A DNA stretch of 64,000 bases from Streptomyces sp. NRRL S-1022 (lineage in GTDB: Bacteria; Actinomycetota; Actinomycetes; Streptomycetales; Streptomycetaceae). Location: assembly GCF_000720135.1 (NCBI RefSeq), contig NZ_JOIU01000011.1:337348-401347 (forward strand), read 5' to 3'. Each line of letters starts with the position of its first letter. Position 1 is the stretch's first letter. Under the pieces are notes generated by a model that saw only the letters and a program-made list of their open reading frames with translations, did not search any database and was not told the origin of the DNA. The translations under genes were made by a program, and so were the position numbers. Shown piece by piece: positions 1 through 64,000 of the stretch.

Positions 1-212
1 CCACCGCCGGCGGCACCGGTGATCCGGCGCTTGCTCGCCGTACGGCCCAGTGCGTGCTCGGACAGGCCTCCCGACCACAGGGGCGGCGAAATGCGATGCC
101 GAAGAGGGAACGGAAGCAGGACGAGGCGGCAGTGACCATGGGGCCGGACAGGCAGTCCCCGCTCACCCGGAGGACGCTCGCATCCGCCACGGCCGTTCAC
201 CGGGGATGAGTC
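1..212. other. Upstream non-coding stretch
   Basis: I see no supported gene here. Reading frames in this stretch are shadows of the following gene or lack a ribosome binding site. It may hold the promoter of the YihY-type gene, but no clear -35/-10 pair is visible. Confidence 0.4.
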
Positions 213-1238
213 ATGCACGTGCTCGCGCGCCTGGACGCGTATCAGAGACGGCACCGCTGGGTGGGCCTGCCGCTCGCCGTCCTGTACAAGTTCTACGACG
301 ACCAGGCGCTGTACCTCGCCGCCCTCCTCACCTACTACGGTTTCCTCTCGCTGTTCCCCCTGCTGCTGATCCTCGTCGTCGTCCTGAGCACCTTCCTCAG
401 TGACGATCCGGCCCTGCGGCAGCATGTGCTGGACTCCGCCCTCGGCGAGTTCCCGGTCATCGGCGACCAGATCGGGGAGAACATCCGCTCCTTCCACGGC
501 AACGGTGCGGCACTGGCCGCCGGCATCGTCGGCAGCCTCTACGGTTCGCTGGGCGTCGCCCAGGCCGCGCAGTACGCACTCAACAAGATCTGGGCCGTCC
601 CGAGGCACGCCCGGCCCGACCCGTTGCGGTCCCGCCTGAAGGGCCTGGTCTTCCTGCTCGTCCTGGCACTCGGGTTGTGTGCCTTCACCCTGCTGTCGGT
701 GGAGGGCTCGACCGCCTACGTCCTCGGCGCACGGCTGAGAGGCGCGTCGTGGCTGGCCGCCACCGCGGGGTCCGTGTGTCTCAGCACCGCACTGCTGCTG
801 GCGAGCTACCGGCTGCTGACGCACCGGGCGCTGCCACTGCGCCGGCTCCTCGGGGTGGCGCTGGGCGCCGGCCTCGCCTGGCAGGCACTGCAGTGGGTGG
901 GCTCCTACTACGTGAGCCACGTCCTGCGCGGTGCCACGGCCACCTACGGCATGTTCGGCATCGTCCTCGGACTGTTCGCCTGGCTCTACGCCGGGGCGCT
1001 GATCTTCGTCACAGCCGCCGAGGTGGGGGCCGTACGGGTCATGCGGCTGTGGCCGCGGAGCCTGCTGACGCCGTTCACGGACCGGGTGCACCTCAGCCCG
1101 GCGGACCGCCGGGCCTACCGATCGTACGCGGCGACCGAAGCGTTCAAAGGCTTCCAGAAGATCCGGGTGCACTACGAGCCGCCGCCCGATCCGCGGCACG
1201 ACGAACCCCACGACGAACCTCCCGATGACGCCCGCTGA
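213..1238 (+). CDS. YihY/BrkB family inner membrane protein
   Basis: 341-residue multi-spanning membrane protein of the YihY/virulence factor BrkB family (once mis-assigned as RNase BN). About six hydrophobic segments are visible, near residues 31-60, 105-125, 143-165, 180-202, 212-235 and 247-275. The typical N-terminal YGFLSLFPLLL stretch, the YGSLGVAQA region and the late LYAGALIF segment fit the family. The tail is hydrophilic and rich in Asp, His and Pro (DPRHDEPHDEPPDD). The ATG is chosen because the family's first conserved block begins shortly after it. The biochemical role is unknown; members are often linked to envelope or stress physiology. It stands alone, upstream of a gene on the other strand. 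Confidence 0.9.
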   Translation: MHVLARLDAYQRRHRWVGLPLAVLYKFYDDQALYLAALLTYYGFLSLFPLLLILVVVLSTFLSDDPALRQHVLDSALGEFPVIGDQIGENIRSFHGNGAALAAGIVGSLYGSLGVAQAAQYALNKIWAVPRHARPDPLRSRLKGLVFLLVLALGLCAFTLLSVEGSTAYVLGARLRGASWLAATAGSVCLSTALLLASYRLLTHRALPLRRLLGVALGAGLAWQALQWVGSYYVSHVLRGATATYGMFGIVLGLFAWLYAGALIFVTAAEVGAVRVMRLWPRSLLTPFTDRVHLSPADRRAYRSYAATEAFKGFQKIRVHYEPPPDPRHDEPHDEPPDDAR

Positions 1239-1405
1239 GCTCGGCGGGACAGGGCATGTGGCGGCGGAGGTTCCGAAGTCCGGCGGACCCGGGCACGCGT
1301 GAGTCGGCTCGGTACGGCCGGCTTCTCCCAGGGGTGCCGCAGGTGGCGGGCCGGCGGGCGGGCGAGCCGGAGCCGGGTGCATGCGGTTCGAGGCGTGGGG
1401 ACCGC

Positions 1406-1816
1406 TCAGCCGGGCAGCGCGACGATGAGGTCCACCTCGACCAGCTGCCCTGCGAAGCCCAGCTGCGCAACCCCCAAAAGCGTGCTGGCGGACGTGAAGG
1501 CCGGACCGAGAGCGGAAGCGGTAAGCCGGTGCCAGACGAGACCCAGATCCTCCCTGTCATCGCTCCGCACGTAGATCACCGAACGCACCACGTGCTCCGG
1601 CTGGGCATCCACCGCCGCGAGGGCCGCGAGTGCATTCACGACGACCTGATCGACCTGCACGGCGAGGGAGCCCGCGCCGACGAGAGAGCCGCCACGGTCG
1701 AGGGGACACTGCCCCGCCAGATAAGCCGTTCGGCCGGTCTCCACCACGGTGATGTGGTGGTAGCCCGGCGTCTCATGCAACTGATCGGGGTTGAGACGGC
1801 TGATCCTCGCTGTCAT
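1406..1816 (-). CDS. RidA family protein (enamine/imine deaminase-like)
   Basis: 136-residue protein of the RidA/YjgF/YER057c family. Members form trimers; the best studied hydrolyse reactive enamine/imine intermediates made by PLP enzymes, others act in catabolic pathways. The fold signature is visible: a GRTAYLAGQCPLD block near residues 28-40, the helix QVDQVVVNALAALAAV, the VRSVIYVRS strand and a C-terminal VEVDLIVALPG strand. An arginine at the usual RidA substrate position is not obvious, so it may belong to a non-deaminating subgroup. The frame is open further upstream, but the ATG at 1816 starts exactly where family members begin. The promoter is probably in the gap shared with the divergent metallo-hydrolase. 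Confidence 0.85.
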   Translation of the reverse strand: MTARISRLNPDQLHETPGYHHITVVETGRTAYLAGQCPLDRGGSLVGAGSLAVQVDQVVVNALAALAAVDAQPEHVVRSVIYVRSDDREDLGLVWHRLTASALGPAFTSASTLLGVAQLGFAGQLVEVDLIVALPG

Positions 1817-2104
1817 GCCGCGAGTCTGACCACTCTGCCCCCGACACGCACCCGAATTTTCCCCACCGCGCGACCGTCCGACGCGGCGCGAGATTGGAGG
1901 ACAAGCTGAGGGGGTGTTCCCCGCGAGCGGGGATCCGGTGTGCTCAGGGACGGTCTCCCGGGGGGCCGCGACATGGGAAACGGGATCAAAACGGGGATCG
2001 GGTATCGCGCACACGGCTTAGGGAGACCCCGGTGAGGGGAACCCGGCATTCCGGAACGGATCGCGACGACCTCAGACGGTGCCAGCCGTCGGGCAAGGAC
2101 CGTG

Positions 2105-2938
2105 ATGACTACCTTTGACGACGCGCTCGACCTCCACTTCATCGGCAACGCGACGGTCCTGCTGCGGTTCGGCGAACTGACCCTGCTGACGGACCCCAAC
2201 TTCCTCCACCGGGACGAGCGAGCACATCTGGGCTACGGACTGGTCAGCCGCCGGCTCACCGAGCCGGCCCTCGACGCGGCGGACCTGCCCCGCCTGGACG
2301 GCGTCGTCCTCTCGCACCTGCACGGTGATCACTGGGACCGCCGGGCCAGGCGTCACCTGGACCGCTCGGTACCGATCGTCACGACCCGGCACGCGGCGCG
2401 CCATCTGCGTACCTGGCAGGGGTTCCACAGGGCGGGCGGACTGCGTACGTGGGAGAGTTGCACGCTCACGCGCGGCGCGGCGCAGGTCCGCGTCACCTCG
2501 CTGCCCGGCCGGCACGCGCTGCGGCCCGTGCTGCGCGGCATGCTGCCTCCCGTCATGGGAAGCATGCTGGAATTCGGCCCCGTCGACGGGCCACCGCGTC
2601 TGCGGCTGTACGTCTCCGGCGACACCCTGCTGTTCGACGGCCTGGAAGAGATCGCCCGGCGTTTCCCCGCCGCCGACCTGGCCGTGCTCCACCTCGGAGG
2701 CACTCGGCTGCCCGGGGGATTCGTGGTGACCATGGACGGCGCGCAGGGAGCCGAACTCGCCCGGCGCCTCGACTACCGGCGCATCCTGCCGGTCCACTAT
2801 GACGACTACACCGTGTTCCGGTCCCCGCTGCACGACTTCCTGACCGAGGCGCGCAGGCTGGGGCTCGAGGAGCGACTCCTGCACTGCCCCCGGGGACAGC
2901 ACGCACGCCTGGTGCCGGGCGGCACCGCGGTGAGGTGA
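2105..2938 (+). CDS. MBL-fold metallo-hydrolase (UlaG-like)
   Basis: 277-residue cytoplasmic metallo-beta-lactamase-fold hydrolase. The zinc motif HLHGDHWD (HxHxDH) lies near residues 70-77, after a FIGNATVLLRFGELTLLTDP opening typical of UlaG-like members. Later ligands are suggested by PGRHALRP, YVSGDTLLF and ILPVHYDDY. The substrate cannot be told; the family includes lactonases, phosphodiesterases and stand-alone hydrolases. The ATG at 2105 is preferred over the GTG three bases earlier because AAGGA at 2095-2099 then has normal spacing. It has no operon partner: the next gene lies on the other strand and ends at 3006. Confidence 0.87.
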   Translation: MTTFDDALDLHFIGNATVLLRFGELTLLTDPNFLHRDERAHLGYGLVSRRLTEPALDAADLPRLDGVVLSHLHGDHWDRRARRHLDRSVPIVTTRHAARHLRTWQGFHRAGGLRTWESCTLTRGAAQVRVTSLPGRHALRPVLRGMLPPVMGSMLEFGPVDGPPRLRLYVSGDTLLFDGLEEIARRFPAADLAVLHLGGTRLPGGFVVTMDGAQGAELARRLDYRRILPVHYDDYTVFRSPLHDFLTEARRLGLEERLLHCPRGQHARLVPGGTAVR

Positions 2939-3005
2939 GACGGCTGCGGGAGCGTGTGCCCGGCCGGCGCCGACGTCACTTGGCCGACCCCCGGACGTAT
3001 CGGTT

Positions 3006-3542
3006 TCAACTCCACAGGTCGTCGCTCGTGCACACGTACGCCCCCATGTTCCGCTCCATCATCTTCAGGGCGGCCTGAGCGAGGTCTTCGTGGATGTGCG
3101 CCACGGCATTCTCGGGAACGGTCACCTCGAAGTGACGGATGTGGGCGTCGAGGGCCGAGTAGAGCACGCACTGCTCGGTCACCTGACCGGTGAGTACCAG
3201 CTGGTCGATGCCCTGTTGCCGGAGGAGGTACTCCAGGGGGGTCTCGAAGAAGACGGAGTGGCGGGCCTTCATCACGAAGAGGGAATCGCTGTTCGGCTGC
3301 AAGGGCTTCACCAGGCTGCCGTGCGGTCCGCTCAGGGCCTGCTCCAGCAGCTCGCCGTGGTGCGATCGCCACTCGCCGAAGTTGTCGTTCGCATAGATCA
3401 CCGGTATCGAGAGGTCTCGCGCGCGTCCCAGGAGGTCGGCCACGACCGGCACGACCGTCCGGGCCGAGGGAAGCAGCAGGTCGGCGTCCTTGTGGTCGTA
3501 CGTATTGATCATGTCGATGACCAGCAGTGCAGTCTTGCTCAC
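3006..3542 (-). CDS. Isochorismatase-family cysteine hydrolase
   Basis: 178-residue protein of the isochorismatase/nicotinamidase superfamily. The opening TALLVIDMINTYDH carries the catalytic Asp (residue 10) and the C-terminal half carries the nucleophile block VTEQCVLYSALDAH, with the Cys after a TEQ turn as in cysteine hydrolases of this fold. A lysine in the middle (VMKARHS) would complete the D-K-C triad. Such enzymes cleave amides or vinyl ethers, but the substrate cannot be read from sequence. The start is GTG at 3542 behind a G-rich stretch. It is separated from the TetR gene upstream by 126 bases in which I see no gene. Confidence 0.85.
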   Translation of the reverse strand: MSKTALLVIDMINTYDHKDADLLLPSARTVVPVVADLLGRARDLSIPVIYANDNFGEWRSHHGELLEQALSGPHGSLVKPLQPNSDSLFVMKARHSVFFETPLEYLLRQQGIDQLVLTGQVTEQCVLYSALDAHIRHFEVTVPENAVAHIHEDLAQAALKMMERNMGAYVCTSDDLWS

Positions 3543-3668
3543 CCCCGCCGGGTTCCCTGATCCCGCGAATCACCTCTGCCTGACCGCAGGAATTTCGGGA
3601 GGGGTGTGCATCTGCCAGCCGGCCAGCGCCTCGGGAGCTGTCGGCTCTCCCCCTGCTCCCTCCTCCTG

Positions 3669-4292
3669 TCAGCGCTGTCCGGGTGAACCGATGCCGCGCA
3701 GTATCCCGAACGCGCGCAGCAGGGGGGCCGGGCCCGTGTCCGTGAGGCCGGAGGCCCGCCGTGCCCTGCGGGTACGCAGTACGGCGCGGACCGCGGACAG
3801 GGCGGCGCACGCGATCACCGCGGCCGTGAGGTCGGCGTCCGGGGTGTCCGGCGGCAGCCTGTGCTGGACCAGGACGGTGAGCCGCTCCTCGAAGTCGGAG
3901 AAGGCCTGGACGAGCCGGGTCGTGACGACGTTCTCGATGCCCTGGATCGGATGGCTGAGGGCGGTCAGCGTGGAGGCGGCGAACGGTTCGGCCGCCTCCA
4001 GCAGGGCGTTGCACACCGCGTCCAGGGGCTCCTCGTCCGCCGGGCGCCGGGCCAGGGCGTCCTCGACATAGGCGAAGATCTCGACGCCGTCCGGGAGCAG
4101 CAGCGCCTCCTTGCTCTCGAAGTAGCGGAAGAAGGTGCGCGCCGAGACGTTCGCGTATGCGGCGATGTCCGCGACGGTGGTGGCCTCGAAACCACGTTCT
4201 TTGAACAGGCGCGCGGCCCCTTCCAGCAGGCGGTGCCGCGTCTCCTCCTTCTTGCGTTCGCGCAGTCCGGCGGGGGCGATCTCGTTGGGCAT
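3669..4292 (-). CDS. TetR family repressor, divergent from MMPL exporter
   Basis: 207-residue TetR-type regulator. The N-terminal helix-turn-helix spans about residues 14-60 (RHRLLEGAARLFKERGFEAT, then VADIAAYANVSARTFFRYF), followed by an all-helical ligand-binding domain. It is divergent from the MMPL transporter gene at 4504. The region between them holds three copies of TGTCA-N4-TGACA (4425-4485), so it very likely represses the transporter and itself, with a transported compound as inducer. The start is ATG at 4292, where the family's N-terminus normally falls. No defect is seen. Confidence 0.92.
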   Translation of the reverse strand: MPNEIAPAGLRERKKEETRHRLLEGAARLFKERGFEATTVADIAAYANVSARTFFRYFESKEALLLPDGVEIFAYVEDALARRPADEEPLDAVCNALLEAAEPFAASTLTALSHPIQGIENVVTTRLVQAFSDFEERLTVLVQHRLPPDTPDADLTAAVIACAALSAVRAVLRTRRARRASGLTDTGPAPLLRAFGILRGIGSPGQR

Positions 4293-4424
4293 GGTCAGAA
4301 GCCTCCCGTCATGCTGTCGCGACTGTCAATCGGCACACGTGCCGCCACCCAGGGCCGCGCCCGTGCCCGCGTCACGCTCGCCGTGCTCCGGGATGCGCCT
4401 TCCCACTTTCGTCGCAGCAGCAAA

Positions 4425-4485
4425 TGTCACTCATGACAATTGTCATTCATGACACTTGCTCCTAGAGTTCGTGTCACTCGTGACA
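4425..4485. promoter_or_regulatory. Triple TetR operator TGTCA-N4-TGACA
   Basis: Three near-identical 14-bp palindromes lie at 4425-4438, 4441-4454 and 4472-4485 (TGTCACTCATGACA, TGTCATTCATGACA, TGTCACTCGTGACA). Their centres are 16 and 31 bases apart. They sit between a TetR gene and an MMPL transporter gene and cover the transporter's promoter region; the last copy ends nine bases before the AGGAG ribosome binding site. The repeats are seen directly; binding by the neighbouring TetR is inference. Confidence 0.85.
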
Positions 4486-4503
4486 CTTTTCCTAGGAGAC
4501 CAG

Positions 4504-6708
4504 GTGGCCCGCCCTCCCCAACACCTCGCCGCGCCCATCGGAACGCACACCGCCGCCGGTCCGGCGACCGGCCTCGACGCAGCGCCTAGCGGACTCGGTC
4601 GCCTCGGCGGGTGCTGCGCCCGGCATCCGGTCATGGTGATCGCCGCCTGGCTGCTGGTTCTCGGCTGCGCTCTCGCGGGACGGCATTTCGCCGCGCCGAC
4701 CTTCAGCGACCAGGTCAGCCTGCCCGGCACCGCCTCCCACACCGGCGCCGATCTTCTTGCCACCTCGATGCCCGAAGCGGGCAGGCCGGGCGGCAAGGTC
4801 GTGTTCCACAGCGGCTCCGGCAGCGTGGCCGACCAGCGGCCGGCCCTCGATCGGAGCCTGTCCGAGCTGCGCGGGCTGCCGCACGTCACCGCCGTCTCCG
4901 CGCCCGTCACCAGTGCCGACGGACGCACCGCGTACACCGCGGTCTCCTTCGACGAGCAGCTGAAGAACCTCGGCCACGACTACACCGGGCGACTTGACGA
5001 GGCGACCGGCCCCGCCCGGGCCGCGGGGCTCGGCGTCGCCTACGGCGGCGATCTGGACCAGGTGGTGCGGGCACCGGCCGACGACAAGCTGAGCGAGGGC
5101 GTAGGCGTCGTGGCCGCCCTCGTCATCCTGCTGCTGGCCTTCGGCAGCGTCCTCGCCGCGCTGCTGCCGCTGGTCACCGCGCTGATCGGTGTCGGGGTCG
5201 GCCTCGGCATCGTGGGCATCGTCGCCGCCACCCTCTCCTTCGCGACCTCGGCCACCACCCTGGCCGGCATGATCGGCCTGGGCGTCGGCATCGACTACGC
5301 CCTCTTCCTGACGACACGCTTCCGCCAGGACCTCATCGACGGACGCGACCCGGCCGACGCCGCGGCCCGCACCGCGCACACCAGCGGACGCGCTGTCCTG
5401 GTCGCCGCTCTGACCGTGGCCGTGGCCATGCTCAGCCTCTACGCCTGCGGACTGACCTTCATCGGCAAGATCGGCCTCGCGGCCACCCTCGCCGTCGTCG
5501 TCACCGCCGCTGCCGCGCTCACCCTCGTACCGGCGGCCCTGGGACTGGTGGGCAGGCGCATCGACCGGTTCCGTCTGCGCCGCCCGGTCGCCGAGGGCAC
5601 GGCGGCCGGTGACGGCCGCAACCGGTACGCGGACCTCGTCGCCCGGCGCCCCTGGACGTTCCTCGCCGTCGGCGTCGCCGTCCTCGGTGTGTGCTCGCTG
5701 CCCCTGTTGTCGATGCGTCTCGGCCACGTCGACGCCGGTGCCGACCGGCCCGGCAGCAGCACCCGTACCGCCTACGACTGGATCGCGCACGCCGACGGGC
5801 AGGGCTTCGGAGCGGGGGCGAACGGCCCGATCGTCACCGTCGTCGACGTGCGCGGCGCGAAGTCGTCCGTCGACCGGATCACGGGTGAGGTGACCACGGC
5901 CCTGAGAACCACCCACGGCGTGGCCGCCTTCACCCCCGTGCAGGCGAGCGCCGACGGGCGGATCCTCGTCACCACGGTCACTCCGGCCACCGGCCCGCAG
6001 GACGCCGCCACCGGCGACCTGCTCGCCGCCCTTCGCGGCGAGACGCTGCCGAAGGCCCTGCACGGCACGGGCGCCCACGCCTACCTCACCGGTACCGTGG
6101 CCGGCCAGGCCGACTTCCGCGACACGATCGGCGCACGGCTGCCCGTCGTCATCGGGATCGTCCTGGTCCTCGCCTTCCTGCTGCTCATGACGGTCTTCCG
6201 CAGCCTGGTGATCCCGCTGAAGGCCGTCGTGCTCAACCTGTGCACCACGGCCGCGTCCTACGGCGTGCTCGTCGCGGTCTTCCAGTGGGGGTGGGGGGAC
6301 TCGCTGCTGGGGCTCTCGGAGCCGGTGCCCATCGAGTCGTACGTACCGATGATGATGTTCGCGATCGTCTTCGGGCTGTCCATGGACTACGAGATCTTTT
6401 TGCTGTCCCGGATCGCCGAGGCCTGGCACCGCACCGGCGACAACCGCCTCGCCGTGGGAGAGGGGCTGTCCGCGACGGCGCGCGTGATCTCCGCTGCCGC
6501 GTTCATCATGACCGCCGTGTTCCTCTCCTTCACCGCCTCGCCGACCGTGGTCGTGAAGATGCTCGCGCTGGGGCTGGCGATCAGCGTGGTCGTCGACGCC
6601 ACGGTGGTCCGCCTGATCCTGGTGCCGTCCGCCATGTTCCTCCTGGGGCGGGCGAACTGGTGGCTGCCCCGCCGGCTCGGCCGGGTCCTCCCGCACCTGC
6701 ACGCCTGA
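4504..6708 (+). CDS. MMPL family RND-type transporter
   Basis: 734-residue membrane transporter of the MMPL branch of the RND superfamily, expected to move a lipid, drug or secondary metabolite by proton exchange. It has the duplicated layout: one helix near residue 40, an extracytoplasmic loop, five helices with the motif GVGIDYALFLTTRFRQ, then a second half with another loop and FGLSMDYEIFLLSRI. The Asp-Tyr pairs in the two halves are the proton-relay motif. The start is GTG at 4504, with AGGAG at 4494-4498, rather than the in-frame ATG 16 codons earlier, which would lie within the operator array. Probably repressed by the divergent TetR. The DUF2993 gene follows 51 bases later. Confidence 0.92.
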   Translation: MARPPQHLAAPIGTHTAAGPATGLDAAPSGLGRLGGCCARHPVMVIAAWLLVLGCALAGRHFAAPTFSDQVSLPGTASHTGADLLATSMPEAGRPGGKVVFHSGSGSVADQRPALDRSLSELRGLPHVTAVSAPVTSADGRTAYTAVSFDEQLKNLGHDYTGRLDEATGPARAAGLGVAYGGDLDQVVRAPADDKLSEGVGVVAALVILLLAFGSVLAALLPLVTALIGVGVGLGIVGIVAATLSFATSATTLAGMIGLGVGIDYALFLTTRFRQDLIDGRDPADAAARTAHTSGRAVLVAALTVAVAMLSLYACGLTFIGKIGLAATLAVVVTAAAALTLVPAALGLVGRRIDRFRLRRPVAEGTAAGDGRNRYADLVARRPWTFLAVGVAVLGVCSLPLLSMRLGHVDAGADRPGSSTRTAYDWIAHADGQGFGAGANGPIVTVVDVRGAKSSVDRITGEVTTALRTTHGVAAFTPVQASADGRILVTTVTPATGPQDAATGDLLAALRGETLPKALHGTGAHAYLTGTVAGQADFRDTIGARLPVVIGIVLVLAFLLLMTVFRSLVIPLKAVVLNLCTTAASYGVLVAVFQWGWGDSLLGLSEPVPIESYVPMMMFAIVFGLSMDYEIFLLSRIAEAWHRTGDNRLAVGEGLSATARVISAAAFIMTAVFLSFTASPTVVVKMLALGLAISVVVDATVVRLILVPSAMFLLGRANWWLPRRLGRVLPHLHA

Positions 6709-6759
6709 CCGACCGAACGCCCCGACGCCCGAACGCCGACCGATCCGGAGCCGTGACCC

Positions 6760-7512
6760 GTGGGACCGAACCCCCGCCGAAAGACCCTTCGCGGAATGAC
6801 CCTCCGCCGAAAGACCCTCCTCGTCCTCGCCGTCACCGCCGCGGTCACGGCCCTGCTCACCAGCGCGACCGACCTCCTGGCCGAGCACCGCGCCGAGGAG
6901 CGGATCGTCGCCCGGGCCACGCGCGGGCTGCGGCCGGACGGCCCGGTGCACGCCGACCTCACCACCCCGTTCGCGGGCCTGCGCACCCTGGGAGGGGAGG
7001 TCGGGGACGTCGAGGTGAGCGCGGAAGGTGTGCACCGCCAGCACGCCTCCATGGATGTGACCGTCCGGCTGGACGACGTGACGACCGACGGCGACAGCGC
7101 CGGCGGCACCGCAACCGCCGTCGTGGGATACGACCAGGTGACCCGGCGCCTGGGCACGTCCGGCAATGGCCTGAGGGCCGGCGGCCGGGCCGGCGACCTC
7201 ATCCTCACCGGGAGCGCCGGCCGCCTGGGTCTGCCGGTCACCGTGCGGGCGACCCTGTCCACGACCCCGCACGCCCTCACCATCACGCCCACCACCGTGA
7301 GCATCCTCGGCCGCAGCGTGGCCGTCACCGACCTCGCCGGGCTGCCGGGCGCCTCCGCACTCCGGGAGGAGCTCACACCCCGTACCGTGCCCGTCGGCGC
7401 ACTCCCCCACGGAGTCGCGCTCACTTCGGCGCAGGCCGCCGACGACGGTCTCGTCCTCGGCTTCTCCATCCCCGCCGGGCCGACACCGAATACGGCAGGA
7501 AAGACCGTCTGA
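6760..7512 (+). CDS. DUF2993 (LmeA-like) exported lipid-binding protein
   Basis: 250-residue DUF2993 protein. A basic N-terminus (RRKTLRGMTLRRKT) and a hydrophobic helix (LLVLAVTAAVTALL) near residues 18-33 anchor or export it; the rest is the tubular beta-rich domain with repeated GEVGDVEVSAEGV and HASMDVTVRLDDV strands. Mycobacterial LmeA of this family acts in periplasmic lipomannan maturation, and the family is thought to bind lipids. It lies 51 bases behind the MMPL transporter and is probably co-transcribed, so a joint role in lipid or envelope traffic is plausible but unproven. The GTG at 6760 has GGAG about nine bases upstream; an internal ATG at 6796 is an alternative. Confidence 0.82.
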   Translation: MGPNPRRKTLRGMTLRRKTLLVLAVTAAVTALLTSATDLLAEHRAEERIVARATRGLRPDGPVHADLTTPFAGLRTLGGEVGDVEVSAEGVHRQHASMDVTVRLDDVTTDGDSAGGTATAVVGYDQVTRRLGTSGNGLRAGGRAGDLILTGSAGRLGLPVTVRATLSTTPHALTITPTTVSILGRSVAVTDLAGLPGASALREELTPRTVPVGALPHGVALTSAQAADDGLVLGFSIPAGPTPNTAGKTV

Positions 7513-7700
7513 CCGTCCGAGCGACGCCTGCCGGAGCCGACGCCCGACGTGACAGCCGTCCTCCCGCATGCCCGGGCCGCGATGCGGCCGGTGTCGGAGG
7601 GTCCGGGGGAAGTCCCCGAGGGCACCGGCGACCGCGCCGGGGGCTTCCAGGGCGCAGGTGACCGACGGAACGTGTCGCAGGCGGGGTGGGCGGAGGCGGC

Positions 7701-10085
7701 TCAGCCGTCCCAGGTCCAGTCGGCGACCTCGGGCAGGTCCACGCCGTGCTCGCGGATCCACCCGTGGTGGCGCTGCCGGACGTCCTCCATCCGCTGGCGT
7801 ACGGCCGCCGCGCGGACCGCGAGACCGGGGACGCGGTCGATGACGTCCATGACGAGGCGGTAGCGGTCGAGGTCGTTGCGGACCACCATGTCGAACGGGG
7901 TGGTCGTGGTGCCGATCTCCTTGTACCCGCGTACGTGCAGGTTCGGGTGTCCGGTGCGGCGGTAGGCCAGGCGGTGGATGAGCCACGGGTAGCCGTGGTA
8001 GGCGAAGATCACCGGCTTGTCCGCGGTGAACAGACCGTCGTACTCGAAGTCGCTCATACCGTGCGGGTGCTCGTCGCCCGGCAGCAACCGGGCGATGTCG
8101 ACGACGTTGATCACGCGCACGGCCAGGTCGGGCAGGTGGCGGCGGAGCAACTGGGCGGCGGCGAGGACCTCCTGGGTGGGTACGTCGCCCGCGCAGGCGA
8201 GCACCACGTCCGGTTCCCGGGTGCCGTCCTCGGTGCCGGCCCACTCCCAGATGCCGGCGCCGCGCGCGCAGTGGACCTTCGCTTCCTCCATCGACAGCCA
8301 GTCGAAGCAGGGCTGCTTGCCGGCCACGACGACGTTGACGTAGTCCCGGCTGCGCAGGACGTGGTCGGCGACGGACAGGAGGGTGTTGGCGTCCGGCGGG
8401 AAGTACACCCGCACGGCTTCGGGACTCTTGTTGAGGATGTGGTCGACGAAGCCGGGGTCCTGGTGGGAGAAGCCGTTGTGGTCCTGGCGCCACACGTGCG
8501 AGGTCAGCAGGTAGTTGAGGGAGGCGATGGGGGCGCGCCAGGACAGCCGGCGGGTGGTGCGCAGCCATTTGATGTGCTGGTTGACCATGGAGTCGACGAT
8601 GTGGACGAACGCCTCGTAGCAGGAGAACAGCCCGTGCCGGCCGGTGAGCAGGTAGCCCTCCAGCCAGCCCTGGCAGGTGTGCTCGGAGAGGATCTCCATG
8701 ACCCGGCCGTGCGGGTCGAGGTGTTCGTCCACCGGCAGGGTCTCGGCCTGCCATGCCTTGCCGCTGGCCGCGTAGACGGCCTGCAGCCGGTTGGAGGCCG
8801 TCTCGTCGGGGCCGACGAGCCGGAAGTCGCGCCGGGTGGCGGTGGCGGCCATGACGTCCCGGAGCATGTCGCCGAGGACGCGGGTCGGTTCGTGCAGGGT
8901 GGCGCCGGGCTTGTCGACCTCGACGGCGTGCTTGTCCAGTGGCGGCAGCGGCAGTTGGCGCAGCAGGAGACCGCCGTTGGCGTGCGGCGTGGCGCCGAGC
9001 CGGTGGCTGCCCCGCGGGATGCACGCGAGCACGTCCGGGCGCGGGGCGCCGTGCTCGTCGAAGAGTTCCCCGGGCCGGTAGGAGCGCAGCCACTGCTCCA
9101 ACTGCCGCAGGTGCTCGGGGTTGTCCCGGACCGCGGCCAGAGGCACCTGGTGGGCCCGCCAGGTGCCCTCCACCGGCAGGCCGTCGACCTCCGCGGGACC
9201 GGTCCAGCCCTTCGGTGTGCGCAGTACGATCACCGGCCAGCGGGGCCGGTCCGTGACGTCGTCCTCGCGGGCCGCGCGCTGGATCGCCGCGATGCGGTCC
9301 AGCGCGCTGTCCATCGCGCCGGCCATCGCGCGGTGGACGGCCGAGGGGTCGTCACCGGTCACGTGGATCGGGTCGTGGCCGTAGCCGCGCAGCAGCTCGT
9401 CCAGTTCCGTCTCGGGGAGCCGGGCCAGCACGGTGGGGTTGGCGATCTTGTAGCCGTTCAGGTGCAGGATCGGCAGGACGGCGCCGTCGCGGACCGGGTC
9501 CAGGAACTTGTTCGAGTGCCAGGACGCGGCCAGCGGTCCCGTCTCCGCCTCGCCGTCACCGATCACACAGGCGACGACCAGGCCGGGGTTGTCGAAGGCG
9601 GCGCCGTAGGCGTGGGAGAGGGAGTAGCCGAGTTCGCCGCCCTCGTGGATCGAGCCCGGCGTCTCGGGGGCGACGTGGCTGGGCACCCCGCCGGGGTAGG
9701 AGAACTGCTTGAAGAGCCGGGCCATGCCGGCCGCGTCCCGAGTGACGTCCGGGTACGTCTCGGTGTACGAGCCCTCCAGCCAGGAGTTGGCGAGGACCGC
9801 GGGTCCGCCGTGGCCGGGGCCCCAGATGCACAGCGCGTCCAGGCCGCGGGCCTTGATGACGCGGTTGAGGTGGGTGTGCACCAGGTTGAGGCCCGGGGAG
9901 GTGCCCCAGTGCCCGAGCAGCCGCGGCTTGACGTGCTCGGGCCGCAGGGGTTCGGTCAGCAAGGGGTTGGCCGTGAGGTAGATCTGGCCGACGGCCAGAT
10001 AGTTCGCGGCGCGCCAGTGGGCGTCCAGTGACCTCAGCTCTTCCTCGTCCAGCCGAGCGGACGCCTGCTGCGTGTCGAGGGCCAT
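7701..10085 (-). CDS. xfp: Phosphoketolase (xylulose-5-P/fructose-6-P)
   Basis: 794-residue thiamine-diphosphate phosphoketolase, full length for the family. It splits xylulose 5-phosphate or fructose 6-phosphate with phosphate into acetyl phosphate and a shorter sugar phosphate. Seen motifs are the N-terminal [18 protein letters not shown], the ThDP/Mg block [11 protein letters not shown], the [10 protein letters not shown] block and the C-terminal VVAGKQP region. The open frame runs much further upstream, but ATG 10085 with GGAAGGA just before it starts at the family's MALDTQQ-like N-terminus. It lies directly beside a remnant of a GH15 glucosidase, which suggests it was once part of a larger carbohydrate-related locus. 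Confidence 0.95.
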
Positions 10086-10253
10086 CGAGATTCCTTCCCT
10101 GCCGGGGCAGCGTTCACCGTGCCGTGCGTGGCGGCCGCGGTACGGCCCACCTTCCACCGGGGCACCGGGTACCCGACAGGGCCGTTCGGGCCACCTGGCA
10201 GAGCGGGTCGTCCGAGCGAGTGCGGGGAGCGGCGCCACACGGCTTCCGCAGCG

Positions 10254-10409
10254 GTCTCTGCCGAAGCTCGCACCTGGACCGCCCATGTCGGCCTGTACGC
10301 GGAGGAGATCGGCCACACGGGCGAACAACTGGGCAACGCGCCCCAGGTGTTCACCCACCGTGCTCTCATCGGCGCCGCGTGCGACCACGACCGCGCCCCG
10401 GGCCGGCCA
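10254..10409 (+). pseudogene. Remnant of GH15 glucoamylase/trehalase C-terminus
   Basis: Translation of the plus strand at 10290-10400 gives [20 protein letters not shown] followed by [10 protein letters not shown], which matches the conserved C-terminal catalytic region of actinomycete GH15 glycosidases (GLYAEEI...GEQLGNFPQAFTHLALI). The preceding and following residues do not look like GH15, and no start or catalytic core is present, so this is a decayed fragment in the phosphoketolase-ferredoxin gap. The rest of that 418-base gap holds no other recognised gene. Confidence 0.65.
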
Positions 10410-10503
10410 GTCACCGGGGGCGTCCCCCGGGCGGTCACCGTGCGAGCGACCGGGTCTTTGCCCATGCTGGAGTGAGGGGGCTGTGACGGCGGAGGAAGTG
10501 GTG

Positions 10504-10716
10504 ATGATGCGGACCGTTGTCGACCTCACGCGCTGCCAGGGCTACGCACAGTGCGTGTTCCTCGCACCGGACATGTTCGAGCTGCACGGCGAGGAGGGAC
10601 TGCTGTACACCACGGCCGTGCCGGACGACCAGGTGGAACGCGTGCGCCAGGCCGCGGCGGCGTGTCCGGTGCAGGCGATCCTGCTCGGGGAAGAGGTGAG
10701 CATCGGTGTCCGCTGA
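10504..10716 (+). CDS. [3Fe-4S]-type ferredoxin of P450 system
   Basis: 70-residue ferredoxin. The cluster ligands fit the three-Cys pattern C11-x5-C17 and C54-P, typical of actinomycete P450-partner [3Fe-4S] ferredoxins; a fourth ligand is absent. It should pass single electrons from the FAD reductase encoded next to the P450 encoded third. The start ATG 10504 is set by GGAGGA at 10491-10496; in-frame GTG 10501 and ATG 10507 are alternatives. Its stop overlaps the reductase start by 11 bases, implying translational coupling. Confidence 0.92.
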
Positions 10717-12061
10717 CCTGAAGGACGGCCGGATCGTCATCGTCGGCGCGTCGCTGGCGGGGCTGCGGGCGGCGGAGACGCTGCGCGAGGAGGGCTTCCA
10801 CGGTTCACTGACCGTGGTCGGGGACGAACCCTGCGCACCCTACGACCGGCCACCGTTGTCCAAGCAGGTGTTGCTCGGCCAGGCGACGGCGGACACCACC
10901 GAGCTGCCGATGCGCCGCGATCCGGACGCCGAGTGGCGGCTGGGCGTACGCGCCACCGGCGTCGATCTGCTGGAGAAACGAGTGCTGCTGGCCGACGGGG
11001 ACTCGCTTCCGTACGACCGGCTGCTGATCGCCACCGGCACCCGGGCGCGTCCGTGGCCCAACGCCGACGAGGCCGCTCTGGACGGGGTGTTCACCCTGCG
11101 GACCCGCGAGGACGGCGCAGGGCTGGCCGAGCGGCTGGCCGCCGGGCCGGAGCGGGTGCTGGTGATCGGCGGCGGCTTCACCGGCTCGGAGATCGCTTCC
11201 GCCTGCCGGGAGCTGGGGCTGCAGGTCACGGTCGCGGAACGCGGCCCCGCGCCTCTCGTGGGCGCTCTGGGCGGAACCCTGTCGAAGCTCGCGGCGGTCA
11301 TGCAGCGCAACCACGGCGTGGATCTGCGCACCGGAGTGACGGTCACCGCCCTGAACGGCAACGGCGCCTTCACCGGTGCGCAGCTGTCCGACGGTGGCCG
11401 CGTCGAGGCGGACGTGTGCGTCGTGGCACTGGGCGCCGTCCGCAACGTCGAGTGGCTGGCCGACTCCGGGCTGGCGGCGGGCCCGCGCGGGATCGCCTGC
11501 GACGCCGGATGCCGCGCGTTCAACATGTACGGAATCGTCACCGACGACGTCTTCGTCGCCGGCGACGTCTCCCGCTTCCCCCACCCGCTCTTCGGCTACC
11601 AGCTGCTCTCTCTGGAACACTGGGGCAACGCCGTCGAGCAGGCCGAGGTGGCGGCCCACAACATGGTCCATCCCGGGCCGCTGCGGCGCCCGCACCTGGC
11701 CGTCCCCGTGTTCTGGTCGACCCAGTTCGGCCTCAACATCAAGTCGGTGGGTGTGCCCACCTACTCCGACCACGTGGTCATCGCCCAGGGCTCGCTGGAG
11801 GCGCGCCGGCTCGCGATGGTGTACGGCTACAAGGGCCGGGTCACCGCCGCGGTCACCGTCGACATGGCCAAGTCGCTGGAGTACTACCGGCACCTGATCG
11901 AGACGGCTGCCCCGTTCCCACCGCCGCCCGGTGCGGCCGACCGGGCGATCGCGGCCGACGTCGCGATCCCGTCCGACGTACCGGACCCGTCGGTGCTGTC
12001 CCACGGCCCGACCGTCGCCCTCACCGGTTACCTTCCCGACCGCCGGCTGACCGTGGTGTAG
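10706..12061 (+). CDS. NAD(P)H ferredoxin reductase (FAD, Reductase_C)
   Basis: 451-residue FAD-dependent pyridine nucleotide reductase. The FAD Rossmann motif IVIVGASLAGLRAAETL lies at about residues 11-28, the NAD(P) motif VLVIGGGFTGSEIAS near 150-165, the ATGTR turn near 113, and the second FAD contact DDVFVAGDVS near 285; a Reductase_C domain ends the protein. It reduces the ferredoxin encoded just upstream, which feeds the downstream P450. The start is GTG 10706, inside the ferredoxin gene's end. The C-terminal extension after the Reductase_C domain is Pro/Ala-rich and of unknown use. Confidence 0.93.
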   Translation: MSADLKDGRIVIVGASLAGLRAAETLREEGFHGSLTVVGDEPCAPYDRPPLSKQVLLGQATADTTELPMRRDPDAEWRLGVRATGVDLLEKRVLLADGDSLPYDRLLIATGTRARPWPNADEAALDGVFTLRTREDGAGLAERLAAGPERVLVIGGGFTGSEIASACRELGLQVTVAERGPAPLVGALGGTLSKLAAVMQRNHGVDLRTGVTVTALNGNGAFTGAQLSDGGRVEADVCVVALGAVRNVEWLADSGLAAGPRGIACDAGCRAFNMYGIVTDDVFVAGDVSRFPHPLFGYQLLSLEHWGNAVEQAEVAAHNMVHPGPLRRPHLAVPVFWSTQFGLNIKSVGVPTYSDHVVIAQGSLEARRLAMVYGYKGRVTAAVTVDMAKSLEYYRHLIETAAPFPPPPGAADRAIAADVAIPSDVPDPSVLSHGPTVALTGYLPDRRLTVV

Positions 12062-12092
12062 ACCACGTACCGCCCGACTGCGAGGAGCCACC

Positions 12093-13277
12093 ATGGCCTC
12101 CGAGACCTTGCTGGCACGGATCACCGACTACGCCAGCCGTCCCAACCCGTACCCGCTGTACGCGGAGCTCCGCGAGGCCGGCCCCGTGGTCCAGCAGACT
12201 GACGGCAGCTACCTGATCGGCACCTACCACGAGATCGCCGCCCTGCTCCACGACCCGCGGATGAGTGTCGATCCCCGTACCGGCGGTGCCGAAGCGCGGC
12301 AGCTGCCGTTCCTGCGGCTCGACGATCCCGAACACCACCGGCAGCGCACCCTGGCCATGCGGCCCTTCGGCCCGCCCCACAGCCCACACCGCGTCGACGG
12401 CATGCGTGACGAGATCGACCAGATCACCAAGGAGCTGCTGGCCGCCTTCCAGGCGGGCGAGCGGATCGATCTCGTCGACGACTTCGCCTACCCGCTGCCC
12501 GTCACCGTCATCTGCCGGCTGCTCGGTGTGCCGCGCGAGGACGAACCGCGGTTCCGGGCCTGGTCCGACGCCCTCGTCGCCGCCGCCGACGTCCGGCCCG
12601 ACGCGGACATCACCGAGACGGACACGGCCGGGCGCCAAGCCCAGGCGGAGATGGGCGGATACCTGCTGAGCCTCGCCGAAGAGCGCCGCGGCAACCCGAG
12701 CGACGACATGCTCTCCGCGTTCGTCAACGAGCCGGATCCTGGCCTGCGGCTCACCGACCAGGAACTCGCGGAGACGGCCGTGCTCCTGCTCATCGCGGGT
12801 CACGAGACCACGGTCAACCTGATCACCAACGGGGTGCTCACGCTCCTGCGCCAGCCCGAACATCTGGACCACCTGCGCCGCGAACCCGATGTGCTGCCCA
12901 GAGCGGTGGAGGAACTGCTCCGCTACGAACCCCCGGTCCACATGCGCGAACGCATCCCCCACACCGACATGGACATCGCCGGCACCCCCGTCCCCCGAGG
13001 AGCGTCCGTCATCCTGGCGCTGGCGTCCGGCAACCGCGACCCCAAGCGGTTCCACGATCCCGACCGGTTCGACCCCACCCGCCCCGACAACCAGCACCTC
13101 GGCTTCGGCAGTGGCATCCATCTCTGCTACGGCGGCCCCCTCGCCCGCCTGGAGGCACAGGCCGCACTCGGTGCGCTGCTCCCGTACCTCGGTACGGCAC
13201 GCCTGGTCGAGGACCCGCCCCCGTACCGGCAGAACGCCATGCTCCGGGGCCCCCGTCACCTCCCGATCCAGCTGTGA
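12093..13277 (+). CDS. Cytochrome P450
   Basis: 394-residue class I bacterial P450. The heme-binding block FGSGIHLCYGGPLA puts the thiolate ligand at Cys345. The I-helix oxygen-activation motif AGHETT lies near residue 236, and the K-helix EELLR (ExxR) near 273. Length is normal. It is third in a ferredoxin-reductase-P450 operon, so the full electron chain is encoded together. The substrate cannot be inferred; no biosynthetic genes are adjacent, so xenobiotic or primary metabolite hydroxylation is as likely as a tailoring role. A strong hairpin terminator at 13323-13367 follows it. Confidence 0.95.
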   Translation: MASETLLARITDYASRPNPYPLYAELREAGPVVQQTDGSYLIGTYHEIAALLHDPRMSVDPRTGGAEARQLPFLRLDDPEHHRQRTLAMRPFGPPHSPHRVDGMRDEIDQITKELLAAFQAGERIDLVDDFAYPLPVTVICRLLGVPREDEPRFRAWSDALVAAADVRPDADITETDTAGRQAQAEMGGYLLSLAEERRGNPSDDMLSAFVNEPDPGLRLTDQELAETAVLLLIAGHETTVNLITNGVLTLLRQPEHLDHLRREPDVLPRAVEELLRYEPPVHMRERIPHTDMDIAGTPVPRGASVILALASGNRDPKRFHDPDRFDPTRPDNQHLGFGSGIHLCYGGPLARLEAQAALGALLPYLGTARLVEDPPPYRQNAMLRGPRHLPIQL

Positions 13278-13322
13278 GGTCCGGCCCGGTCACGCGCCTT
13301 GCTAGACTGTGGGCAGCAAGCG

Positions 13323-13367
13323 AGCCTCCTCGGCGCGGATTCCGATCCGCCCTGGGGAGGCTTTTTT
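13323..13367 (+). terminator. Rho-independent terminator after P450 operon
   Basis: An 18-bp stem: AGCCTCC (13323-13329) pairs with GGAGGCT (13356-13362) and GCGGAT (13335-13340) with ATCCGC (13345-13350), around a TCCG loop and with partial pairing in between. A run of six T (13362-13367) follows. It lies 45 bases after the P450 stop and 65 bases before the aldo/keto reductase start, and has a -10-like TAGACT at 13303-13308 just upstream, so it could also end a very short leader RNA. Confidence 0.85.
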
Positions 13368-13432
13368 CATGTCCGAGGCCCCGAGGCCCCCCCGGTGCCT
13401 TGTCCCCCAGCCCTCAGGAGGAGAGCCCTGCC

Positions 13433-14377
13433 ATGAGCTCACAGCAGACCACAGCAGCAGCAGCCGGAACGTGGCAACTGGGTGATCTGATGGTCAACCG
13501 CGTCGGGTTCGGCGCGATGCGCCTGACGGGTACCGCGCCCTTCGGCCGTGGCGTGCCGCGTGACCGCGAGCAGTCGGTCGGCGTGCTCCGGCGGGCGGTC
13601 GAACTCGGCGTGAACCACATCGACACCGCCTCGTACTACTTCTCGGCGACGTGCTCCGCCAACGAGCTGATCAACCGGGCGCTGGCGCCCTACCCGGAGG
13701 ACCTGGTCATCGCCACCAAGGTGTGGCCGGGCCGGGATCCTTCGGGCGCGTGGTGGTGGGCCGCTCCGGACCAGTTGCGCGGACAGGTCGAGGAAAACCT
13801 CCGCCAACTCGGCCGCGAGCACCTGGACGTGGTGAACCTGCGCGTGCCACCGAGCCGACAGGACGGATCGATCAGCGAGCACTTCGGTGCCTTGGCCGAG
13901 CTGCGCGACGCCGGGCTGATCCGCCACCTCGGCATCTCCAACGTGACGTCCGGGCAGCTGACCGAGGCCCTCGCCATCGCACCGGTCGTCTGCGTGCAGA
14001 ACTCGTACGGGATCGGCGCGGCGAGCGAGGACCGGGCGCTCCTCCGGCTCTGCGGTGAACTCGGCCTCGCTCACGTCCCGTTCTTCGCCATCGCAGGTCC
14101 CGGCCGCGAGGCCGGTCCGGCTCCCGGCGACAGCGCGGAGGTGTGCGCCGTCGCCCGCGCGCACGGCGTGTCCCCCGCCCAGGTGCGGCTGGCCTGGACC
14201 TTGCAGCAAGGACCGCACGTGCTGGCGATTCCGGGGACCGGCGACCCGGACCACCTCGAACAGAATGTGGCCGCCGGGGCGTTGCGGCTCACGGAGGAGG
14301 AGCTGGCACGCCTCACCTCGCTGCGACCGGCCGCCGCACGGCGGTCCGTGGAACCCCGGAACGAGGTTCCGACCTGA
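13433..14377 (+). CDS. Aldo/keto reductase
   Basis: 314-residue NADPH-dependent aldo/keto reductase, TIM-barrel fold. Seen are the opening NRVGFGAMRL, the catalytic Asp and Tyr in HIDTASYYFSATCSANE, the Lys in VIATKVWPG and the NADP-binding end LAIPGTGDPDHLEQN. The His of the usual D-Y-K-H tetrad (DLYxLHxPD) appears as Arg in VVNLRVPPS, as in some actinomycete subgroups. ATG 13433 is chosen for the AGGAGGAGAG ribosome binding site; the frame is open upstream through the terminator. It converges with the next reductase: the two stops are one base apart. Confidence 0.9.
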   Translation: MSSQQTTAAAAGTWQLGDLMVNRVGFGAMRLTGTAPFGRGVPRDREQSVGVLRRAVELGVNHIDTASYYFSATCSANELINRALAPYPEDLVIATKVWPGRDPSGAWWWAAPDQLRGQVEENLRQLGREHLDVVNLRVPPSRQDGSISEHFGALAELRDAGLIRHLGISNVTSGQLTEALAIAPVVCVQNSYGIGAASEDRALLRLCGELGLAHVPFFAIAGPGREAGPAPGDSAEVCAVARAHGVSPAQVRLAWTLQQGPHVLAIPGTGDPDHLEQNVAAGALRLTEEELARLTSLRPAAARRSVEPRNEVPT

Positions 14378-14378
14378 T

Positions 14379-15263
14379 TCAGCGCGGCAGTTGCTGGTCG
14401 AGCTGTGTCAGCTCCGCCTCGCTCAGTTCCAGTCGCGCGGCTCGGGCCGAGTCGGTGATGGAGGCGGGACGGCTTGCTCCCGGCACGGGGATGACCGCTG
14501 GGGAGCGGGTGAGCAGCCAGGCCAAGGCGACCTGTTGTGGGCTGACCCCGCGCTCGGCTGCGATGCGGTGGTAGGCGGTGCCCGCCGAGGCCGGGCCGGA
14601 GGGGCCGTCGAGGGAACTGCGCGAGAGGCCACCCAGGGGGCTCCAGGGCAGGAAGGCCAGGCCGAGTTCGGTACTCAGGTGCAGCTGGGGTTCGCTGTCC
14701 CGGACGGCGGGTGAGTACTGGTTCTGTACGGAGACGAGTCCGTCGCCCAGGATCGAGTGCGCCTCGTGGATCTGGGTGACGGTGACGTTGGAGATGCCGG
14801 CGGCGCGGATCGTGCCGGCGTCGAGGAGTTCGCGCAGGGCGCCGACGGACTCCGACCAGGGCACGGTGGGGTCCGGCTTGTGCAGTTGGTACAGGCCGAT
14901 CGCGTCGACGCCCAGCCGCTTGGCGGAGGCTTCGGCGGCGCGCTTGAGGTGTTCCGGTGTGCCGGTGACGGTCCAGCTGCCGTCGCCGGGCCTGCCGCGG
15001 CCGCCCTTGGTGGCGATCAGCACACCGGAGGTGTCGCCGCCGTACCGGGCCAGCGCGCGGGCGATCAGCAGCTCGTTGTGGCCTGCCTCGCCGGCGTGCC
15101 AGTGGTAGCTGTCGGCGGTGTCGATGAGCGTGACGCCGGCGTCGAGGGCGGCGTGGAGGGTGGCGATGGCGCGCCCCTCGTCCGGCCGGTGCTCGATGGA
15201 CAGTGGCATGGCGCCCAGACCGATGGCGCTGACGGTCGTGTCTCCGACGGTGCGGTGCTGCAT
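14379..15263 (-). CDS. Aldo/keto reductase
   Basis: 294-residue aldo/keto reductase with a complete tetrad pattern: Asp and Tyr in LIDTADSYHWHAGEAGHNE, Lys in LIATKGGRG and His replaced by Gln-Leu-His in IGLYQLHKPD. The C-terminal VIPVPGASRPASI segment binds NADP. It lies 14 bases downstream of the epimerase-type gene start-to-stop on the same strand (15278-16219), so the two are probably one operon facing away from the LysR gene at 16290. The substrate is unknown. It is only distantly similar to the convergent reductase at 13433-14377, so this is not a recent duplication. Confidence 0.92.
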   Translation of the reverse strand: MQHRTVGDTTVSAIGLGAMPLSIEHRPDEGRAIATLHAALDAGVTLIDTADSYHWHAGEAGHNELLIARALARYGGDTSGVLIATKGGRGRPGDGSWTVTGTPEHLKRAAEASAKRLGVDAIGLYQLHKPDPTVPWSESVGALRELLDAGTIRAAGISNVTVTQIHEAHSILGDGLVSVQNQYSPAVRDSEPQLHLSTELGLAFLPWSPLGGLSRSSLDGPSGPASAGTAYHRIAAERGVSPQQVALAWLLTRSPAVIPVPGASRPASITDSARAARLELSEAELTQLDQQLPR

Positions 15264-15277
15264 GGGGGTCGTGTTCC

Positions 15278-16219
15278 TTACTGAGCCGGGGTGGTGGATG
15301 CGGTGAGGGCTTCGGCGACGGCGCCGGGCAGCCAGTCCTCGACGCGGGAGAACGTGAAACCCAGTTCTTTCGCACGGGTGTTGTTCATGGCGTAGTGGCG
15401 GTCGAAGGAGAACGGCGATGCCGGCTCACCCGCGCTGACCACTCGGTAGGCGGGCGTACGGCCGGCTTGTGCGGCGACGATCGTGGCGAGGTCGCGTACG
15501 TCGAGCAGGCCGTCGGAGCAGGCGTTGACCGGGCCGCCGAATTCGGTCCCGGTGGATGCCCACAGGAGTAGACCGGCCAGTTCCGCCCAGTGGATGAACA
15601 CCGTGGGCAGGGCCTCCGCGTGCACGGCGATCTGTTCTCCCCTGCGGATGCGCTCGGTGTAGTGCGCCAGTCGGCCGGTGAACTCCCGCGTGCCGCCGCC
15701 GAGCACGTGCGCGCTGCGTACCGAGGCGAACGTGAAGCCACCGGCCTGGGTGAAGACGGCCTCGGCCTGGCGTTTGCCCTCGGCGTAGTGCGCCTCCAGG
15801 TATGCCTCGTCGTGCCACGGCAGGTCCGTCGCCACCGACCAGGAGGCCGGGTCCACGTTCTCCTCCGGTACCGGGGTGCTGGCCGGCACGGCCGGGAGCG
15901 CGGCGGTCGCCGGGTCGTAGACCTCGATCGTGGAGGTCATGACGTAGCGCCTGGTGCGGCCGGCGAAGGCGCGTGCGGCGATCGCGGCCTGCACGGGTGT
16001 GTAGCAGATCTGGTCGACCACCGTGTCGAAGGTGCGGGAGCCGAGCGCGGCGACGAGAGATGCCTCGTCGTCGCGGTCGGCGACCAGGTGCTCGACACCG
16101 GCGGGCGGCCGGGTGGAGCCGCGGTTGAGGACGGTGACCTGGTGGCCGGCGGCGTGCAGGCGTTCGACGAGGAGCTTTCCGAAGTACCGGCTTCCGCCGA
16201 TGACGCAGATCCTTTGCAT
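15278..16219 (-). CDS. NAD-dependent epimerase/dehydratase-like SDR
   Basis: 313-residue extended SDR. The nucleotide-binding motif ICVIGGSRYFGKLLVERL is at residues 4-21 and the VTVLNRGSTRP segment follows; this resembles the atypical SDR group that includes CSP41-like proteins. The canonical YxxxK is represented by HYAEGKRQAE near residue 145. It is transcribed away from the LysR gene at 16290 and its stop is 14 bases from the aldo/keto reductase start, so this is a likely LysR-controlled two-gene reductase operon. Confidence 0.85.
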   Translation of the reverse strand: MQRICVIGGSRYFGKLLVERLHAAGHQVTVLNRGSTRPPAGVEHLVADRDDEASLVAALGSRTFDTVVDQICYTPVQAAIAARAFAGRTRRYVMTSTIEVYDPATAALPAVPASTPVPEENVDPASWSVATDLPWHDEAYLEAHYAEGKRQAEAVFTQAGGFTFASVRSAHVLGGGTREFTGRLAHYTERIRRGEQIAVHAEALPTVFIHWAELAGLLLWASTGTEFGGPVNACSDGLLDVRDLATIVAAQAGRTPAYRVVSAGEPASPFSFDRHYAMNNTRAKELGFTFSRVEDWLPGAVAEALTASTTPAQ

Positions 16220-16289
16220 GCCTCCACCCTGGAGGCCTACTGTCTTCAGCAGAAGTGGCGGCTTACTGGAAGCGCGTTAAGGAAAACTG

Positions 16290-17192
16290 TTGATCGATGT
16301 GCAGCGGCTTCGCGTCCTGCGGGCGGTGGCGGACCACGGCAGCTTCAGCAAGGCGGCTACGGCTCTCCACCTCACCCCCTCCGCCGTCTCCCAGCACATA
16401 GCGGTGCTGGAACGCAGCCTGGGGGCCCAGGTCGTGGCGCGCAGCACGCGCGGGGTCGCCCTCACTCCGGCCGGCCAGATCATGGTCGGAGCCGCCGAGT
16501 CCGTCGCGGCGGAGCTGGCACAGGCGAAACAGCAGGTCGAGCAGCTCAGTACGGGCCGTGCACAGCTCACCGTCGCCACCTTCAGCAGCGGTGGGCGGCA
16601 CCTGCTGCCCGGCGCGATCCCGCGGTTCATGGCGGCCCGTCCCGGCACCCTGCTCCACGTCAGGGAGGGCGAACCCGAGCACACTCTGCCCCTGGTCCGC
16701 CAGGGCGCCGTCGACCTCGCTCTCGCCTACCACTTCGACGGCCCGCTGCCCTTGGGACCTGGCCCGAGCTCCGGCCTGCAGTGGGTCTCCCTCCAGGAGG
16801 ATCCTTTGCACGTCGTCCTGCCGGAGGGGCATCGGCTCGCCGGCCGGGAGTCGCTCGACCTCGCCGAACTGGCAGCCGAGCCCTGGGTACTCGGATGCCT
16901 CAAGACCGAGGCGTACCTGCGCCGCTACGCCGAGCGCATGGGCTTCGAACCGGAAGTGCGCGGCACCACCACCGACTACTTTTTCGCGCGCTCACTCGTC
17001 GCCGCGGGTGTGGGCATCTCGCTCATCCCTTCCATCACGCTCGTCCCGGCGGTACCGGGGGTGCACACCGTCCCGGTCGAGCCGCCGACTCCGAGCCGGC
17101 ACATAGGCGTTGCCACGATCCGCCGGCGCGGCGACCAGCCACTCGTCGCGATGTTCGTCCAGGCCCTTCGCGAGCAGGCGCTGCACCACTGA
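16290..17192 (+). CDS. LysR family transcriptional regulator
   Basis: 300-residue LysR-type regulator. The winged HTH occupies residues 1-60 (VQRLRVLRAVADHGSFSKAA, TALHLTPSAVSQHIAVLER), followed by the two-lobed effector domain with VATFSSGGRHLLPGAI and a C-terminal VAAGVGISLIP block. The start is TTG at 16290, with AAGGA nine bases before; no ATG or GTG gives the family's N-terminus. It is divergent from the epimerase/aldo-keto reductase pair and probably controls it from the 70-base gap. Its stop lies 14 bases from the stop of the convergent membrane-protein gene. Confidence 0.92.
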   Translation: MIDVQRLRVLRAVADHGSFSKAATALHLTPSAVSQHIAVLERSLGAQVVARSTRGVALTPAGQIMVGAAESVAAELAQAKQQVEQLSTGRAQLTVATFSSGGRHLLPGAIPRFMAARPGTLLHVREGEPEHTLPLVRQGAVDLALAYHFDGPLPLGPGPSSGLQWVSLQEDPLHVVLPEGHRLAGRESLDLAELAAEPWVLGCLKTEAYLRRYAERMGFEPEVRGTTTDYFFARSLVAAGVGISLIPSITLVPAVPGVHTVPVEPPTPSRHIGVATIRRRGDQPLVAMFVQALREQALHH

Positions 17193-17206
17193 CGAGCCGC
17201 TCGCCG

Positions 17207-18274
17207 TCAATCCGCGGTCGTACGGCGTTTCGTCGCCCCATACCTCTTCAGGGGTGTTTCTTCCGCGTCCGACCGGTAGGCCGCGAGCAGCAGGGGCCGA
17301 TAGGTGGATTCGCTGACCTTGCTCTTCCTGCGCAGGATCAGGGACTTGGTGTCGACCCCCGTGCTGAACCCGAACATCAGGGGCGCGTCGTCCCGGTGCT
17401 GGAAGACACCGCCCTGGTTCCTGAAGAAGTGCACGCCCAGGGTCTTCTCCGGCAGCAGTTCCCGCGCGTAGTAGTCGACACGTGCGGTGTTGATGACGGG
17501 ATCGCTGCCCTCGGCCAGGTGGACGAGGCACAGGGGGTCCTCCACCACGGCAAGGAGCTTGCACAGCTCTCTTTTCGCCTCTGCGTGCCCGCTTCCCTTC
17601 ACGTCGTACGGGGGCAGGACCACCGTGAGCCGCTCCAGTCGCTGCAGTTCCACGATCTTGCGGACCTCCCACCACGTGGACGTACGGATCTCCTGGTACG
17701 GCGGGAGGATCAGGACGATCGAGTGTGCGGCCTCGACGAGGCGGGCGACCGGCTCCTTCCACGCGGTGTGCTCGGCCCGCATGTAGACGAGGCCGCCGGG
17801 GGCCAGGGCGAGACCGGGGTCGACCACCGCGTACGCCTCGGAGGCGAACGTGTCGGACCAGGCTCTGGAGACCACCTGTTCCATGGTCGAGGTGACCTTC
17901 ATCCCGCCCAGGGCCAGCGAACGCCGTCCCCTTCCGCTGCGGACGATGATGTGTCCGGCGGACCCGAAGGGGCGCAGGATCAGGCAGTACCGCGCCCCGG
18001 AGGCGACCAGGTCCGGTGCGACGTCACCGATCTCCTTGATGCGGATGCGCAGGGTGAAGCGCACCAGCCACACCATCCGGAACACGCCGACGGTGAAGAG
18101 GGTCAGCACCAGTAACGGCAGGACCACGGGGCCGCCGTCGGCGACCAGCACACCGAGGAACAGCAGCAGCGCGACATTGAAGAGCCCGAAGCAGCCGATG
18201 TTGCGCCACAGCCGCAGACCGACAGCCCATGTTCCGGTTTCCCTTTGAGGACCGCGTGGCTTCGTTCCGGACAT
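17207..18274 (-). CDS. Two-helix membrane protein with LRPF and WWE motifs
   Basis: 355-residue protein I cannot place in a named family. Two hydrophobic segments (about residues 28-46 and 48-70) are followed by a soluble domain. It opens with YCLILRPF (97-103) and contains a strand SIVLILPPYQEI, then TSTWWEVRKIVEL with Trp201, Trp202 and Glu203. The protein at 19800-21119 shows the same order (two helices, YSLYLRSF, LVVIAVGP, QWEFSE), so they are likely paralogues. The strand-then-W-E layout recalls TIR or deoxyribosyltransferase-like folds, but this is inference. It is last of four minus-strand genes with SLOG-like and SLATT-like neighbours. A -35/-10 pair lies at 18382-18410. Confidence 0.72.
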   Translation of the reverse strand: MSGTKPRGPQRETGTWAVGLRLWRNIGCFGLFNVALLLFLGVLVADGGPVVLPLLVLTLFTVGVFRMVWLVRFTLRIRIKEIGDVAPDLVASGARYCLILRPFGSAGHIIVRSGRGRRSLALGGMKVTSTMEQVVSRAWSDTFASEAYAVVDPGLALAPGGLVYMRAEHTAWKEPVARLVEAAHSIVLILPPYQEIRTSTWWEVRKIVELQRLERLTVVLPPYDVKGSGHAEAKRELCKLLAVVEDPLCLVHLAEGSDPVINTARVDYYARELLPEKTLGVHFFRNQGGVFQHRDDAPLMFGFSTGVDTKSLILRRKSKVSESTYRPLLLAAYRSDAEETPLKRYGATKRRTTAD

Positions 18275-18632
18275 GGGGTCATCCCCTCCCCCGACGGGAC
18301 GCGGCGACTGCACCGGATCCGGCCCGGCGAGGTCCCGCACGAGCCTACCCAGCGCGGGGTGACCCGTGCCGTGGAACGCCGATTGTAGGACTGGACGCGG
18401 CATGTGGAAACGGGCGCGGGACAGCCGGCGGGGTCGAGCACGGGGATGAACACTTCAGGGTCCCGGGCTACCACTGCGGGGCTCCAGCCGTGAGGCCTAC
18501 CCTCGGGCCGGCGGCGGTGACGCGTCGTCGCGTCCTGTCCTCCCCGCGATGCTCCCCAACGGCGGGAGGCGGGGCGGCCGTTCGCCCATGTCTGCCTGAC
18601 GACCGCTGGCTCGGGGCCCCGCGGTCGGCCGG
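18275..18632. other. Intergenic stretch with promoter
   Basis: There is no supported gene in these 358 bases. They hold the minus-strand promoter at 18382-18410 for the membrane protein gene starting at 18274, and a GGGAGGGG ribosome binding region near 18285. The remainder shows nothing recognisable. Confidence 0.5.
18382..18410 (-). promoter_or_regulatory. Sigma-70-type promoter
   Basis: Reading the minus strand, TTTCCA (18410-18405) is followed 17 bases later by TACAAT (18387-18382), a near-consensus -10. The predicted start is about 100 bases upstream of ATG 18274. This would allow the last gene of the SLOG/SLATT group to be transcribed separately. Confidence 0.5.
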
Positions 18633-19124
18633 TCAGCCGGTCCGGCGGGCTGCTTCGGGCCACACCACGTCCACGGGTATTCCCTGTGCCCGTGCCCGCA
18701 GGACCACGTCCGCCGTGCCTCCGCCCTTTCCGCTGGGCGGCTCCCCGTTCCAGACGGCCACGAGTCGGTCGGCGTGTTCCAGGAGAGCTGCGTTGGCGGC
18801 GTCGTAGGCGGCGCGGTCCGCCGTCTCGTGCGGCATCACCACGACCTCGTCGGCGGCTTCGACGAGGTGGTCGAAGAGGGGCGCGTGGCGGGGGTCGACC
18901 ACGGTGCGGCGGTAGTCGCGGGAGGGGATGATCGCGATCAGCCGTCCGCCGTTGGCCAGCACGGACTGGGCGAACACCGAGTCGGAGCCCTCGGCGATGC
19001 ACGACACGCCGACGAGTGAGCCGTCGCGGGCGTACCGCCGGAGCAGTGCGTCCAGGGCGGCACGGATCGCGGGGACGCCCTCCGCGGCCAGATCCATGTG
19101 TCCGGTCACCGCGATGGTTGTCAT
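18633..19124 (-). CDS. SLOG-like Rossmann-fold protein
   Basis: 163-residue soluble alpha/beta protein. The opening IAVTGHMDL (residues 4-12) and later CIAEGSDSVFAQSVL, LIAIIPSRDYR and DRLVAVWNGEPPSGKGGTA-like segments match the SLOG/LOG/DprA-type Rossmannoid that binds nucleotides or nucleotide-derived ligands; the GTA/GGGTADV turn near residue 140 is typical. In predicted conflict systems SLOG proteins are paired with membrane effectors, and here the SLATT-like gene lies 103 bases upstream on the same strand. ATG 19124 has AAGGGGA before it. The ligand is unknown. Confidence 0.75.
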   Translation of the reverse strand: MTTIAVTGHMDLAAEGVPAIRAALDALLRRYARDGSLVGVSCIAEGSDSVFAQSVLANGGRLIAIIPSRDYRRTVVDPRHAPLFDHLVEAADEVVVMPHETADRAAYDAANAALLEHADRLVAVWNGEPPSGKGGGTADVVLRARAQGIPVDVVWPEAARRTG

Positions 19125-19227
19125 GGACCGTCCCCTTCATCTAGTCAGGGGGGATCCTATCCACCGCGGGCCCGGGCACCGTCCGTGCCACCGGACGGCA
19201 CGCTCACCCCATCACGACGTCACCCTG

Positions 19228-19740
19228 TCACCTCGTCACCACGGCCCCGAACGCCACGAGGTACGACAGCGCGAAGACGACCGGCACCCACTGCTCCACG
19301 TGCGTCAGCGGCATGTACCTGCGCCAGTCGCGGCCCTCGCCGAGCGCGACCCACTCCGCCCGCGAGTAGGCGTAGGCGGGCAGCTTCGCTTCGAAGGCAC
19401 CGATCACCGCGTACTTGGCCGCGTTGAGCTGCCGGTACGAGCGCACCATCACGTACCAGGCCAGGCACTGGGCGAGGACGATCAGCAACCCGGCCACCAG
19501 GACCCACGCGGAGGAGCGCGGCCACCCCGCGCCGGACCCGGCGGCGAGGGCGCCGACGACGGCGGTGTTCAGCGTGAGGAAGAAGGTGTTGGTGAGGTTG
19601 CGCCGGGAACTGACCCGGTCGGCCATCTCGACGCACAGCTTGTACTGCTCCAGTATCGCCGCCTGGTACTCGGCTGTGCCGTCGCCGAAGTCCGACGGGC
19701 TGACGCCCTCGTTCCAGAGTTTGTCGTCGATGCCGGCCAT
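19228..19740 (-). CDS. SLATT/RipA-like small membrane protein
   Basis: 170-residue membrane protein. The N-terminal motif EQYKLCVEMADRVSSRRN (31-48) precedes helices at about 50-69 and 78-99, and a last hydrophobic segment lies at 151-169. The YKLxVEMADRxSxRR...NTFFLTLNT pattern is that of the SLATT-type/RipA-family membrane proteins, proposed as membrane effectors controlled by nucleotide sensors. ATG 19740 starts at the expected N-terminus, although the frame is open far upstream. Neighbours are a SLOG-like protein downstream and a larger membrane-anchored protein upstream, all on the same strand. Confidence 0.75.
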   Translation of the reverse strand: MAGIDDKLWNEGVSPSDFGDGTAEYQAAILEQYKLCVEMADRVSSRRNLTNTFFLTLNTAVVGALAAGSGAGWPRSSAWVLVAGLLIVLAQCLAWYVMVRSYRQLNAAKYAVIGAFEAKLPAYAYSRAEWVALGEGRDWRRYMPLTHVEQWVPVVFALSYLVAFGAVVTR

Positions 19741-19799
19741 GCGTTCATGATGACCGAGCGCCCTTCGCGGCCGGATCGATTCCGCCAAACGTGTGCCGC

Positions 19800-21119
19800 T
19801 CAGACTCCGTGACCCCGTCGACCGGGGGACGACTCCTCCGTCCGGTCCCAGGCCTCCCACAGCGGGAGTCGTTCGAGCACCGGGCCGAGTTTCCCGCGTA
19901 CCGGGCCCAGTACCCGGTCTCGGTGCCTGGTTCCCTGGATCTTGTCGCTCCCGAAGAAGAGGAAGTGCGGGCGCCCGCCGTCGTCGAAATGGACCGCGCC
20001 CTTCAGCGAGAGGCTGTCGGCCGGTTCTGCTTCCGGATAGGGCGGCAGCGCCGGGGGTGGCCACGGGGCGCGGACGCCATCGCCGGCGAGGCTCCCGACC
20101 GGCTCGGACAGGGCGGTGCCGGCCGCGGCGCGGAACTGCTCGTAGGTCTCCCGGCCCGGGACGAGCAGCAGGAGCCGTCGTGCGGGCAGCAGCCGCACCG
20201 CCTCCGAGAACTCCCACTGCAGTCCGGCCCCGGGACCGACCGCGATGACCACCAGTCGGGCCCGCAGCATCAGGTCGCGCACCGTGTCCTGCCAGTCGTC
20301 GATCGGCAGGTACAACCGCCGGGCTCCCACCAGGGGGAGCCTCTCTCCAGGGCGGCCCACGGCCACCATCGGGGCCACGGGCTTGAGCGCCTCGGCGAGT
20401 TGCTCTTCCTCCGTGAGGCCGGACAGGTGGAAGTCCGGCAGCACGGCGCCCGGTCCGGGAGCCCGGTGCTCGGTCTGCTCCAGCGTGGTACGCGGGAGGT
20501 CGTCCTCGAAGGACCTCAAGTAGAGGGAGTAGGAACCGCTTTGCAGGTCCTCGGCTGACCGGATGACCTCGGAGAGGTGCCGTCGCCCGTGCACGGCGAG
20601 TTGCCGGGCGCCGGAGAGCAGTGTGTACCCGGACGCGGAGGTCAGGGGGATCAGGAGGTCGACATCCCACCAGGGCACCGAAAGGCCGTCTCCCCAGCTC
20701 CGGTTGACCGCGTTGAAAGCGGCGATCGCCAGGAACAGCCGCACGGGGACGAAAGCCTTCCCGGTCGGGGGTCGGCGCAGCACGAGGGCCCGGTGGACGA
20801 CGACCAGCACCGCTCCCGCGGCGACCGCGCCGGCCAGGGCCGCCACCAGGTACCACCACCCCCGGTGTGTGTCGGTGAGGGAGGCTCCTTCCGGCAGTCT
20901 CGTCTCCTGCCAGTGGTTCACGGCCAGGAGTGCCATGGCGGCGCCGACGGCGCCGGTCGGCCAGGCGCCGATGGTGAGGAACCTGCCCCGGACGGCCGAT
21001 TGCCGGGGCACCGCGGGAAGTACGGCGCGCGCCGGTGCCTGCGGCGAGCGTGGCGCTCGCGCCGTACGGGCGCTGTCGCTCCCGTCGGGGTTGCAGATGT
21101 CCGCGTACTCCTTCGGCAT
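19800..21119 (-). CDS. Membrane-anchored protein with LRSFEDD and WEFSE motifs
   Basis: 439-residue protein of unknown function. Hydrophobic segments lie at about 48-67 and 88-114, after a low-complexity N-terminus. The soluble part contains YSLYLRSFEDD (198-207), DDWQDTVRDLM (274-284) and a strand-loop-helix LVVIAVGPGAGLQWEFSEAV (289-308) with Trp302, Glu303 and Glu306. The strand followed by W and E resembles the active-site helix of TIR/deoxyribosyltransferase-like folds; I could not confirm this. It is the first of the four minus-strand genes that include SLATT-like and SLOG-like proteins and shares its layout with the protein at 17207-18274. ATG 21119 is preferred; an in-frame start lies 31 codons earlier. 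Confidence 0.7.
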   Translation of the reverse strand: MPKEYADICNPDGSDSARTARAPRSPQAPARAVLPAVPRQSAVRGRFLTIGAWPTGAVGAAMALLAVNHWQETRLPEGASLTDTHRGWWYLVAALAGAVAAGAVLVVVHRALVLRRPPTGKAFVPVRLFLAIAAFNAVNRSWGDGLSVPWWDVDLLIPLTSASGYTLLSGARQLAVHGRRHLSEVIRSAEDLQSGSYSLYLRSFEDDLPRTTLEQTEHRAPGPGAVLPDFHLSGLTEEEQLAEALKPVAPMVAVGRPGERLPLVGARRLYLPIDDWQDTVRDLMLRARLVVIAVGPGAGLQWEFSEAVRLLPARRLLLLVPGRETYEQFRAAAGTALSEPVGSLAGDGVRAPWPPPALPPYPEAEPADSLSLKGAVHFDDGGRPHFLFFGSDKIQGTRHRDRVLGPVRGKLGPVLERLPLWEAWDRTEESSPGRRGHGV

Positions 21120-21201
21120 ACTCCGCCCCCGTCCCAGACGACGCCGTCCGCCGGCCGACCACCGCCCGATTCCCCACCACGATGACAGATGGTGCGTCAG
21201 C

Positions 21202-21624
21202 TCATTCTCCAACGGCTGCCGTTTGGGCGGCCCCCACGTCGCTGCGCACGGCCCGCTCCTCCGCGTCGGCCAGCCAGAAGCAGACCGGCGGAAGGGCGAG
21301 CTCGATCACTGCCAGCGCGACCTGGAACGAATGGGGCCAACCGTGTACGGCGAGCGAGAGCAGCCGGCCCACGCCGCCCAGGAGGAATACGGCGGCCAGC
21401 CACCGCACCGCCCGGGCCGGGATCGGACGTTGCTGCGCGGCCCACAGCCAGGCCAGCCCGTAGCCGACGAAGCCGGCTCCCATGAACCGGCCCCAGCTGT
21501 CGATCGTGGTGCCGGCGGAACCGGCTCCGGGAATCGCCGCGTTGCCGAGCGCCACATGGAACAGGCCGATCGCCACGCAGGCCCAGCCCATCAGCTGCGT
21601 GAGTACGCGCAGAGCCCTGGCCAT
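21202..21624 (-). CDS. DUF4345 membrane protein
   Basis: 140-residue protein with four hydrophobic segments (about 8-25, 48-65, 74-92 and 98-117). The block TTIDSWGRFMGAGFVGYGLAW matches DUF4345, a family of small four-helix membrane proteins of unknown function. ATG 21624 faces the TetR gene at 21715, and the gap holds two operator-like palindromes. It is therefore the most likely target of that repressor. Confidence 0.82.
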   Translation of the reverse strand: MARALRVLTQLMGWACVAIGLFHVALGNAAIPGAGSAGTTIDSWGRFMGAGFVGYGLAWLWAAQQRPIPARAVRWLAAVFLLGGVGRLLSLAVHGWPHSFQVALAVIELALPPVCFWLADAEERAVRSDVGAAQTAAVGE

Positions 21625-21652
21625 GGTCCCCCCAAAGTCGTCGTGCGGACCT

Positions 21653-21704
21653 TATTCGACATGTGTCTACTACCTTGGAGGCTCTAGTAGACGCATGTCA
21701 ACTA
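21653..21704. promoter_or_regulatory. TetR operator pair
   Basis: A 20-bp palindrome TAGTAGACGCATGTCAACTA (21685-21704, TAGTNGAC-N4-GTCNACTA) and a second, weaker copy in mirrored position (21653-21672, ending GTCTACTA) lie between the DUF4345 gene and the TetR gene. Seen at larger scale the two form a 15-bp inverted repeat GACATGTGTCTACTA / TAGTAGACGCATGTC with 12 bases between. The second copy overlaps the -10-like TAGACT at 21703-21708. Confidence 0.8.
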
Positions 21705-21714
21705 GACTTTAGCC

Positions 21715-22356
21715 GTGCCTCCTCGCCAGCGACTTGCCCCCGCCGACCGCCGCGCCCAGCTCCTCTCCGTCGGCGCACGGCTCTTCGCCACCCACCCTTA
21801 CTCCGATGTACTGATGGAGGACGTCGCCGAAGCGGCCGGTGTCTCCCGGGCGCTGCTCTACCGCCACTTCCCCAGCAAGCAGGCCCTCTTCGCGGCCGTG
21901 TACCAGCAGGCGGCGGACCAGCTCCTCGCCGAGACCCGGTTCGACCCCGCCGACTCCCTGGTGGAACAGCTCGTTCAGGGGCTGGAGGTCCACCTCGACT
22001 ACTTCGTCGCGAACCGCAACGCCGTACTCGCCGCCAACCGGGTCCTCGCGGGCGACCCGGTGATCCAGACGATCATGACGAACGAGCTGGACGCGCTCCG
22101 CGCCAGGCTGCTGGCCGTACTCCCGCTCGCCGACGAGAACGCCCGCGAGACCGTGTCGGCCGTCCTGAAGAGCTGGCTGGTCTTCGTCCAGGTCCTCTGC
22201 GTCGACTGGCTCACCCACGAGACCTGCACCCGCACCCAACTGCGTGACGTCTGCATCGGCGCGGTGCTCGGCGCGCTCCGGCCACTGCTCGCTGAGGACC
22301 CCGCGCCCGACTGGCCCCGGCATATCTCCGACGCCGCGCCCAGGAATACGCCATGA
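21715..22356 (+). CDS. TetR family regulator, probably leaderless
   Basis: 213-residue TetR regulator. The HTH lies at about residues 10-52 (RRAQLLSVGARLFATHPYSD, MEDVAEAAGVSRALLYRHF) and a helical ligand domain follows. The start is GTG 21715; TAGACT at 21703-21708 lies 6 bases upstream, so transcription would begin at or next to the start codon, giving a leaderless message, and no ribosome binding site is present. It is divergent from the DUF4345 gene, and the operators between them imply autoregulation and control of that gene. Confidence 0.9.
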   Translation: MPPRQRLAPADRRAQLLSVGARLFATHPYSDVLMEDVAEAAGVSRALLYRHFPSKQALFAAVYQQAADQLLAETRFDPADSLVEQLVQGLEVHLDYFVANRNAVLAANRVLAGDPVIQTIMTNELDALRARLLAVLPLADENARETVSAVLKSWLVFVQVLCVDWLTHETCTRTQLRDVCIGAVLGALRPLLAEDPAPDWPRHISDAAPRNTP

Positions 22357-22504
22357 ATGCCGCCACGCCGAGCCGCCCGGGGGAATCACAACTTAAAGAA
22401 GGTTGGTTATTTAATTGACCATCGGGATAGGCTTTCTTTACCGGATCCTTTGATTGTCGGGCACCGGCCTCGAGCGGGGTGGCCAATTCTGCTCCCTGAT
22501 GGCA

Positions 22505-22520
22505 TGTGACGCACGTCACT
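22505..22520. promoter_or_regulatory. Crp-like binding site
   Basis: TGTGACGCACGTCACT matches the Streptomyces Crp pattern GTG-N6-GNCAC exactly (22506-22519). It lies about 370 bases upstream of the first gene of the biosynthetic cluster and about 150 bases past the TetR gene's stop. Crp is known to affect antibiotic clusters in Streptomyces coelicolor; action here is inference. Confidence 0.5.
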
Positions 22521-22739
22521 TGGCCTGAATGGTGGAGCGGGGGAAGCGGTGCGGTTGAGCTGCGCGGGTCGTTTCCCTCAAGGGGCGATGCCGGCCGGAT
22601 GGCGTGCCGTCGCGAGAGGGCTCGGCGGCTTGTTGCCGAGATCAAGCCACTCTTCGAGAGTCGAGCTTGGCTTGCCCGAGGAGGGGAAATCGGGACCGTT
22701 GGTCTGTGCATGAGGTTGATTGACAGGAAGACAAGGTGG

Positions 22740-22760
22740 CCGTTGAAATGACATCAACGG
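22740..22760. repeat. Inverted repeat CCGTTGA-N7-TCAACGG
   Basis: A perfect 7-bp inverted repeat with 7 bases between, about 130 bases before the thioesterase gene and just after TTGACA (22720-22725). It overlaps where a -10 element would lie, so it may be an operator for a pathway regulator such as the LysR at 36899. Confidence 0.5.
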
Positions 22761-22888
22761 GCTCGCCTGCCGCGCCCGGTCATTGAAAATCGGGGACGAG
22801 GCCCGTGACGGCTCATCCATTTTTCTCTCACGAATGGAAAGTCCCCCGATTCGTCAGCCCTCCGCAACCGGCGAGCCGTCAGGAGTGA

Positions 22889-23668
22889 ATGGTGACGGAA
22901 ACAACGTGCCGCCCCCTGCGCGCATCCACCTCTCTCATGTCCGCTTTCGGCCGCCGCCCCGGCCCCCTCAGAACCCTGCTCCTGCACCCGTCGGGTGGTG
23001 GGCTGGGCCAGTACATGGCCGTGATCTCCCACCTGAGCCGTCGCGGACCCGTGCACGGGATCCGGGCGGCCGGTCTCCAGCCGGACGAGACGCCCGACGA
23101 CAGCGTCGAGGCCATGCTCCAGCGGTACCTGCCCCTGGTGCGCACCCTTCCCGGGCCGCCCGACCTGCTGCTGGGATGGTCACTCGGCGGCGTGCTGGCC
23201 TGGGAGCTGGCCGTAGCACTGGCCGCCACCGGACACCGCCCCGCCGTGGTCATGGTGGACAGCTTCGCCGAGCCCTGGTCGGCCTGTCACACGAGCCCGG
23301 GACAATTGCTGGGCCGCATCCTCTCCCAGTCCTCGTCGCCGGAACCCGGGGCCAGGGAACGGCTGGAACGCACCGCGACCGCACATCTGAAGGCCTCCGC
23401 CGAGCACCACGCCTCCCCCCACTACGACGGCCCGGTGCTCCTGATGCCCTGTGCCGGCGGCGAGCGGGAGGCGCAGGTGGCCGCCTGGGCGCGCAGGGCG
23501 CCACGCCTGGCCACGCGCGAGCTGCCGTGCGGCCACTTCGACGTGTTCCAGCCGGGACACCACCGCCTGATGACACATCACTTGAACGACTTCCTCAGCG
23601 AACCGTCCCGTGCGAGCCGGCCGTCCGGTGAGAGCCGGTTGTCCGCCGTCGCCGGGAGGCACGGATGA
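22889..23668 (+). CDS. Thioesterase-domain alpha/beta hydrolase
   Basis: 259-residue alpha/beta hydrolase of the thioesterase group used in NRPS/PKS pathways. The nucleophile elbow GWSLGG places Ser98; Asp near 125 (VVMVDSF) and His near 226 (CGHFDVF) complete the triad. The oxyanion segment LLLHPSGGGLGQY lies at 30-42. It should release or proofread an acyl group bound to one of the two carrier domains encoded downstream. ATG 22889 and GTG 22892 are both possible behind AGGAG at 22881-22885. First gene of the cluster. Confidence 0.88.
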   Translation: MVTETTCRPLRASTSLMSAFGRRPGPLRTLLLHPSGGGLGQYMAVISHLSRRGPVHGIRAAGLQPDETPDDSVEAMLQRYLPLVRTLPGPPDLLLGWSLGGVLAWELAVALAATGHRPAVVMVDSFAEPWSACHTSPGQLLGRILSQSSSPEPGARERLERTATAHLKASAEHHASPHYDGPVLLMPCAGGEREAQVAAWARRAPRLATRELPCGHFDVFQPGHHRLMTHHLNDFLSEPSRASRPSGESRLSAVAGRHG

Positions 23669-23731
23669 CCCACCAGTCCGAGGAGTACCTATGACACGGC
23701 AGCCCGACAGTGCGCGTACGGGAGAGTGCGG

Positions 23732-25102
23732 ATGACCGCCTCCGCCGGGTACGCGTTCCCCGCTCACCTCTTCGACTGCCTGCAAGTGAACCTGGCCGAA
23801 CGGGCCGACCACTGGCACGGCCCCGGTACCGCACTGCGTCTGGGCGCGGTCCTCCGATTCCGCCCGGCCCCCGCTGCCCCGGCCCCCGCGGTCGCGACTG
23901 CCGCGGTGCCGTCCGCCGACGCATCGGGGCTGCCCACCGTCGAACGCACCGTCGTGCAGCAGCTCGACGACGCCCGGCGGTATCTCGGCCTCGCCGTCCG
24001 CAGCGTCGACCACGATCGTCCGTTCGACGCCGTCCCGCCCGGTGAAGGCCGTTACGTGGTGGCCGACGCCTTCTTCCTGCCCTGGGTGCCGTACCACCGG
24101 CGGCAGCACATGGACCACAGTTTCCTGTTGCTGCCCGGCGAGGGCGGGGGCGGGGCGGTGCGTGTGCGGGACGGCTACCTCAACGACACCCCTTGGGGCA
24201 GCGCGCGTCCCGGGGAGTGGCGGTTCGACCGGGCCGCCCTCGCGGACCTGGGGATGGTCAAGCTGAGCGTCGGCCTCACCCCGGCCGACCCCTCCCCGCT
24301 CCCACCGCCCCTGCTGGACCTGGCCTGCGCGGAGGAGACCGACGAGTACGTCACGGCCTACGAGCAGCACCCCGACCGGACCGAGGCACTGCGGCGGCTG
24401 ACCCTGGAGACCTGGCTGCTCTGCCGGGGCCGGGAACTGCACGCGGCCTACCTGGCGCGGTACGCGGCCGGCGGGGTCACGGACCGGGTGCGCGACCACG
24501 TGACGGCGTGGAAGACGCTGGCCGAGCAGGTGTACCTGGCCTACCGCCGGGTCGAGCGGGGCCGTGCGGAGCCCGTCGGGCCGCTGGGGCGGCTGCGGGA
24601 GCTGCTGCTCGCCGACCCGGGCGTGTTCGCCCGCCCTGACAGCGATGTCGTACCGGCGGCACGGCCGGACGACGCGCCGGCGGGAACCCGGCGTGAGGTG
24701 CCCGGGCACGGGGCCGGTGACCCGCGTGCCGGCGTCGCCTCCGTCATCGCCGCGGTGGCCGCGGAGACGCTGGGCGCGGATCCGGCGGCCCTGCTCGCCG
24801 GCGCGTCGCTGGGCGAGCTTCCGGAGTTCAACTCCTTCCGGATCGTGGAGCTGGTCGAGCGGCTGGAGGAACGATTCGGCATCGAGTTCCGTCCCGACGA
24901 CCTGGTCCCGGAGAACCTGCACCGCGTCGAGGACCTCCACCGGGCCGTCGAACGGGCAACGCCGGCCGGCCCGATCCCGGCCTCGGCGACCCCGGCCGCC
25001 CCCACCCCGGCCCCCGGGAGGACCCGGACCTCCGGAACCCCGGCCGACTTCACCCCGGCCTCCCCCACCCTGGCCACCGCACAAGCGGAGAGGACACGAT
25101 GA
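23732..25102 (+). CDS. BtrH-like acyltransferase domain fused to carrier protein
   Basis: 456 residues in two parts. The N-terminal ~300 residues have the order of a BtrH_N-type papain-like domain: LFDCLQ (Cys16), DAFFLPW (Asp112), HMDHSFLL (His126/His129) and VRDGYLND. In butirosin BtrH moves an aminoacyl group from a carrier protein to an amine. The C-terminal part (about 330-415) is an acyl carrier domain; its phosphopantetheine site is Ser368 in EFNSFRIVEL (usually DSL). A Pro/Ala/Thr-rich tail of about 45 residues ends the protein. ATG 23732 is preferred over GTG 23726 because GGGAG at 23720 then has normal spacing. The stop overlaps the ligase start by 4 bases. The BtrH assignment is my inference from motif order. 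Confidence 0.6.
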   Translation: MTASAGYAFPAHLFDCLQVNLAERADHWHGPGTALRLGAVLRFRPAPAAPAPAVATAAVPSADASGLPTVERTVVQQLDDARRYLGLAVRSVDHDRPFDAVPPGEGRYVVADAFFLPWVPYHRRQHMDHSFLLLPGEGGGGAVRVRDGYLNDTPWGSARPGEWRFDRAALADLGMVKLSVGLTPADPSPLPPPLLDLACAEETDEYVTAYEQHPDRTEALRRLTLETWLLCRGRELHAAYLARYAAGGVTDRVRDHVTAWKTLAEQVYLAYRRVERGRAEPVGPLGRLRELLLADPGVFARPDSDVVPAARPDDAPAGTRREVPGHGAGDPRAGVASVIAAVAAETLGADPAALLAGASLGELPEFNSFRIVELVERLEERFGIEFRPDDLVPENLHRVEDLHRAVERATPAGPIPASATPAAPTPAPGRTRTSGTPADFTPASPTLATAQAERTR

Positions 25103-26625
25103 GCCCCCAGTCACCGCCCCCCGCACTGCTCCACGACCTCCTCGACCACGCGGCCGCACGCCGGCCCGACGATCCCGCGTTCACCGTCGCGGAGCGCACG
25201 CTCGGCTACGCGGAGCTGGCCCGCGCGAGCAGGCACGCGGCACAGTGGCTCCGCTCGGCGGGCCTGGACCGCGGTGACCGCTTCCTGCTGGACGCCCGGC
25301 TGAACCCCCTGCTTCCCGTGCTGGTGTTCGCCGCCGCACGGATCGGCGCGGTGTTCTCCCTGATCCACGAGCAGGTGCGCGGGGTGCAGTTGGAGCACAT
25401 CCTGGACGACAGCGAACCGGCCCTCTTCTTCTCCGACGCGCCGCAGTCCCTGGACATCGCCGCACGCAAGGGCGTACGCACCGTCAGCAGCCCCGACGTC
25501 TCCGCCCTGCTCGACTCCCGGCACGGCGTGGAACCGGAGCCGGTCACCGCGCCCCTCGCGGTCGACCCGGTCTGCATGATCTACACCTCCGGCACCACCT
25601 CGCTGCCGAAGGCGGTGGTCAGCACCCACCAGCAGATGGTGTTCGCGGCCCAGGCCATTCAGCAGGTGCTGCGCTACGGCGATGACGACGTCGTCTACAG
25701 CCCCCTCCCGCTGTCCTTCGACTACGGGCTGTACCAGGTCTTCCTGAGCGCCCTGGGCGGATCGCATCTGCACCTGGCCACGCCGGGCGACGCCGGACCG
25801 GCGCTGCTGACCCGGCTGGCCGGCTGCGGTGCCACCGTCCTGCCTGCCGTACCGTCCCTGGCCGAGGGCCTGGCGGCGCTGCTGCGGCGCCGCCCGGGCC
25901 GCGCCCCGCAGACGCTGCGGATGCTCACCAACACCGGCGCGGCGATGCCCCAGCAGACACTGACCGACCTGAGGGCGGCCCTGCCGCGGCTGCGGGTGCA
26001 CCTGATGTTCGGGCTGACGGAGTGCAAACGCGCCACCATCATGCCCGCCGACGGGGATCTGGCACGGCCCGGCTCCAGCGGCAGGGCCCTGCCCGGGACC
26101 GAGGTCTTCGTCATCGACGAGGAAGGGCGGCGCTGTCCTCCTGGCGAGACCGGCGAGATCGTCGTACGCGGCCCGCACGTGATGAGCGGCTACTGGCGCC
26201 GGCCGGAGGCGACCGCGCAGCGTTTCTTCCGCGTGGACGGGCTGTTCCCGCAGCTGCGCACCGGTGACTACGGCTGGCTCGACGACGAGGGCTACCTGTA
26301 CTTCACCGGCCGCCGCGACGACCTGTACAAGGCGAACGGCTTCCGGGTCAGCGCCGGCGAGGTGGAGGCGGCGGCGCGGCGGACGGCCGGGGTGGAGAGC
26401 GCGGCGGTGCTGCCGCCCGCGGAGGACCGGCCGGCCACGCTCTTCGTCACCGGAGCCGTACGGCCCGAGGACGTCCTCCTCGCCCTGCGGGAGGAGATCG
26501 AGGACTTCAAGATCCCCCCACGGTGCGTCGCCCTGGACGCGCTGCCCCTGACCGGCAACGGCAAGGTCGACCGCGACGGGTTGGCCGCGGCCCTCCGCAC
26601 GGAGGGGCACGCCCATGCCGGTTGA
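25099..26625 (+). CDS. AMP-forming acyl/aminoacyl-carrier ligase
   Basis: 508-residue adenylate-forming enzyme. The P-loop YTSGTTSLPK lies at about 161-170, LPLSFDYGLYQ near 205, FGLTECKRATI near 310, TGDYGWLDDEGYLYFTGR near 395 and the catalytic Lys in GNGKVDRDGL near 498. SFDYGLYQ is typical of ligases found with a fold-III decarboxylase and a small ACP, for example in exosortase-linked gene sets, and this trio is present here in order. It probably activates an amino or dicarboxylic acid and loads it on the ACP at 27888. The start overlaps the previous gene by 4 bases and the stop overlaps the decarboxylase by 11. Confidence 0.87.
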   Translation: MSPQSPPPALLHDLLDHAAARRPDDPAFTVAERTLGYAELARASRHAAQWLRSAGLDRGDRFLLDARLNPLLPVLVFAAARIGAVFSLIHEQVRGVQLEHILDDSEPALFFSDAPQSLDIAARKGVRTVSSPDVSALLDSRHGVEPEPVTAPLAVDPVCMIYTSGTTSLPKAVVSTHQQMVFAAQAIQQVLRYGDDDVVYSPLPLSFDYGLYQVFLSALGGSHLHLATPGDAGPALLTRLAGCGATVLPAVPSLAEGLAALLRRRPGRAPQTLRMLTNTGAAMPQQTLTDLRAALPRLRVHLMFGLTECKRATIMPADGDLARPGSSGRALPGTEVFVIDEEGRRCPPGETGEIVVRGPHVMSGYWRRPEATAQRFFRVDGLFPQLRTGDYGWLDDEGYLYFTGRRDDLYKANGFRVSAGEVEAAARRTAGVESAAVLPPAEDRPATLFVTGAVRPEDVLLALREEIEDFKIPPRCVALDALPLTGNGKVDRDGLAAALRTEGHAHAG

Positions 26626-27877
26626 GGCCCCCGCCCCCGTGCTGCCGGAACAGGTGCTGACCGCGGCGCCCGCCCCGGCCTACGTCTACGACCTGGCGGC
26701 CGTCCGCCGCAACCACGCCCTGCTGCGGGACGCGTTGCCACCGGAGAGCGGTCTGTACTACTCGCTCAAGGCCAACCCGCACCCCCTGCTCCTGGCGGAG
26801 CTGCGCCGGTGCGGTGCCCGCGCCGAGGTCTGCTCCACCGGTGAGCTGCGCGCCGCCCTCGATGCGGGCTGGCCGGCCGGGGAGATCCTCTACACCGGAC
26901 CCGGCAAACGCGACGCGGAACTGGCCGAGGCCCTCGACCGGGGAGTCCTCCTCTTCTCGGCGGACACCCCGCACGCGCTGGACCAGTTGGACCGTCTCGC
27001 GGGGGAACGGGGGGTGTGGGCACGGGCGTTGCTGCGGGTCAACGACGACCAGCCCGTTCCCGGGCAGGGACTGGCGATGACCGGTGTGCCGTCCCAGTTC
27101 GGCGCGGACACCACCTGGATCCTCGCCGAGCCGGAACGCTTCGGCCGGCGCGCCCACACCGAGGTGGTGGGACTGCACCTGTACATGGGGACGAACCTGA
27201 CGCACGCCGACGACCTGCTGGGGCAGTTCACCCGGTCGGTGCGCACGGCCCGCCGCCTCACCGAGGCCCTGGCACCGCACGGCATGCGGCTCGACGTCCT
27301 GGACCTGGGCGGCGGTTTCGGCGCCCCGTTCGCCTCGGCCGGCGACACCGTGGACCTGTCGGCGCTGCGGCCGCGGCTGACGGCCCTGCTCGACGCGGAG
27401 GTGCCGGGCCGGCGCACCGGTGCGACGGAGGTGGTGTTCGAGTCCGGCCGCTATCTCGTCGGTACCGCCGGAACCCTCGTCACCTCGGTGCTCGACGTCA
27501 AGCGCTCGCACGGCCGGGACGTCGTCGTCCTGGAGTCCGGGATCAACCACCTGGGCGGGATGTCGGGACTGCGCCGGCTGCCGCCGTTGCAGCCGCACCT
27601 CGTCGCCGACCCGGCGACCGACCGCGGCGGCTCGCTCAGCGCCCTGGTCACCGGGCCGCTGTGCACCCCGCTGGACGTGTGGTCCCGCAGCGCCGACCTG
27701 CCCGCGCTCCGGCCCGGAGACCGGGTCGCCGTCCCCAACACCGGGGCGTACGGCCTGTACGCCAGCCTCGTCGCCTTCCTCGGGCATCCGCTGCCGGCGG
27801 AGGTCGTCCACGACAGCGAACGGCCCCGGCAGGCGCCGCACATCAGCCACCTGACCCTGACCCGCACCGCCGACTGA
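26615..27877 (+). CDS. Fold-III PLP-dependent decarboxylase (BtrK/DAPDC-like)
   Basis: 420-residue alanine-racemase-fold PLP decarboxylase. Lys52 in YYSLKANPHP forms the Schiff base; GGGFGAPF near 230 binds phosphate, ESGRYLVG near 275 and GPLCTPLDV (Cys near 350) complete the active site. It resembles diaminopimelate/ornithine decarboxylases and, in context, the enzymes that decarboxylate a carrier-bound amino acid (BtrK on Glu-ACP in butirosin, VinO-type in macrolactam starters). With an ACP gene 10 bases downstream and a ligase overlapping upstream, an ACP-bound substrate is likely. Confidence 0.88.
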   Translation: MPVEAPAPVLPEQVLTAAPAPAYVYDLAAVRRNHALLRDALPPESGLYYSLKANPHPLLLAELRRCGARAEVCSTGELRAALDAGWPAGEILYTGPGKRDAELAEALDRGVLLFSADTPHALDQLDRLAGERGVWARALLRVNDDQPVPGQGLAMTGVPSQFGADTTWILAEPERFGRRAHTEVVGLHLYMGTNLTHADDLLGQFTRSVRTARRLTEALAPHGMRLDVLDLGGGFGAPFASAGDTVDLSALRPRLTALLDAEVPGRRTGATEVVFESGRYLVGTAGTLVTSVLDVKRSHGRDVVVLESGINHLGGMSGLRRLPPLQPHLVADPATDRGGSLSALVTGPLCTPLDVWSRSADLPALRPGDRVAVPNTGAYGLYASLVAFLGHPLPAEVVHDSERPRQAPHISHLTLTRTAD

Positions 27878-27887
27878 GGAGCACAGC

Positions 27888-28163
27888 ATGGACCAGCGTT
27901 TCATCGACGTACTCACCCCCTACCTCAGGTTCCACAACGGCGAGCCGATCGGCCCCGAATCCGACCTGCGGGCCCTGGGCCTCGACTCCATGCAGGCCAT
28001 CGAGGTGCTGTTCGCCATCGAGGACGCCTTCGGGGTGGCCCTGCCGGACGACGCGATGAACGACACGACCTTCGCGACGGCCGGGAACCTCTGGAAGGAA
28101 GTGCAGGCGGCGCTCACCGCCCAGGACAACGGCCCCGGCGAGGTCTCGGTGAGCGCCGCATGA
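27888..28163 (+). CDS. Acyl carrier protein
   Basis: 91-residue four-helix carrier protein. The phosphopantetheine site is Ser34 in LGLDSMQAIEVLF; the helix-4 end is a low-complexity GEVSVSAA tail. It is probably the carrier on which the ligase, decarboxylase and flavoproteins encoded around it act. ATG 27888 follows GAGGAG. The stop overlaps the next gene by 4 bases. Confidence 0.93.
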   Translation: MDQRFIDVLTPYLRFHNGEPIGPESDLRALGLDSMQAIEVLFAIEDAFGVALPDDAMNDTTFATAGNLWKEVQAALTAQDNGPGEVSVSAA

Positions 28164-29395
28164 CCACCTCGCTGCTCACGGGCCCCGGCGCCGGGCCCGA
28201 CGCCGAGACCGGCACGGACACCGTGTCCGCGCGCGCCCGGCGCCGGCACCGCTTCGCCGAGCCCGCCGCACGCGTCGCGGCCGTCGCCGCCGAACACGCG
28301 GCACGGGCCGACGCGGAGTCCGCCTTCCCCTCGGAGGCACTGGCCGAGCTGCGCCGCACCGGGCTGCTCGGGCTGATGGTGCCCGCCGCCCACGGCGGGC
28401 TCGGCGGCGACATCGCCGACATGGTGCAGGTGAGTACGGACCTCGGCCGCGCCGACATGTCCGTCGCCATGATCTTCGCCATGCACTGCCAGCAGGTGGC
28501 CGCGATCGTGCGGTACGCCCGCCCGGCCCTGCGCGACCGGCTGCTGCCGGAGATCGCCGCCGGCCGGCGCTACCTGGCGTCGGTGACCACCGAGGCGGCG
28601 ACCGGCGGCCACCTGCTGAGCGCCCAGTCCCCGCTGGCGGCCTCGGACGGCGTGCTCGAAGTCGACCGCTTCGCCCCGATCGTCACCGGCGGTGCCCACG
28701 CCGACGGCTTCCTGATCACCATGCTCGCCCCCGACGCGGCTTCCCCGGCGCAGGTCAGCCTCGTCTACGCCGACCGCGAGGAGCTGGACGTCGCCGTGCA
28801 GGGCGACTGGCAGGCCCTGGGCATGCGTGCCAGCCACAGCCTGCCGCTGCGGCTGACGGGCCGGGTGCCCGAGGACCGGGTCATCGGCGAGGCGGGTGAC
28901 TTCAGGACGGTCATGACCTCGACCTTCGCCCCGATGGCCCACCTCGGCTGGTCCGCGGCCTGGCTCGGCACCGCCGCCGGTGCCCTGTCCCGGGTGCTGC
29001 ACCTGCTGCGCTCACCGGCCGGCCGGGCCCGGACGGACCTGCGGTCGGAACTGCTGCTCGGCAGGCTGTCCCAGGCCCGCCGCCGGCTGGACCAGGTGCA
29101 CGCGCTGCTGACCCAGACGCGGACGACGGTCGAGCAGGCCGAGGACCTCAGTCGGCCCGCGGTGCAGTTGCAGCTGAACGCCCTGAAGATCACCGCCTCG
29201 GAGGAGTGCCGCCGGGCCGTGGACGACCTGGTCGAAGCGGTCGGTATGCGCCACGGCTACCTGAAGAACTCCCCCACGCGGCTCGAACAGGCCCTGCGGG
29301 ACCTGCGCTCGGCGTCCCTGAACTACCACAACGACCGACTGCACCTGGCCGACGGCAAACTCGCCCTCCTGGACCCGGAGGTGACCTTTGCCTGA
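28160..29395 (+). CDS. Acyl-CoA dehydrogenase-fold flavoprotein
   Basis: 411-residue flavoprotein of the acyl-CoA dehydrogenase superfamily. The N-terminal helical domain (LRRTGLLGLMVPAAHGGLGG), middle beta domain (ASVTTEAATGG, GDWQALGMRASHS) and C-terminal helical bundle are recognisable. The C-terminal loop that carries the catalytic Glu in medium-chain dehydrogenases reads GMRHGYLKNS (363-372) with no Glu. Together with the flavin reductase gene downstream, this fits a group-D flavin monooxygenase or an oxidase acting on an ACP-bound substrate rather than an ordinary dehydrogenase. Eight-base overlap with the next gene. Confidence 0.82.
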   Translation: MTTSLLTGPGAGPDAETGTDTVSARARRRHRFAEPAARVAAVAAEHAARADAESAFPSEALAELRRTGLLGLMVPAAHGGLGGDIADMVQVSTDLGRADMSVAMIFAMHCQQVAAIVRYARPALRDRLLPEIAAGRRYLASVTTEAATGGHLLSAQSPLAASDGVLEVDRFAPIVTGGAHADGFLITMLAPDAASPAQVSLVYADREELDVAVQGDWQALGMRASHSLPLRLTGRVPEDRVIGEAGDFRTVMTSTFAPMAHLGWSAAWLGTAAGALSRVLHLLRSPAGRARTDLRSELLLGRLSQARRRLDQVHALLTQTRTTVEQAEDLSRPAVQLQLNALKITASEECRRAVDDLVEAVGMRHGYLKNSPTRLEQALRDLRSASLNYHNDRLHLADGKLALLDPEVTFA

Positions 29396-30563
29396 GCAGG
29401 CCGTCCTCCGCCCGCCCGGCCGGCACCACACGCGCCGCGATCCCGGGGACGACGGATTCCGTGCCGCCCTGGCCCGGGCCCTCGGCGAGGTCCCCGCCGA
29501 CGGTGACGCCCGCGCGGTGTGGCGGGCCCTCGGCGACCACGGCGTGCTGCGCGGCCTGTACCGGCACGCGGACACGGGCGGCGCGACCGCCGACCCGGCC
29601 CGGCTCGGCGCGCTGCTGCACGCCGTGGACGAGCGGGCGGACAACGGTGTCACGCTGACCGTGCTCGTCCAGGCGGCCAGCGCCCTGCCGCTGCTGACCG
29701 CCGGCACCACCGACGCCTGCGCCGGGCTGCGCGAGCGGGTGCTGGACGGGCGGGTGACCCTGGCGCTGGCCGCGACCGACTCCGCCGCCCCGGGTTCCGA
29801 ACTCACCGCGCTGGGCACCGAGGTGCGGTGGGACGAACGGACACTGCACCTGAACGGGGGCAAACGGTGGGTCTCCGGAGCGGGTTCGGCCGACCACTTC
29901 CTGGTGCTGGCCCGGCACCGGCCCGGACGGCACTTCACGAGCTTCACGTGGGTCCTCGTACCGGCCGCGGCCGCCGGGGTGCGGATCGAGCCCGTCGACA
30001 CCGGAGGGCTGCTGGCCTCCGCTGCCCTCGGGCACGTCCGTCTCGACGACGTCCGGCTCGACGTGGACCACCTGATCGGCCGGCCGGGCCGGGCGATGGC
30101 CTCCTTCGCCCGGCACATGGCCACCGAACGGCTCGCCGGCGCCCAGTGGGCGGTGGCCCTGCTGCGGCGCACCCTGACCGCCACCCGCCGGCACCTGACG
30201 GCCCGTCCGGCCGGGGAGGGAACGCTGTGGGACAACGCCGCGATCCGGCAGGACTTCGCCGCCTGCCTGGTACGGACGGAACAGCTGCGCGCCCTGGTGG
30301 AGACGACCGTCCGGACAGCCGGCGGCACACCCGGCATGAGCGCCGCCGCGCTGCTGAAGGCGGCCGTGGGCCAGACCGCCGACGACGTCCTCGGCCGCTG
30401 CGCCCAGTTGCAGGGCGCGGACGGGATGACCGCCGGCGGCGCGCACCACGTCCGGGCGGAGGCAGCCGTCCTGGGCCTGGGCGGCGGGGCCACCGAACTG
30501 ATGCTGGCACACGTCGCCGACGCGGCGGACGTGCTGCTCGACGACCTCCGGCCGGTCCCGTGA
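29388..30563 (+). CDS. Acyl-CoA dehydrogenase-fold flavoprotein, TTG start
   Basis: 391-residue second member of the same superfamily. Seen are the middle-domain pattern ALAATDSAAPGSELTALGTE, NGGKRWVSGAGSADHFLVLA and the C-terminal QLQGADGMTAGGAHHVRAE with GLGGGATELML. The residue matching the catalytic Glu (GxTEExP) is Ala349. It may pair with the preceding protein as a heteromer, or carry out a second oxidation. The start is TTG 29388, fixed by the perfect ribosome binding site GGAGGTGA at 29377-29384. Its stop overlaps the next GTG by 4 bases. Confidence 0.8.
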   Translation: MPEQAVLRPPGRHHTRRDPGDDGFRAALARALGEVPADGDARAVWRALGDHGVLRGLYRHADTGGATADPARLGALLHAVDERADNGVTLTVLVQAASALPLLTAGTTDACAGLRERVLDGRVTLALAATDSAAPGSELTALGTEVRWDERTLHLNGGKRWVSGAGSADHFLVLARHRPGRHFTSFTWVLVPAAAAGVRIEPVDTGGLLASAALGHVRLDDVRLDVDHLIGRPGRAMASFARHMATERLAGAQWAVALLRRTLTATRRHLTARPAGEGTLWDNAAIRQDFAACLVRTEQLRALVETTVRTAGGTPGMSAAALLKAAVGQTADDVLGRCAQLQGADGMTAGGAHHVRAEAAVLGLGGGATELMLAHVADAADVLLDDLRPVP

Positions 30564-31246
30564 CGGTACTCAGCCCCGCCCCGGACGTCTGGGTCCTCGT
30601 CGGCCCCCGGCAGCGCTGGACCGGCCTGCGACCGGCACCGGCGGACCACGCGGCGGCGGACGGGCTGCCGCCGGCGCGGGCCGCGGAACGGCTGGCCGGC
30701 CGGGCGGCCCTGCGGGAACTGCTGCGCCTCGCGCGGCCGGAACTCGCCGACGCCCCCGTCGTCACCGACCCGCGCGGCAAGCCCTGGCTGGCCGGCCACC
30801 CGGAGGCGGGCATCAGCGTCTCCCACGACGCCGGGACGGTCGCCGCGGCGCTCGCCCTGCACGGACCGGTGGGCGTGGACGTGCAGCACGCCCCCCGTTC
30901 GGCGGCCCCCGGCATGGTGCGCCGCTGCCTGGGCCGGCACGCGCCCGCCCTGGACCGGCTGCGGCCCGCACAGCGGGCCCGCGAACTGGCCTGGGTGTGG
31001 AGCGCGCAGGAAGCCTGCGTGAAGGCCGCCGGCAGCGGTCTGGCCGGCCGGCCCTGGACCATCGACGTGCCAGCCGGCCGCACCCGGGGCCGATGGCGCG
31101 AATACCGGTGGGTCAGCTTCCGCGGTCAGTCGGACACGCCTCTCAGCTGTGCGTTCTTGGACCCGGTCGCCCCCGGCACGACGCCACCCGCCCCGCTCTC
31201 CCCCGGCCCGCCGTCGGCCGGCGCCCCCCACGTACCGAAAGGATGA
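30560..31246 (+). CDS. Sfp-type 4'-phosphopantetheinyl transferase
   Basis: 228-residue Sfp-type transferase that would prime the two carrier domains of this cluster. The motifs are GVDVQHAP (usual GxDxE, so the second metal ligand is Gln) and WVWSAQEACVKAAG (usual W-S-x-K-E-A, so Lys is Gln while Glu and the distal Lys remain). Human AASDHPPT also lacks the second acidic residue, so activity is still likely. GTG 30560 overlaps the previous stop; the stop overlaps ATG 31243. A Pro-rich tail of about 25 residues ends the protein. Confidence 0.87.
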   Translation: MTVLSPAPDVWVLVGPRQRWTGLRPAPADHAAADGLPPARAAERLAGRAALRELLRLARPELADAPVVTDPRGKPWLAGHPEAGISVSHDAGTVAAALALHGPVGVDVQHAPRSAAPGMVRRCLGRHAPALDRLRPAQRARELAWVWSAQEACVKAAGSGLAGRPWTIDVPAGRTRGRWREYRWVSFRGQSDTPLSCAFLDPVAPGTTPPAPLSPGPPSAGAPHVPKG

Positions 31247-32790
31247 CCGTGCACGCAACGCTGTACGACTGGTTCGAGGCGAGTGCGGCCCGCTACGGCG
31301 ACCACCCCGCGCTGGAGGTGGGCGGCGACCGCCTGACCTACCGGGAACTGCGGGACCTCGCCGGGCGGATCGCCGGCTCCCTCGTCGCCGCGCAGGGCTC
31401 CGTACCCCGTACCGCCGGGCTCGCGGCGACCCGGAGTGTCCGCTGCTATGCCGCCTACCTCGCGCTGCAGCGGCTCGGCACGGCGGTCGTACCGCTCGCG
31501 CCCGCCGCGCCGCGTGAGCGCAACACCCGTATCGCCGCGGCCGCGGGCCTCGACGTCCTGCTCACCAACGACCCCTCGGTGCGGGCCGGCGACGTCCCGT
31601 CCTTCCCGCTGGACCGGGTGGGCCCCGCCGCGGGCCCGGCCGAACCGCCCCGCGGCGACCCGCACCCGTGGGACACCGCCTACGTCCTGTTCACGTCCGG
31701 CTCGACGGGGGTCCCCAAGGGCGTCCCCATCACCCACCGCAACGTGAGCGCCTACCTCGCCCACGTACTGGAGCAGTACGCCCCGCAACCGGGCAGCCGG
31801 CTGTCGCAGACGTTCGACCTCACCTTCGACCTGTCGGTGTTCGACATGTTCGCCGCCTGGGCCGGCGGCGCCACCCTGGTCGTCCCCACCCAGCAGGACC
31901 TGTTCGCGCCCGTCCGCTGGGCGGCCGACCGCCGGCTCACCCACTGGTTCTCGGTGCCGTCCCTGGTCTCCTACGCCAAGCGCATGCGCAGTCTGCGCCC
32001 CGGGGCCCTGCCCGACCTGCGCTGGAGCCTGTTCTGCGGGGAGCCGCTCACCCTCCAGCAGGCCGAGGCGTGGGCCACCGCCGCCCCCGGCAGCACCGTG
32101 GCCAACCTGTACGGGCCCACCGAACTGACCATCAGCTGCGCGGCCTACGTCCACCCGCGCGACCCGGCGGCCCGGCCGGCCACCGCCAACGGCACCGTGC
32201 CGATCGGCACCGTCCACCCCGCCCTCGAACACCTGGTGGTGGACGAGTCCGGCCGGCCGGCCACGACCGGCGAACTGCTCGTACGGGGCCCTCAGCGCTT
32301 CCCCGGTTACCTGGACCCCGCCGACGACACCGGCCGCTTCGCCTCCTTCACCGGTGACCGCGCCGTCCCCCTGGCCGCCGCGGAGCGGCCCGGCGAGGAG
32401 CACTGGTACCGCACGGGCGACCGGGTGACGCTGACCGGGGGGAACCTCGTGCACCTCGGCCGGCTGGACCAGCAGGTCAAGGTGCGCGGTTACCGGGTGG
32501 AACTCGGCGAGGTGGAAGCCGCGCTGCGCGGGCAGCCCGGGGTCCACGACGCCGTCGCGGTCACCGTGGAGGGGCCGGGCGGCGACCTCGTGATCGAAGC
32601 GGTGTGCACGGGCACCGCGTCCCCCGACGACCTCGTGCGCGCCCTGCACGCGGAACTGCCCGCCTACATGGTCCCCCGCGGCGTCACGCTCTGGGACGAG
32701 CTGCCGCTCAACGCCAACGGCAAGATCGACCGACGGGCGGTCACCTCCCGCCTCACCGCACGGCCCCACCAGGAGGCGAGCCGCCGATGA
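31243..32790 (+). CDS. Stand-alone amino acid adenylation enzyme
   Basis: 515-residue adenylation enzyme of the DltA/PltF-type group. P-loop LFTSGSTGVPKG at about 149-160; A4-A5 region TFDLTFDLSVFDMFAAW; YGPTELTISC near 290; TGDRVTLTGGNLVHLGR; catalytic Lys in NANGKIDRRA near 495. The pocket residues I read (D-L-F-F-L-C-L-I-S-K) resemble but do not equal the PltF proline code, so the amino acid is uncertain. It may load the carrier domain fused to the BtrH-like protein, giving the cluster two separately loaded building blocks. Four-base overlaps on both sides. Confidence 0.87.
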   Translation: MTVHATLYDWFEASAARYGDHPALEVGGDRLTYRELRDLAGRIAGSLVAAQGSVPRTAGLAATRSVRCYAAYLALQRLGTAVVPLAPAAPRERNTRIAAAAGLDVLLTNDPSVRAGDVPSFPLDRVGPAAGPAEPPRGDPHPWDTAYVLFTSGSTGVPKGVPITHRNVSAYLAHVLEQYAPQPGSRLSQTFDLTFDLSVFDMFAAWAGGATLVVPTQQDLFAPVRWAADRRLTHWFSVPSLVSYAKRMRSLRPGALPDLRWSLFCGEPLTLQQAEAWATAAPGSTVANLYGPTELTISCAAYVHPRDPAARPATANGTVPIGTVHPALEHLVVDESGRPATTGELLVRGPQRFPGYLDPADDTGRFASFTGDRAVPLAAAERPGEEHWYRTGDRVTLTGGNLVHLGRLDQQVKVRGYRVELGEVEAALRGQPGVHDAVAVTVEGPGGDLVIEAVCTGTASPDDLVRALHAELPAYMVPRGVTLWDELPLNANGKIDRRAVTSRLTARPHQEASRR

Positions 32791-33347
32791 CCATCCGCAC
32801 CACTCACCCGGCCCCGCCCGCACCGGTCCACCCCACCGTGCGGCCGGCGCCCGGTCCCGGGCCGGCCGGCACCGGGCCCGTCGCGTCCGACGACTACCGG
32901 GACGCCATCTCGCTCCTGCCCACGGGCGTCTCGGTCGTCACGGCCGTGCGGTCGGGTGCTCCGGCCGGCTGCACGGCGAACGCCGTCATGTCGCTGTCGC
33001 TGGATCCCCCGAGCCTGCTCGTGTCCCTGACCACCGGCAGCCGTACCCTCGCCGCGGTCACGGAGGCGGGGACCTTCGCCGTCAACGTGCTGGCGTGGCC
33101 CGACCGGCACCTGGCCCAGCGCTTCGCCACCGCCGCACCGCACGAACGCTTCGAGGGCGTCACCTGGTCCCTCGCCCACGGAGCCCCCGTACTGACCCGG
33201 TCCGCCCTGACCGCGGTGTGCGAGGTCAGCGAGGCGGTTCCCCTCCTCGACCACACGATCGTGGCCGGCACCGTGACCTGGCTGCGCACCGAGGACACCG
33301 AGCCCACCGTGCTGTACCGCCACCGGCAGCACGTCCTGCGCCCATGA
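32787..33347 (+). CDS. Flavin reductase (HpaC/DIM6-NTAB type)
   Basis: 186-residue flavin reductase-like protein. After a ~30-residue Pro-rich N-terminus the split-barrel domain reads LLPTGVSVVTAV, CTANAVMSLSLDPPSLLVSL and HTIVAGTVTWL, as in NAD(P)H:FMN reductases that feed reduced flavin to two-component monooxygenases. Its presence supports a monooxygenase role for the two acyl-CoA-dehydrogenase-fold proteins at 28160 and 29388. ATG 32787 overlaps the previous stop, and the stop overlaps the transporter's ATG. Confidence 0.88.
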   Translation: MTIRTTHPAPPAPVHPTVRPAPGPGPAGTGPVASDDYRDAISLLPTGVSVVTAVRSGAPAGCTANAVMSLSLDPPSLLVSLTTGSRTLAAVTEAGTFAVNVLAWPDRHLAQRFATAAPHERFEGVTWSLAHGAPVLTRSALTAVCEVSEAVPLLDHTIVAGTVTWLRTEDTEPTVLYRHRQHVLRP

Positions 33348-34672
33348 CCGGCGCCACCGACTGCGCACCGCGCACCGGCGGCCCCCCGGCACTGCCCGTC
33401 TACCTCACGGCCGCCGCCCTGGCCCGCACGGCCGACGAGGGAGCCCGGGTCGCGCTCGTCATGCTGGCCGCACAGCGTGCCGACAGCCCGGCGCTGGGCG
33501 GCGCGCTGGTGGCCGCGCTGATGGTGCCGCACGTCGCGGCGGCGCCGGTGGCCGGGGCCCTGGCCGACTCGGTGCGACGGCGCCGCCTCTTCCACGGCGG
33601 CGGGGTCGCCCTGTACGGCATCGCGCTCGCCGCGCTCGCCGCCCTGGTGGGCAGGACCGGCGACCTCGTGGTGCTCGTGCTGGCCGCCGCCGCGGGATGC
33701 GTCGCCCCCCTGCTCACCGGTGGACTGACCAGCCTGCTCGGGGAGTTGCTGCCCAAGGACCGGCTCACCCGGGCGTTCAGCGCGGATGCCGTCTCCTACA
33801 ACCTGGCCGGCATCTGCGGGCCCGCTGCCGCCGCCGCGCTGGGTACGGCGACGGGTGCCGGCCTCGCCCTGGCCGTACTGGGAGCCGGCGCGACGGCGGG
33901 CGGCCTGCTGCTGTTCTCGCTGCGGCTGCGCCCCAGGTCCGGGACGCGGGCGCGCGGGGGCCGGCCGCGGCCCGCCGACCTGCTGAGCGGGGCGGCCGTA
34001 CTCGTCCGTGACCGCCCGCTCCGGTCGGTCACCTGGGCGAGCAGCGTGGGGCAGCTCGGTGTCGGGGCGCTGCCCGTCGTGAGCGTGCTGCTCGCCCGCC
34101 GGTACGACGCTCCCTGGGCGACGGGCGGCCTGATGACCGCGTTCGCCATGGGCGCCCTGGCCGGCTCACTGGGCTACGCCTACCGCCCCGTGGGTGCGGA
34201 ACGGCCGGAGCGGGTGGTCCTGTGGGGCCTTCTGGGTACGGCCGTCCCCCTCGCGGCCGTGCCCTGGTCGGGCCATGTCCTGGTGGCCACGGTGCTGTTC
34301 GCCGCCGCCGGGTTCTGTACCGGCCCGCTGTTCAGCGCGCTGCTGGCCAGCCGCGAACGGTACGCGCCCGCGGCCGCCCGCACCCAGGTCTTCACTCTCG
34401 GCGCCGGGCTCAAGAGCACGTTCGCCGCGGCCGGGGCCGCCGCGGCCGGCGCGCTCAGCGGCCTGGGAGCCGCTCCGCTGGTGCTGGGCACCGCCGCCTG
34501 TCAGGTGGCCGCCGCGGCGGTGGGCCGTCTCCTGCTGACCAGCCGCCGTACCCGGGGCGACCGCCCGGCACCCGTTCCGGCCCGGAACGCTCCCTCCGGC
34601 CCCGCCGGCGCCCCGCCCGACACCGTCCCATCGGACACCCCTTCGGACTCCTCGGAGAAAGGCCACTCGTGA
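33344..34672 (+). CDS. MFS exporter
   Basis: 442-residue major facilitator superfamily protein with about twelve hydrophobic segments; the loop ADSVRRRRLFHGG after helix 2 fits the basic MFS motif A, and GELLPKDRLTRAFSADAVSYNLAGI is typical of the enterobactin-exporter-like MFS group. The last ~40 residues are Pro/Asp/Ser-rich and cytoplasmic. Inside the biosynthetic operon it is the likely product exporter and self-resistance gene. Confidence 0.88.
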   Translation: MTGATDCAPRTGGPPALPVYLTAAALARTADEGARVALVMLAAQRADSPALGGALVAALMVPHVAAAPVAGALADSVRRRRLFHGGGVALYGIALAALAALVGRTGDLVVLVLAAAAGCVAPLLTGGLTSLLGELLPKDRLTRAFSADAVSYNLAGICGPAAAAALGTATGAGLALAVLGAGATAGGLLLFSLRLRPRSGTRARGGRPRPADLLSGAAVLVRDRPLRSVTWASSVGQLGVGALPVVSVLLARRYDAPWATGGLMTAFAMGALAGSLGYAYRPVGAERPERVVLWGLLGTAVPLAAVPWSGHVLVATVLFAAAGFCTGPLFSALLASRERYAPAAARTQVFTLGAGLKSTFAAAGAAAAGALSGLGAAPLVLGTAACQVAAAAVGRLLLTSRRTRGDRPAPVPARNAPSGPAGAPPDTVPSDTPSDSSEKGHS

Positions 34673-35859
34673 AGATCCTCTTCGAACCCCTCGGCGGCGC
34701 CCTCGGCATCGGAGCCATCACCCGGTGCCTCGCCATGGCCCAGGCCGCCGTCATGCGCGGCCATCGGGTGGCCTTCCTCGCCCCGGACGGCTACCCGCTG
34801 GTGGACGAACTGGCGCTCGGTCCGCGGTTCCCGGCTCCGGCGCCCGTACGGCCCCCCGAGCTGGTGGGCACCGGGGAGGCAGACGGCTTCACCGAGGCCG
34901 TCCTCATCCGGGGCATGGCCCAGCCGGACTACGCGGAGCGGGCGATCGCCGCGGAGCTGGACGCCTACCGCACGTTCGCCCCCGACATCGTGGTCACCGA
35001 GATGCAGCCCACCGTGCCCATCGCCGCGCACCTGACCGGCATACCCTTCGCGTGCACCATCTCCAGCCCCAACCTGTCCCTGTTCACCGCGACCCCGCGC
35101 TCTCCCGGCCGGCTGGAGGAGGTCGAGGCGACCTACACGAGCCTGTGCGAACGCCACGGCGTGCCCCCGGCGCCGCTGGAGGAACTGCTGCACCACCGGG
35201 CCGCCCTCAACATCGCGCCGACCGCGGAGGTCCTGGAACCGGCGCTGGGCGCGGTACCGCGCACCCGTTTCGTCGGGCCCGTGCTGCTCCCCTCCCTGGA
35301 GCTGGCGCCCGCGCCCGCCTACCCGGCCGGCAGCACGCGGGTCCTGGTCTACCTGAGCTTCGGCGCGGTCAAGCTCGCCGAGTTCCTGCCGGTGGTCGGC
35401 AAGGCCTTCCCCGGACCGGAGTTCAGTGTCGTCGTCGCCGCGCGCGAGCCGAGCGTCGCCGGACGGACGGTCCCGTTCCGGCAGGACAACATCGTCGTCG
35501 CGCCGACGCCCGGGATGACCCGCCTGCTGAGCGACACCGACCTGCTGATCACCAGGGGCGGCCAGAACGCGCTGATGGCCGCGCTGCTGGCCGGCGTACC
35601 GGTCATCGGCACGCCGGGCCGCAGCCCGGAGCCCATCTACAACCTCGGGACGCTCGAAGCGCACGGCGCGGCCCGCACGCTCCTCGACGAGCCCACCGCG
35701 GACGACCTGGTCCAGGCGGCGCAGGCCCTGCTCGACGGGAAGGCCGCTCGGCGCGCGGCCCGTCTCGGGGATCTCCTCCGCCGCCACGGCGGGGCGACGG
35801 AAGCGGTGCAGGCGCTGGAGGAGACGGTCCTCCACCGCGCGCCCGCCCCGGCCCCCTGA
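34669..35859 (+). CDS. Glycosyltransferase (UGT/MGT type)
   Basis: 396-residue GT-B glycosyltransferase of the family that glycosylates natural products with nucleotide sugars. The N-domain starts KILFEPLGGALGIGAITRCL; the C-domain donor-binding region has VVAPTPGMTRLLSDTDLLIT and GGQNALMAALLAGVPVIGTPG. A His in the acceptor domain that could be the catalytic base is not obvious. No deoxysugar genes are nearby, so a common sugar donor such as UDP-glucose or UDP-GlcNAc is more likely. GTG 34669 overlaps the exporter's stop by 4 bases; this gene ends the tightly overlapped part of the cluster. Confidence 0.87.
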   Translation: MKILFEPLGGALGIGAITRCLAMAQAAVMRGHRVAFLAPDGYPLVDELALGPRFPAPAPVRPPELVGTGEADGFTEAVLIRGMAQPDYAERAIAAELDAYRTFAPDIVVTEMQPTVPIAAHLTGIPFACTISSPNLSLFTATPRSPGRLEEVEATYTSLCERHGVPPAPLEELLHHRAALNIAPTAEVLEPALGAVPRTRFVGPVLLPSLELAPAPAYPAGSTRVLVYLSFGAVKLAEFLPVVGKAFPGPEFSVVVAAREPSVAGRTVPFRQDNIVVAPTPGMTRLLSDTDLLITRGGQNALMAALLAGVPVIGTPGRSPEPIYNLGTLEAHGAARTLLDEPTADDLVQAAQALLDGKAARRAARLGDLLRRHGGATEAVQALEETVLHRAPAPAP

Positions 35860-35993
35860 CCCGCCCCGCTTCTCCACGCGGGAAGCGGGAACACAGGACC
35901 AGGTACACAGCCAGTACCGGACCAGACACGACACCGAGTTCGCACCCGGCCCCGGGAACCCTCCCCGGAGCCGAAGAAGGCCCAGGGAGCCCC

Positions 35994-36713
35994 ATGTCCG
36001 CCCACGGTGACGCCGGCACAGCCGGCACGGCGAGAGCCGCCCTCTTCGACCTCGACGGCACACTGATCGACTCCGAACCCAGGAGCCGGGCACTGTGGCG
36101 ACGCCTCTTCGCCGGCCACGGCATCGACTGCGGGGAGGACATGCTCGACGGCTTCAGCGGGCGGCGCAGCAGGGAGGTGATCGAGGAACACCTCGTACGG
36201 TTCGGCAGGCACGCCACGGCGGACCAGGTGAGAGAGGAGCTCACCGCGCTGAACGGCGAGCCGGACCTGCCTCCCGTCCGGCTGGTCCCCGGCGCCGACC
36301 GGCTCCTGGAGCGCCTGCGCCGAAGCGGAGTGGCGCTGGCCGTCGTCACGTCCGGTGGCCGTTCCTACGCCGACGACCACCTGACGCGGTGCGGCATCGC
36401 CGGCCACTTCACCACGGTGGTGACCGCGGAGGACGTCACCCACGGCAAACCGCACCCCGAGGGCTATCTCCTCGCCTGCCGGCGGCTGGGCGTCGCACCC
36501 GGCGAAGCGGTGGTCTTCGAGGACTCCGCAGCGGGCCTCCAGGCGGGCCGGCGCGCGGGCGCCCGCTGTATCGCCGTGGGCCGGGCCGCCAGGACGCCCG
36601 CCCTGTGCCGGCTCGCCGACCACACGGTCGAGGACCTCGCCCGGGCGCCGGTCATCGGCCCCGCCGACACCGACGCGAGGCGGCGCCACGCCGGTACCGG
36701 CGCGGCCGGGTAG
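35994..36713 (+). CDS. HAD-superfamily phosphatase/phosphomutase
   Basis: 239-residue HAD-IA hydrolase. All four motifs are visible: LFDLDGTLIDSEP (nucleophile Asp and acid Asp), VVTSGG, GKPHPEGY (Lys) and VVFEDSAAG (Asp). The cap-1 helical domain resembles beta-phosphoglucomutase and sugar-phosphate phosphatases. It starts 134 bases after the glycosyltransferase with GGGAG before ATG 35994, and could remove a protective phosphate or prepare sugar phosphate for the glycosyltransferase. Both are guesses. Confidence 0.85.
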   Translation: MSAHGDAGTAGTARAALFDLDGTLIDSEPRSRALWRRLFAGHGIDCGEDMLDGFSGRRSREVIEEHLVRFGRHATADQVREELTALNGEPDLPPVRLVPGADRLLERLRRSGVALAVVTSGGRSYADDHLTRCGIAGHFTTVVTAEDVTHGKPHPEGYLLACRRLGVAPGEAVVFEDSAAGLQAGRRAGARCIAVGRAARTPALCRLADHTVEDLARAPVIGPADTDARRRHAGTGAAG

Positions 36714-36898
36714 CCGACGCCGGCCCGTCACGTCGGCTGGAACCCGGGCGCACCCTTCCGCGGGGCGGTGACCGGCACTCGCCCCCTCGGTCTCCTCCGG
36801 GCGCGGGGCATCGCGGCCGACGCCAAGTCACGGGTGCAGGCGGGCGGAGAGGCCGGTTACGCTGCATCCATGTTCCCCAGGCATGGCGCGGGGCGGCG

Positions 36899-37840
36899 GT
36901 GACCGCGCCTGGCCCCGCCGGTACGTCCGGCATCGAGTTACGGCACCTGCGGGCGTTCGCCGCGGTGGCCCGGCGCCGCTCGTTCACCCAGGCCGCCCAG
37001 GAGCTGCTGATCACGCAGCCGGCCCTGAGTCGTACCGTCGCCCAGCTGGAGGCGGCCCTGGGGGTGCGGCTGCTGGACCGCTCGTCGCGGGGCGCCGCGC
37101 TCACCGACACCGGTGCCGAGTTCCTCGTACACGCGGAGCGGACCCTGGCCGCGTTCGACGCGGCCCTTGCCGCGGCCCGTCACGAGTCGGCCCTCAGGCT
37201 CGGTTTCAGCTGGCTGCTGCCCGATCCCTGGGCCCAGCAGTCCATCGCCCGCTTCGAGCGTGACACCGGGGCGCGGCTGGAACTGGTGCGCTGCGACGAC
37301 CCGCTGGTCGCCCTCGACCGGCAGGGTGTCGACGTGGCCCTGGTGCGGGGCGGCAAACCGGTCGGGGGCGCCGTCCGTACCGTGCACCTCTACGACGAGC
37401 GGCGCGTCGCCGTCCACGCCCGGGAACCGGCGGGCGGTGGACGGGAGGGCTCCCGCGGCACTCCCCCGCAGGCGGTGCCCGACGTCGTGCGCTGGCAGGA
37501 CGCCCCGGAGTGGACCCTGGTCGTCAACACCGCGAGCGGCACCACCGGCCCCTGGTGCTGGCCGGACGGGGACGGCCCGCACCGGTACGTGGAGACCGCG
37601 AACTTCGACGAGTGGCTGGAATCGGTGGCCGCGGGACGCGGCCTCGGTGTGGTCCCCGATGTCGCCGAACGCCGCATCCACCACCCCGCGCTGCGTTTCC
37701 GGCCGCTGACCGGCGCACCGCCCAGCCCGGTCCGCCTCGTCTACCGCACGGAGACGGGCACCGGGTCCGCGCTGCTGCGCCGCTTCCTGGACGCGGCACT
37801 CGAAGCGGCCGTGACCTGCACTCATGCAGGTGAGGCATAG
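36899..37840 (+). CDS. LysR family regulator
   Basis: 313-residue LysR regulator. The HTH (residues 10-68: ELRHLRAFAAVARRRSFTQA, QELLITQPALSRTVAQLEA) is strong; the effector domain contains LRLGFSWLLPDPW and FDEWLESVAAGRGLGVVP. An insertion rich in Gly/Arg/Pro interrupts the middle (about residues 180-195). The start is GTG 36899; no better start lies in frame. It lies 185 bases after the HAD gene and may be the pathway-specific regulator of the cluster at 22.9-36.7 kb, or control only the tautomerase downstream. Confidence 0.9.
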   Translation: MTAPGPAGTSGIELRHLRAFAAVARRRSFTQAAQELLITQPALSRTVAQLEAALGVRLLDRSSRGAALTDTGAEFLVHAERTLAAFDAALAAARHESALRLGFSWLLPDPWAQQSIARFERDTGARLELVRCDDPLVALDRQGVDVALVRGGKPVGGAVRTVHLYDERRVAVHAREPAGGGREGSRGTPPQAVPDVVRWQDAPEWTLVVNTASGTTGPWCWPDGDGPHRYVETANFDEWLESVAAGRGLGVVPDVAERRIHHPALRFRPLTGAPPSPVRLVYRTETGTGSALLRRFLDAALEAAVTCTHAGEA

Positions 37841-37961
37841 CCGCCGCCCGACCGGCATTTCCGCTTGATCCGCCGTCTGCCTACGGTCGACCGCGAGGAA
37901 CGGGGGCGTCCCCCGCCCCTCCCGGCAAGCCCTGCCCGACCACCACCTGACGGAGACCGCC

Positions 37962-38366
37962 GTGCCCCTCGTACGCATCGACATGATCCGCGGCCGCAGC
38001 CCCGAGAACGTGCGGGCCATCACCGACGCCGTCCAGCAGTCGCTCGTCGACGTCCTCGAGATCCCCGAGCGGGACCGCTTCCAGATCGTGACCCAGCACG
38101 ACCCCGACGAGCTCATCGCCCTGGACTACGGACTGGGCTTCTCCCGCACCTCCGGCACGGTCATCGTCCAGATCTTCACCCAGCGGGGCCGCAGCAGCGA
38201 GAGCAAGCAGCTCGTGTACCGCACGCTCGCCGAGCGGCTCGCCGAGGCCGGGGTCGACGGCAAGGACCTGTTCGTCAGCTACTGCGAGAACGGCCCCGAG
38301 GACTGGTCCTTCGCCGACGGACGCGCGCAGTACGTCGAGGGCGACCTCCCCGTCCCCGGACGCTGA
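37962..38366 (+). CDS. Tautomerase family protein
   Basis: 134-residue tautomerase-superfamily protein. The start is GTG followed by Pro (PLVRIDMIRGRS), so removal of fMet exposes the catalytic Pro1 of 4-oxalocrotonate tautomerase-like enzymes. It is about twice the usual subunit length, in line with the longer tautomerase_2-type members. ERDRFQIVTQHDPDE and the FTQRGRSSESKQLVYRTLAE helix match the group. It lies 121 bases after the LysR gene and is probably its target. Confidence 0.88.
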   Translation: MPLVRIDMIRGRSPENVRAITDAVQQSLVDVLEIPERDRFQIVTQHDPDELIALDYGLGFSRTSGTVIVQIFTQRGRSSESKQLVYRTLAERLAEAGVDGKDLFVSYCENGPEDWSFADGRAQYVEGDLPVPGR

Positions 38367-38442
38367 GTCCTACGCAGAGTGAACAGGCGATACGCCTGGT
38401 CGAGGACGGGGACATGACCCGGATTTCCGCATTGTCCGCGGA

Positions 38443-38467
38443 GTGTGCGGGGCATGAAGCCGGGTAG
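38443..38467 (+). promoter_or_regulatory. Possible SigB-like promoter
   Basis: GTGT (38443-38446), 15 bases, then GGGTAG (38462-38467) fits the Streptomyces SigB pattern GNNT-N14-16-GGGTAC/T except at the last base. It lies 34 bases upstream of the small secreted protein gene at 38501. Confidence 0.3.
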
Positions 38468-38500
38468 GCGCGCCGTCTGGTCGGCAAGAAGGAGAAGATC

Positions 38501-38803
38501 ATGCAGATGACCCGACGGATCGCGATCTTCGGCGCTTCCACGGTCCTCGCCGCGGGCGCCATGGCGATCGGCAGTGGTCCCGCGACGGCGGCCGCGGCCC
38601 AGGCGCCCGAGCACCACCCGGTCGTCGCCGTTCCGGGCGGCAGTCAGCACCTCACGGCCCGCGACCCCGCCGCCCGGCAGCCCACGGACCCGTGGATCGA
38701 GGACCAGCTGGCGACCTACTACCCGTCGTCCAAGCAGCGGCTCGCGGTGTTCGACCCCTGGGTCAAGGACCAGCTGGCGCTGCTCCAGCGGACGGGCCGG
38801 TAG
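38501..38803 (+). CDS. Small secreted protein with internal repeat
   Basis: 100-residue exported protein of unknown function. The signal peptide is clear: basic MQMTRR, a hydrophobic stretch IAIFGASTVLAAGAMAI, and an Ala-rich end with cleavage near residues 30-33. The mature part ends in a duplicated motif DPWIEDQLA (63-71) and DPWVKDQLA (85-93), period 22 residues. GAAGGAGAAG precedes ATG 38501. A SigB-like element lies just upstream. Confidence 0.75.
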   Translation: MQMTRRIAIFGASTVLAAGAMAIGSGPATAAAAQAPEHHPVVAVPGGSQHLTARDPAARQPTDPWIEDQLATYYPSSKQRLAVFDPWVKDQLALLQRTGR

Positions 38804-38846
38804 GAGCGGACGCTTCGGACCATCCGAGGGGGGAACTCGGCCCGAC

Positions 38847-39305
38847 ATGTTCCAGAGCATCGTGCGCGGTGGCGCGGCAGGCGCCGCCGGGACAACCGTC
38901 CTGAACGCTGTGACGTACGCGGACATGGCCGTGCGGGGCAGACCGTCGAGCGAGGCACCCGCCCAGGTGGTCGACAAGATCAGCCAGGACGTGGGACATC
39001 CGGTCCCCGGGTCCGGCGACACCCGCGCCAACCGGCTCTCCGGCCTGGGCGCTCTCTCGGGCATCGCCGTCGGCTGTGGGACCGGGGCCGCCGTCTCCCT
39101 GCTACGGCGGGCGGGCGTCCGGATGCCCTGGTGGCTCGGCGGCGTCGTCACCGGCGCCCTGGCCATGGCGGCGACCGATGTGCCCATGGCGCGGCTGGGA
39201 GTGAGCGATCCGACGAGCTGGTCCGTGAAGGACTGGACATCGGACGTGCTGCCCCACCTGCTGTACGGGCTCGTGACCTACGGCATCGTGACGGCCTCCG
39301 ACTGA
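38847..39305 (+). CDS. Hypothetical membrane protein
   Basis: 152-residue protein with two or three hydrophobic segments (LGALSGIAVGCGTGAAVSLL, MPWWLGGVVTGALAMAATDV, HLLYGLVTYGIVTA). The N-terminus IVRGGAAGAAGTTVLNAVTYADMA recalls a small family of actinomycete membrane proteins without known role. ATG 38847 has a G-rich ribosome binding site (GAGGGGGG). It lies 43 bases after the secreted protein gene, probably in the same transcript. Confidence 0.72.
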   Translation: MFQSIVRGGAAGAAGTTVLNAVTYADMAVRGRPSSEAPAQVVDKISQDVGHPVPGSGDTRANRLSGLGALSGIAVGCGTGAAVSLLRRAGVRMPWWLGGVVTGALAMAATDVPMARLGVSDPTSWSVKDWTSDVLPHLLYGLVTYGIVTASD

Positions 39306-39347
39306 TCCGGCATGACGCGGACGAGCCGAGCGGGCTGCACCCGCCGG

Positions 39348-42300
39348 TCACGGTCTGCCGCTCGCGATCTCCCTGCGGTCGTCCTGGTACTCCGAGAGGA
39401 ACAGCCGGCAGAAGGCGCGGGCGTCCGCCGCGCGCGCGTGGGCGGCGAGGTGTTCCACGATGCTCCAGTAGTGCTCGTACTGCACGCTGCGCAAGGACAG
39501 CGTGAACGACGAGACGTCGTCGCTCCACCGCCGGATACGGCCGATGCCCTTCACCGCGTGGAAGACGGTGAGGGCTTCAACGCCGCCCGCGGGGACGTCC
39601 TGCGCGCGGGGCGCGGGCAGACCGAACTCGGTCAGGGCGGCCAGGTAACCGTCGTACAGCTCCCGGCGCAGCGCCCAGCCCGCCTCGTCCAGCGGCACCA
39701 GCGGAAGGTCGTCGATGACCGTGACGGCTTCCTGCAGCAGCGGAAGAGTCGTAGCGGATTCCACGTCGATGAGGACGAGGCGGCCGTGTCCGGTGAGGAT
39801 CCAGTTCCCGGGATGGGGGTCCTTCTTCGCCACCACGGGACTGCCCGGCGCCGCGAGGGGGCGCACCAGGGCGTGCAGCGCCTCCCGGATGCCGGGGGAC
39901 GTCTCGAACTTGTCGCACGCCTTGGTCACCTGGGCGGCCCAGTCCTCGGCGTGCCGAGGGGTCGCGGTGCGCGGTGTGCCGGGGTCGTCCAGTGCGCGCC
40001 AGGCCTGGAAGGCGGCAAGGTACCGCAGGACCTCGACGAAGTGGGGAAGCGGGTCGTCTCCCCGCCCGGCGAGCCGGTCGGCCACGGTCGCTCCGAGAAG
40101 CCGGCCCCGCATGCGCCGCATGACGTAGACGGCGTCCTCGGCGTGCGGTGCTTCGAGCGGGACCAGTCCGAGGGGCTCGGGCAGGAGCCAGCCCTCGGGG
40201 GCGTGCCTGTCGGTGAGCCACTGGCGGAACCGCTGCGTCCACTCCCACTCACGGGCCGCCGCGCCGGCATCGAGCCGTTTGAGGACGATGGTCTGCTCGA
40301 TCAGGCGGTGGCCGTCGTTGAGGACGAAGACACCCCGTTCTCCGGGCCGGCGCTGCCCGCCGAGCACGGACGCGGCGAACTCGCGGTTGCGCGCGGCGAG
40401 TTCGGCGGCGTGCCCCAGGAGCGCGCGCCGGTCGCCGGCGAGGAGCGGCGCGGACAGGGCGGCGGGCGGCAGGCCGGTCAGCGTGGACGGGTCGAGGATG
40501 TCGCACTGCCGGGCGAGGTCGGCGAGTTGCAGTACGGGCCAGGGCCACGCGGGGTCACAGGTGGCCGCCTGCAGGGCGAATCCCGCGCTGCGGGTGAGCT
40601 GGCTGTCGTCCAGGGTGATGCGGTGGAGGCGTTCGGCGGCAGCGGCGGCGACACTGCGGTTCTCCCGGGCGCGGTTGCCGTCGCCGTATGTGGCCTCCTT
40701 CAGTGCGATGGCCCGTTGCAGGTCCTCGGCGTCACGGTGCCTCGTGCCGCGCCGGTAGTAGGCGTCTCCCAGGTGGCCGGTGATCGCGGTCCGGTCCCGT
40801 TCCGGCCGCAGGCTCGGCACGTCCGCGCCGACGGCCTCCGGCGTCAGCGGTTCCGTCGGCGTCAGCGATTCCTCCAGCGTCAGCGACTTCTCCAGGTTCT
40901 CGATCGCCGTTTCGAGCAGGTGTTCCGTGGGGGTGAAGGAATAGGAGCGCAGCGCCGCCTCGCCCAGCCGGCTGTGGATGATGACGGGATCGAAGTCCGG
41001 GCGTACGACGGAAGCGGGACGCCGGGCCTGGACCAGGGCCCTCTCCAGCCAGTCGACCGCTTCGCGCAGCAGCCCTGCCGCCTCCTCGCCGTCGGCCTCG
41101 TCGCCGCCGGCCAGGATCTTCGCCAGCGCCAGCGCGCAGGCTCCGGCATCGGCGTAGGCATCGGCGCTCGCGGGGTCGTTCAGCGCTTCGAAGCTGGTCC
41201 GGTACAGGACCAGAGCGCGTTCGAGGGTGGCGGGGGCCGTGTCGTCGTCGGCCCGGGCGAGCAGGCGGGCCATGAGGGCGGCGTGCCCGGCCACGTGACG
41301 ACGGCCGGGCGGCGACAGCTCCGGGTGAGCGACGTCGATCTCGATCCGGTCGAGCGCGCTCTCCAGCAGCCGGCGTGACCGGTCGGCACCCTCGGCGGCG
41401 ACCACGCTCCTGCAGGCGCGGGAGAGGGCCGCGCCTGGAATCGGCTCATCCGACGGCAGCCGGACGAGCTCATCGGCCAGTCGGCGCAGTTCGTCGGTGG
41501 CCTTGGCCTCCACGGCACGGTCCACGGCTTCGTCGAGTTCCCGGACGCGTATCTTCGCGGTGAGGCGGTCCGCCGCGGGCAGGGTGTCCAGCATCCCGCG
41601 GGCACGTGCGAGGTCGGCAGCCGCTCCGGCGCCGTCGCGGCGCCTCATCAGGACCCGGGACCGGTCCAGCAGGGCGGCGGCGACGACGAGGCGGCTCATG
41701 TGGCCGGTGGATTCGGGGGCGAGCAGGTCGGCGAGCGCGGCCTGGAGCCGTTCCGTGCTGCGGCGGCCGTCGGTGTCGACGTCGAACCGGTAGAGCTGAT
41801 GCCTCACGTGCCCGCGCCTGGCCAGGAGGTACCCGGTGTGGGTTCCCTCGGTGTCGGCGGGCCCGGCAGTCGCCAACGCCTTGGAGTAGGCCCATTCGGC
41901 GTCGCGCAGCAGCCGGATTCCTTCGCCGGGCCCGGTGTTGCGCAACCGGACCATGCCGAGTCCGGCCAGGACGTCCGCGCGCGTGGCCAGCAGCCTGCGG
42001 GAGGTCGGCGGACGCCTGAGTGCCTGCAGGACGGTCCACGCCTTCTCCAGGTGGGCCGGAGCGCGCTCGGCGCGGAACAGCCGGAGATGGATCTCGGCCC
42101 GGTAGGCGAAGTGTTCCTCGGTCCTGTCCCGCTGTTCCGCGAACGCCGAGTGGCCCTCGGCCCGCCGCAGCAGGGCGACGGCGCCGGGGTCGGTCTCGTC
42201 GAGTTCCCTGGCGAGCAGGACGAGTGCGACGGCGAGCTGGCCGTTGCAGGCGCAGCGCCTTTCGAGCGGCGTACGCTGCCCGTTCCGGTCGGCCCGCTCC

Positions 42301-42752
42301 AGGGCGTCGACGGCCTCGTTCAGCAGGAACCGGGCCGGCTCTCTGTGGCCGTTCATGTAGAGCGTCTGTCCGAGGTGGAAGCACCGGCTGCCGAACTGGA
42401 GGGTGACCTCGCGCAGGGTGCCGGTCAGATGCAGGTTCTCGTCCCGCAGGGCTCCTTCGAGACCGGGCCGCCCCGTGGAGAAGTGCTCCCGGAACATGTG
42501 CAGCAACGGAATCCACACGGCCTCACGGGTTTCCCTGCCGCGATGCTCCTTGGTGGCTTTCCAGGCTCGCACGAGCGCGTCGGCGGACGGAGCCGCGGAC
42601 ACGGCGTCCAGCCTGACGGGGCGCACGCATTTGCGCATGGCCGACGACAAGTCTCCCGGGAGCGGGACGCCGTGCGTACGCAAGGTCGCCACGTAGGCGT
42701 CGAGGGGGGATGCCTGGGATGCCCGGCGTGCCGGCCGGTGGCTGTCCGTCAC
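39348..42752 (-). CDS. Large TPR protein with C-terminal kinase-like domain
   Basis: 1134 residues. The first ~750 are helical and repeat-rich (ARFLLNEAVDALERADR, TEHLLETAIENLEKSL, RDAEDLQRAIALKEATYG), as in tetratricopeptide repeats. The last ~380 look like an aminoglycoside-phosphotransferase/kinase fold: QTIVLKRLDAG (possible ATP-binding Lys), YVMRRMRG hinge, DPHPGNWILTG (catalytic loop HxxN) and LVLIDVES (metal Asp). No homologue with a known role comes to mind. A 148-residue membrane protein gene lies 64 bases upstream on the same strand. The start is GTG 42752; a TTG 12 codons earlier is less likely. Confidence 0.72.
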   Translation of the reverse strand: MTDSHRPARRASQASPLDAYVATLRTHGVPLPGDLSSAMRKCVRPVRLDAVSAAPSADALVRAWKATKEHRGRETREAVWIPLLHMFREHFSTGRPGLEGALRDENLHLTGTLREVTLQFGSRCFHLGQTLYMNGHREPARFLLNEAVDALERADRNGQRTPLERRCACNGQLAVALVLLARELDETDPGAVALLRRAEGHSAFAEQRDRTEEHFAYRAEIHLRLFRAERAPAHLEKAWTVLQALRRPPTSRRLLATRADVLAGLGMVRLRNTGPGEGIRLLRDAEWAYSKALATAGPADTEGTHTGYLLARRGHVRHQLYRFDVDTDGRRSTERLQAALADLLAPESTGHMSRLVVAAALLDRSRVLMRRRDGAGAAADLARARGMLDTLPAADRLTAKIRVRELDEAVDRAVEAKATDELRRLADELVRLPSDEPIPGAALSRACRSVVAAEGADRSRRLLESALDRIEIDVAHPELSPPGRRHVAGHAALMARLLARADDDTAPATLERALVLYRTSFEALNDPASADAYADAGACALALAKILAGGDEADGEEAAGLLREAVDWLERALVQARRPASVVRPDFDPVIIHSRLGEAALRSYSFTPTEHLLETAIENLEKSLTLEESLTPTEPLTPEAVGADVPSLRPERDRTAITGHLGDAYYRRGTRHRDAEDLQRAIALKEATYGDGNRARENRSVAAAAAERLHRITLDDSQLTRSAGFALQAATCDPAWPWPVLQLADLARQCDILDPSTLTGLPPAALSAPLLAGDRRALLGHAAELAARNREFAASVLGGQRRPGERGVFVLNDGHRLIEQTIVLKRLDAGAAAREWEWTQRFRQWLTDRHAPEGWLLPEPLGLVPLEAPHAEDAVYVMRRMRGRLLGATVADRLAGRGDDPLPHFVEVLRYLAAFQAWRALDDPGTPRTATPRHAEDWAAQVTKACDKFETSPGIREALHALVRPLAAPGSPVVAKKDPHPGNWILTGHGRLVLIDVESATTLPLLQEAVTVIDDLPLVPLDEAGWALRRELYDGYLAALTEFGLPAPRAQDVPAGGVEALTVFHAVKGIGRIRRWSDDVSSFTLSLRSVQYEHYWSIVEHLAAHARAADARAFCRLFLSEYQDDRREIASGRP

Positions 42753-42816
42753 CCGCCCATCGTGGCAGCCGAGTTGAGGAGCGGGCAAACGATGTGGACG
42801 GGGTGGCGGGAAGGTG

Positions 42817-43263
42817 CTAACGGGACACTTCGGCGCGGGCCGAGTCGACGAAGCGGCTCACGGCCGCGCGCGTGCCGTCGGAGCACTCCTTCATGAGGGC
42901 CAGGCTCCCCGCCTTCTTGATGGAGGAGACCTTCTCCCGTGCCGCCACCGCCGCTTGTCTGATGTCCTCGTCCCCGGCCAGGAGGAGCACCCGGTAGTAC
43001 GCGGTCCACATGGTGCTGCGGGCCGTGTACACCGGAGCGGAGTCGTGGGTGACCCCGTTGTGGTCGGCGAACCAGCGGTCCATGAGTTCCCTGCGCAGCT
43101 CCATGACCGCCTCCGCGAAGGCGACGTAGGCCGAGATGCGCTCCTCGTGCAGGCGTGCCAGTGAGGCATTGCGCCGCTGCAGGAAGTGGGTGAGGAAAGC
43201 TCCTACCGCGGTGCCCAGCAGAGCCGCCCCGATTCCGGTCACAGCGGAAACCATGTCAGCCAT
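42817..43263 (-). CDS. Small membrane-anchored protein
   Basis: 148 residues: an N-terminal hydrophobic helix (VSAVTGIGAALLGTAVGAFL, about 5-24), then a soluble helical domain with LQRRNASLARLHEERISAYV and SDGTRAAVSRFVDSARAEV. I do not recognise the family; it recalls small one-helix proteins with long cytoplasmic helices. It is probably co-transcribed with the TPR-kinase protein 64 bases downstream and could be its membrane partner. ATG 43263. Confidence 0.7.
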   Translation of the reverse strand: MADMVSAVTGIGAALLGTAVGAFLTHFLQRRNASLARLHEERISAYVAFAEAVMELRRELMDRWFADHNGVTHDSAPVYTARSTMWTAYYRVLLLAGDEDIRQAAVAAREKVSSIKKAGSLALMKECSDGTRAAVSRFVDSARAEVSR

Positions 43264-43389
43264 ACCAAGTAGCTGTGCCGCGGGGACGGTCTTCAACCGC
43301 GGCGCTGAGCAACCGTCGACGACCATCCGGTGTGGCGCGGGCCGGCCGAGTCGGCGGGACTCAGGCGGGGGGCGGCGGCCGAGACTCCG

Positions 43390-43722
43390 TCACGCCAGTG
43401 GATCGTGACCCCAGTTCATCAGGGAGTGCCGCCATCTGGTGTCCCGTACGTCCCCCTGGGGTCGTTGGGCCAGATGACGGTGGATGTAGCCGACGACCTT
43501 GCGCATGTGCTGGTAGTCGTCGTCCGAGAGGTCGCTCTTCTTCGCCCGCAGGATCTCCACGATCCGGCGGCCGGAGGCGTGTCCGGTGGACTCGCCGCCG
43601 TCCAGGTGCTGCCCGGCACTGCGTGACTCGTCGGAGGCGAGCCACTCGTCCAGCTCCGCCGGCTTCATGTTCACCAGCTCACGGAACGCCGCGTCGACCT
43701 CGTGGCGCTCGTCGTCGTCCAC
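43390..43722 (-). CDS. DUF3140 protein
   Basis: 110-residue soluble protein matching DUF3140: HEVDAAFRELVNMKPAELDEWL, the SAGQ segment, SGRRIVEILRAKKSDLSDDDY and the ending TRWRHSLMNWGHDPL. The role is unknown; the C-terminal part resembles DNA-binding helices. It lies 5 bases after the DUF2945 gene's stop-to-start boundary on the same strand, a pairing common in Streptomyces. Confidence 0.88.
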   Translation of the reverse strand: MDDDERHEVDAAFRELVNMKPAELDEWLASDESRSAGQHLDGGESTGHASGRRIVEILRAKKSDLSDDDYQHMRKVVGYIHRHLAQRPQGDVRDTRWRHSLMNWGHDPLA

Positions 43723-43727
43723 GTCGG

Positions 43728-43955
43728 CTACTTCTTCTTCAGCGCGGACGGCTTGTGCACCGCGGATTTGCCGGACTTATCGCTGCGTACCTGGTACTGC
43801 GGGTCGTCCGGGGAGGCGTCCACCGTGCGGCCCGCGGCCTCGGTCCGTTCGGTGATCTTCTTCTCCACCTCGCCCTCGGCCTGGCTCCCGTGACTGCGCC
43901 AGGTGACGTGGTCGCCCTTCTTCAGTTCCTTCTTCGCCTCGCGCCTCTTCGCCAT
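43728..43955 (-). CDS. DUF2945 (hypervirulence-associated TUDOR) protein
   Basis: 75-residue basic protein. GDHVTWRSHGSQAEGEVEKKI followed by PQYQVRSDKSGKSAVHKPSAL is the DUF2945 TUDOR-like domain. Lysine-rich ends suggest nucleic acid contact. Start ATG 43955. Encoded 5 bases before the DUF3140 gene in one operon. Confidence 0.87.
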   Translation of the reverse strand: MAKRREAKKELKKGDHVTWRSHGSQAEGEVEKKITERTEAAGRTVDASPDDPQYQVRSDKSGKSAVHKPSALKKK

Positions 43956-44100
43956 GCCGCGACTCTCCTTGGCACCTGAGCCGGTGGTCTGCTTCCGTCC
44001 TTCCAGCGTGGGGGCTTCCGGCCGATTCCGCGACGCGGGCGACCCGGCCGGTGCGCGCGCCCCCGCCCGGTGCGCGCGACCCCGTGCCGTGGGCCGGGGA

Positions 44101-44994
44101 TCAGCCCGGTCCGCCGTCGTCCGGTGCGGACGCGGCACGATCGGCCCTTCCGCCGGCGCCCAGCCTGCCCGTGGCGCGCAGCGGCCGCCCGGCGTCCCAG
44201 CGGGGCAGCTCGTGGCGGGCCAGCCGCAGTACCACGGGAGGCAGGGCCCAGCGCACGGGCTGGACGAGCCGGAGCCACGCCGGGAAGTAGACGGTGGTGC
44301 TGCGGCGCTCGACGGCCCGCGCCAGCCGGGCGGCGACCGCCTCCGGCGGATGGATGGTCCGGACGCCGGGGGGCATGCGCACGCGCAGTTCGTGCAGGGC
44401 CGCGTAGCCCTCGGCCTCGCGGATCATGTCGGTGTCCGCCCAGGCCGGGTAGGCGATGCCCACGGCGACCCCTTCGTGCGCCACCTCGGCCTGCAGGACG
44501 TGCGCGAAGGCTTCCACACCCGACTTGGAGGCGCAGTAGGCGCTCATCATCGGGGTGGCTCCGAGAGCCGCGAGCGAGGCCACTTGCAGGAAGTAGCCCG
44601 CCGTCGCCCTCAGATCGGGCAGGAACGCCCGGGCCGTATGGGCGCTGCCCGTCACGTTCACGTCGATGACACGGCGCCAGGTGACGGGGTCCGACGTCGC
44701 GAAAGGGCCTCCCTCGGCGATTCCCGCGTTCGCCACGACCGCCGACGGCCGGCCGAGGCGTTCGCGGACCTCGTCTGCCGCGTCGTCCAGCGCCGAGTGG
44801 TCCGTGACGTCCACCTCGACCGCCAGCGCCGCGGTGGCCAGGGATGCCGCCAGGGCCTCCAGTCCGGGCCCCTCGTGGCCGAGAAGTGCCAGGCGGGCCC
44901 CGCGCCGGGCCAGCTCGTGGGCCAGTGCCGCTCCCAGCCCGCGCGCGGCTCCGGTGACCACGACGGTCCGGTCCTTGAGCGGGCCGGACGTCAC
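44101..44994 (-). CDS. SDR family oxidoreductase
   Basis: 297-residue classical short-chain dehydrogenase. VVVTGAARGLGAALA (10-24) binds NAD(P), VVANAGIAEGG follows, and the active site YCASK lies near residue 152 with a Ser about 15 residues before. A C-terminal hydrophobic region (FPAWLRLVQPVRWALPPVVLRL) may contact membrane. The start overlaps the stop of the DUF1990-type gene by 4 bases. Confidence 0.92.
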   Translation of the reverse strand: MTSGPLKDRTVVVTGAARGLGAALAHELARRGARLALLGHEGPGLEALAASLATAALAVEVDVTDHSALDDAADEVRERLGRPSAVVANAGIAEGGPFATSDPVTWRRVIDVNVTGSAHTARAFLPDLRATAGYFLQVASLAALGATPMMSAYCASKSGVEAFAHVLQAEVAHEGVAVGIAYPAWADTDMIREAEGYAALHELRVRMPPGVRTIHPPEAVAARLARAVERRSTTVYFPAWLRLVQPVRWALPPVVLRLARHELPRWDAGRPLRATGRLGAGGRADRAASAPDDGGPG

Positions 44995-45827
44995 CTGCCG
45001 CTGCCCCGGCCGTGCTGACGGCTCGCACCCGGCTCACCGAACCCGCCCGTCGGCGGAGCCCGGTGGCCCGGTGCCCCGGCCGGAGCGCTCTTCCCGGCCG
45101 AGGACAGCGGGCGTACCGGTGTCCCTTCCGGCGATTCGAGCCAGCGGGTGGAGATGTGCACCCCGTCGAGCGGCCGGCCCCCCGACATCTCGGCGGCGGA
45201 GAGGCAGAACCGGACCCACATGTTGAGCTGGATCTCCTTCGCCAGGCGCAGGTGCGAGTACAGCAGGTGCACCAGGCGGGTGGCGGGGCACGCCCAGAGT
45301 TCGATCTCGAACACCAGCAGGCCGTCGTCCTCCCGCGCACGGAACTGCACCTGACCGGCCTCCATGTGGCCGCGCAGGGTCACCAGGTGCAGCCGGTCGT
45401 CGTCGCGGTGGACGACCTTGACGGGTCCGTTCCAGGGGCCTGGCATCTCCACCAGCAGCTCGTCGTCGACGTCCAGGCCCTGTTCCCGGAGCTCACCGGT
45501 GTGGATGTCGACCACCTCGGAGGGTACGAAGCGCTTGAAGTCGCAGCAGATCCATTCGACGAGCCGTGCCGGAGCGACGTCGGCATCGGTGATGCGCACG
45601 CGGAAAAGGCGGTGGAACAGGGGACCGGTGCCGTCCTGCGCCAGTTGCACCCGGCTGTCGACCGCTTCGGGCGGCAGCCGCGGTGGTAGGTCCGTCTCGT
45701 CACCCCGGCACTCGCCGCCTCGGTACAGAGGCGTCGTCTCCCACAGATACCGCCACGTGACCAGCCCTGTGCCCAGAAGCCACCGCGCGAGCACGGCCAG
45801 TGTCCGAGGACAGCGTGGTCGCCGCAT
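44991..45827 (-). CDS. DUF1990-type protein with N-terminal membrane helix
   Basis: 278 residues. A hydrophobic N-terminus (LAVLARWLLGTGLVTWRYLW) anchors it; the domain carries PGPWNGPVKVV, LHLVTLRGHMEAGQVQFRA and LVFEIELWACPA, which fit the DUF1990 pattern (PWNGPV, TLxGHxEAGxxxF). The C-terminal ~50 residues are Gly/Pro-rich. Function is unknown. It is divergent from a small membrane protein and a second DUF1990 gene at 46149, and translationally coupled to the SDR gene. Confidence 0.72.
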   Translation of the reverse strand: MRRPRCPRTLAVLARWLLGTGLVTWRYLWETTPLYRGGECRGDETDLPPRLPPEAVDSRVQLAQDGTGPLFHRLFRVRITDADVAPARLVEWICCDFKRFVPSEVVDIHTGELREQGLDVDDELLVEMPGPWNGPVKVVHRDDDRLHLVTLRGHMEAGQVQFRAREDDGLLVFEIELWACPATRLVHLLYSHLRLAKEIQLNMWVRFCLSAAEMSGGRPLDGVHISTRWLESPEGTPVRPLSSAGKSAPAGAPGHRAPPTGGFGEPGASRQHGRGSGR

Positions 45828-45872
45828 CCGTACTCCTCAGAGTGACAGAACCGCAGGAAACATCATTAGAAG

Positions 45873-45896
45873 GTGTATACCCGAGCGAAGGGGTAC
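45873..45896 (+). promoter_or_regulatory. SigB-like stress promoter
   Basis: GTGT (45873-45876), 14 bases, then GGGTAC (45891-45896) matches the Streptomyces SigB consensus GNNT-N14-16-GGGTAC/T in full. It lies 44 bases upstream of ATG 45941, in an AT-richer stretch of the divergent gap, and would express the small membrane protein and the DUF1990 gene under osmotic or oxidative stress. Confidence 0.6.
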
Positions 45897-45940
45897 ACAA
45901 AAGGAAACGGCGGCACGACCAAGCGATCCCGGAGGCCCCG

Positions 45941-46162
45941 ATGGTGGTCCGGCTCCTGCACCGTGCGGGTGTGCGCAGTGCCCATCTGCACCTCGCCTCG
46001 CTGGGCTCCGTCGGCCTGTGCGTGGCGTTGTGGGTACGCGCGAAGACCGTCGACCAGGAGGAACGGGGCAACGCCGAACGGCGCGCGCTCTTCGTGGGTC
46101 TGTGGCCACCTACGCTGTGGCTGATCGGCGACTCGCTGGAAAGCCCGAGTGGCCTTGGCTGA
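45941..46162 (+). CDS. Small membrane protein
   Basis: 73 residues with two hydrophobic stretches (HLASLGSVGLCVALWVR and RALFVGLWPPTLWLIGDSL). No family recognised. ATG 45941 is set by GGAGG at 45931-45935; the frame is open further upstream through the promoter. Its stop overlaps the DUF1990 gene's GTG by 14 bases. Confidence 0.7.
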   Translation: MVVRLLHRAGVRSAHLHLASLGSVGLCVALWVRAKTVDQEERGNAERRALFVGLWPPTLWLIGDSLESPSGLG

Positions 46163-46877
46163 CTGGGTCTTCGGACGGCTCGACGCCACCCGGGTGTGGC
46201 GGGACCTCGCGGGCGCGCCCGTGAACTACTCGATCGACGAGGTGCGTCGGCCGTCCTGGAACATCGACGTCCACCGCACCGCGCTGCCGGCGGAGCGGCC
46301 CGGCCCGCCGGAGCCGGGAGGCTCGTGGGAACAGGCCTGCCGCCTGGTCCGCGACTACGAGTTCTCGCCGCCGGAGATCGTGCGCGCGCTCTACGACCCG
46401 GCCGCACCGCTGCTCGGCCGTGACATGCTGCTGGAGGCCCGGTTCCACGGCCTGCACTTCTACTGCGGGGTGCGTGTCACCCAGGTGGTGGACGAGACCC
46501 GTGACAGCACCGAACGCGTCTGGGGATGGGCGTACGAGACCCTGGAGGGTCACCTGGAACGCGGCCGGGTCACCTACGAGGTCGTGAAGCGGCAGGACAC
46601 CGGCGAGGTGCTGTTCGTGGCCTCGTCCCATTCGCAGGGCGCCCCGACGCTGGACCGGATCACCTTCCTCGGATGGCGCCTGTTCGGCCGCCGCACCCAG
46701 TTGCGGTTCTACCGCAGGTGTGCCCAACGGCTGCGCCTGTTCGTCGAGGCCGCGCTGCGCGGCGAGGACCCGCTGTCCGGACCCCCCTCCACCGTCGGGC
46801 GTCTGGTGTGCGCGCCCTCGGACGCGCGGATGCACCGCTGGGACGCGCTGGCGATCCACCGTGTCGCTCCGGGCTGA
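46149..46877 (+). CDS. DUF1990 family protein
   Basis: 242 residues. The C-terminal half is a textbook DUF1990 domain: DPAAPLLGRDMLLEARFHGL, VWGWAYETLEGHLERGRVTY, EVVKRQDTGEVLF and LFGRRTQLRFYRRCAQRL. No enzymatic role is established for this family. The start is taken as GTG 46149, overlapping the small membrane protein gene. A second DUF1990-type gene is divergent at 44991-45827, so the gap between acts on two members of one family. Confidence 0.87.
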   Translation: MALADWVFGRLDATRVWRDLAGAPVNYSIDEVRRPSWNIDVHRTALPAERPGPPEPGGSWEQACRLVRDYEFSPPEIVRALYDPAAPLLGRDMLLEARFHGLHFYCGVRVTQVVDETRDSTERVWGWAYETLEGHLERGRVTYEVVKRQDTGEVLFVASSHSQGAPTLDRITFLGWRLFGRRTQLRFYRRCAQRLRLFVEAALRGEDPLSGPPSTVGRLVCAPSDARMHRWDALAIHRVAPG

Positions 46878-46968
46878 GGCGCAGGGGGACCCCATCGCCG
46901 GTATCCGCCACCGGGGCGACGGCCGCGTCCGGCGTGCCGCTGAACTTCTTCTCCTGGCCGGGGTCCGG

Positions 46969-47247
46969 CTATTGACCGAGGGCGGGCTGCCGCTGTCCCC
47001 TGTCCTCCGCGGACGTCCCGGAGCCTCGGCCGGCGGTGCCGGTGCCGGTGCCGCTGCCGCTGCGGGGATCGCCTCCGCGTGCCCTGAAGGGGACATGGGC
47101 CTCGCTGAGCACGCGATGCACGAATCCGTAGGACCGGCCATGTGCCTCGGCTATGGCACGGATCGACCGCCCCTCGCGGTACTCCTTGACGAAGGCCTCG
47201 GCCAGCTCCTTGCGTGCACTGCCTGTTATCCACTTGCCCTTGTGCAC
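46969..47247 (-). CDS. Small helix-turn-helix protein
   Basis: 92 residues. KGKWITGSARKELAEAFVKE and GRSIRAIAEAHGRSYGFVHR form a resolvase-like HTH found in many short streptomycete proteins, followed by a Gly/Arg/Ser-rich tail. A DNA-binding role is likely, target unknown. GTG 47247 with GAGGAG upstream is preferred; an in-frame ATG lies six codons earlier. Same strand as the NmrA-like gene upstream. Confidence 0.82.
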   Translation of the reverse strand: MHKGKWITGSARKELAEAFVKEYREGRSIRAIAEAHGRSYGFVHRVLSEAHVPFRARGGDPRSGSGTGTGTAGRGSGTSAEDRGQRQPALGQ

Positions 47248-47347
47248 GGACGTCTCCTCTCGCATCGTCGGGTGATCACCGGATTCCCGCGTCGACGCGA
47301 CCCATGTCCGCGAGCTGCGCACGTACCGCCCGCAGGGGGCGGGGATG

Positions 47348-48076
47348 TCAGGAGAGCCAGTCGACGTAGCGGGTGGGGGCGAGGCGGGCGTTCCTGTCGG
47401 TGAGGACGTCCCCCTTGACCACGGCGAACATGCCGGCGGTGGGGTCGGTGACGACGGTGCGGCTGTCGCCCTTGTGGGACAGGGTGATCCGGCCCAGCTC
47501 GTCCAGGGGGAAGACCTCGGGTCCGGCGATGTTGCGGATGCCGTTGAGCGGAGCTCCGGCAGCGACCTCCGCCACCGCGTCGGCCACGTCGTGGGAAGCG
47601 ATGGGCTGGATGGGCGTGGCCGGCAGCCGGACGGTGTCGGCGTCGGCGGTCCAGGACAGGACCGCGTCCATGAAGTCCATGAACTGCGTGGCCCGCACGA
47701 TCGAGTAGGGGATCGGCCCGGCCGCGAGGATCTCCTCCTGGAGCGCCTTGGCACGGTAGTAGTCCAGCTCCGGCACCTGGTCCACGCCGACGATCGAGAG
47801 GATGACGAAGTGGCCGACGCCGCCCTTCCGGGCCGCGCCCAGGAGGTTCTCCATCGAGGTCCGGAAGAACGCGAGCGAGGCTTCGTCGAAGGTCGGGGAA
47901 TTGGTCAGGTTGACGACGGCATCGGCTCCCGCCACCGCCTCGTCCAGCCCCTGGCCGCTGATGATGTCGACTCCGGTGGACTTCGAGTGCGGTACGGCCT
48001 CGTGTCCGGCCGCGTTCAGGTTCCTGACGACCTGCGAACCGATCAGTCCGGTACCGCCGATGACTGCGATCTTCAT
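47348..48076 (-). CDS. NmrA-like NAD(P)-binding SDR
   Basis: 242-residue atypical SDR. MKIAVIGGTGLIGSQVVRNL is the nucleotide-binding start; GHFVILSIVGVDQVP and YYRAKALQEEIL supply the YxxxK-like position; YSIVRATQFMDFMDAVL is typical of NmrA/azoreductase-like members. Substrate unknown. ATG 48076. The frame is open 13 codons further but without a ribosome binding site. Confidence 0.88.
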   Translation of the reverse strand: MKIAVIGGTGLIGSQVVRNLNAAGHEAVPHSKSTGVDIISGQGLDEAVAGADAVVNLTNSPTFDEASLAFFRTSMENLLGAARKGGVGHFVILSIVGVDQVPELDYYRAKALQEEILAAGPIPYSIVRATQFMDFMDAVLSWTADADTVRLPATPIQPIASHDVADAVAEVAAGAPLNGIRNIAGPEVFPLDELGRITLSHKGDSRTVVTDPTAGMFAVVKGDVLTDRNARLAPTRYVDWLS

Positions 48077-48190
48077 GACGCGCCCTTCATAGCGGTTTAC
48101 TGCGCAATATGGCATATGTACCGCGGTGCGGGCGGGCTGAAAACGGCTCGCTGATCGCCCGGGTCGGCCGGTCGGCCACGGGCACGGTGG

Positions 48191-51097
48191 TCAGCACTGC
48201 TCCGCCGCGAGGGCGCAGAGCTGGGAGCGGTTGGGCAGGCCGGTCTTGGCGATGAGGCTGGCGACGTGCTTCTCGACGGTGCGCGGCGATATGTAGAGCC
48301 GGGCGGCGATGTCCTTGTTGCTGGGGCGGTCGGCCAGCAGGCGGAAGATCTCGTACTCGCGGACCGTCATGCCCTTCAGCCGCAGCTCTGGTGGAATCCG
48401 GTCGCTGCCGGTGCGGTGCTGGCGTACCGGCGCGCCGATCGCGCGCAGCAGGGTCCGGCAGGCTCCGGCCACCGCGGTGGCGGAGGTCCCGCGGAAGTGG
48501 TGCTCGGCCTCCCGCAGCCATCGTTCCGGTTCGCCCCAGTTGAGCGCGTGGGCCTCTTCCGCGATCAGCCGTTGTCCGAGGTGGCGGGCGGTGGGGTAGG
48601 GCGCGCCCGTCTCCTGGGCGAGGAGTGCGGCGCGTCCGGCCGCCTCGGGCCGCCCCTCCCGGCCGAGCAGGACGGCCTCGGCGAGGAGGACGAAGTGGTG
48701 GTTCCACCGCATCCGGCCCGCGGCGCTGCCGGCCAGCCGGTCGAGGTGACCGCGGTCGGCCCGGCCGTCCAGGAGGTCGAGCAGCAGACCGAGCCCGTGC
48801 CGTCCGCTCAGGTGGAAGGTGGTCGGGTTCTCGGCCTCCAGTGCCTCCAGGTCGGCCATGGTCCGGGCCGCCTGGTCCCGGTTCTCCTCCAGCAGGGCGC
48901 AGAAGACCCGGGCCAGGCCGAGGGCCAGCGGTTCCTCGGGCGAGCGGCTCCCGCCCCAGCGTCCGAAGTCGGTCAGGGCCTCCTCCATGGCGGGGCGGTC
49001 GCCCTGGTGGGCGGCCAGTACCGCGCGGGCCATCAGCAGGTAGCGGGCCACCGACGTGAGCTTCAGGCGGGTCGCCATGGTCAGCGTCTCCTCCCCCAGC
49101 GTCCGGGCCTCGGTGAACCGGCCGCTCAGCACGTCGTGGAGGGTGAGGATGCCGTCGATGCCGTAGACGACGGTGACCGCACCGAGCCGCTGGGCCTCCG
49201 TGCGGGCCTCGTCGAGGGTGGCGGTGCTGCCGTCGTCCAGCCACCGGATGCCGCCGAGCCGGGTGAGCGCGTACATCCGCTGGAGCCACAGGCCGTGCCG
49301 CTCGGCGGTGTTCATCGCCTGTTCCAGGTAGGTACTGGCCTCCCCGAGGTCGCGTTCGCGGGCGACAACGCCGAGGAGCTCCCACGCCTGGCAGGCGACC
49401 AGGGGCAGGCTCTGCCGCTCGGCGGTGTCGAGGGCCGCACGGGCCAGCCGTTCGGCCCGCTGGGTGCGGTCCTGGCCCGGCGTGACGAGGCACAGGTACG
49501 CCTCGACCACGTCGGTCAGCGCGGCGTGCGCCTCGTCGGGCGCCGTCGCCAGCAGGGCGCGGGCACGGTCGATCTGGTTGTTGCCGTCGGTCCAGCGGCC
49601 CGCCATGTACGCCACGTGTGCGAGGCGGGTGTGCAGGGCCGCCAGCCTGGCCGCTCCCAGGCCGGCTCCGGCGAGTTCGCGCAGGCTGCCGGCGAGGCTG
49701 AGCGCCCGGGTCAGGTCCCCGGTCTCGGCGAGCGCGGGCAGCAGCGCCTCCAGGGCTTCCGCGCGGGCGGCGCAGTCGCCGCCTTCCGCCAGCAGCCGCT
49801 CGGCGCGGTCGAGCAACGCGACCGCGGACCCGACCGAGCCGTCGGCGAGGGCACGGCGCCCGGCCTCGGTGAACAGCCGGCCGGCCCGGACGGGGTCGCC
49901 GGCTTCGGCGCGCAGGGTCGCCGCCAGGGGGCACCAGTCGCCCGGCAGGCCGGGGTTGAGGGTCTCGATCGCGTCGGCGGCCTGCTCGGACAGGGCGACC
50001 CGGGCGGTCGGGGTGAGCTGCGCGAGCAGTGCCTCGGCGGTCAGCGGGTGCTGGAAGGCGTACCAGTCGGGGGCGGGTTCGTCGGCCGCGACCAGCCGGG
50101 CGACCACGCTCGCGTGCAGGTGGCTGAGCAGGCTCCGGTCGTCGACGCCGGTCATCGACTGGAGCACCGACAGGGGGAAGCGCCGGCCCAGTACGGCGGC
50201 GGCGCTCAGCAGGGTCCGTCCCTGCGGGCCGAGTTGGTCGATGCGGTGGGTGGCGCTCTCCAGGAGCGCCCTGGGCATGTTGCGGCGGAGGTCGCCGACC
50301 ACCCGCCAGACGGCGCCCTCGCGGACGAGCGAGCCGCCGGCGACCGCGCCCTGGAGGAGTTCCTCGACGAGGAACGGGATGCCCGCGCTGTCCTGCCACA
50401 TCTGGACGAGGACCTCGGCTGGCATTAGACCGGGGTCGGTGTCCAGGCAGGAGGCGATCAGCCGGCCTACCTCGTCGGCGTCCAGCGGTGCCAGCCGGAA
50501 CACCGTCGCGCTGCCGCGGCGCCCCGCGGACTCGGCGAGGTCCAGCGCCTCACCGGGATCGGACCGGAGGGTCGCGACCAGCATGAGCGGCTGCTGTTCG
50601 AGGTTGTCCACCAGGTACTCGACGATGGCGAGGGTCTCGGTGTCGGCGTCGTGCAGGTCCTCCAGGACCAGCAGGCAGCCGCTCTCGCGGCCGGCGTGGG
50701 CGAGCACCCGCAGGACCGCCTCGGCGAGCACCACCGTCGAGCCCTGGTCGGGGGCGCCGGTGCTCCACCCCGGGACGAGCCGGCCCAGCACCGGCCGGTA
50801 CGGTCCGAGGCTCGCCTCGTCCGGTGTCACCCCGCCGCGGGAGAGCGGCATCAGGGCCTCGGTGAGGGGCCGGAGCGGAACCATCGGTCCGATGGTGCTG
50901 CTCCGGCCCTTCAGGACCCGCACGCCGGCGTCCAGCGCCGAGCCGATCAGCTCGGCGACCAGCCGGGACTTGCCGATTCCCCCCTCTCCGACCAGGAACG
51001 CCGTGCCTCCGCGTGACCGGTTCAGATCCCGCAACGTTTCGCCGAGCTCGGTGACTTCGGCCTCACGACCAATGAGATGAGCTGCCCGCAGACGCAT
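48191..51097 (-). CDS. LAL-type LuxR regulator (AAA ATPase)
   Basis: 968-residue large ATP-binding regulator of the LuxR family. Walker A VGEGGIGKSRL near residue 35, Walker B CLLVLEDLHDAD near 135, a long helical (TPR-like) middle, and a C-terminal HTH (LKGMTVREYEIFRLLADRPS, NKDIAARLYISPRTVEKHVA). Such regulators often activate antibiotic clusters. It lies 70 bases after the candidate precursor gene on the same strand. ATG 51097 is favoured because TACTAT at 51111-51106 lies 8 bases upstream, implying an almost leaderless message; in-frame GTGs lie up to 12 codons earlier. Confidence 0.92.
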   Translation of the reverse strand: MRLRAAHLIGREAEVTELGETLRDLNRSRGGTAFLVGEGGIGKSRLVAELIGSALDAGVRVLKGRSSTIGPMVPLRPLTEALMPLSRGGVTPDEASLGPYRPVLGRLVPGWSTGAPDQGSTVVLAEAVLRVLAHAGRESGCLLVLEDLHDADTETLAIVEYLVDNLEQQPLMLVATLRSDPGEALDLAESAGRRGSATVFRLAPLDADEVGRLIASCLDTDPGLMPAEVLVQMWQDSAGIPFLVEELLQGAVAGGSLVREGAVWRVVGDLRRNMPRALLESATHRIDQLGPQGRTLLSAAAVLGRRFPLSVLQSMTGVDDRSLLSHLHASVVARLVAADEPAPDWYAFQHPLTAEALLAQLTPTARVALSEQAADAIETLNPGLPGDWCPLAATLRAEAGDPVRAGRLFTEAGRRALADGSVGSAVALLDRAERLLAEGGDCAARAEALEALLPALAETGDLTRALSLAGSLRELAGAGLGAARLAALHTRLAHVAYMAGRWTDGNNQIDRARALLATAPDEAHAALTDVVEAYLCLVTPGQDRTQRAERLARAALDTAERQSLPLVACQAWELLGVVARERDLGEASTYLEQAMNTAERHGLWLQRMYALTRLGGIRWLDDGSTATLDEARTEAQRLGAVTVVYGIDGILTLHDVLSGRFTEARTLGEETLTMATRLKLTSVARYLLMARAVLAAHQGDRPAMEEALTDFGRWGGSRSPEEPLALGLARVFCALLEENRDQAARTMADLEALEAENPTTFHLSGRHGLGLLLDLLDGRADRGHLDRLAGSAAGRMRWNHHFVLLAEAVLLGREGRPEAAGRAALLAQETGAPYPTARHLGQRLIAEEAHALNWGEPERWLREAEHHFRGTSATAVAGACRTLLRAIGAPVRQHRTGSDRIPPELRLKGMTVREYEIFRLLADRPSNKDIAARLYISPRTVEKHVASLIAKTGLPNRSQLCALAAEQC

Positions 51098-51105
51098 ACC
51101 TCCGG

Positions 51106-51133
51106 ATAGTAGCCACTCGCTCACGAAGGTCAC
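51106..51133 (-). promoter_or_regulatory. Promoter of LAL regulator, near-leaderless
   Basis: On the minus strand GTGACC (51133-51128) is followed 16 bases later by TACTAT (51111-51106), and ATG 51097 begins 8 bases after that. The regulator can thus be expressed separately from the precursor gene upstream. Confidence 0.5.
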
Positions 51134-51167
51134 ACAGTCGCGGGGACGGGCCGTGGGTGACGATGGG

Positions 51168-51377
51168 TCAGGAGGGGACCGACACGGTGGTGATGGTGGC
51201 GGAGCCGAGGCCGACCACCACGCCGCTGCCGAGGGTCATTCCAGCCAGCGCCCGGGTCCGGGCGCACGCCCCGTTCCAGCGGACCAGCCGGATCTCGCCG
51301 GCCGGGTCGGTGTCCGTCGCGGACGCGGCGCCCGTGGCCTCGGCGTGGACGGTACCGTTCTGCAGGAAACTGGACAT
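51168..51377 (-). CDS. Candidate lanthipeptide precursor with a single Cys
   Basis: 69-residue peptide with GAAGGA six bases before ATG 51377, encoded 110 bases downstream of LanM on the same strand. The first ~30 residues (MSSFLQNGTVHAEATGAASA, then an acidic TDTDPAGE) look like a leader. The remainder contains one Cys (Cys38 in WNGACARTRA) and a hydrophobic, Ser/Thr-rich C-terminus (MTLGSGVVVGLGSA, then TITTVSVPS) with eight Ser/Thr after residue 45. Only one thioether could form within it; several dehydro residues could remain. I do not recognise the family. Position and composition support the call, not similarity. Confidence 0.65.
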   Translation of the reverse strand: MSSFLQNGTVHAEATGAASATDTDPAGEIRLVRWNGACARTRALAGMTLGSGVVVGLGSATITTVSVPS

Positions 51378-51487
51378 GGGGTTCCTTCCATGGACATCGA
51401 TCCGGTCGTGGATCGCTTTGTTTGCCGACGGTTCGTCTTTCCGCAAGGGTCGTCGTGGTGGCCGCCCGGACGGGGGTGCCGGGGCGT

Positions 51488-54400
51488 TCAGCCCCCGCCG
51501 CCCGGGGCCGGGTCGAGCAGCAGGACCGAGGGCACGGTGTCGGCGAAGCCCAGCCGCAGCAGGGCGTAGCCGATGCCCGACAGTCCGGTGAGCAGGCCGG
51601 GTGTCGGTACGCGCCCGGGTGTCCCGCAGCGGGGCCCCCAGGCGTCGAGCAGTCCGAGGGCCAGGCCGATCCGGCCGGTCAGGCTGCTGCGCGCCCCGGG
51701 GTGGCCGCGCGCGGCGAGGGCGGCCACCGCTTCCGCGATGCCCATCTCGCCGTGGCAGAGGCTGAGGTCGGCCACCGGCGGGTGTTCGGTGAGCCGGCGG
51801 CTCACGTCCCCGGCCGGGCCGTCCGCCGGCTGCGGGCAGAGTCCGGCGTCGGCCGCCGCCAGTACGACGCCGCTCGTGCCGGAGCACCAGCCGGCGTCGA
51901 GCCGGTCCGTCGCCGCGAGTGCGGTGGCCAGCCTGGCCCGGCCGGCCGTCTCGGCCCACGTGCCCGGTGGACCGCCGGCGAACCGGGCGTGCCGGGTGAG
52001 GGCCCAGCCGATGCCCGCCTCGCCGTAGGCGAAGCCGAAGTCCTCCGGCGCCCCGTCGCCGGGCCGGCCGGCCGGCGCGTGGGCCGGCAGCCGTTCGGCG
52101 ATGCGGTCGGCGAGGTCGGCGGCCTGCGGCAGCCCGCGCTCGCTGTGCACCGCGTGCAGGGCGGCGAGCGCTCCGGCCAGGCCGGCCGACACGCCCGGCG
52201 GGGTGTCGTCGCCGTGGGCCGCCAGCGCCAGGGCGTCCAGCGCCGTCGGCAGGCACCCTGCGAGGTCGTCGTCGACCAGGGTGGCCACCCGTGCGAGGGC
52301 GTAGCAGACCCCGCCGAGGCCCTCGAAGCCGCCGGGGCCCACGGCACGGCTCAGCGCCGGGTCGGCGGCCATCGCGGTGACGAGTTCGGGTACGGGGGCG
52401 AGCGCCGCCCGGGCCAGTTCGGTGTGCCGGGCGGAGCCGGTGAGGGCGCCGAGCTGGGCCAGGAAGAGGGCCACCCCGCTGTACCCCTGGGCCAGTCCGG
52501 CGCCCATGGGCAGTACCGTCCAGCGGTCGTCGACCGCCTCCAGCCCGATCCAGTTGACCCGCCCGTGCCCGTGGACGGCCCGGCCGGCGATCTCGTCGGC
52601 GATCCCGGAGGCGGCGGCCAGCAGCGCGGAGGGTTCCGGCAGGGCGGCCGGGGCGGGGCGGCCCCGGCGGCTCACCCGGTGGTGGCGTCCGGCGGCGTCC
52701 GGCTCCGCGGACGCCAGGGTGGCCGAGATGATCCACTCCTGGACGCGGCGGTCGACGGTGCTCATGGCGGCGAGCTTCGCCCGTGCGGAGGCGAGGCCGG
52801 AGGTATTCAGGACGCCGTCGACCGGGCTGCCGTCCGAGGCGAAGACCTGCGGCGAGCCGGGCCGGTGGAAGAAGACGGGGACGTCGCCGTCCCACAGGTC
52901 GGCGATCTCGTACTCGATCAGGGCCTGGCGGGCCGGGTCGCCGTCCGAGTCGGCCCACAGCACCGCGAACATGGCGTCCCGGTCGAGCCCGTCGCGCAGT
53001 ACCTGCGGATGGGTCGCCTCCTCCAGCAGGGTGGCGTACAGCATCGTCGGGCGGAGCACGAGACGGCCGACCGCGTCCGCGGCGGCGGCCAGCGGTCCGG
53101 CGGGGCCGGACAGTTCGTTGCGGTGCCGCACGACGGCGTCGTACCCGGTGCGGAATCCCGCCAGTACGGCGGCCTGCCGGTCGGCGCTGCCGGGTCCGGT
53201 CCCGGCGCGGTACGGCCGGTTGAGTGCGCCGGTGAACGGCGCCGGGCGGCGTACCAGGCGCATCTCGTCGGTGCCTGCGTCCTCCCAGACCATCCGGGTG
53301 TCGGGGGACTGGCCGCCGGGCGCGCCGCCCAGCGCGGAGACGTCGACCGCGCCCAGTTCGCCCATCAGGAACTGGGGCAGCAGGCAGGTGCGGTGCACCG
53401 AGGAGGCGTGGGCCGCGGCGGCCGGGTCGGGCAGGGTGGTCCCGCCCTCGGGCAGGACGGGGTGCAGCAGCGTCTCGACGTCGACGAGCACGGGCTGGTC
53501 GCCGTGCGCGAGGACGTTCTCGTAGTGCAGGTCCACCCCTTCGAGGGTGTAGGCCAGGGCGATCAACGCGCCCTGCCTGCGGTGGAAGCGGTCGATCTCG
53601 GCCAGCGAACGGCAGGTGCGGTGGTCGATGTACTCCAGCCACCCGTAGCCGTCGCCGGCCACCCAGCGCGGGGTGCGCGGTGCGAGTCCCGGTACCTTGC
53701 CGTCGAGCCAGCCGGCCATCCGGTCCAGCAGGGCGTGCTGGTCGACCGGCCGCGGCTTGTAGACCGCGCTGCCGCCGGCGAACCGGAGCACCGCCACCGA
53801 CCTGCCCCGCTGGTGCAGGTCCCCGAGTCCCAGCTCGACGGCGGTCAGCGGGCCCGGGTCCCGTCCGGCGAACAGTTCGCCGGTCAGCCGCCGCCGGTCG
53901 GCGGCGAGCCGTGCCAGCAGCTCGGCGCCGGACCGGGCGGTGTGCCGGCAGGTCCGGGCCAGCAGCCGGGCGAGGACGGGGTATCCGGCGAACAGGCGGG
54001 TGAGGCCGGCCCGGGTGCCCGTACGGGCGGCGAAGTCGGCGAACCGGGCCGCGGCGGTGGCGCCGGACAGGTCGCCCGCGGTCCGCGCGGCGGCCAGCTC
54101 GACGACCAGGGTGCGGGCCGCCGCCTTGGTCAGCCGCCGGGTCAGCCAGTGCCGGTAGGCCCGGGCGAACACCGCCACGTCGTCGGGCTCGGCGCCGCCC
54201 GCCCCGGCCTGTTCGACCAGCTCGGCGACGGCCGCCGTCACCAGCGGGCGCAGGACCGGCGCGAACACCGCGGCTCCGTCCGCCGGGTCGGCGGGCGCGG
54301 TCACCGCGGCACCGAGGACCTCCGGGGGTGTCTCGGGTGCCGCGGCGAGCGCGTCCTCGACGAACAGCGCCCACCGCGGCTTGGCGAGCCGGCCGGCCAG

Positions 54401-54634
54401 CCGGGCCGGGGACTCGGCGGCGAGCGCCGCCACCAGCCGGTCGTCGGCGCCCAGTCGGGCGGAGCGCACGGACTCGCAGGCCAGCTCGACCGGCGAGCGG
54501 GGGCGCAGCCGGGCGGCCGGGGCCGGCGCCGCGGGCGGGTGCGGGGCCGACAGCCGTTCGCGGAGTGTCGCGGCCGGCGCCCACCAGGCGGGCGCGGCCT
54601 CCGTGGTGGGACAGGCGGTGTCGGTTGAGGTCAC
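51488..54634 (-). CDS. lanM: LanM class II lanthipeptide synthetase, altered cyclase site
   Basis: 1048-residue bifunctional synthetase. Dehydratase residues are intact: Lys293 in VYKPRP, Asp368-x-His370-x-x-Asn373 in VDLHYENVL, LVDVETLL and LRPTMLY. The C-terminal cyclase keeps zinc ligands Cys917 (WCSGTSG), Cys960 and His961 (LCHGEMG), but the conserved AHG motif that carries the catalytic acid (His212 of NisC) reads AYG, with Tyr870. It would phosphorylate and eliminate Ser/Thr and may cyclise in an unusual way or not at all. The start is GTG 54634 because AGGTGA at 54640-54645 then has ideal spacing; GTG 54643 is an alternative. The candidate precursor lies downstream. Confidence 0.93.
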   Translation of the reverse strand: MTSTDTACPTTEAAPAWWAPAATLRERLSAPHPPAAPAPAARLRPRSPVELACESVRSARLGADDRLVAALAAESPARLAGRLAKPRWALFVEDALAAAPETPPEVLGAAVTAPADPADGAAVFAPVLRPLVTAAVAELVEQAGAGGAEPDDVAVFARAYRHWLTRRLTKAAARTLVVELAAARTAGDLSGATAAARFADFAARTGTRAGLTRLFAGYPVLARLLARTCRHTARSGAELLARLAADRRRLTGELFAGRDPGPLTAVELGLGDLHQRGRSVAVLRFAGGSAVYKPRPVDQHALLDRMAGWLDGKVPGLAPRTPRWVAGDGYGWLEYIDHRTCRSLAEIDRFHRRQGALIALAYTLEGVDLHYENVLAHGDQPVLVDVETLLHPVLPEGGTTLPDPAAAAHASSVHRTCLLPQFLMGELGAVDVSALGGAPGGQSPDTRMVWEDAGTDEMRLVRRPAPFTGALNRPYRAGTGPGSADRQAAVLAGFRTGYDAVVRHRNELSGPAGPLAAAADAVGRLVLRPTMLYATLLEEATHPQVLRDGLDRDAMFAVLWADSDGDPARQALIEYEIADLWDGDVPVFFHRPGSPQVFASDGSPVDGVLNTSGLASARAKLAAMSTVDRRVQEWIISATLASAEPDAAGRHHRVSRRGRPAPAALPEPSALLAAASGIADEIAGRAVHGHGRVNWIGLEAVDDRWTVLPMGAGLAQGYSGVALFLAQLGALTGSARHTELARAALAPVPELVTAMAADPALSRAVGPGGFEGLGGVCYALARVATLVDDDLAGCLPTALDALALAAHGDDTPPGVSAGLAGALAALHAVHSERGLPQAADLADRIAERLPAHAPAGRPGDGAPEDFGFAYGEAGIGWALTRHARFAGGPPGTWAETAGRARLATALAATDRLDAGWCSGTSGVVLAAADAGLCPQPADGPAGDVSRRLTEHPPVADLSLCHGEMGIAEAVAALAARGHPGARSSLTGRIGLALGLLDAWGPRCGTPGRVPTPGLLTGLSGIGYALLRLGFADTVPSVLLLDPAPGGGG

Positions 54635-54998
54635 GTCCGTCACCTTTCCAGCGGCGCCGCCCGCCCGTACAGGGAGTGGTGCCCCCACATTCCGCGGCGG
54701 ACTACCCAATCGAAGCCATCGCCCGCCCCCCCCATGCGCACCGCCGGGCGGCCCGGTGGTAGCGGCGGGCGGCCGGGACGGCGCCGTGCCGGCGGCGGGC
54801 GGGCCCCTGCGGGGAGGTGCCGTCCGGCGGGACCCGGCCGTGGGCGGTACGGCCGCCGGTGTACGGCCCGGGGGGCGGCCCCCGGGGGCGGCCGGGCGCG
54901 GTACGGGAATGCGGGTAATCGCGCCCCATGCGGCGCGGCACCCGGGTTGCCGAGACTCCTCGCCGAGAGGTTCGCCCCACGCTGACCGAGGAGTACAC
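54635..54998. other. Divergent intergenic region between LanM and LuxR genes
   Basis: No supported gene in these 364 bases. They should hold the two divergent promoters of this cluster. They are extremely rich in G and C, except TGGGTAGT-like sequence near 54700-54710 on the minus strand. I see no clear -35/-10 pair or operator. Confidence 0.4.
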
Positions 54999-55622
54999 AT
55001 GGGCAATCCCCTGTCGCTGTGCGTCGTGGCCCTGGACCCGCTGCTCGAAGCCGGCGCCGTCAGCGCCCTGTCCGGCAACCCGGACATCGCACTGGTCCGG
55101 CCGGAGGAGGGGGCCGACGTGGCCGTGGTGATCTTCGACCGGGTGGACCGCCAGGAACTCGACCTGGTGGCCGCGACCGGCGGCGGCCCGCACCGGCCCG
55201 CAATCGTCGTGATCGCCTCCGACATGTCCCCCGCCGAGGCCGCCGAGGCCATCAACGCCGGGGCCCGCGGTCTCCTGCGCCGGCACGAGGTCGACGCCGA
55301 GCGGCTCGTGCGGACCGTGCGGACCGTGGCCGGCGGCGACTGCACCGTGCCGCCCGACCTGATCGACGGGCTCCTCGACCAGGGCACCGAGGCCGACGCG
55401 TATCCCGCGGTGCGGGGGCGTGGACCGGACTGGGGTCTGGACGAGCGGGAACGCGCGGTGCTGCGGATGGTGGCCGACGGCCGGGAGACCGACGAGATCG
55501 CCAAGGAACTGTGCTACTCCCCGCGGACGGTGACCACCGTCGTCCGCGACATCACCCAGCGGTTCCGGCTGCGCAACCGCGCCCACGCCGTGGCCTACGC
55601 CCTGCGGGCGGGCCTGCTGTGA
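54999..55622 (+). CDS. LuxR-type regulator with degenerate receiver
   Basis: 207 residues. The C-terminal LuxR HTH (LDERERAVLRMVADGRETDE, IAKELCYSPRTVTTVVRD) is clear. The N-terminal ~120 residues resemble a response-regulator receiver (VVALDPLLEAGAVSALSG, VVIFDRVD, INAGARGLLRRHE), but the acidic cluster and the switch Lys are not evident, so phosphorylation is doubtful. ATG 54999 follows GAGGAG. Its stop overlaps the next regulator by 4 bases. Confidence 0.88.
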   Translation: MGNPLSLCVVALDPLLEAGAVSALSGNPDIALVRPEEGADVAVVIFDRVDRQELDLVAATGGGPHRPAIVVIASDMSPAEAAEAINAGARGLLRRHEVDAERLVRTVRTVAGGDCTVPPDLIDGLLDQGTEADAYPAVRGRGPDWGLDERERAVLRMVADGRETDEIAKELCYSPRTVTTVVRDITQRFRLRNRAHAVAYALRAGLL

Positions 55623-56257
55623 CCGCCCTCGTCCTCGAAGCGCCGCCGGAGCCCGGGCTGGGCACGGGCACGCTGCGCGTGCGGCTCGGTCCGGCGGGCG
55701 GGGCGGCCCGCGACACGGTGGCCGCCGGTCTGCGCCGGGCCGGCATCGAGCTGGCGGCCGGACCCTGCGACGGGGCCGTGCGGGTGGCCGTCGGGCGGAC
55801 ACCCGGTGCGGCGCTCGACGGCTGGCCGGAACCCGGCGGCGGCCCCCTGCTGCTGGTCGCCGACACCTTCACCGCTGCGGGCGTGCGGCAGGCCGTGCGG
55901 GCCGGGGCGGTGGCCATGCTGCAGTCCGCCGAGGCCACCCCGGAGCGCCTGCTCACCGCCGTCCACGCCGCCCGGTACGGCGAGGGCCGGATGTCCTACG
56001 ACGTCCTGGTCCGCCTCCTCGACCGGGCGGGCAGCGCTGCCGGGCACCCGCGCCCCGGCCGGGACTCACCGCTGACGGCCCGCCAGCGGACGGTGCTCGC
56101 GCTGGTCGCCGAGGGGCACGGCAACGCGGCCATCGCCCGTGAACTCTCCTGCTCCCAGCACACCGTGAAGAACGTCATGTACGACCTGATGACGCGCCTG
56201 CACGTCCGCAACCGGGCCCACGCGGTGGCGTACGGCGTCCGCACCGGGCTGATCTGA
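55619..56257 (+). CDS. Second LuxR-type regulator
   Basis: 212 residues, LuxR HTH at the C-terminus (LTARQRTVLALVAEGHGNAA, IARELSCSQHTVKNVMYD). The N-terminal domain has receiver-like order (LLLVADTFTAAGVRQAVRAG, AVAMLQSAEATPE) but lacks a phospho-acceptor Asp at the expected strand end. It is similar in design to the regulator just upstream, so the two may act as a heterodimer on the cluster promoters. GTG 55619 overlaps the upstream stop. Confidence 0.87.
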   Translation: MTALVLEAPPEPGLGTGTLRVRLGPAGGAARDTVAAGLRRAGIELAAGPCDGAVRVAVGRTPGAALDGWPEPGGGPLLLVADTFTAAGVRQAVRAGAVAMLQSAEATPERLLTAVHAARYGEGRMSYDVLVRLLDRAGSAAGHPRPGRDSPLTARQRTVLALVAEGHGNAAIARELSCSQHTVKNVMYDLMTRLHVRNRAHAVAYGVRTGLI

Positions 56258-56417
56258 CCCGGCCGCGGCCGACCAGAGACATTGACGCAGCAAATGCCGC
56301 GCGGGGCGCTGCCGCTCCTTCCCTACTGCGCCGCCGTACCCGGACGGCAAGCTCCGGACGTGCCCCGGCCACCCGAGGCGCGCGACGACCTACCCCGACT
56401 TCCTTGGAGGTGAGCCG

Positions 56418-59400
56418 GTGGACCGCGGTGACGGCCGGACGACATCCTTCTCGCAGCAACGGCTGTGGTTCCTCGACCAACTGCGGCCCGGCACGGCGGA
56501 CCATCTGCTTCCGCTGGCGCTGCGCCTGCGCGGCGGCCTCGACACCGAGGCCCTCGCCGCCGCACTGACCGACGTGACCGACCGGCACGAGGTGCTGCGC
56601 ACCCGGTTCACGGCCGCCGACGGCGAACCGGTGGCCCACGTGGTCCCGCGGGTCGAGGTCCCGCTGGAGACGGTCGAGGCGCCCGCCGCCGACGCGGCCG
56701 GCATCGCCGCGGTCCTCGACCGCGCGGTGCGCCGGCCGGTCGACCTGTCGACGGCGCCGCCGCTGCGGGCCACCCTGGCGCGGCTCGGGCCCGGCGACCA
56801 CCTGCTGGTGATCGTGGTGCACCACATCGCCTTCGACTTCTCCTCCTGGAACGTCCTCACCCGCGACCTGGCCGCGGCCTACCGCGCCCGGACCACCGGC
56901 GCCCCCGCCGGGCTGCCGGAGCTTCCCCTCCAGTACGCCGACCTCGCGGCCCGGCAGCGCGAGCGGTCGGCGGGCCCCCGGCTCGCCCGCGGCCTCGACC
57001 ACTGGCGCTCGCGGCTGGCGGGCCTGCCGCCGCTGGACCTGCCGACCGACCGGCCGCGTCCCGCCGAGTTCGACGGCACCGCCGCCGTGGCCCGGTTCAC
57101 CCTCCCGGCCGACCTGGTGGCAGCGGCCGACCGGCTGGCCCGGGCCCGCCGCGCCACCCGGTTCATGGTGCTGCTCGCGGCCTTCCAGGCCCAACTGGGC
57201 CGTTACAGCGGGCAGCAGGACTTCGCCGTCGGCACCCCGGTCGCCGGCCGCGGCCACTCCGCCGCCAGGGATCTCATCGGCCCCTTCGTCAACACCGTGG
57301 TCCTGCGCGCCGACCTGTCCGGCCGGCCGGGCTTCGGCGCCCTGGTGGACCGGGTCCGCAAGGCGTCCCTGGCCGACCTCACCCACGCCGACACCCCGTT
57401 CGAACGGGTGGTGGGCGAGCTGGCCCCGCCCCGCGACCTCAGCCGCAACCCCCTCTTCCAGGTGTCGTTCCTGACCCTCGACTCCCAGGCCGCACCGCCC
57501 GACCTGCCCGGCCTGTCGGTCGAGGTGGTGCCCACCCCGGTCGCCGGGACCCCCTTCGACCTGGCGCTCGACCTGCTCGGACGCCCCGACGGAAGCCTCG
57601 GGCTGCGCCTGCAGTACGCCACCGCGCTGTTCGCGCCCGAGACGGCCGCACGCATCACGGAGGACTACGTCCGGCTGCTGCGCGAGCTGCTCGCCGCCCC
57701 GGACGAGCCGCTGGCCCGCGCCACCGCCGTACTCGAACCGCTGCCCGGCGGCGAGCGCCGGCGCCGGCTCGCGCTCGGCCACGGCAGTGCCCGCACCGTA
57801 CCCCCGCACACCGTCACCGACCTGTTCGAGGAGCAGGCGCGCCGCACCCCGCACGCCACCGCCGTCCGCTCCCACGACGGCGAGCTGAGCTACGCCGCCC
57901 TCGACGAGCGGGCCGACGAGCTGGCGCACCGGCTGCGCGGCCTCGGCGTCGGCCGCGGGGCCCGGGTGGGTGTCCTGCTGGAGCGCGGCACCGGGCTCCT
58001 CGTCGCCCTGCTCGGCGTCCTCAAGGCCGACGCCGCCTACGTGCCGCTCGACCCCCTGCACCCCGCACGGCGGATCGCCGGCCTGATCGCGGGCACCGAG
58101 GCCGCCGTGGTCCTCACCACCGGCGCGCTGGCCGACCGGGTGGCCGGCACGGAGGCGCAGGCCCTCCTGCTCGACGCCGCCCCGCCGCCGGCCGGTCCGT
58201 GCCACCGGCTCGACCGGAGCACCGGCCCGCACGACCTCGCGTACATCTTCCACACCTCCGGTTCGACCGGCACTCCCAAGGGCGTACAGATCCCGCACAG
58301 TGCCCTGACCAACTTCCTGCACGCGATGGCGGCCCGGCTGGAGCCGCGGCCGGGGGACACCGTCCTCGGTGTCACCACCGCCTCGTTCGACCCCTCGATG
58401 CTGGAGCTGTGCCTGCCGCTGCTGACCGGCGCCCGGCTGGTGCTGGCCGACGCCGAGCAGTCCCGCGACCCCGAGCGCCTGATCCGGCTGATCGGCGAGA
58501 CGCGGCCGGACCTGGTCCAGGCCACTCCGTCGATGCTGCGGATGCTGGTCGACACCGGCTGGACCCCCGGCCCCGGCCTCACCGTGCTGTCCGGCGGCGA
58601 GAAGCTGCACACCGACCTGGCCGCGGCCCTCGCCGCCCGCGGCGCCCCGGTCCTGGACCTGTACGGGCCGACCGAGGCCACGATCTGGACCAGTGTGGCC
58701 GGGCACGGCGCCGACGGGCGGGTACGGCAGTGGGCCGCGGTGGACAACACCACCGTCCGGGTACTCGACGACCGGCTGGAACCGGTGGCGGAGGGCGTCA
58801 CCGGGCACGTCTGCATCGGGGGCGACGGTCTCGCCTGGGGCTACCGCGGGCGGCCCGCGCAGACCGCCGGCGTCTTCCTCCCCGACCCGCACGCCACCGC
58901 GCCCGGCGGCCGGCTCTACGCCACCGGCGACCTCGGCCGGATCCGGCCCGACGGCTCGCTGGAGATTCTCGGCCGCAGCGACCACCAGGTGAAGATCCGC
59001 GGCCACCGGATCGAACCGGGCGAGATCGAGGCCGCGCTGCTCGCCCTCGACGGTGTCCGCGCCGCCGTGGTGCACCCGACGCCGGACGCCGACGGCGGCC
59101 GGCAGCTCACCGCCTACCTGGTCGCCGAGGACCCCCGGAACCCTCCCACGCCCGACGCCCTGCGCGCCGAACTGCTCGAATCCCTGCCCCACCACCTGGT
59201 CCCGGCCACGTTCGTCCTGCTGGACGCCATCCCGACCGCGGTCAGCGGAAAGGTCGACCGGCACGCGCTGCCGGTGCCGGCACCGCAGGCGGCCGGCCCG
59301 GCCGCTCCTGCCCGCACCCCGCGGGAACGGTCCGTGGCCAGGGTCTGGGAAGAGGTCCTCGGCGCCACCGGGATCGGCGCCCACGACGACTTCTTCCTGC

Positions 59401-59615
59401 TCGGCGGACACTCGCTGCTCGCCACCCGGGTGTCCGTGCGCCTGCGCGCCGCCCTCGGGGTGGACGTCCCCGTGCGGGCACTGTTCGACCACCCCACCGT
59501 CGCCGCCCTCGCCACGGCCCTGGAGGGCTACCCGCTCCTGGCCGCGGACGGCCCCCTGCCGCGGCTGACCGCCCGCCCGCGCGGCGAGCGCACGACCGCC
59601 GGCCGCCGACCGTAA
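56418..59615 (+). CDS. Single-module NRPS (C-A-T), glycine-like code
   Basis: 1065 residues. Condensation domain (about 8-430) with active site HHIAFDF at 135-141 (HHxxxD present, last Gly is Phe). Adenylation domain (about 455-960): FHTSGSTGTPKG, FDPSMLE with Asp658, LYGPTEATIW, TGDLGRIRPDG. The pocket code I read is D-P-L-Q-L-G-L-I-W-K, one residue from the glycine code DILQLGLIWK. Thiolation domain: Ser999 in LGGHSLLA. No thioesterase. A C domain at the N-terminus without an upstream module implies it accepts a donor from another protein. GTG 56418 follows a perfect GGAGGTGA at 56407-56414. Confidence 0.92.
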   Translation: MDRGDGRTTSFSQQRLWFLDQLRPGTADHLLPLALRLRGGLDTEALAAALTDVTDRHEVLRTRFTAADGEPVAHVVPRVEVPLETVEAPAADAAGIAAVLDRAVRRPVDLSTAPPLRATLARLGPGDHLLVIVVHHIAFDFSSWNVLTRDLAAAYRARTTGAPAGLPELPLQYADLAARQRERSAGPRLARGLDHWRSRLAGLPPLDLPTDRPRPAEFDGTAAVARFTLPADLVAAADRLARARRATRFMVLLAAFQAQLGRYSGQQDFAVGTPVAGRGHSAARDLIGPFVNTVVLRADLSGRPGFGALVDRVRKASLADLTHADTPFERVVGELAPPRDLSRNPLFQVSFLTLDSQAAPPDLPGLSVEVVPTPVAGTPFDLALDLLGRPDGSLGLRLQYATALFAPETAARITEDYVRLLRELLAAPDEPLARATAVLEPLPGGERRRRLALGHGSARTVPPHTVTDLFEEQARRTPHATAVRSHDGELSYAALDERADELAHRLRGLGVGRGARVGVLLERGTGLLVALLGVLKADAAYVPLDPLHPARRIAGLIAGTEAAVVLTTGALADRVAGTEAQALLLDAAPPPAGPCHRLDRSTGPHDLAYIFHTSGSTGTPKGVQIPHSALTNFLHAMAARLEPRPGDTVLGVTTASFDPSMLELCLPLLTGARLVLADAEQSRDPERLIRLIGETRPDLVQATPSMLRMLVDTGWTPGPGLTVLSGGEKLHTDLAAALAARGAPVLDLYGPTEATIWTSVAGHGADGRVRQWAAVDNTTVRVLDDRLEPVAEGVTGHVCIGGDGLAWGYRGRPAQTAGVFLPDPHATAPGGRLYATGDLGRIRPDGSLEILGRSDHQVKIRGHRIEPGEIEAALLALDGVRAAVVHPTPDADGGRQLTAYLVAEDPRNPPTPDALRAELLESLPHHLVPATFVLLDAIPTAVSGKVDRHALPVPAPQAAGPAAPARTPRERSVARVWEEVLGATGIGAHDDFFLLGGHSLLATRVSVRLRAALGVDVPVRALFDHPTVAALATALEGYPLLAADGPLPRLTARPRGERTTAGRRP

Positions 59616-59639
59616 CCGCCTCCTCGCCCAAGGACCGCC

Positions 59640-60908
59640 ATGACCCTCGTTGCGACCACCGACACCTCCGTCTTCGAGAAGATCGAGTCCGAGGTGCGGA
59701 TGTACTGCCGTACCTTCCCCGTGGTGTTCGAGCGCGCGAAGGGCGCGCTGCTGCACACCGACGACGGCCGGCCCTTCATCGACTTCTTCTGCGGCGCCGG
59801 AAGCCTCAATTACGGACACAACCACGACGCCGTCAAACGGCGGATCCTCGACTACCTCGCCGGCGACGGCCTCATGCACGGCCTCGACCTGCACACCGTC
59901 GCCAAGCGCGACTTCCTCACCCGCTTCACCGAGGTCGTCCTGCAGCCGCGCGGCCTCGACTTCAAGGTGCAGTTCACCGGCCCCACCGGGACCGACGCGG
60001 TGGAGGCCGCCCTCAAACTGGCCCGCCGGGCGACCGGCCGCACCGGGCTGACGGCGTTCACCGGCGCCTACCACGGGATGTCGCGCGGTGCGCTGGAGGT
60101 CACCGGCAGCCGCCGCGCCCGCCGCGCGGGCACGGTCGCCGGCGGGGACGTGACCTTCGTGCCCTTCGAGGACGGCCCGCTCGGCCCGTTCGACTCCATC
60201 GGGCTGATCGAGCGGCTGTGGGCCGACCCGTCCTCCGGCACCGAACCACCCGCGGCGGTCGTCGTGGAGGCGGTCCAGATGGAGGGCGGGGTCTATCCGG
60301 CGAGCCGGGAGTGGCTGCGCCGGCTGCGCGAGGTGACCGAACGGTACGGGGTGCTGCTGGTCCTGGACGAGATCCAGACCGGGTGCGGCCGCACCGGCGC
60401 GTTCTTCGGCTTCGAGCAGTCCGGGATCGTGCCGGACGTCGTCACCGTCTCCAAGTCCCTCAGCGGTTACGGGCTGCCGCTGTCCCTCACGCTGTTCCGC
60501 CGCGAGCTGGACCTGTGGCAGCCCGGCGAGCACACCGGCACGTTCCGCGGCAACCAGCTCGCCTTCGTCGCGGCCACCGCGGCGTGCGAACTGTGGCAGC
60601 AGGACGACTTCCTGACCGGCCTTCAGCGGGGTGCCGAGCGCCTCGCCCGGTTCCGGGCCGACGCGGGCGCGCTGGACCCCGACCTCGTCCTGCGCGGCCG
60701 GGGCATGGTGCTCGGCGTCGACACCGCCCGGGCCGGCGGCACGGAGCGGGCCGAGCGCGTCCAGCGCCACGCCTTCGAGCACGGCCTGATCGTGGAGCGC
60801 TGCGGCCGGCACGACGAGGTCCTCAAGGTGATGCCCCCGCTGACCATCGACCCCGGCCTGCTCGACGAGGGGCTCGGCATCCTGCTCGACGCCCTGCAAG
60901 CGAACTGA
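59640..60908 (+). CDS. Diaminobutyrate aminotransferase (EctB-like)
   Basis: 422-residue class III PLP aminotransferase. LDEIQTGCGRTGAFFGFEQS, PDVVTVSKSLSGYGLP (Schiff-base Lys272) and PGEHTGTFRGNQLAF are characteristic of EctB-type enzymes, which convert aspartate semialdehyde to L-2,4-diaminobutyrate with glutamate as donor. Ectoine partners EctA/EctC are absent here, so the diaminobutyrate is probably a building block for this cluster; the next gene encodes a carbamoyltransferase that could modify its side-chain amine. Confidence 0.9.
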   Translation: MTLVATTDTSVFEKIESEVRMYCRTFPVVFERAKGALLHTDDGRPFIDFFCGAGSLNYGHNHDAVKRRILDYLAGDGLMHGLDLHTVAKRDFLTRFTEVVLQPRGLDFKVQFTGPTGTDAVEAALKLARRATGRTGLTAFTGAYHGMSRGALEVTGSRRARRAGTVAGGDVTFVPFEDGPLGPFDSIGLIERLWADPSSGTEPPAAVVVEAVQMEGGVYPASREWLRRLREVTERYGVLLVLDEIQTGCGRTGAFFGFEQSGIVPDVVTVSKSLSGYGLPLSLTLFRRELDLWQPGEHTGTFRGNQLAFVAATAACELWQQDDFLTGLQRGAERLARFRADAGALDPDLVLRGRGMVLGVDTARAGGTERAERVQRHAFEHGLIVERCGRHDEVLKVMPPLTIDPGLLDEGLGILLDALQAN

Positions 60909-60936
60909 CGGCCAGCCACCCGAGGAGGGACTCCAG

Positions 60937-61884
60937 ATGCCTCGCCCCGACCGCCGCCACCTGATCTCCGTCGACGACCTGACCGACCGGGAACTGCGCT
61001 GGCTCGTGCACCGCGGCGCCCAGTACGCCGCCGGCGAGTGCGACGGCGCCCGGCCGCTCGCCGACGCCGTCGTCGGCGTCCTGTTCCGCAAGACCTCCAC
61101 CCGCACCCGGACCGCGTTCTCGGCGGGCGCGCTCCGGCTCGGCGGGCGGCTGATCACCTACGGTCCCGGCGACCTCCAGGAGAACACCGGGGAGAGTTCC
61201 GAGGACACCGGTGACGTGCTGTCCCGCATGCTCGACGTGCTGGTGGCCCGTACCGCCGGCAGCACCGAGGAGCTGCGTGCCTACGCCGCCCAGCGGCGGA
61301 TGGCCGTGGTCAACGCGATGAGCGCCGCCGAGCACCCCACCCAGGCCCTCACCGACCTCACCACGATGCTCGGACGCTTCGGGCGGATCGAGGGGCTGCG
61401 GGTGCTGTACGCCGGGGAGGGCAACAACACCGCCTCCGCGCTCGCCCTGGCCCTCAGCCGGTTCCCCGGCACCGAGCTGCACCTGCGGACCCCGCCCGGC
61501 TACGGACTCGACCCGGCCTTCCTCGACCGGGCGGGCATCCACGCCAAGGGGTCGGGCGCGCTGGTCGAGGAGCTGCACCACATGGCCGACCTGCCCGAGG
61601 TCGACATCGTCTACACCACGCGCTGGCAGACGACCGGCACGACGAAGCCCGACCCCGACTGGCGGCGCGTCTTCGCCCCGTTCCAGGTGAACGCCGCCGT
61701 GATGGCGGCCTGTCCCGGCGCGGACTTCATGCACGACCTGCCCGCGCACCGCGGCGACGAGGTGACCGGCGAGGTGCTGGACGGCCCCGCGAGCATCGCG
61801 TTCCAGCAGGCCGAGAACAAGTACCACAGCGCCCGCGCCGTTCTGGAGTGGTGCCTCGGCGGCATCCCGGCAGAGTCGGCCTGA
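60937..61884 (+). CDS. OTCase-like carbamoyltransferase, HDLP variant
   Basis: 315 residues, transcarbamylase fold. The carbamoyl-phosphate loop FRKTSTRTR (50-58) and HPTQ (133-136) are intact. The amine-side motif HCLP of ornithine transcarbamylases reads HDLP (266-269), followed by the normal AHRGDEVTGEV. VDIVYTTRWQTTG replaces the usual DxxxSMG loop. These changes point to an amine other than ornithine. With a diaminobutyrate aminotransferase encoded upstream, N4-carbamoyl-diaminobutyrate is the likely product, comparable to ureido-alanine formation in viomycin-type pathways. AGGAGGGA precedes ATG 60937. Confidence 0.87.
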   Translation: MPRPDRRHLISVDDLTDRELRWLVHRGAQYAAGECDGARPLADAVVGVLFRKTSTRTRTAFSAGALRLGGRLITYGPGDLQENTGESSEDTGDVLSRMLDVLVARTAGSTEELRAYAAQRRMAVVNAMSAAEHPTQALTDLTTMLGRFGRIEGLRVLYAGEGNNTASALALALSRFPGTELHLRTPPGYGLDPAFLDRAGIHAKGSGALVEELHHMADLPEVDIVYTTRWQTTGTTKPDPDWRRVFAPFQVNAAVMAACPGADFMHDLPAHRGDEVTGEVLDGPASIAFQQAENKYHSARAVLEWCLGGIPAESA

Positions 61885-61936
61885 CGACCGGCCGGCCGCC
61901 GGCCCGGCGCACTTTTCCCAGGGAGGTAGCACAGCA

Positions 61937-64000
61937 ATGTCCGACACCATACGCATGCCCGGCGGCGGGTGGCGCCTGTGGACGCAGTTCGCGCTCCGCG
62001 GGCCCGGTTTCCCCGCCGCGGGCGTACTCCGGCTGGCCCCGGAGGGCCTGGCCTCGGCCGCGGACAAGTTCGCCCCCGGGGAGGTGCCGGCGGGGGCGGA
62101 CTGGGAGGCGTTCGAGGATGCCTTCTCCGCTGCCGCGGTGCGCACCGCGCGCCACCTCCAGGAGATCGCCGCCTCGGCACCGTTCCGGGCCGCGGTCGCC
62201 TGGCAGAACCGTGCGGTGCTGCGCACCGGCATCAAGCCGTTCCTCGACTGGACGCCGTCCGCCGCGGGCCGCACCAGCATGCCCCGCCAGCGCGAGGAGC
62301 TGGTCGCCCACTACTGGCAGCGGTTCTGCGTCAAGAACGACACCATCGGCTTCTTCGGGCCGGTCGGCTGGGGCACGTTCGACACCTCCCTGCGGGGCGT
62401 CGAGGTCCATCCCGGCACCGGCCTGGTCGCCGAGTCGCGGGTCTACTTCTCCAGCTGGTCGATGGACGCCCTCGCCAAGGCCATCGACCGCGACCCGCGG
62501 GTGCGCGCGTGGACACCGCCGCGCCAGGTCCCGTACGTCCGGGTGGTCGACGGCACGGTGCGCTTGCCCGGCCGGCCGCCCCAGGTCGCCCCCGAACCCG
62601 CGCTCACCGTCCTGAGGCTGTGCGACGGCCGCCGGACGCCCGCCGAGATCACCGCCCTGGCCGCCGGTGAGCTGGGCCGGGACCTGCCGGACCGGGAGGT
62701 GACCGAGGCCCTGGAATGGCTGGTCTCACGCCGCCTGATCGGCTGGAGGCTGGAGGTGCCCGCCGGCACCTACCCCGAACGGGAACTGCGCGCCCTGCTG
62801 GAGCGCATCGGCGACCCGGCGGTACGGGAGCCCGCCCTGGCCAGGCTGGCCGTGCTGGAGGCCGGCCGCGAGCGGGTGGAGCGGGCCGGCACCGACACCG
62901 AGGAGCTGACCGCCGCGCTCGCCGCCCTGGAGGCGGACTTCGCCGAGATCACCGAGGTGTCCGCGGTCCGCGAGAAAGGGGCCCGGACCGCGCCCAACCG
63001 CGCCCTCGTGTACTCCGACTGCCGCCGGTCCGCCACGGCCACCGTGGGCACCGCCGTCCTGGAACGGCTCGCGCCGCTGGAGCTGTGCCTGACGGCGGCC
63101 CGCTGGATGACCAACCGGTACGCCGAGGCCGTCGGCGCGCGCATCCACGAGGCCTACCTGGAACTGCGGGAGCGCGACGGGCAGGTCGACCTCGGCTCGC
63201 TCTGGTTCGCCTGCCTGCCCGCCCCGCACCCGGAGTCCTTCGCCGAAATCGAGCGGATCCAGGCCGAACTGCGCGAGCGCTGGGGGCGGATCATCGACGC
63301 CCCGGCCGGCGCCCGGCGGGTCTCGCTCTCCAGCGCCGACATCGCCGGCCGGGTGCGCGAGGCGTTCCCCGAGGGCGGCCGCGGCTGGTCGCTCAGCAGG
63401 TACATCAGCCCCGACCTGCTGATCGTCGCCGATGATCCGGGCGCCGTGGAACGCGGCGAGTTCCAGCTCGTCCTCGGCGAGCTGCACGTCGCCATGAACA
63501 CCATCGGCCAGTCGCTCTTCGTCCACCAGCACCCCGACCGCGCGCAGTTGATCGAGGAGACCACCCGCGACTTCCCCGGCCCGCGGCTGCTGCCCATGCT
63601 GCCCAAGGAGCTGCCGCTGAAGTGGTCCGCCCGCAGCCGGCAGTCCCTGGACCGCCCGGAGGACCACTACGTCGCGCTCGCCGACCAAAGCGCCGACCCG
63701 CACCGACCGCGTACCGTCCGCTCCGCCGACGTGCGGGTGGAGGAGCGGGAGGGCCGGCTCGCGGCCGTGCTGCCCGACGGCTCCGTCTTCGACCTGCTCG
63801 ACGTGTTCTGCCACGCGCTCACCAACCGCGTGATGGACCGCTTCACCCTGCGCCCGGACGGCGACCACTCGCCCCGGATCACCATCGACTCCACCGTCGT
63901 CGCCCGGGAGAGCTGGCGGTTCGCCGGCTCCGCGCTGACGTTCGCCGACGACAAGAGCGAGGCCCGGCGCTTCGTCCGGGCCCGGCAGTGGCGCGACACC
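61937..64000 (+). CDS. LanB-type lantibiotic dehydratase (partial, runs off end)
   Basis: At least 688 residues, continuing beyond the window. The N-terminal half matches the Lant_dehydr_N (LanB) family: RFCVKNDTIGFFGPVGWG near 128-146, FSSWSMDALAKAI, LRLCDGRRTPAEI, ALVYSDCRRSATAT and IIDAPAGARRVSLSS. LanB proteins glutamylate Ser/Thr using glutamyl-tRNA and then eliminate; short relatives add amino acids to peptide ends. Whether the elimination domain is present cannot be seen here. ATG 61937 follows GGGAGG at 61921. It is the last gene of the operon seen. Confidence 0.87.
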   Translation, partial: MSDTIRMPGGGWRLWTQFALRGPGFPAAGVLRLAPEGLASAADKFAPGEVPAGADWEAFEDAFSAAAVRTARHLQEIAASAPFRAAVAWQNRAVLRTGIKPFLDWTPSAAGRTSMPRQREELVAHYWQRFCVKNDTIGFFGPVGWGTFDTSLRGVEVHPGTGLVAESRVYFSSWSMDALAKAIDRDPRVRAWTPPRQVPYVRVVDGTVRLPGRPPQVAPEPALTVLRLCDGRRTPAEITALAAGELGRDLPDREVTEALEWLVSRRLIGWRLEVPAGTYPERELRALLERIGDPAVREPALARLAVLEAGRERVERAGTDTEELTAALAALEADFAEITEVSAVREKGARTAPNRALVYSDCRRSATATVGTAVLERLAPLELCLTAARWMTNRYAEAVGARIHEAYLELRERDGQVDLGSLWFACLPAPHPESFAEIERIQAELRERWGRIIDAPAGARRVSLSSADIAGRVREAFPEGGRGWSLSRYISPDLLIVADDPGAVERGEFQLVLGELHVAMNTIGQSLFVHQHPDRAQLIEETTRDFPGPRLLPMLPKELPLKWSARSRQSLDRPEDHYVALADQSADPHRPRTVRSADVRVEEREGRLAAVLPDGSVFDLLDVFCHALTNRVMDRFTLRPDGDHSPRITIDSTVVARESWRFAGSALTFADDKSEARRFVRARQWRDT

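What the first reader, a model, noticed from the sequence alone, without database searches (positions are those of the whole stretch)
54999..64000. Hybrid operon: NRPS module, diaminobutyrate aminotransferase, carbamoyltransferase and LanB, divergent from LanM
Genes for a non-ribosomal unit (C-A-T), a non-protein amino acid (diaminobutyrate, then probably its ureido form) and a tRNA-dependent dehydratase follow one another with short gaps, divergent from a class II lanthipeptide synthetase. Class I and class II lanthipeptide enzymes together with NRPS parts are unusual. One possibility is a ribosomal peptide capped by an NRPS-made ureido-diaminobutyryl unit; another is LanB acting on a carrier-bound or tRNA-derived amino acid.
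Basis: partly seen in the sequence, partly recalled or inferred. Interest (0 to 1): 0.9.

Follow-up and report, generated by a model that had tools for sequence, protein, structure and literature searches.

The report
NRPS cluster with twin LanB-like ligases
Many actinobacteria carry one gene cluster in which two enzymes that look like lantibiotic dehydratases, but bear what seems to be the signature of tRNA-dependent peptide ligases, sit with a non-ribosomal peptide machine and a small ribosomal peptide, which suggests an undescribed way to start or extend such peptides.

Summary
The reported genes are present: NRPS C-A-T (adenylation code Gly-like), EctB-type diaminobutyrate aminotransferase, carbamoyltransferase and a LanB-like protein, divergent from LanM. 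The contig ends inside LanB; contig C62 of the same genome shares its last 99 bp and carries A domain, IlvA/serine-racemase-like enzyme, carrier protein and a second LanB. This block recurs (44 of 65 loci in complete order), so it is a conserved cluster. A LanM of the window's type was found in 12 of 12 non-Streptomyces block genomes examined (5 linked; LanM-small ORF-regulator triad seen whole in 10), and LanA in 13 of 16 Streptomyces block genomes. The carbamoyltransferase has the published diaminobutyrate-transcarbamylase motif (TRWQTTG/HDLP), so ureido-diaminobutyrate is well supported. The LanBs are probably not dehydratases: no elimination domain, but residues resembling those reported for PEARL ligases. 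Best reading: two PEARL-like ligases with a free A domain and carrier protein build a starter for the NRPS line, while LanM-LanA makes a separate dehydrated peptide, perhaps a signal read by the adjacent regulator. The nearest characterised system, threopeptin (SnaE), lacks the carrier-protein block, second LanB and LanM. All function is inferred.

The parts
48191..51133 (-). AAA ATPase + LuxR HTH regulator (MalT/LAL-like; LAL label recalled), last gene of the apparent LanM-LanA-regulator operon
   Evidence: Pfam AAA_16 4.9e-23 and GerE 2.9e-11; follows LanA in the Streptomyces triads whose stretch reaches that far
51168..51377 (-). LanA candidate, 69 aa, one Cys (ACAR) in the middle, C-terminus ITTVSVPS
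   Evidence: ORF; 249 homologous proteins at E<=0.01; found in 19 of 291 and 32 of 392 Streptomyces genomes (overlapping samples)
51488..54643 (-). LanM, class II lanthipeptide synthetase; kinase motifs and zinc ligands (GWCSGTSG, LCHGEMG) intact
   Evidence: DUF4135 1.1e-112, LANC_like 7.7e-19, TIGR03897 635 bits over cut-off 304; motifs. Start codon is a choice of my ORF caller
54999..55622 (+). LuxR1, HTH regulator
   Evidence: GerE 1.2e-11 in the longer frame; homologue in 31 of 65 loci
55619..56257 (+). LuxR2, HTH regulator overlapping LuxR1 by 4 bp
   Evidence: GerE 8.8e-15 in the longer frame
56418..59615 (+). NRPS module C-A-T; A-domain code DPLQLGLIW (read as Gly; code table recalled)
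   Evidence: Pfam domains; code by alignment of the 89%-identical S. seoulensis copy, same residues in the window protein
59640..60908 (+). EctB-type L-2,4-diaminobutyrate aminotransferase
   Evidence: NF006733 566.8 bits over cut-off 438
60937..61884 (+). L-2,4-diaminobutyrate transcarbamylase (DBTCase-type)
   Evidence: OTCace domains; STRTR, HPTQ, TRWQTTG, HDLP; motif given for DBTCase in PMC6022934
61937..64000 (+). LanB1, PEARL-like ligase, cut at contig end after 688 aa (776 aa in S. seoulensis)
   Evidence: PF04738 1.1e-49; motifs; model of the S. seoulensis homologue
63902..64000 (+). 99 bp identical to the end of contig C62 inside LanB2 (LanB1/LanB2 repeat, the likely reason that the assembly ended here)

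Best explanation
The locus is the left half of one conserved actinobacterial cluster. Shown by sequence: NRPS proteins that begin with a C domain, a free A domain, a free carrier protein, a PLP enzyme of the threonine-dehydratase/serine-racemase fold and two LanB-like proteins, plus genes for Dab, ureido-Dab and, in S. seoulensis and some others, SbnA/SbnB-type genes for Dap. Inferred: LanB1 and LanB2 are PEARL-like ligases that activate a carboxylate with ATP and join it to the amino group of an aminoacyl-tRNA (or an aminoacyl carrier protein); with the A domain, IlvA-like enzyme and carrier protein they form an unusual starter unit, which is passed to the first C domain. The A domain has a basic residue (Arg239) where Glu-specific domains have Lys (recalled), so an acidic amino acid is my guess for the carrier-bound residue. 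The Dab aminotransferase and carbamoyltransferase supply 2-amino-4-ureidobutyrate to an NRPS module. LanM with LanA makes a dehydrated peptide (no Cys in the C-terminal part in the Streptomyces members) that is not built into the NRPS product but is tied to it, most simply as a signal for the regulator in the same operon.
Confidence: 0.45

Rival explanations
1. The LanBs are true glutamyl-tRNA dehydratases acting on a Ser/Thr bound to the carrier protein, giving Dha/Dhb as NRPS starter.
For: PF04738 family and TbtB/MibB/NisB fold; carrier protein next to LanB2; Thr/Ser-dehydratase-like neighbour (best NCBIfam model PRK08246 219 bits, under its cut-off of 331).
Against: No PF14028 elimination domain in the three LanBs scanned and no gene in the clusters read was assigned to it, though not every neighbour was scanned; conserved ATP-type residues absent from the canonical LanB of the same genome; free A-domain code is not Ser/Thr-like (codes recalled).
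Confidence: 0.12
2. LanM-LanA makes a companion antibiotic that works together with the NRPS product; the two are co-regulated but chemically separate.
For: Strong co-occurrence, also in trans; Actinokineospora and Actinomadura relatives have C-terminal TTCC and an intact LanC site.
Against: In the Streptomyces relatives of the two-NRPS type the LanC zinc ligands are degenerate, and none of 120 listed LanA proteins has a Cys after the LAG motif; LanA is nearly invariant in those 120 (the best of 249), unlike most antibiotic cores (general knowledge).
Confidence: 0.25
3. LanA is a PEARL scaffold: LanB1/LanB2 extend its C-terminus or join it to the carrier-bound amino acid, so the ribosomal peptide enters the NRPS line.
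For: C-terminal extension is the known PEARL reaction; LanB1 has an RRE-like region; LanA C-terminus conserved; co-occurrence.
Against: Triad beside NRPS genes without LanB in the fetched stretch (G208, G268, G282, G305); LanA C-termini end differently (SAPR, SAPNVTW, SIPILPI, TTCCPPVAP); 7 of 12 non-Streptomyces triads are on another contig.
Confidence: 0.08
4. Two unrelated clusters that are neighbours by chance.
For: Triad found with other NRPS genes, and LanB block found with the triad on another contig.
Against: LanA in 13 of 16 Streptomyces block genomes (about one expected from 19 of 291, not corrected for kinship) and LanM of this type in 12 of 12 others; same divergent arrangement around LuxR1 in Salinispora and Actinokineospora.
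Confidence: 0.05

Closest known systems
Threopeptin (sna) NRPS-PKS cluster with SnaE (PMC11212132; parts 1 to 3 of 6 of the text read)
   Same: LanB-like protein in an actinobacterial NRPS cluster with an MbtH-like protein; gene deletion there shows that SnaE adds Thr to the NRPS/PKS product
   Different: sna has one LanB, a ureido-forming C domain and a PKS; the genes the paper lists include no free A domain/carrier protein/IlvA-like block and no LanM. The authors state that no lanthipeptide precursor genes could be identified in such clusters, whereas here a LanM-LanA pair accompanies the block
PEARLs TglB, BhaBC, AmmB (PMC11962472, PMC12945691; passages read)
   Same: LanB-like proteins; residues for ATP and the tRNA CCA end appear conserved here
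   Different: those described extend a ribosomal scaffold peptide; here the neighbours are an A domain and a carrier protein, and there are two LanB paralogues
Diaminobutyrate transcarbamylase of padanamide biosynthesis (PMC4581275 passages, PMC6022934 section 13 read)
   Same: TRWQTTG and HDLP motifs
   Different: padanamide sequences and cluster were not compared here
Livipeptin C-minus NRPS with a tRNA-utilising enzyme (PMC10548850; part 1 and passages read)
   Same: A-PCP without C domain teamed with an aminoacyl-tRNA enzyme
   Different: that enzyme belongs to the L/F transferase family, not LanB
Class II lanthipeptide synthetases (LanM)
   Same: DUF4135 plus LanC domains, short peptide gene next to it
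   Different: in the two-NRPS-type Streptomyces relatives the zinc site is lost and the peptide lacks a C-terminal Cys; regulator gene apparently in the same operon

Membership tests
Class I lanthipeptide dehydratase (LanB) | Glutamylation-type N-terminal domain (PF04738) | tested here: met
   fold match to TbtB, MibB, NisB
Class I lanthipeptide dehydratase (LanB) | Glutamate-elimination domain (PF14028), fused or as a neighbour | tested here: not met
   no PF14028 in the three LanBs scanned (S. seoulensis LanB1 and LanB2, L097); no neighbour gene assigned to it in the clusters read, but not every neighbour was scanned
PEARL (peptide aminoacyl-tRNA ligase) | LanB-like protein without elimination domain | tested here: met
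PEARL (peptide aminoacyl-tRNA ligase) | Residues for ATP (Asp/Glu, Glu-x-Arg) and for the tRNA CCA end (Tyr-x-x-Arg) | tested here: inconclusive
   motif pattern invariant in 30 of 30 rows, ATP-type part absent in a canonical LanB, but no PEARL sequence was aligned; residues taken from PMC11962472
PEARL (peptide aminoacyl-tRNA ligase) | ATP- and aminoacyl-tRNA-dependent amide formation | not testable with these tools
   needs biochemistry
SnaE/threopeptin-type cluster | Ureido-forming C domain with EHHxxHDG | tested here: not met
   HHxxxD motifs seen in S. seoulensis: VHHIAFDF (C-A-T module), VHHIACDG, VHHIAFDG, LHHIAFDA; one of the five C domains (second of the 2405-aa NRPS) has no such motif caught by the pattern
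SnaE/threopeptin-type cluster | No lanthipeptide precursor or LanM | tested here: not met
   LanM and LanA present
Diaminobutyrate transcarbamylase | SxRTR, HPxQ, S/TRWQTTG, HDLP | tested here: met
   window protein; definition
EctB-type diaminobutyrate aminotransferase | Curated family score | tested here: met
   subfamily NF006733 566.8 over 438; equivalog TIGR02407 538.3 under 552.2
Class II lanthipeptide | LanM with kinase and zinc motifs | tested here: met
   window LanM
Class II lanthipeptide | Precursor with Cys and Ser/Thr in the core giving lanthionine | tested here: inconclusive
   one Cys (ACAR) upstream of the Thr/Ser-rich C-terminus; homologues in G268, G238, G305 have no Cys; cleavage site unknown

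The most novel reading that the evidence does not exclude
A ribosomal peptide primes a non-ribosomal assembly line: LanM dehydrates LanA, and the two LanB ligases, bound to LanA through their RRE-like region, activate its C-terminal carboxylate and join it to the amino acid on the free carrier protein, so that the NRPS extends a ribosomally encoded chain. In a milder form, the LanBs use an aminoacyl carrier protein instead of an aminoacyl-tRNA as the amine donor, which is not reported for any PEARL in the passages read.
Probability: 0.1. Interest if true: 0.95.

Novelty: new variant of a known kind. Interest (0 to 1): 0.72.

Why it matters
PMC11212132 states that around two thousand NRPS/PKS clusters encode enzymes annotated as lantibiotic dehydratases and that their functions were unknown. 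This family has two of them tied to a free A domain and carrier protein, which makes the question of what these enzymes join directly testable with a small set of soluble proteins. The LanM-LanA-regulator triad, in Streptomyces with a C-terminal part free of Cys and often a degenerate cyclase site, points to a LanM product that is not a classical lantibiotic. The carbamoyltransferase motif also gives a concrete building block (2-amino-4-ureidobutyrate) to look for in extracts.
Full report
What is in the window. On the other strand lie LanM 51488-54643, a 69-aa LanA candidate 51168-51377 and an AAA-LuxR regulator 48191-51133, 110 bp and 34 bp apart, so probably one operon.

The missing half. 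The window ends at the end of contig C11. C62 of the same genome (5045 bp) has one end identical to it over 99 bp; its other end holds the C-terminus of LanB1, followed by A domain, IlvA-like gene, carrier protein and LanB2, at 89.7% identity over 5076 columns with S. seoulensis. The likely cause of the break is a repeat: in S. seoulensis LanB1 and LanB2 share an exact stretch of 166 bp, and their last 110 residues are 96% identical against 58% for the rest. I did not look for the rest of the cluster in the window's own genome.

Relatives. A scan of genome contigs found 127 relatives of LanB, kept the best 80 and gave 65 distinct loci. With genes called by my script, 44 of 65 show LanB-A-IlvA-PCP-LanB in that order and 3 more the same without a called carrier protein; 51 of 65 have two LanBs. 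Of the other 18, many are short contigs; L060, L067, L081 (Amycolatopsis) lack the free A domain and carrier protein, L095 and L097 have only A, PCP and one LanB, and in L079 a small extra ORF was called inside the block. LanB1 and LanB2 form two old groups (tree of 47 rows: LanB1 support 100/99; LanB2 with the two single LanBs 99/95).

Complete clusters. The window type, read in full in S. seoulensis (G341), has regulator-LanA-LanM, then divergent LuxR1-LuxR2-NRPS(C-A-T)-DabAT-carbamoyltransferase-LanB1-A-IlvA-PCP-LanB2, then two NRPSs (2405 aa, two C, A and T domains and TE; 2173 aa, two C, A and T domains) and a TauD-type oxygenase on the opposite strand, then MbtH, MFS, SbnA-like and SbnB-like genes. 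G363, G378 and G339 are of this type as far as fetched. In six other Streptomyces genomes read at length (G365, G369, G316, G327, G391, G134) two NRPSs, a gene that is a P450 in G369 and an MFS gene are found and the C-A-T, DabAT and carbamoyltransferase genes are not. A-domain codes by alignment: window type Gly (DPLQLGLIW), Ser (DVWHVSLVD), Val (DALWLGGTF) and two unassigned (DAWQCATVD, DVDENGNVT); code meanings are recalled, not from a call.

Ureido-diaminobutyrate. The carbamoyltransferase keeps STRTR and HPTQ and has TRWQTTG and HDLP where ornithine carbamoyltransferase has DxxxSMG and HCLP. PMC6022934 section 13 gives S/TRWQTTG and HDLP for L-2,4-diaminobutyrate transcarbamylase and TRWQSMG for the diaminopropionate enzyme. 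Of the 13 in hand, the window's included, 12 have TRWQTTG, L038 has TRWETTG, and all 13 have HDLP. So Dab and then 2-amino-4-ureidobutyrate is well supported at sequence level.

Starter hypothesis. The NRPSs of S. seoulensis and G369 and the window's C-A-T begin with a C domain, and the extra A domain and carrier protein are those between the LanBs. The A code is DARS[ACV]SQMT in 53 of 56 domains and one more with one unread position; the two that differ are L095 and L097, which lack the IlvA-like enzyme. The IlvA-like enzyme has SSGNH, as in serine racemases (recalled), in 56 of 57 rows; its best PDB match is a serine racemase and its best NCBIfam models are serine/threonine dehydratases, all under their cut-offs. 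I infer that these proteins build a starter by tRNA-dependent ligation.

The LanM triad. LanA matches are in 19 of 291 Streptomyces genomes and the block (LanB at 45% identity or more, G181 fragment left out) in 16 of 295; 13 genomes have both (about one expected by chance, without correction for kinship), 11 of them on one contig within about 30 kb. LanA without the block: G028, G113, G208, G238, G268, G282; block without LanA: G056, G072, G156, of which G056 does have a LanM at 48%. Of the 19 non-Streptomyces loci I examined 12 genomes: all 12 have a LanM of the window's type (41-48% identity; other LanMs there 29-33%), and in 10 it stands next to a small ORF and an AAA-LuxR gene; L051 and L079 end before the regulator. 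Contig lengths place it on the block's contig in 5 (L045, L051, L079, L095, L097) and elsewhere in 7. In 394 Actinomycetes genomes the block (50% or more) is in 3, all with such a LanM, and a LanM at 44% or more is in 6.

What LanM makes. In the 120 LanA proteins listed (best of 249) the region from GGI to the end is nearly invariant while the N-terminus varies; each has a Cys before the LAG motif and none after it. Elsewhere C-termini differ: TTCCPPVAP and NTTCCPPPAS in Actinokineospora, DTTCCGGSNSSISRTV in Actinomadura, TTVSIPILPI without any Cys in G268. LanM kinase motifs are kept. In one search, 19 of 25 LanMs are readable at the zinc sites: the window's and L079 keep them, and in the other 17 the Cys of the second site is gone. 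In one search they are also intact in G341, G363, G378, G268, G238, G305, G113, G135 and the readable ones outside Streptomyces, and degenerate in G134, G250, G391, G330, G387, G369, G208 and G282. The product is thus probably a dehydrated peptide, in many strains uncyclised. With its gene next to an AAA-LuxR regulator, a signal role is the simplest guess; it is not shown.

Known systems. SnaE of the threopeptin cluster is the closest characterised relation (PMC11212132, parts 1-3 read): a LanB-like protein that adds Thr to a ureido-NRP. That paper says that no lanthipeptide precursor genes can be identified in such clusters; here LanM and LanA are regular companions, and a carrier protein, free A domain, IlvA-like enzyme and second LanB are added. 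Four of the five C domains of the window type in S. seoulensis lack EHHxxHDG; the fifth was not caught by the pattern. Nine literature searches listed no description of this arrangement.

Verdict. Real, conserved and only partly explained. Confident: one cluster, Dab and ureido-Dab supply, LanBs not ordinary dehydratases. Likely: PEARL-like ligation with the free A domain and carrier protein. Open: what is joined to what, and what the LanM peptide does.

Noticed in passing
window 22937-35859 (+): A run of genes that looks like another small biosynthetic cluster: AMP-ligase-like (25099-26625, 31243-32790), a PLP decarboxylase-like gene (26615-27877) and an acyl-carrier-like protein (27888-28163); read by eye from translations only.
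   Followed up: no
window 63902-64000 and C62 end; L036 LanB1/LanB2: LanB1 and LanB2 share near-identical 3' ends (exact 166 bp in S. seoulensis), which looks like gene conversion and probably breaks assemblies inside the genes.
   Followed up: partly
G000:C41:13413-15383, G000:C11:281249-283306, G000:C38:49278-50291: The same genome has a canonical LanB-type protein, another LanB-like protein and another LanC-domain protein, outside this cluster.
   Followed up: partly
L124/L125 (G282), L122 (G268), L128/L129 (G305), L120 (G208): LanM-LanA-regulator triads beside NRPS genes without LanB in the fetched stretch; G282, G268 and G305 also show a gene pair that reads by eye like a B12-dependent glutamate mutase, and G282 has genes 46% and 44% identical to SbnA- and SbnB-like references.
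   Followed up: partly
L053 3071-6223 and other two-NRPS-type LanMs: LanC zinc ligands lost while the kinase motifs are kept and LanA keeps a Cys; in G268, G238 and G305 it is the reverse (zinc site intact, LanA without Cys).
   Followed up: partly
L045 17325-17795: A protein like the regulatory part of aspartate kinase beside the block, consistent with aspartate-derived Dab.
   Followed up: no
L053 7843-8583 and relatives: A peptidase family S51 gene (weakly like dipeptidase E and cyanophycinase) near the block in several Streptomyces loci.
   Followed up: no
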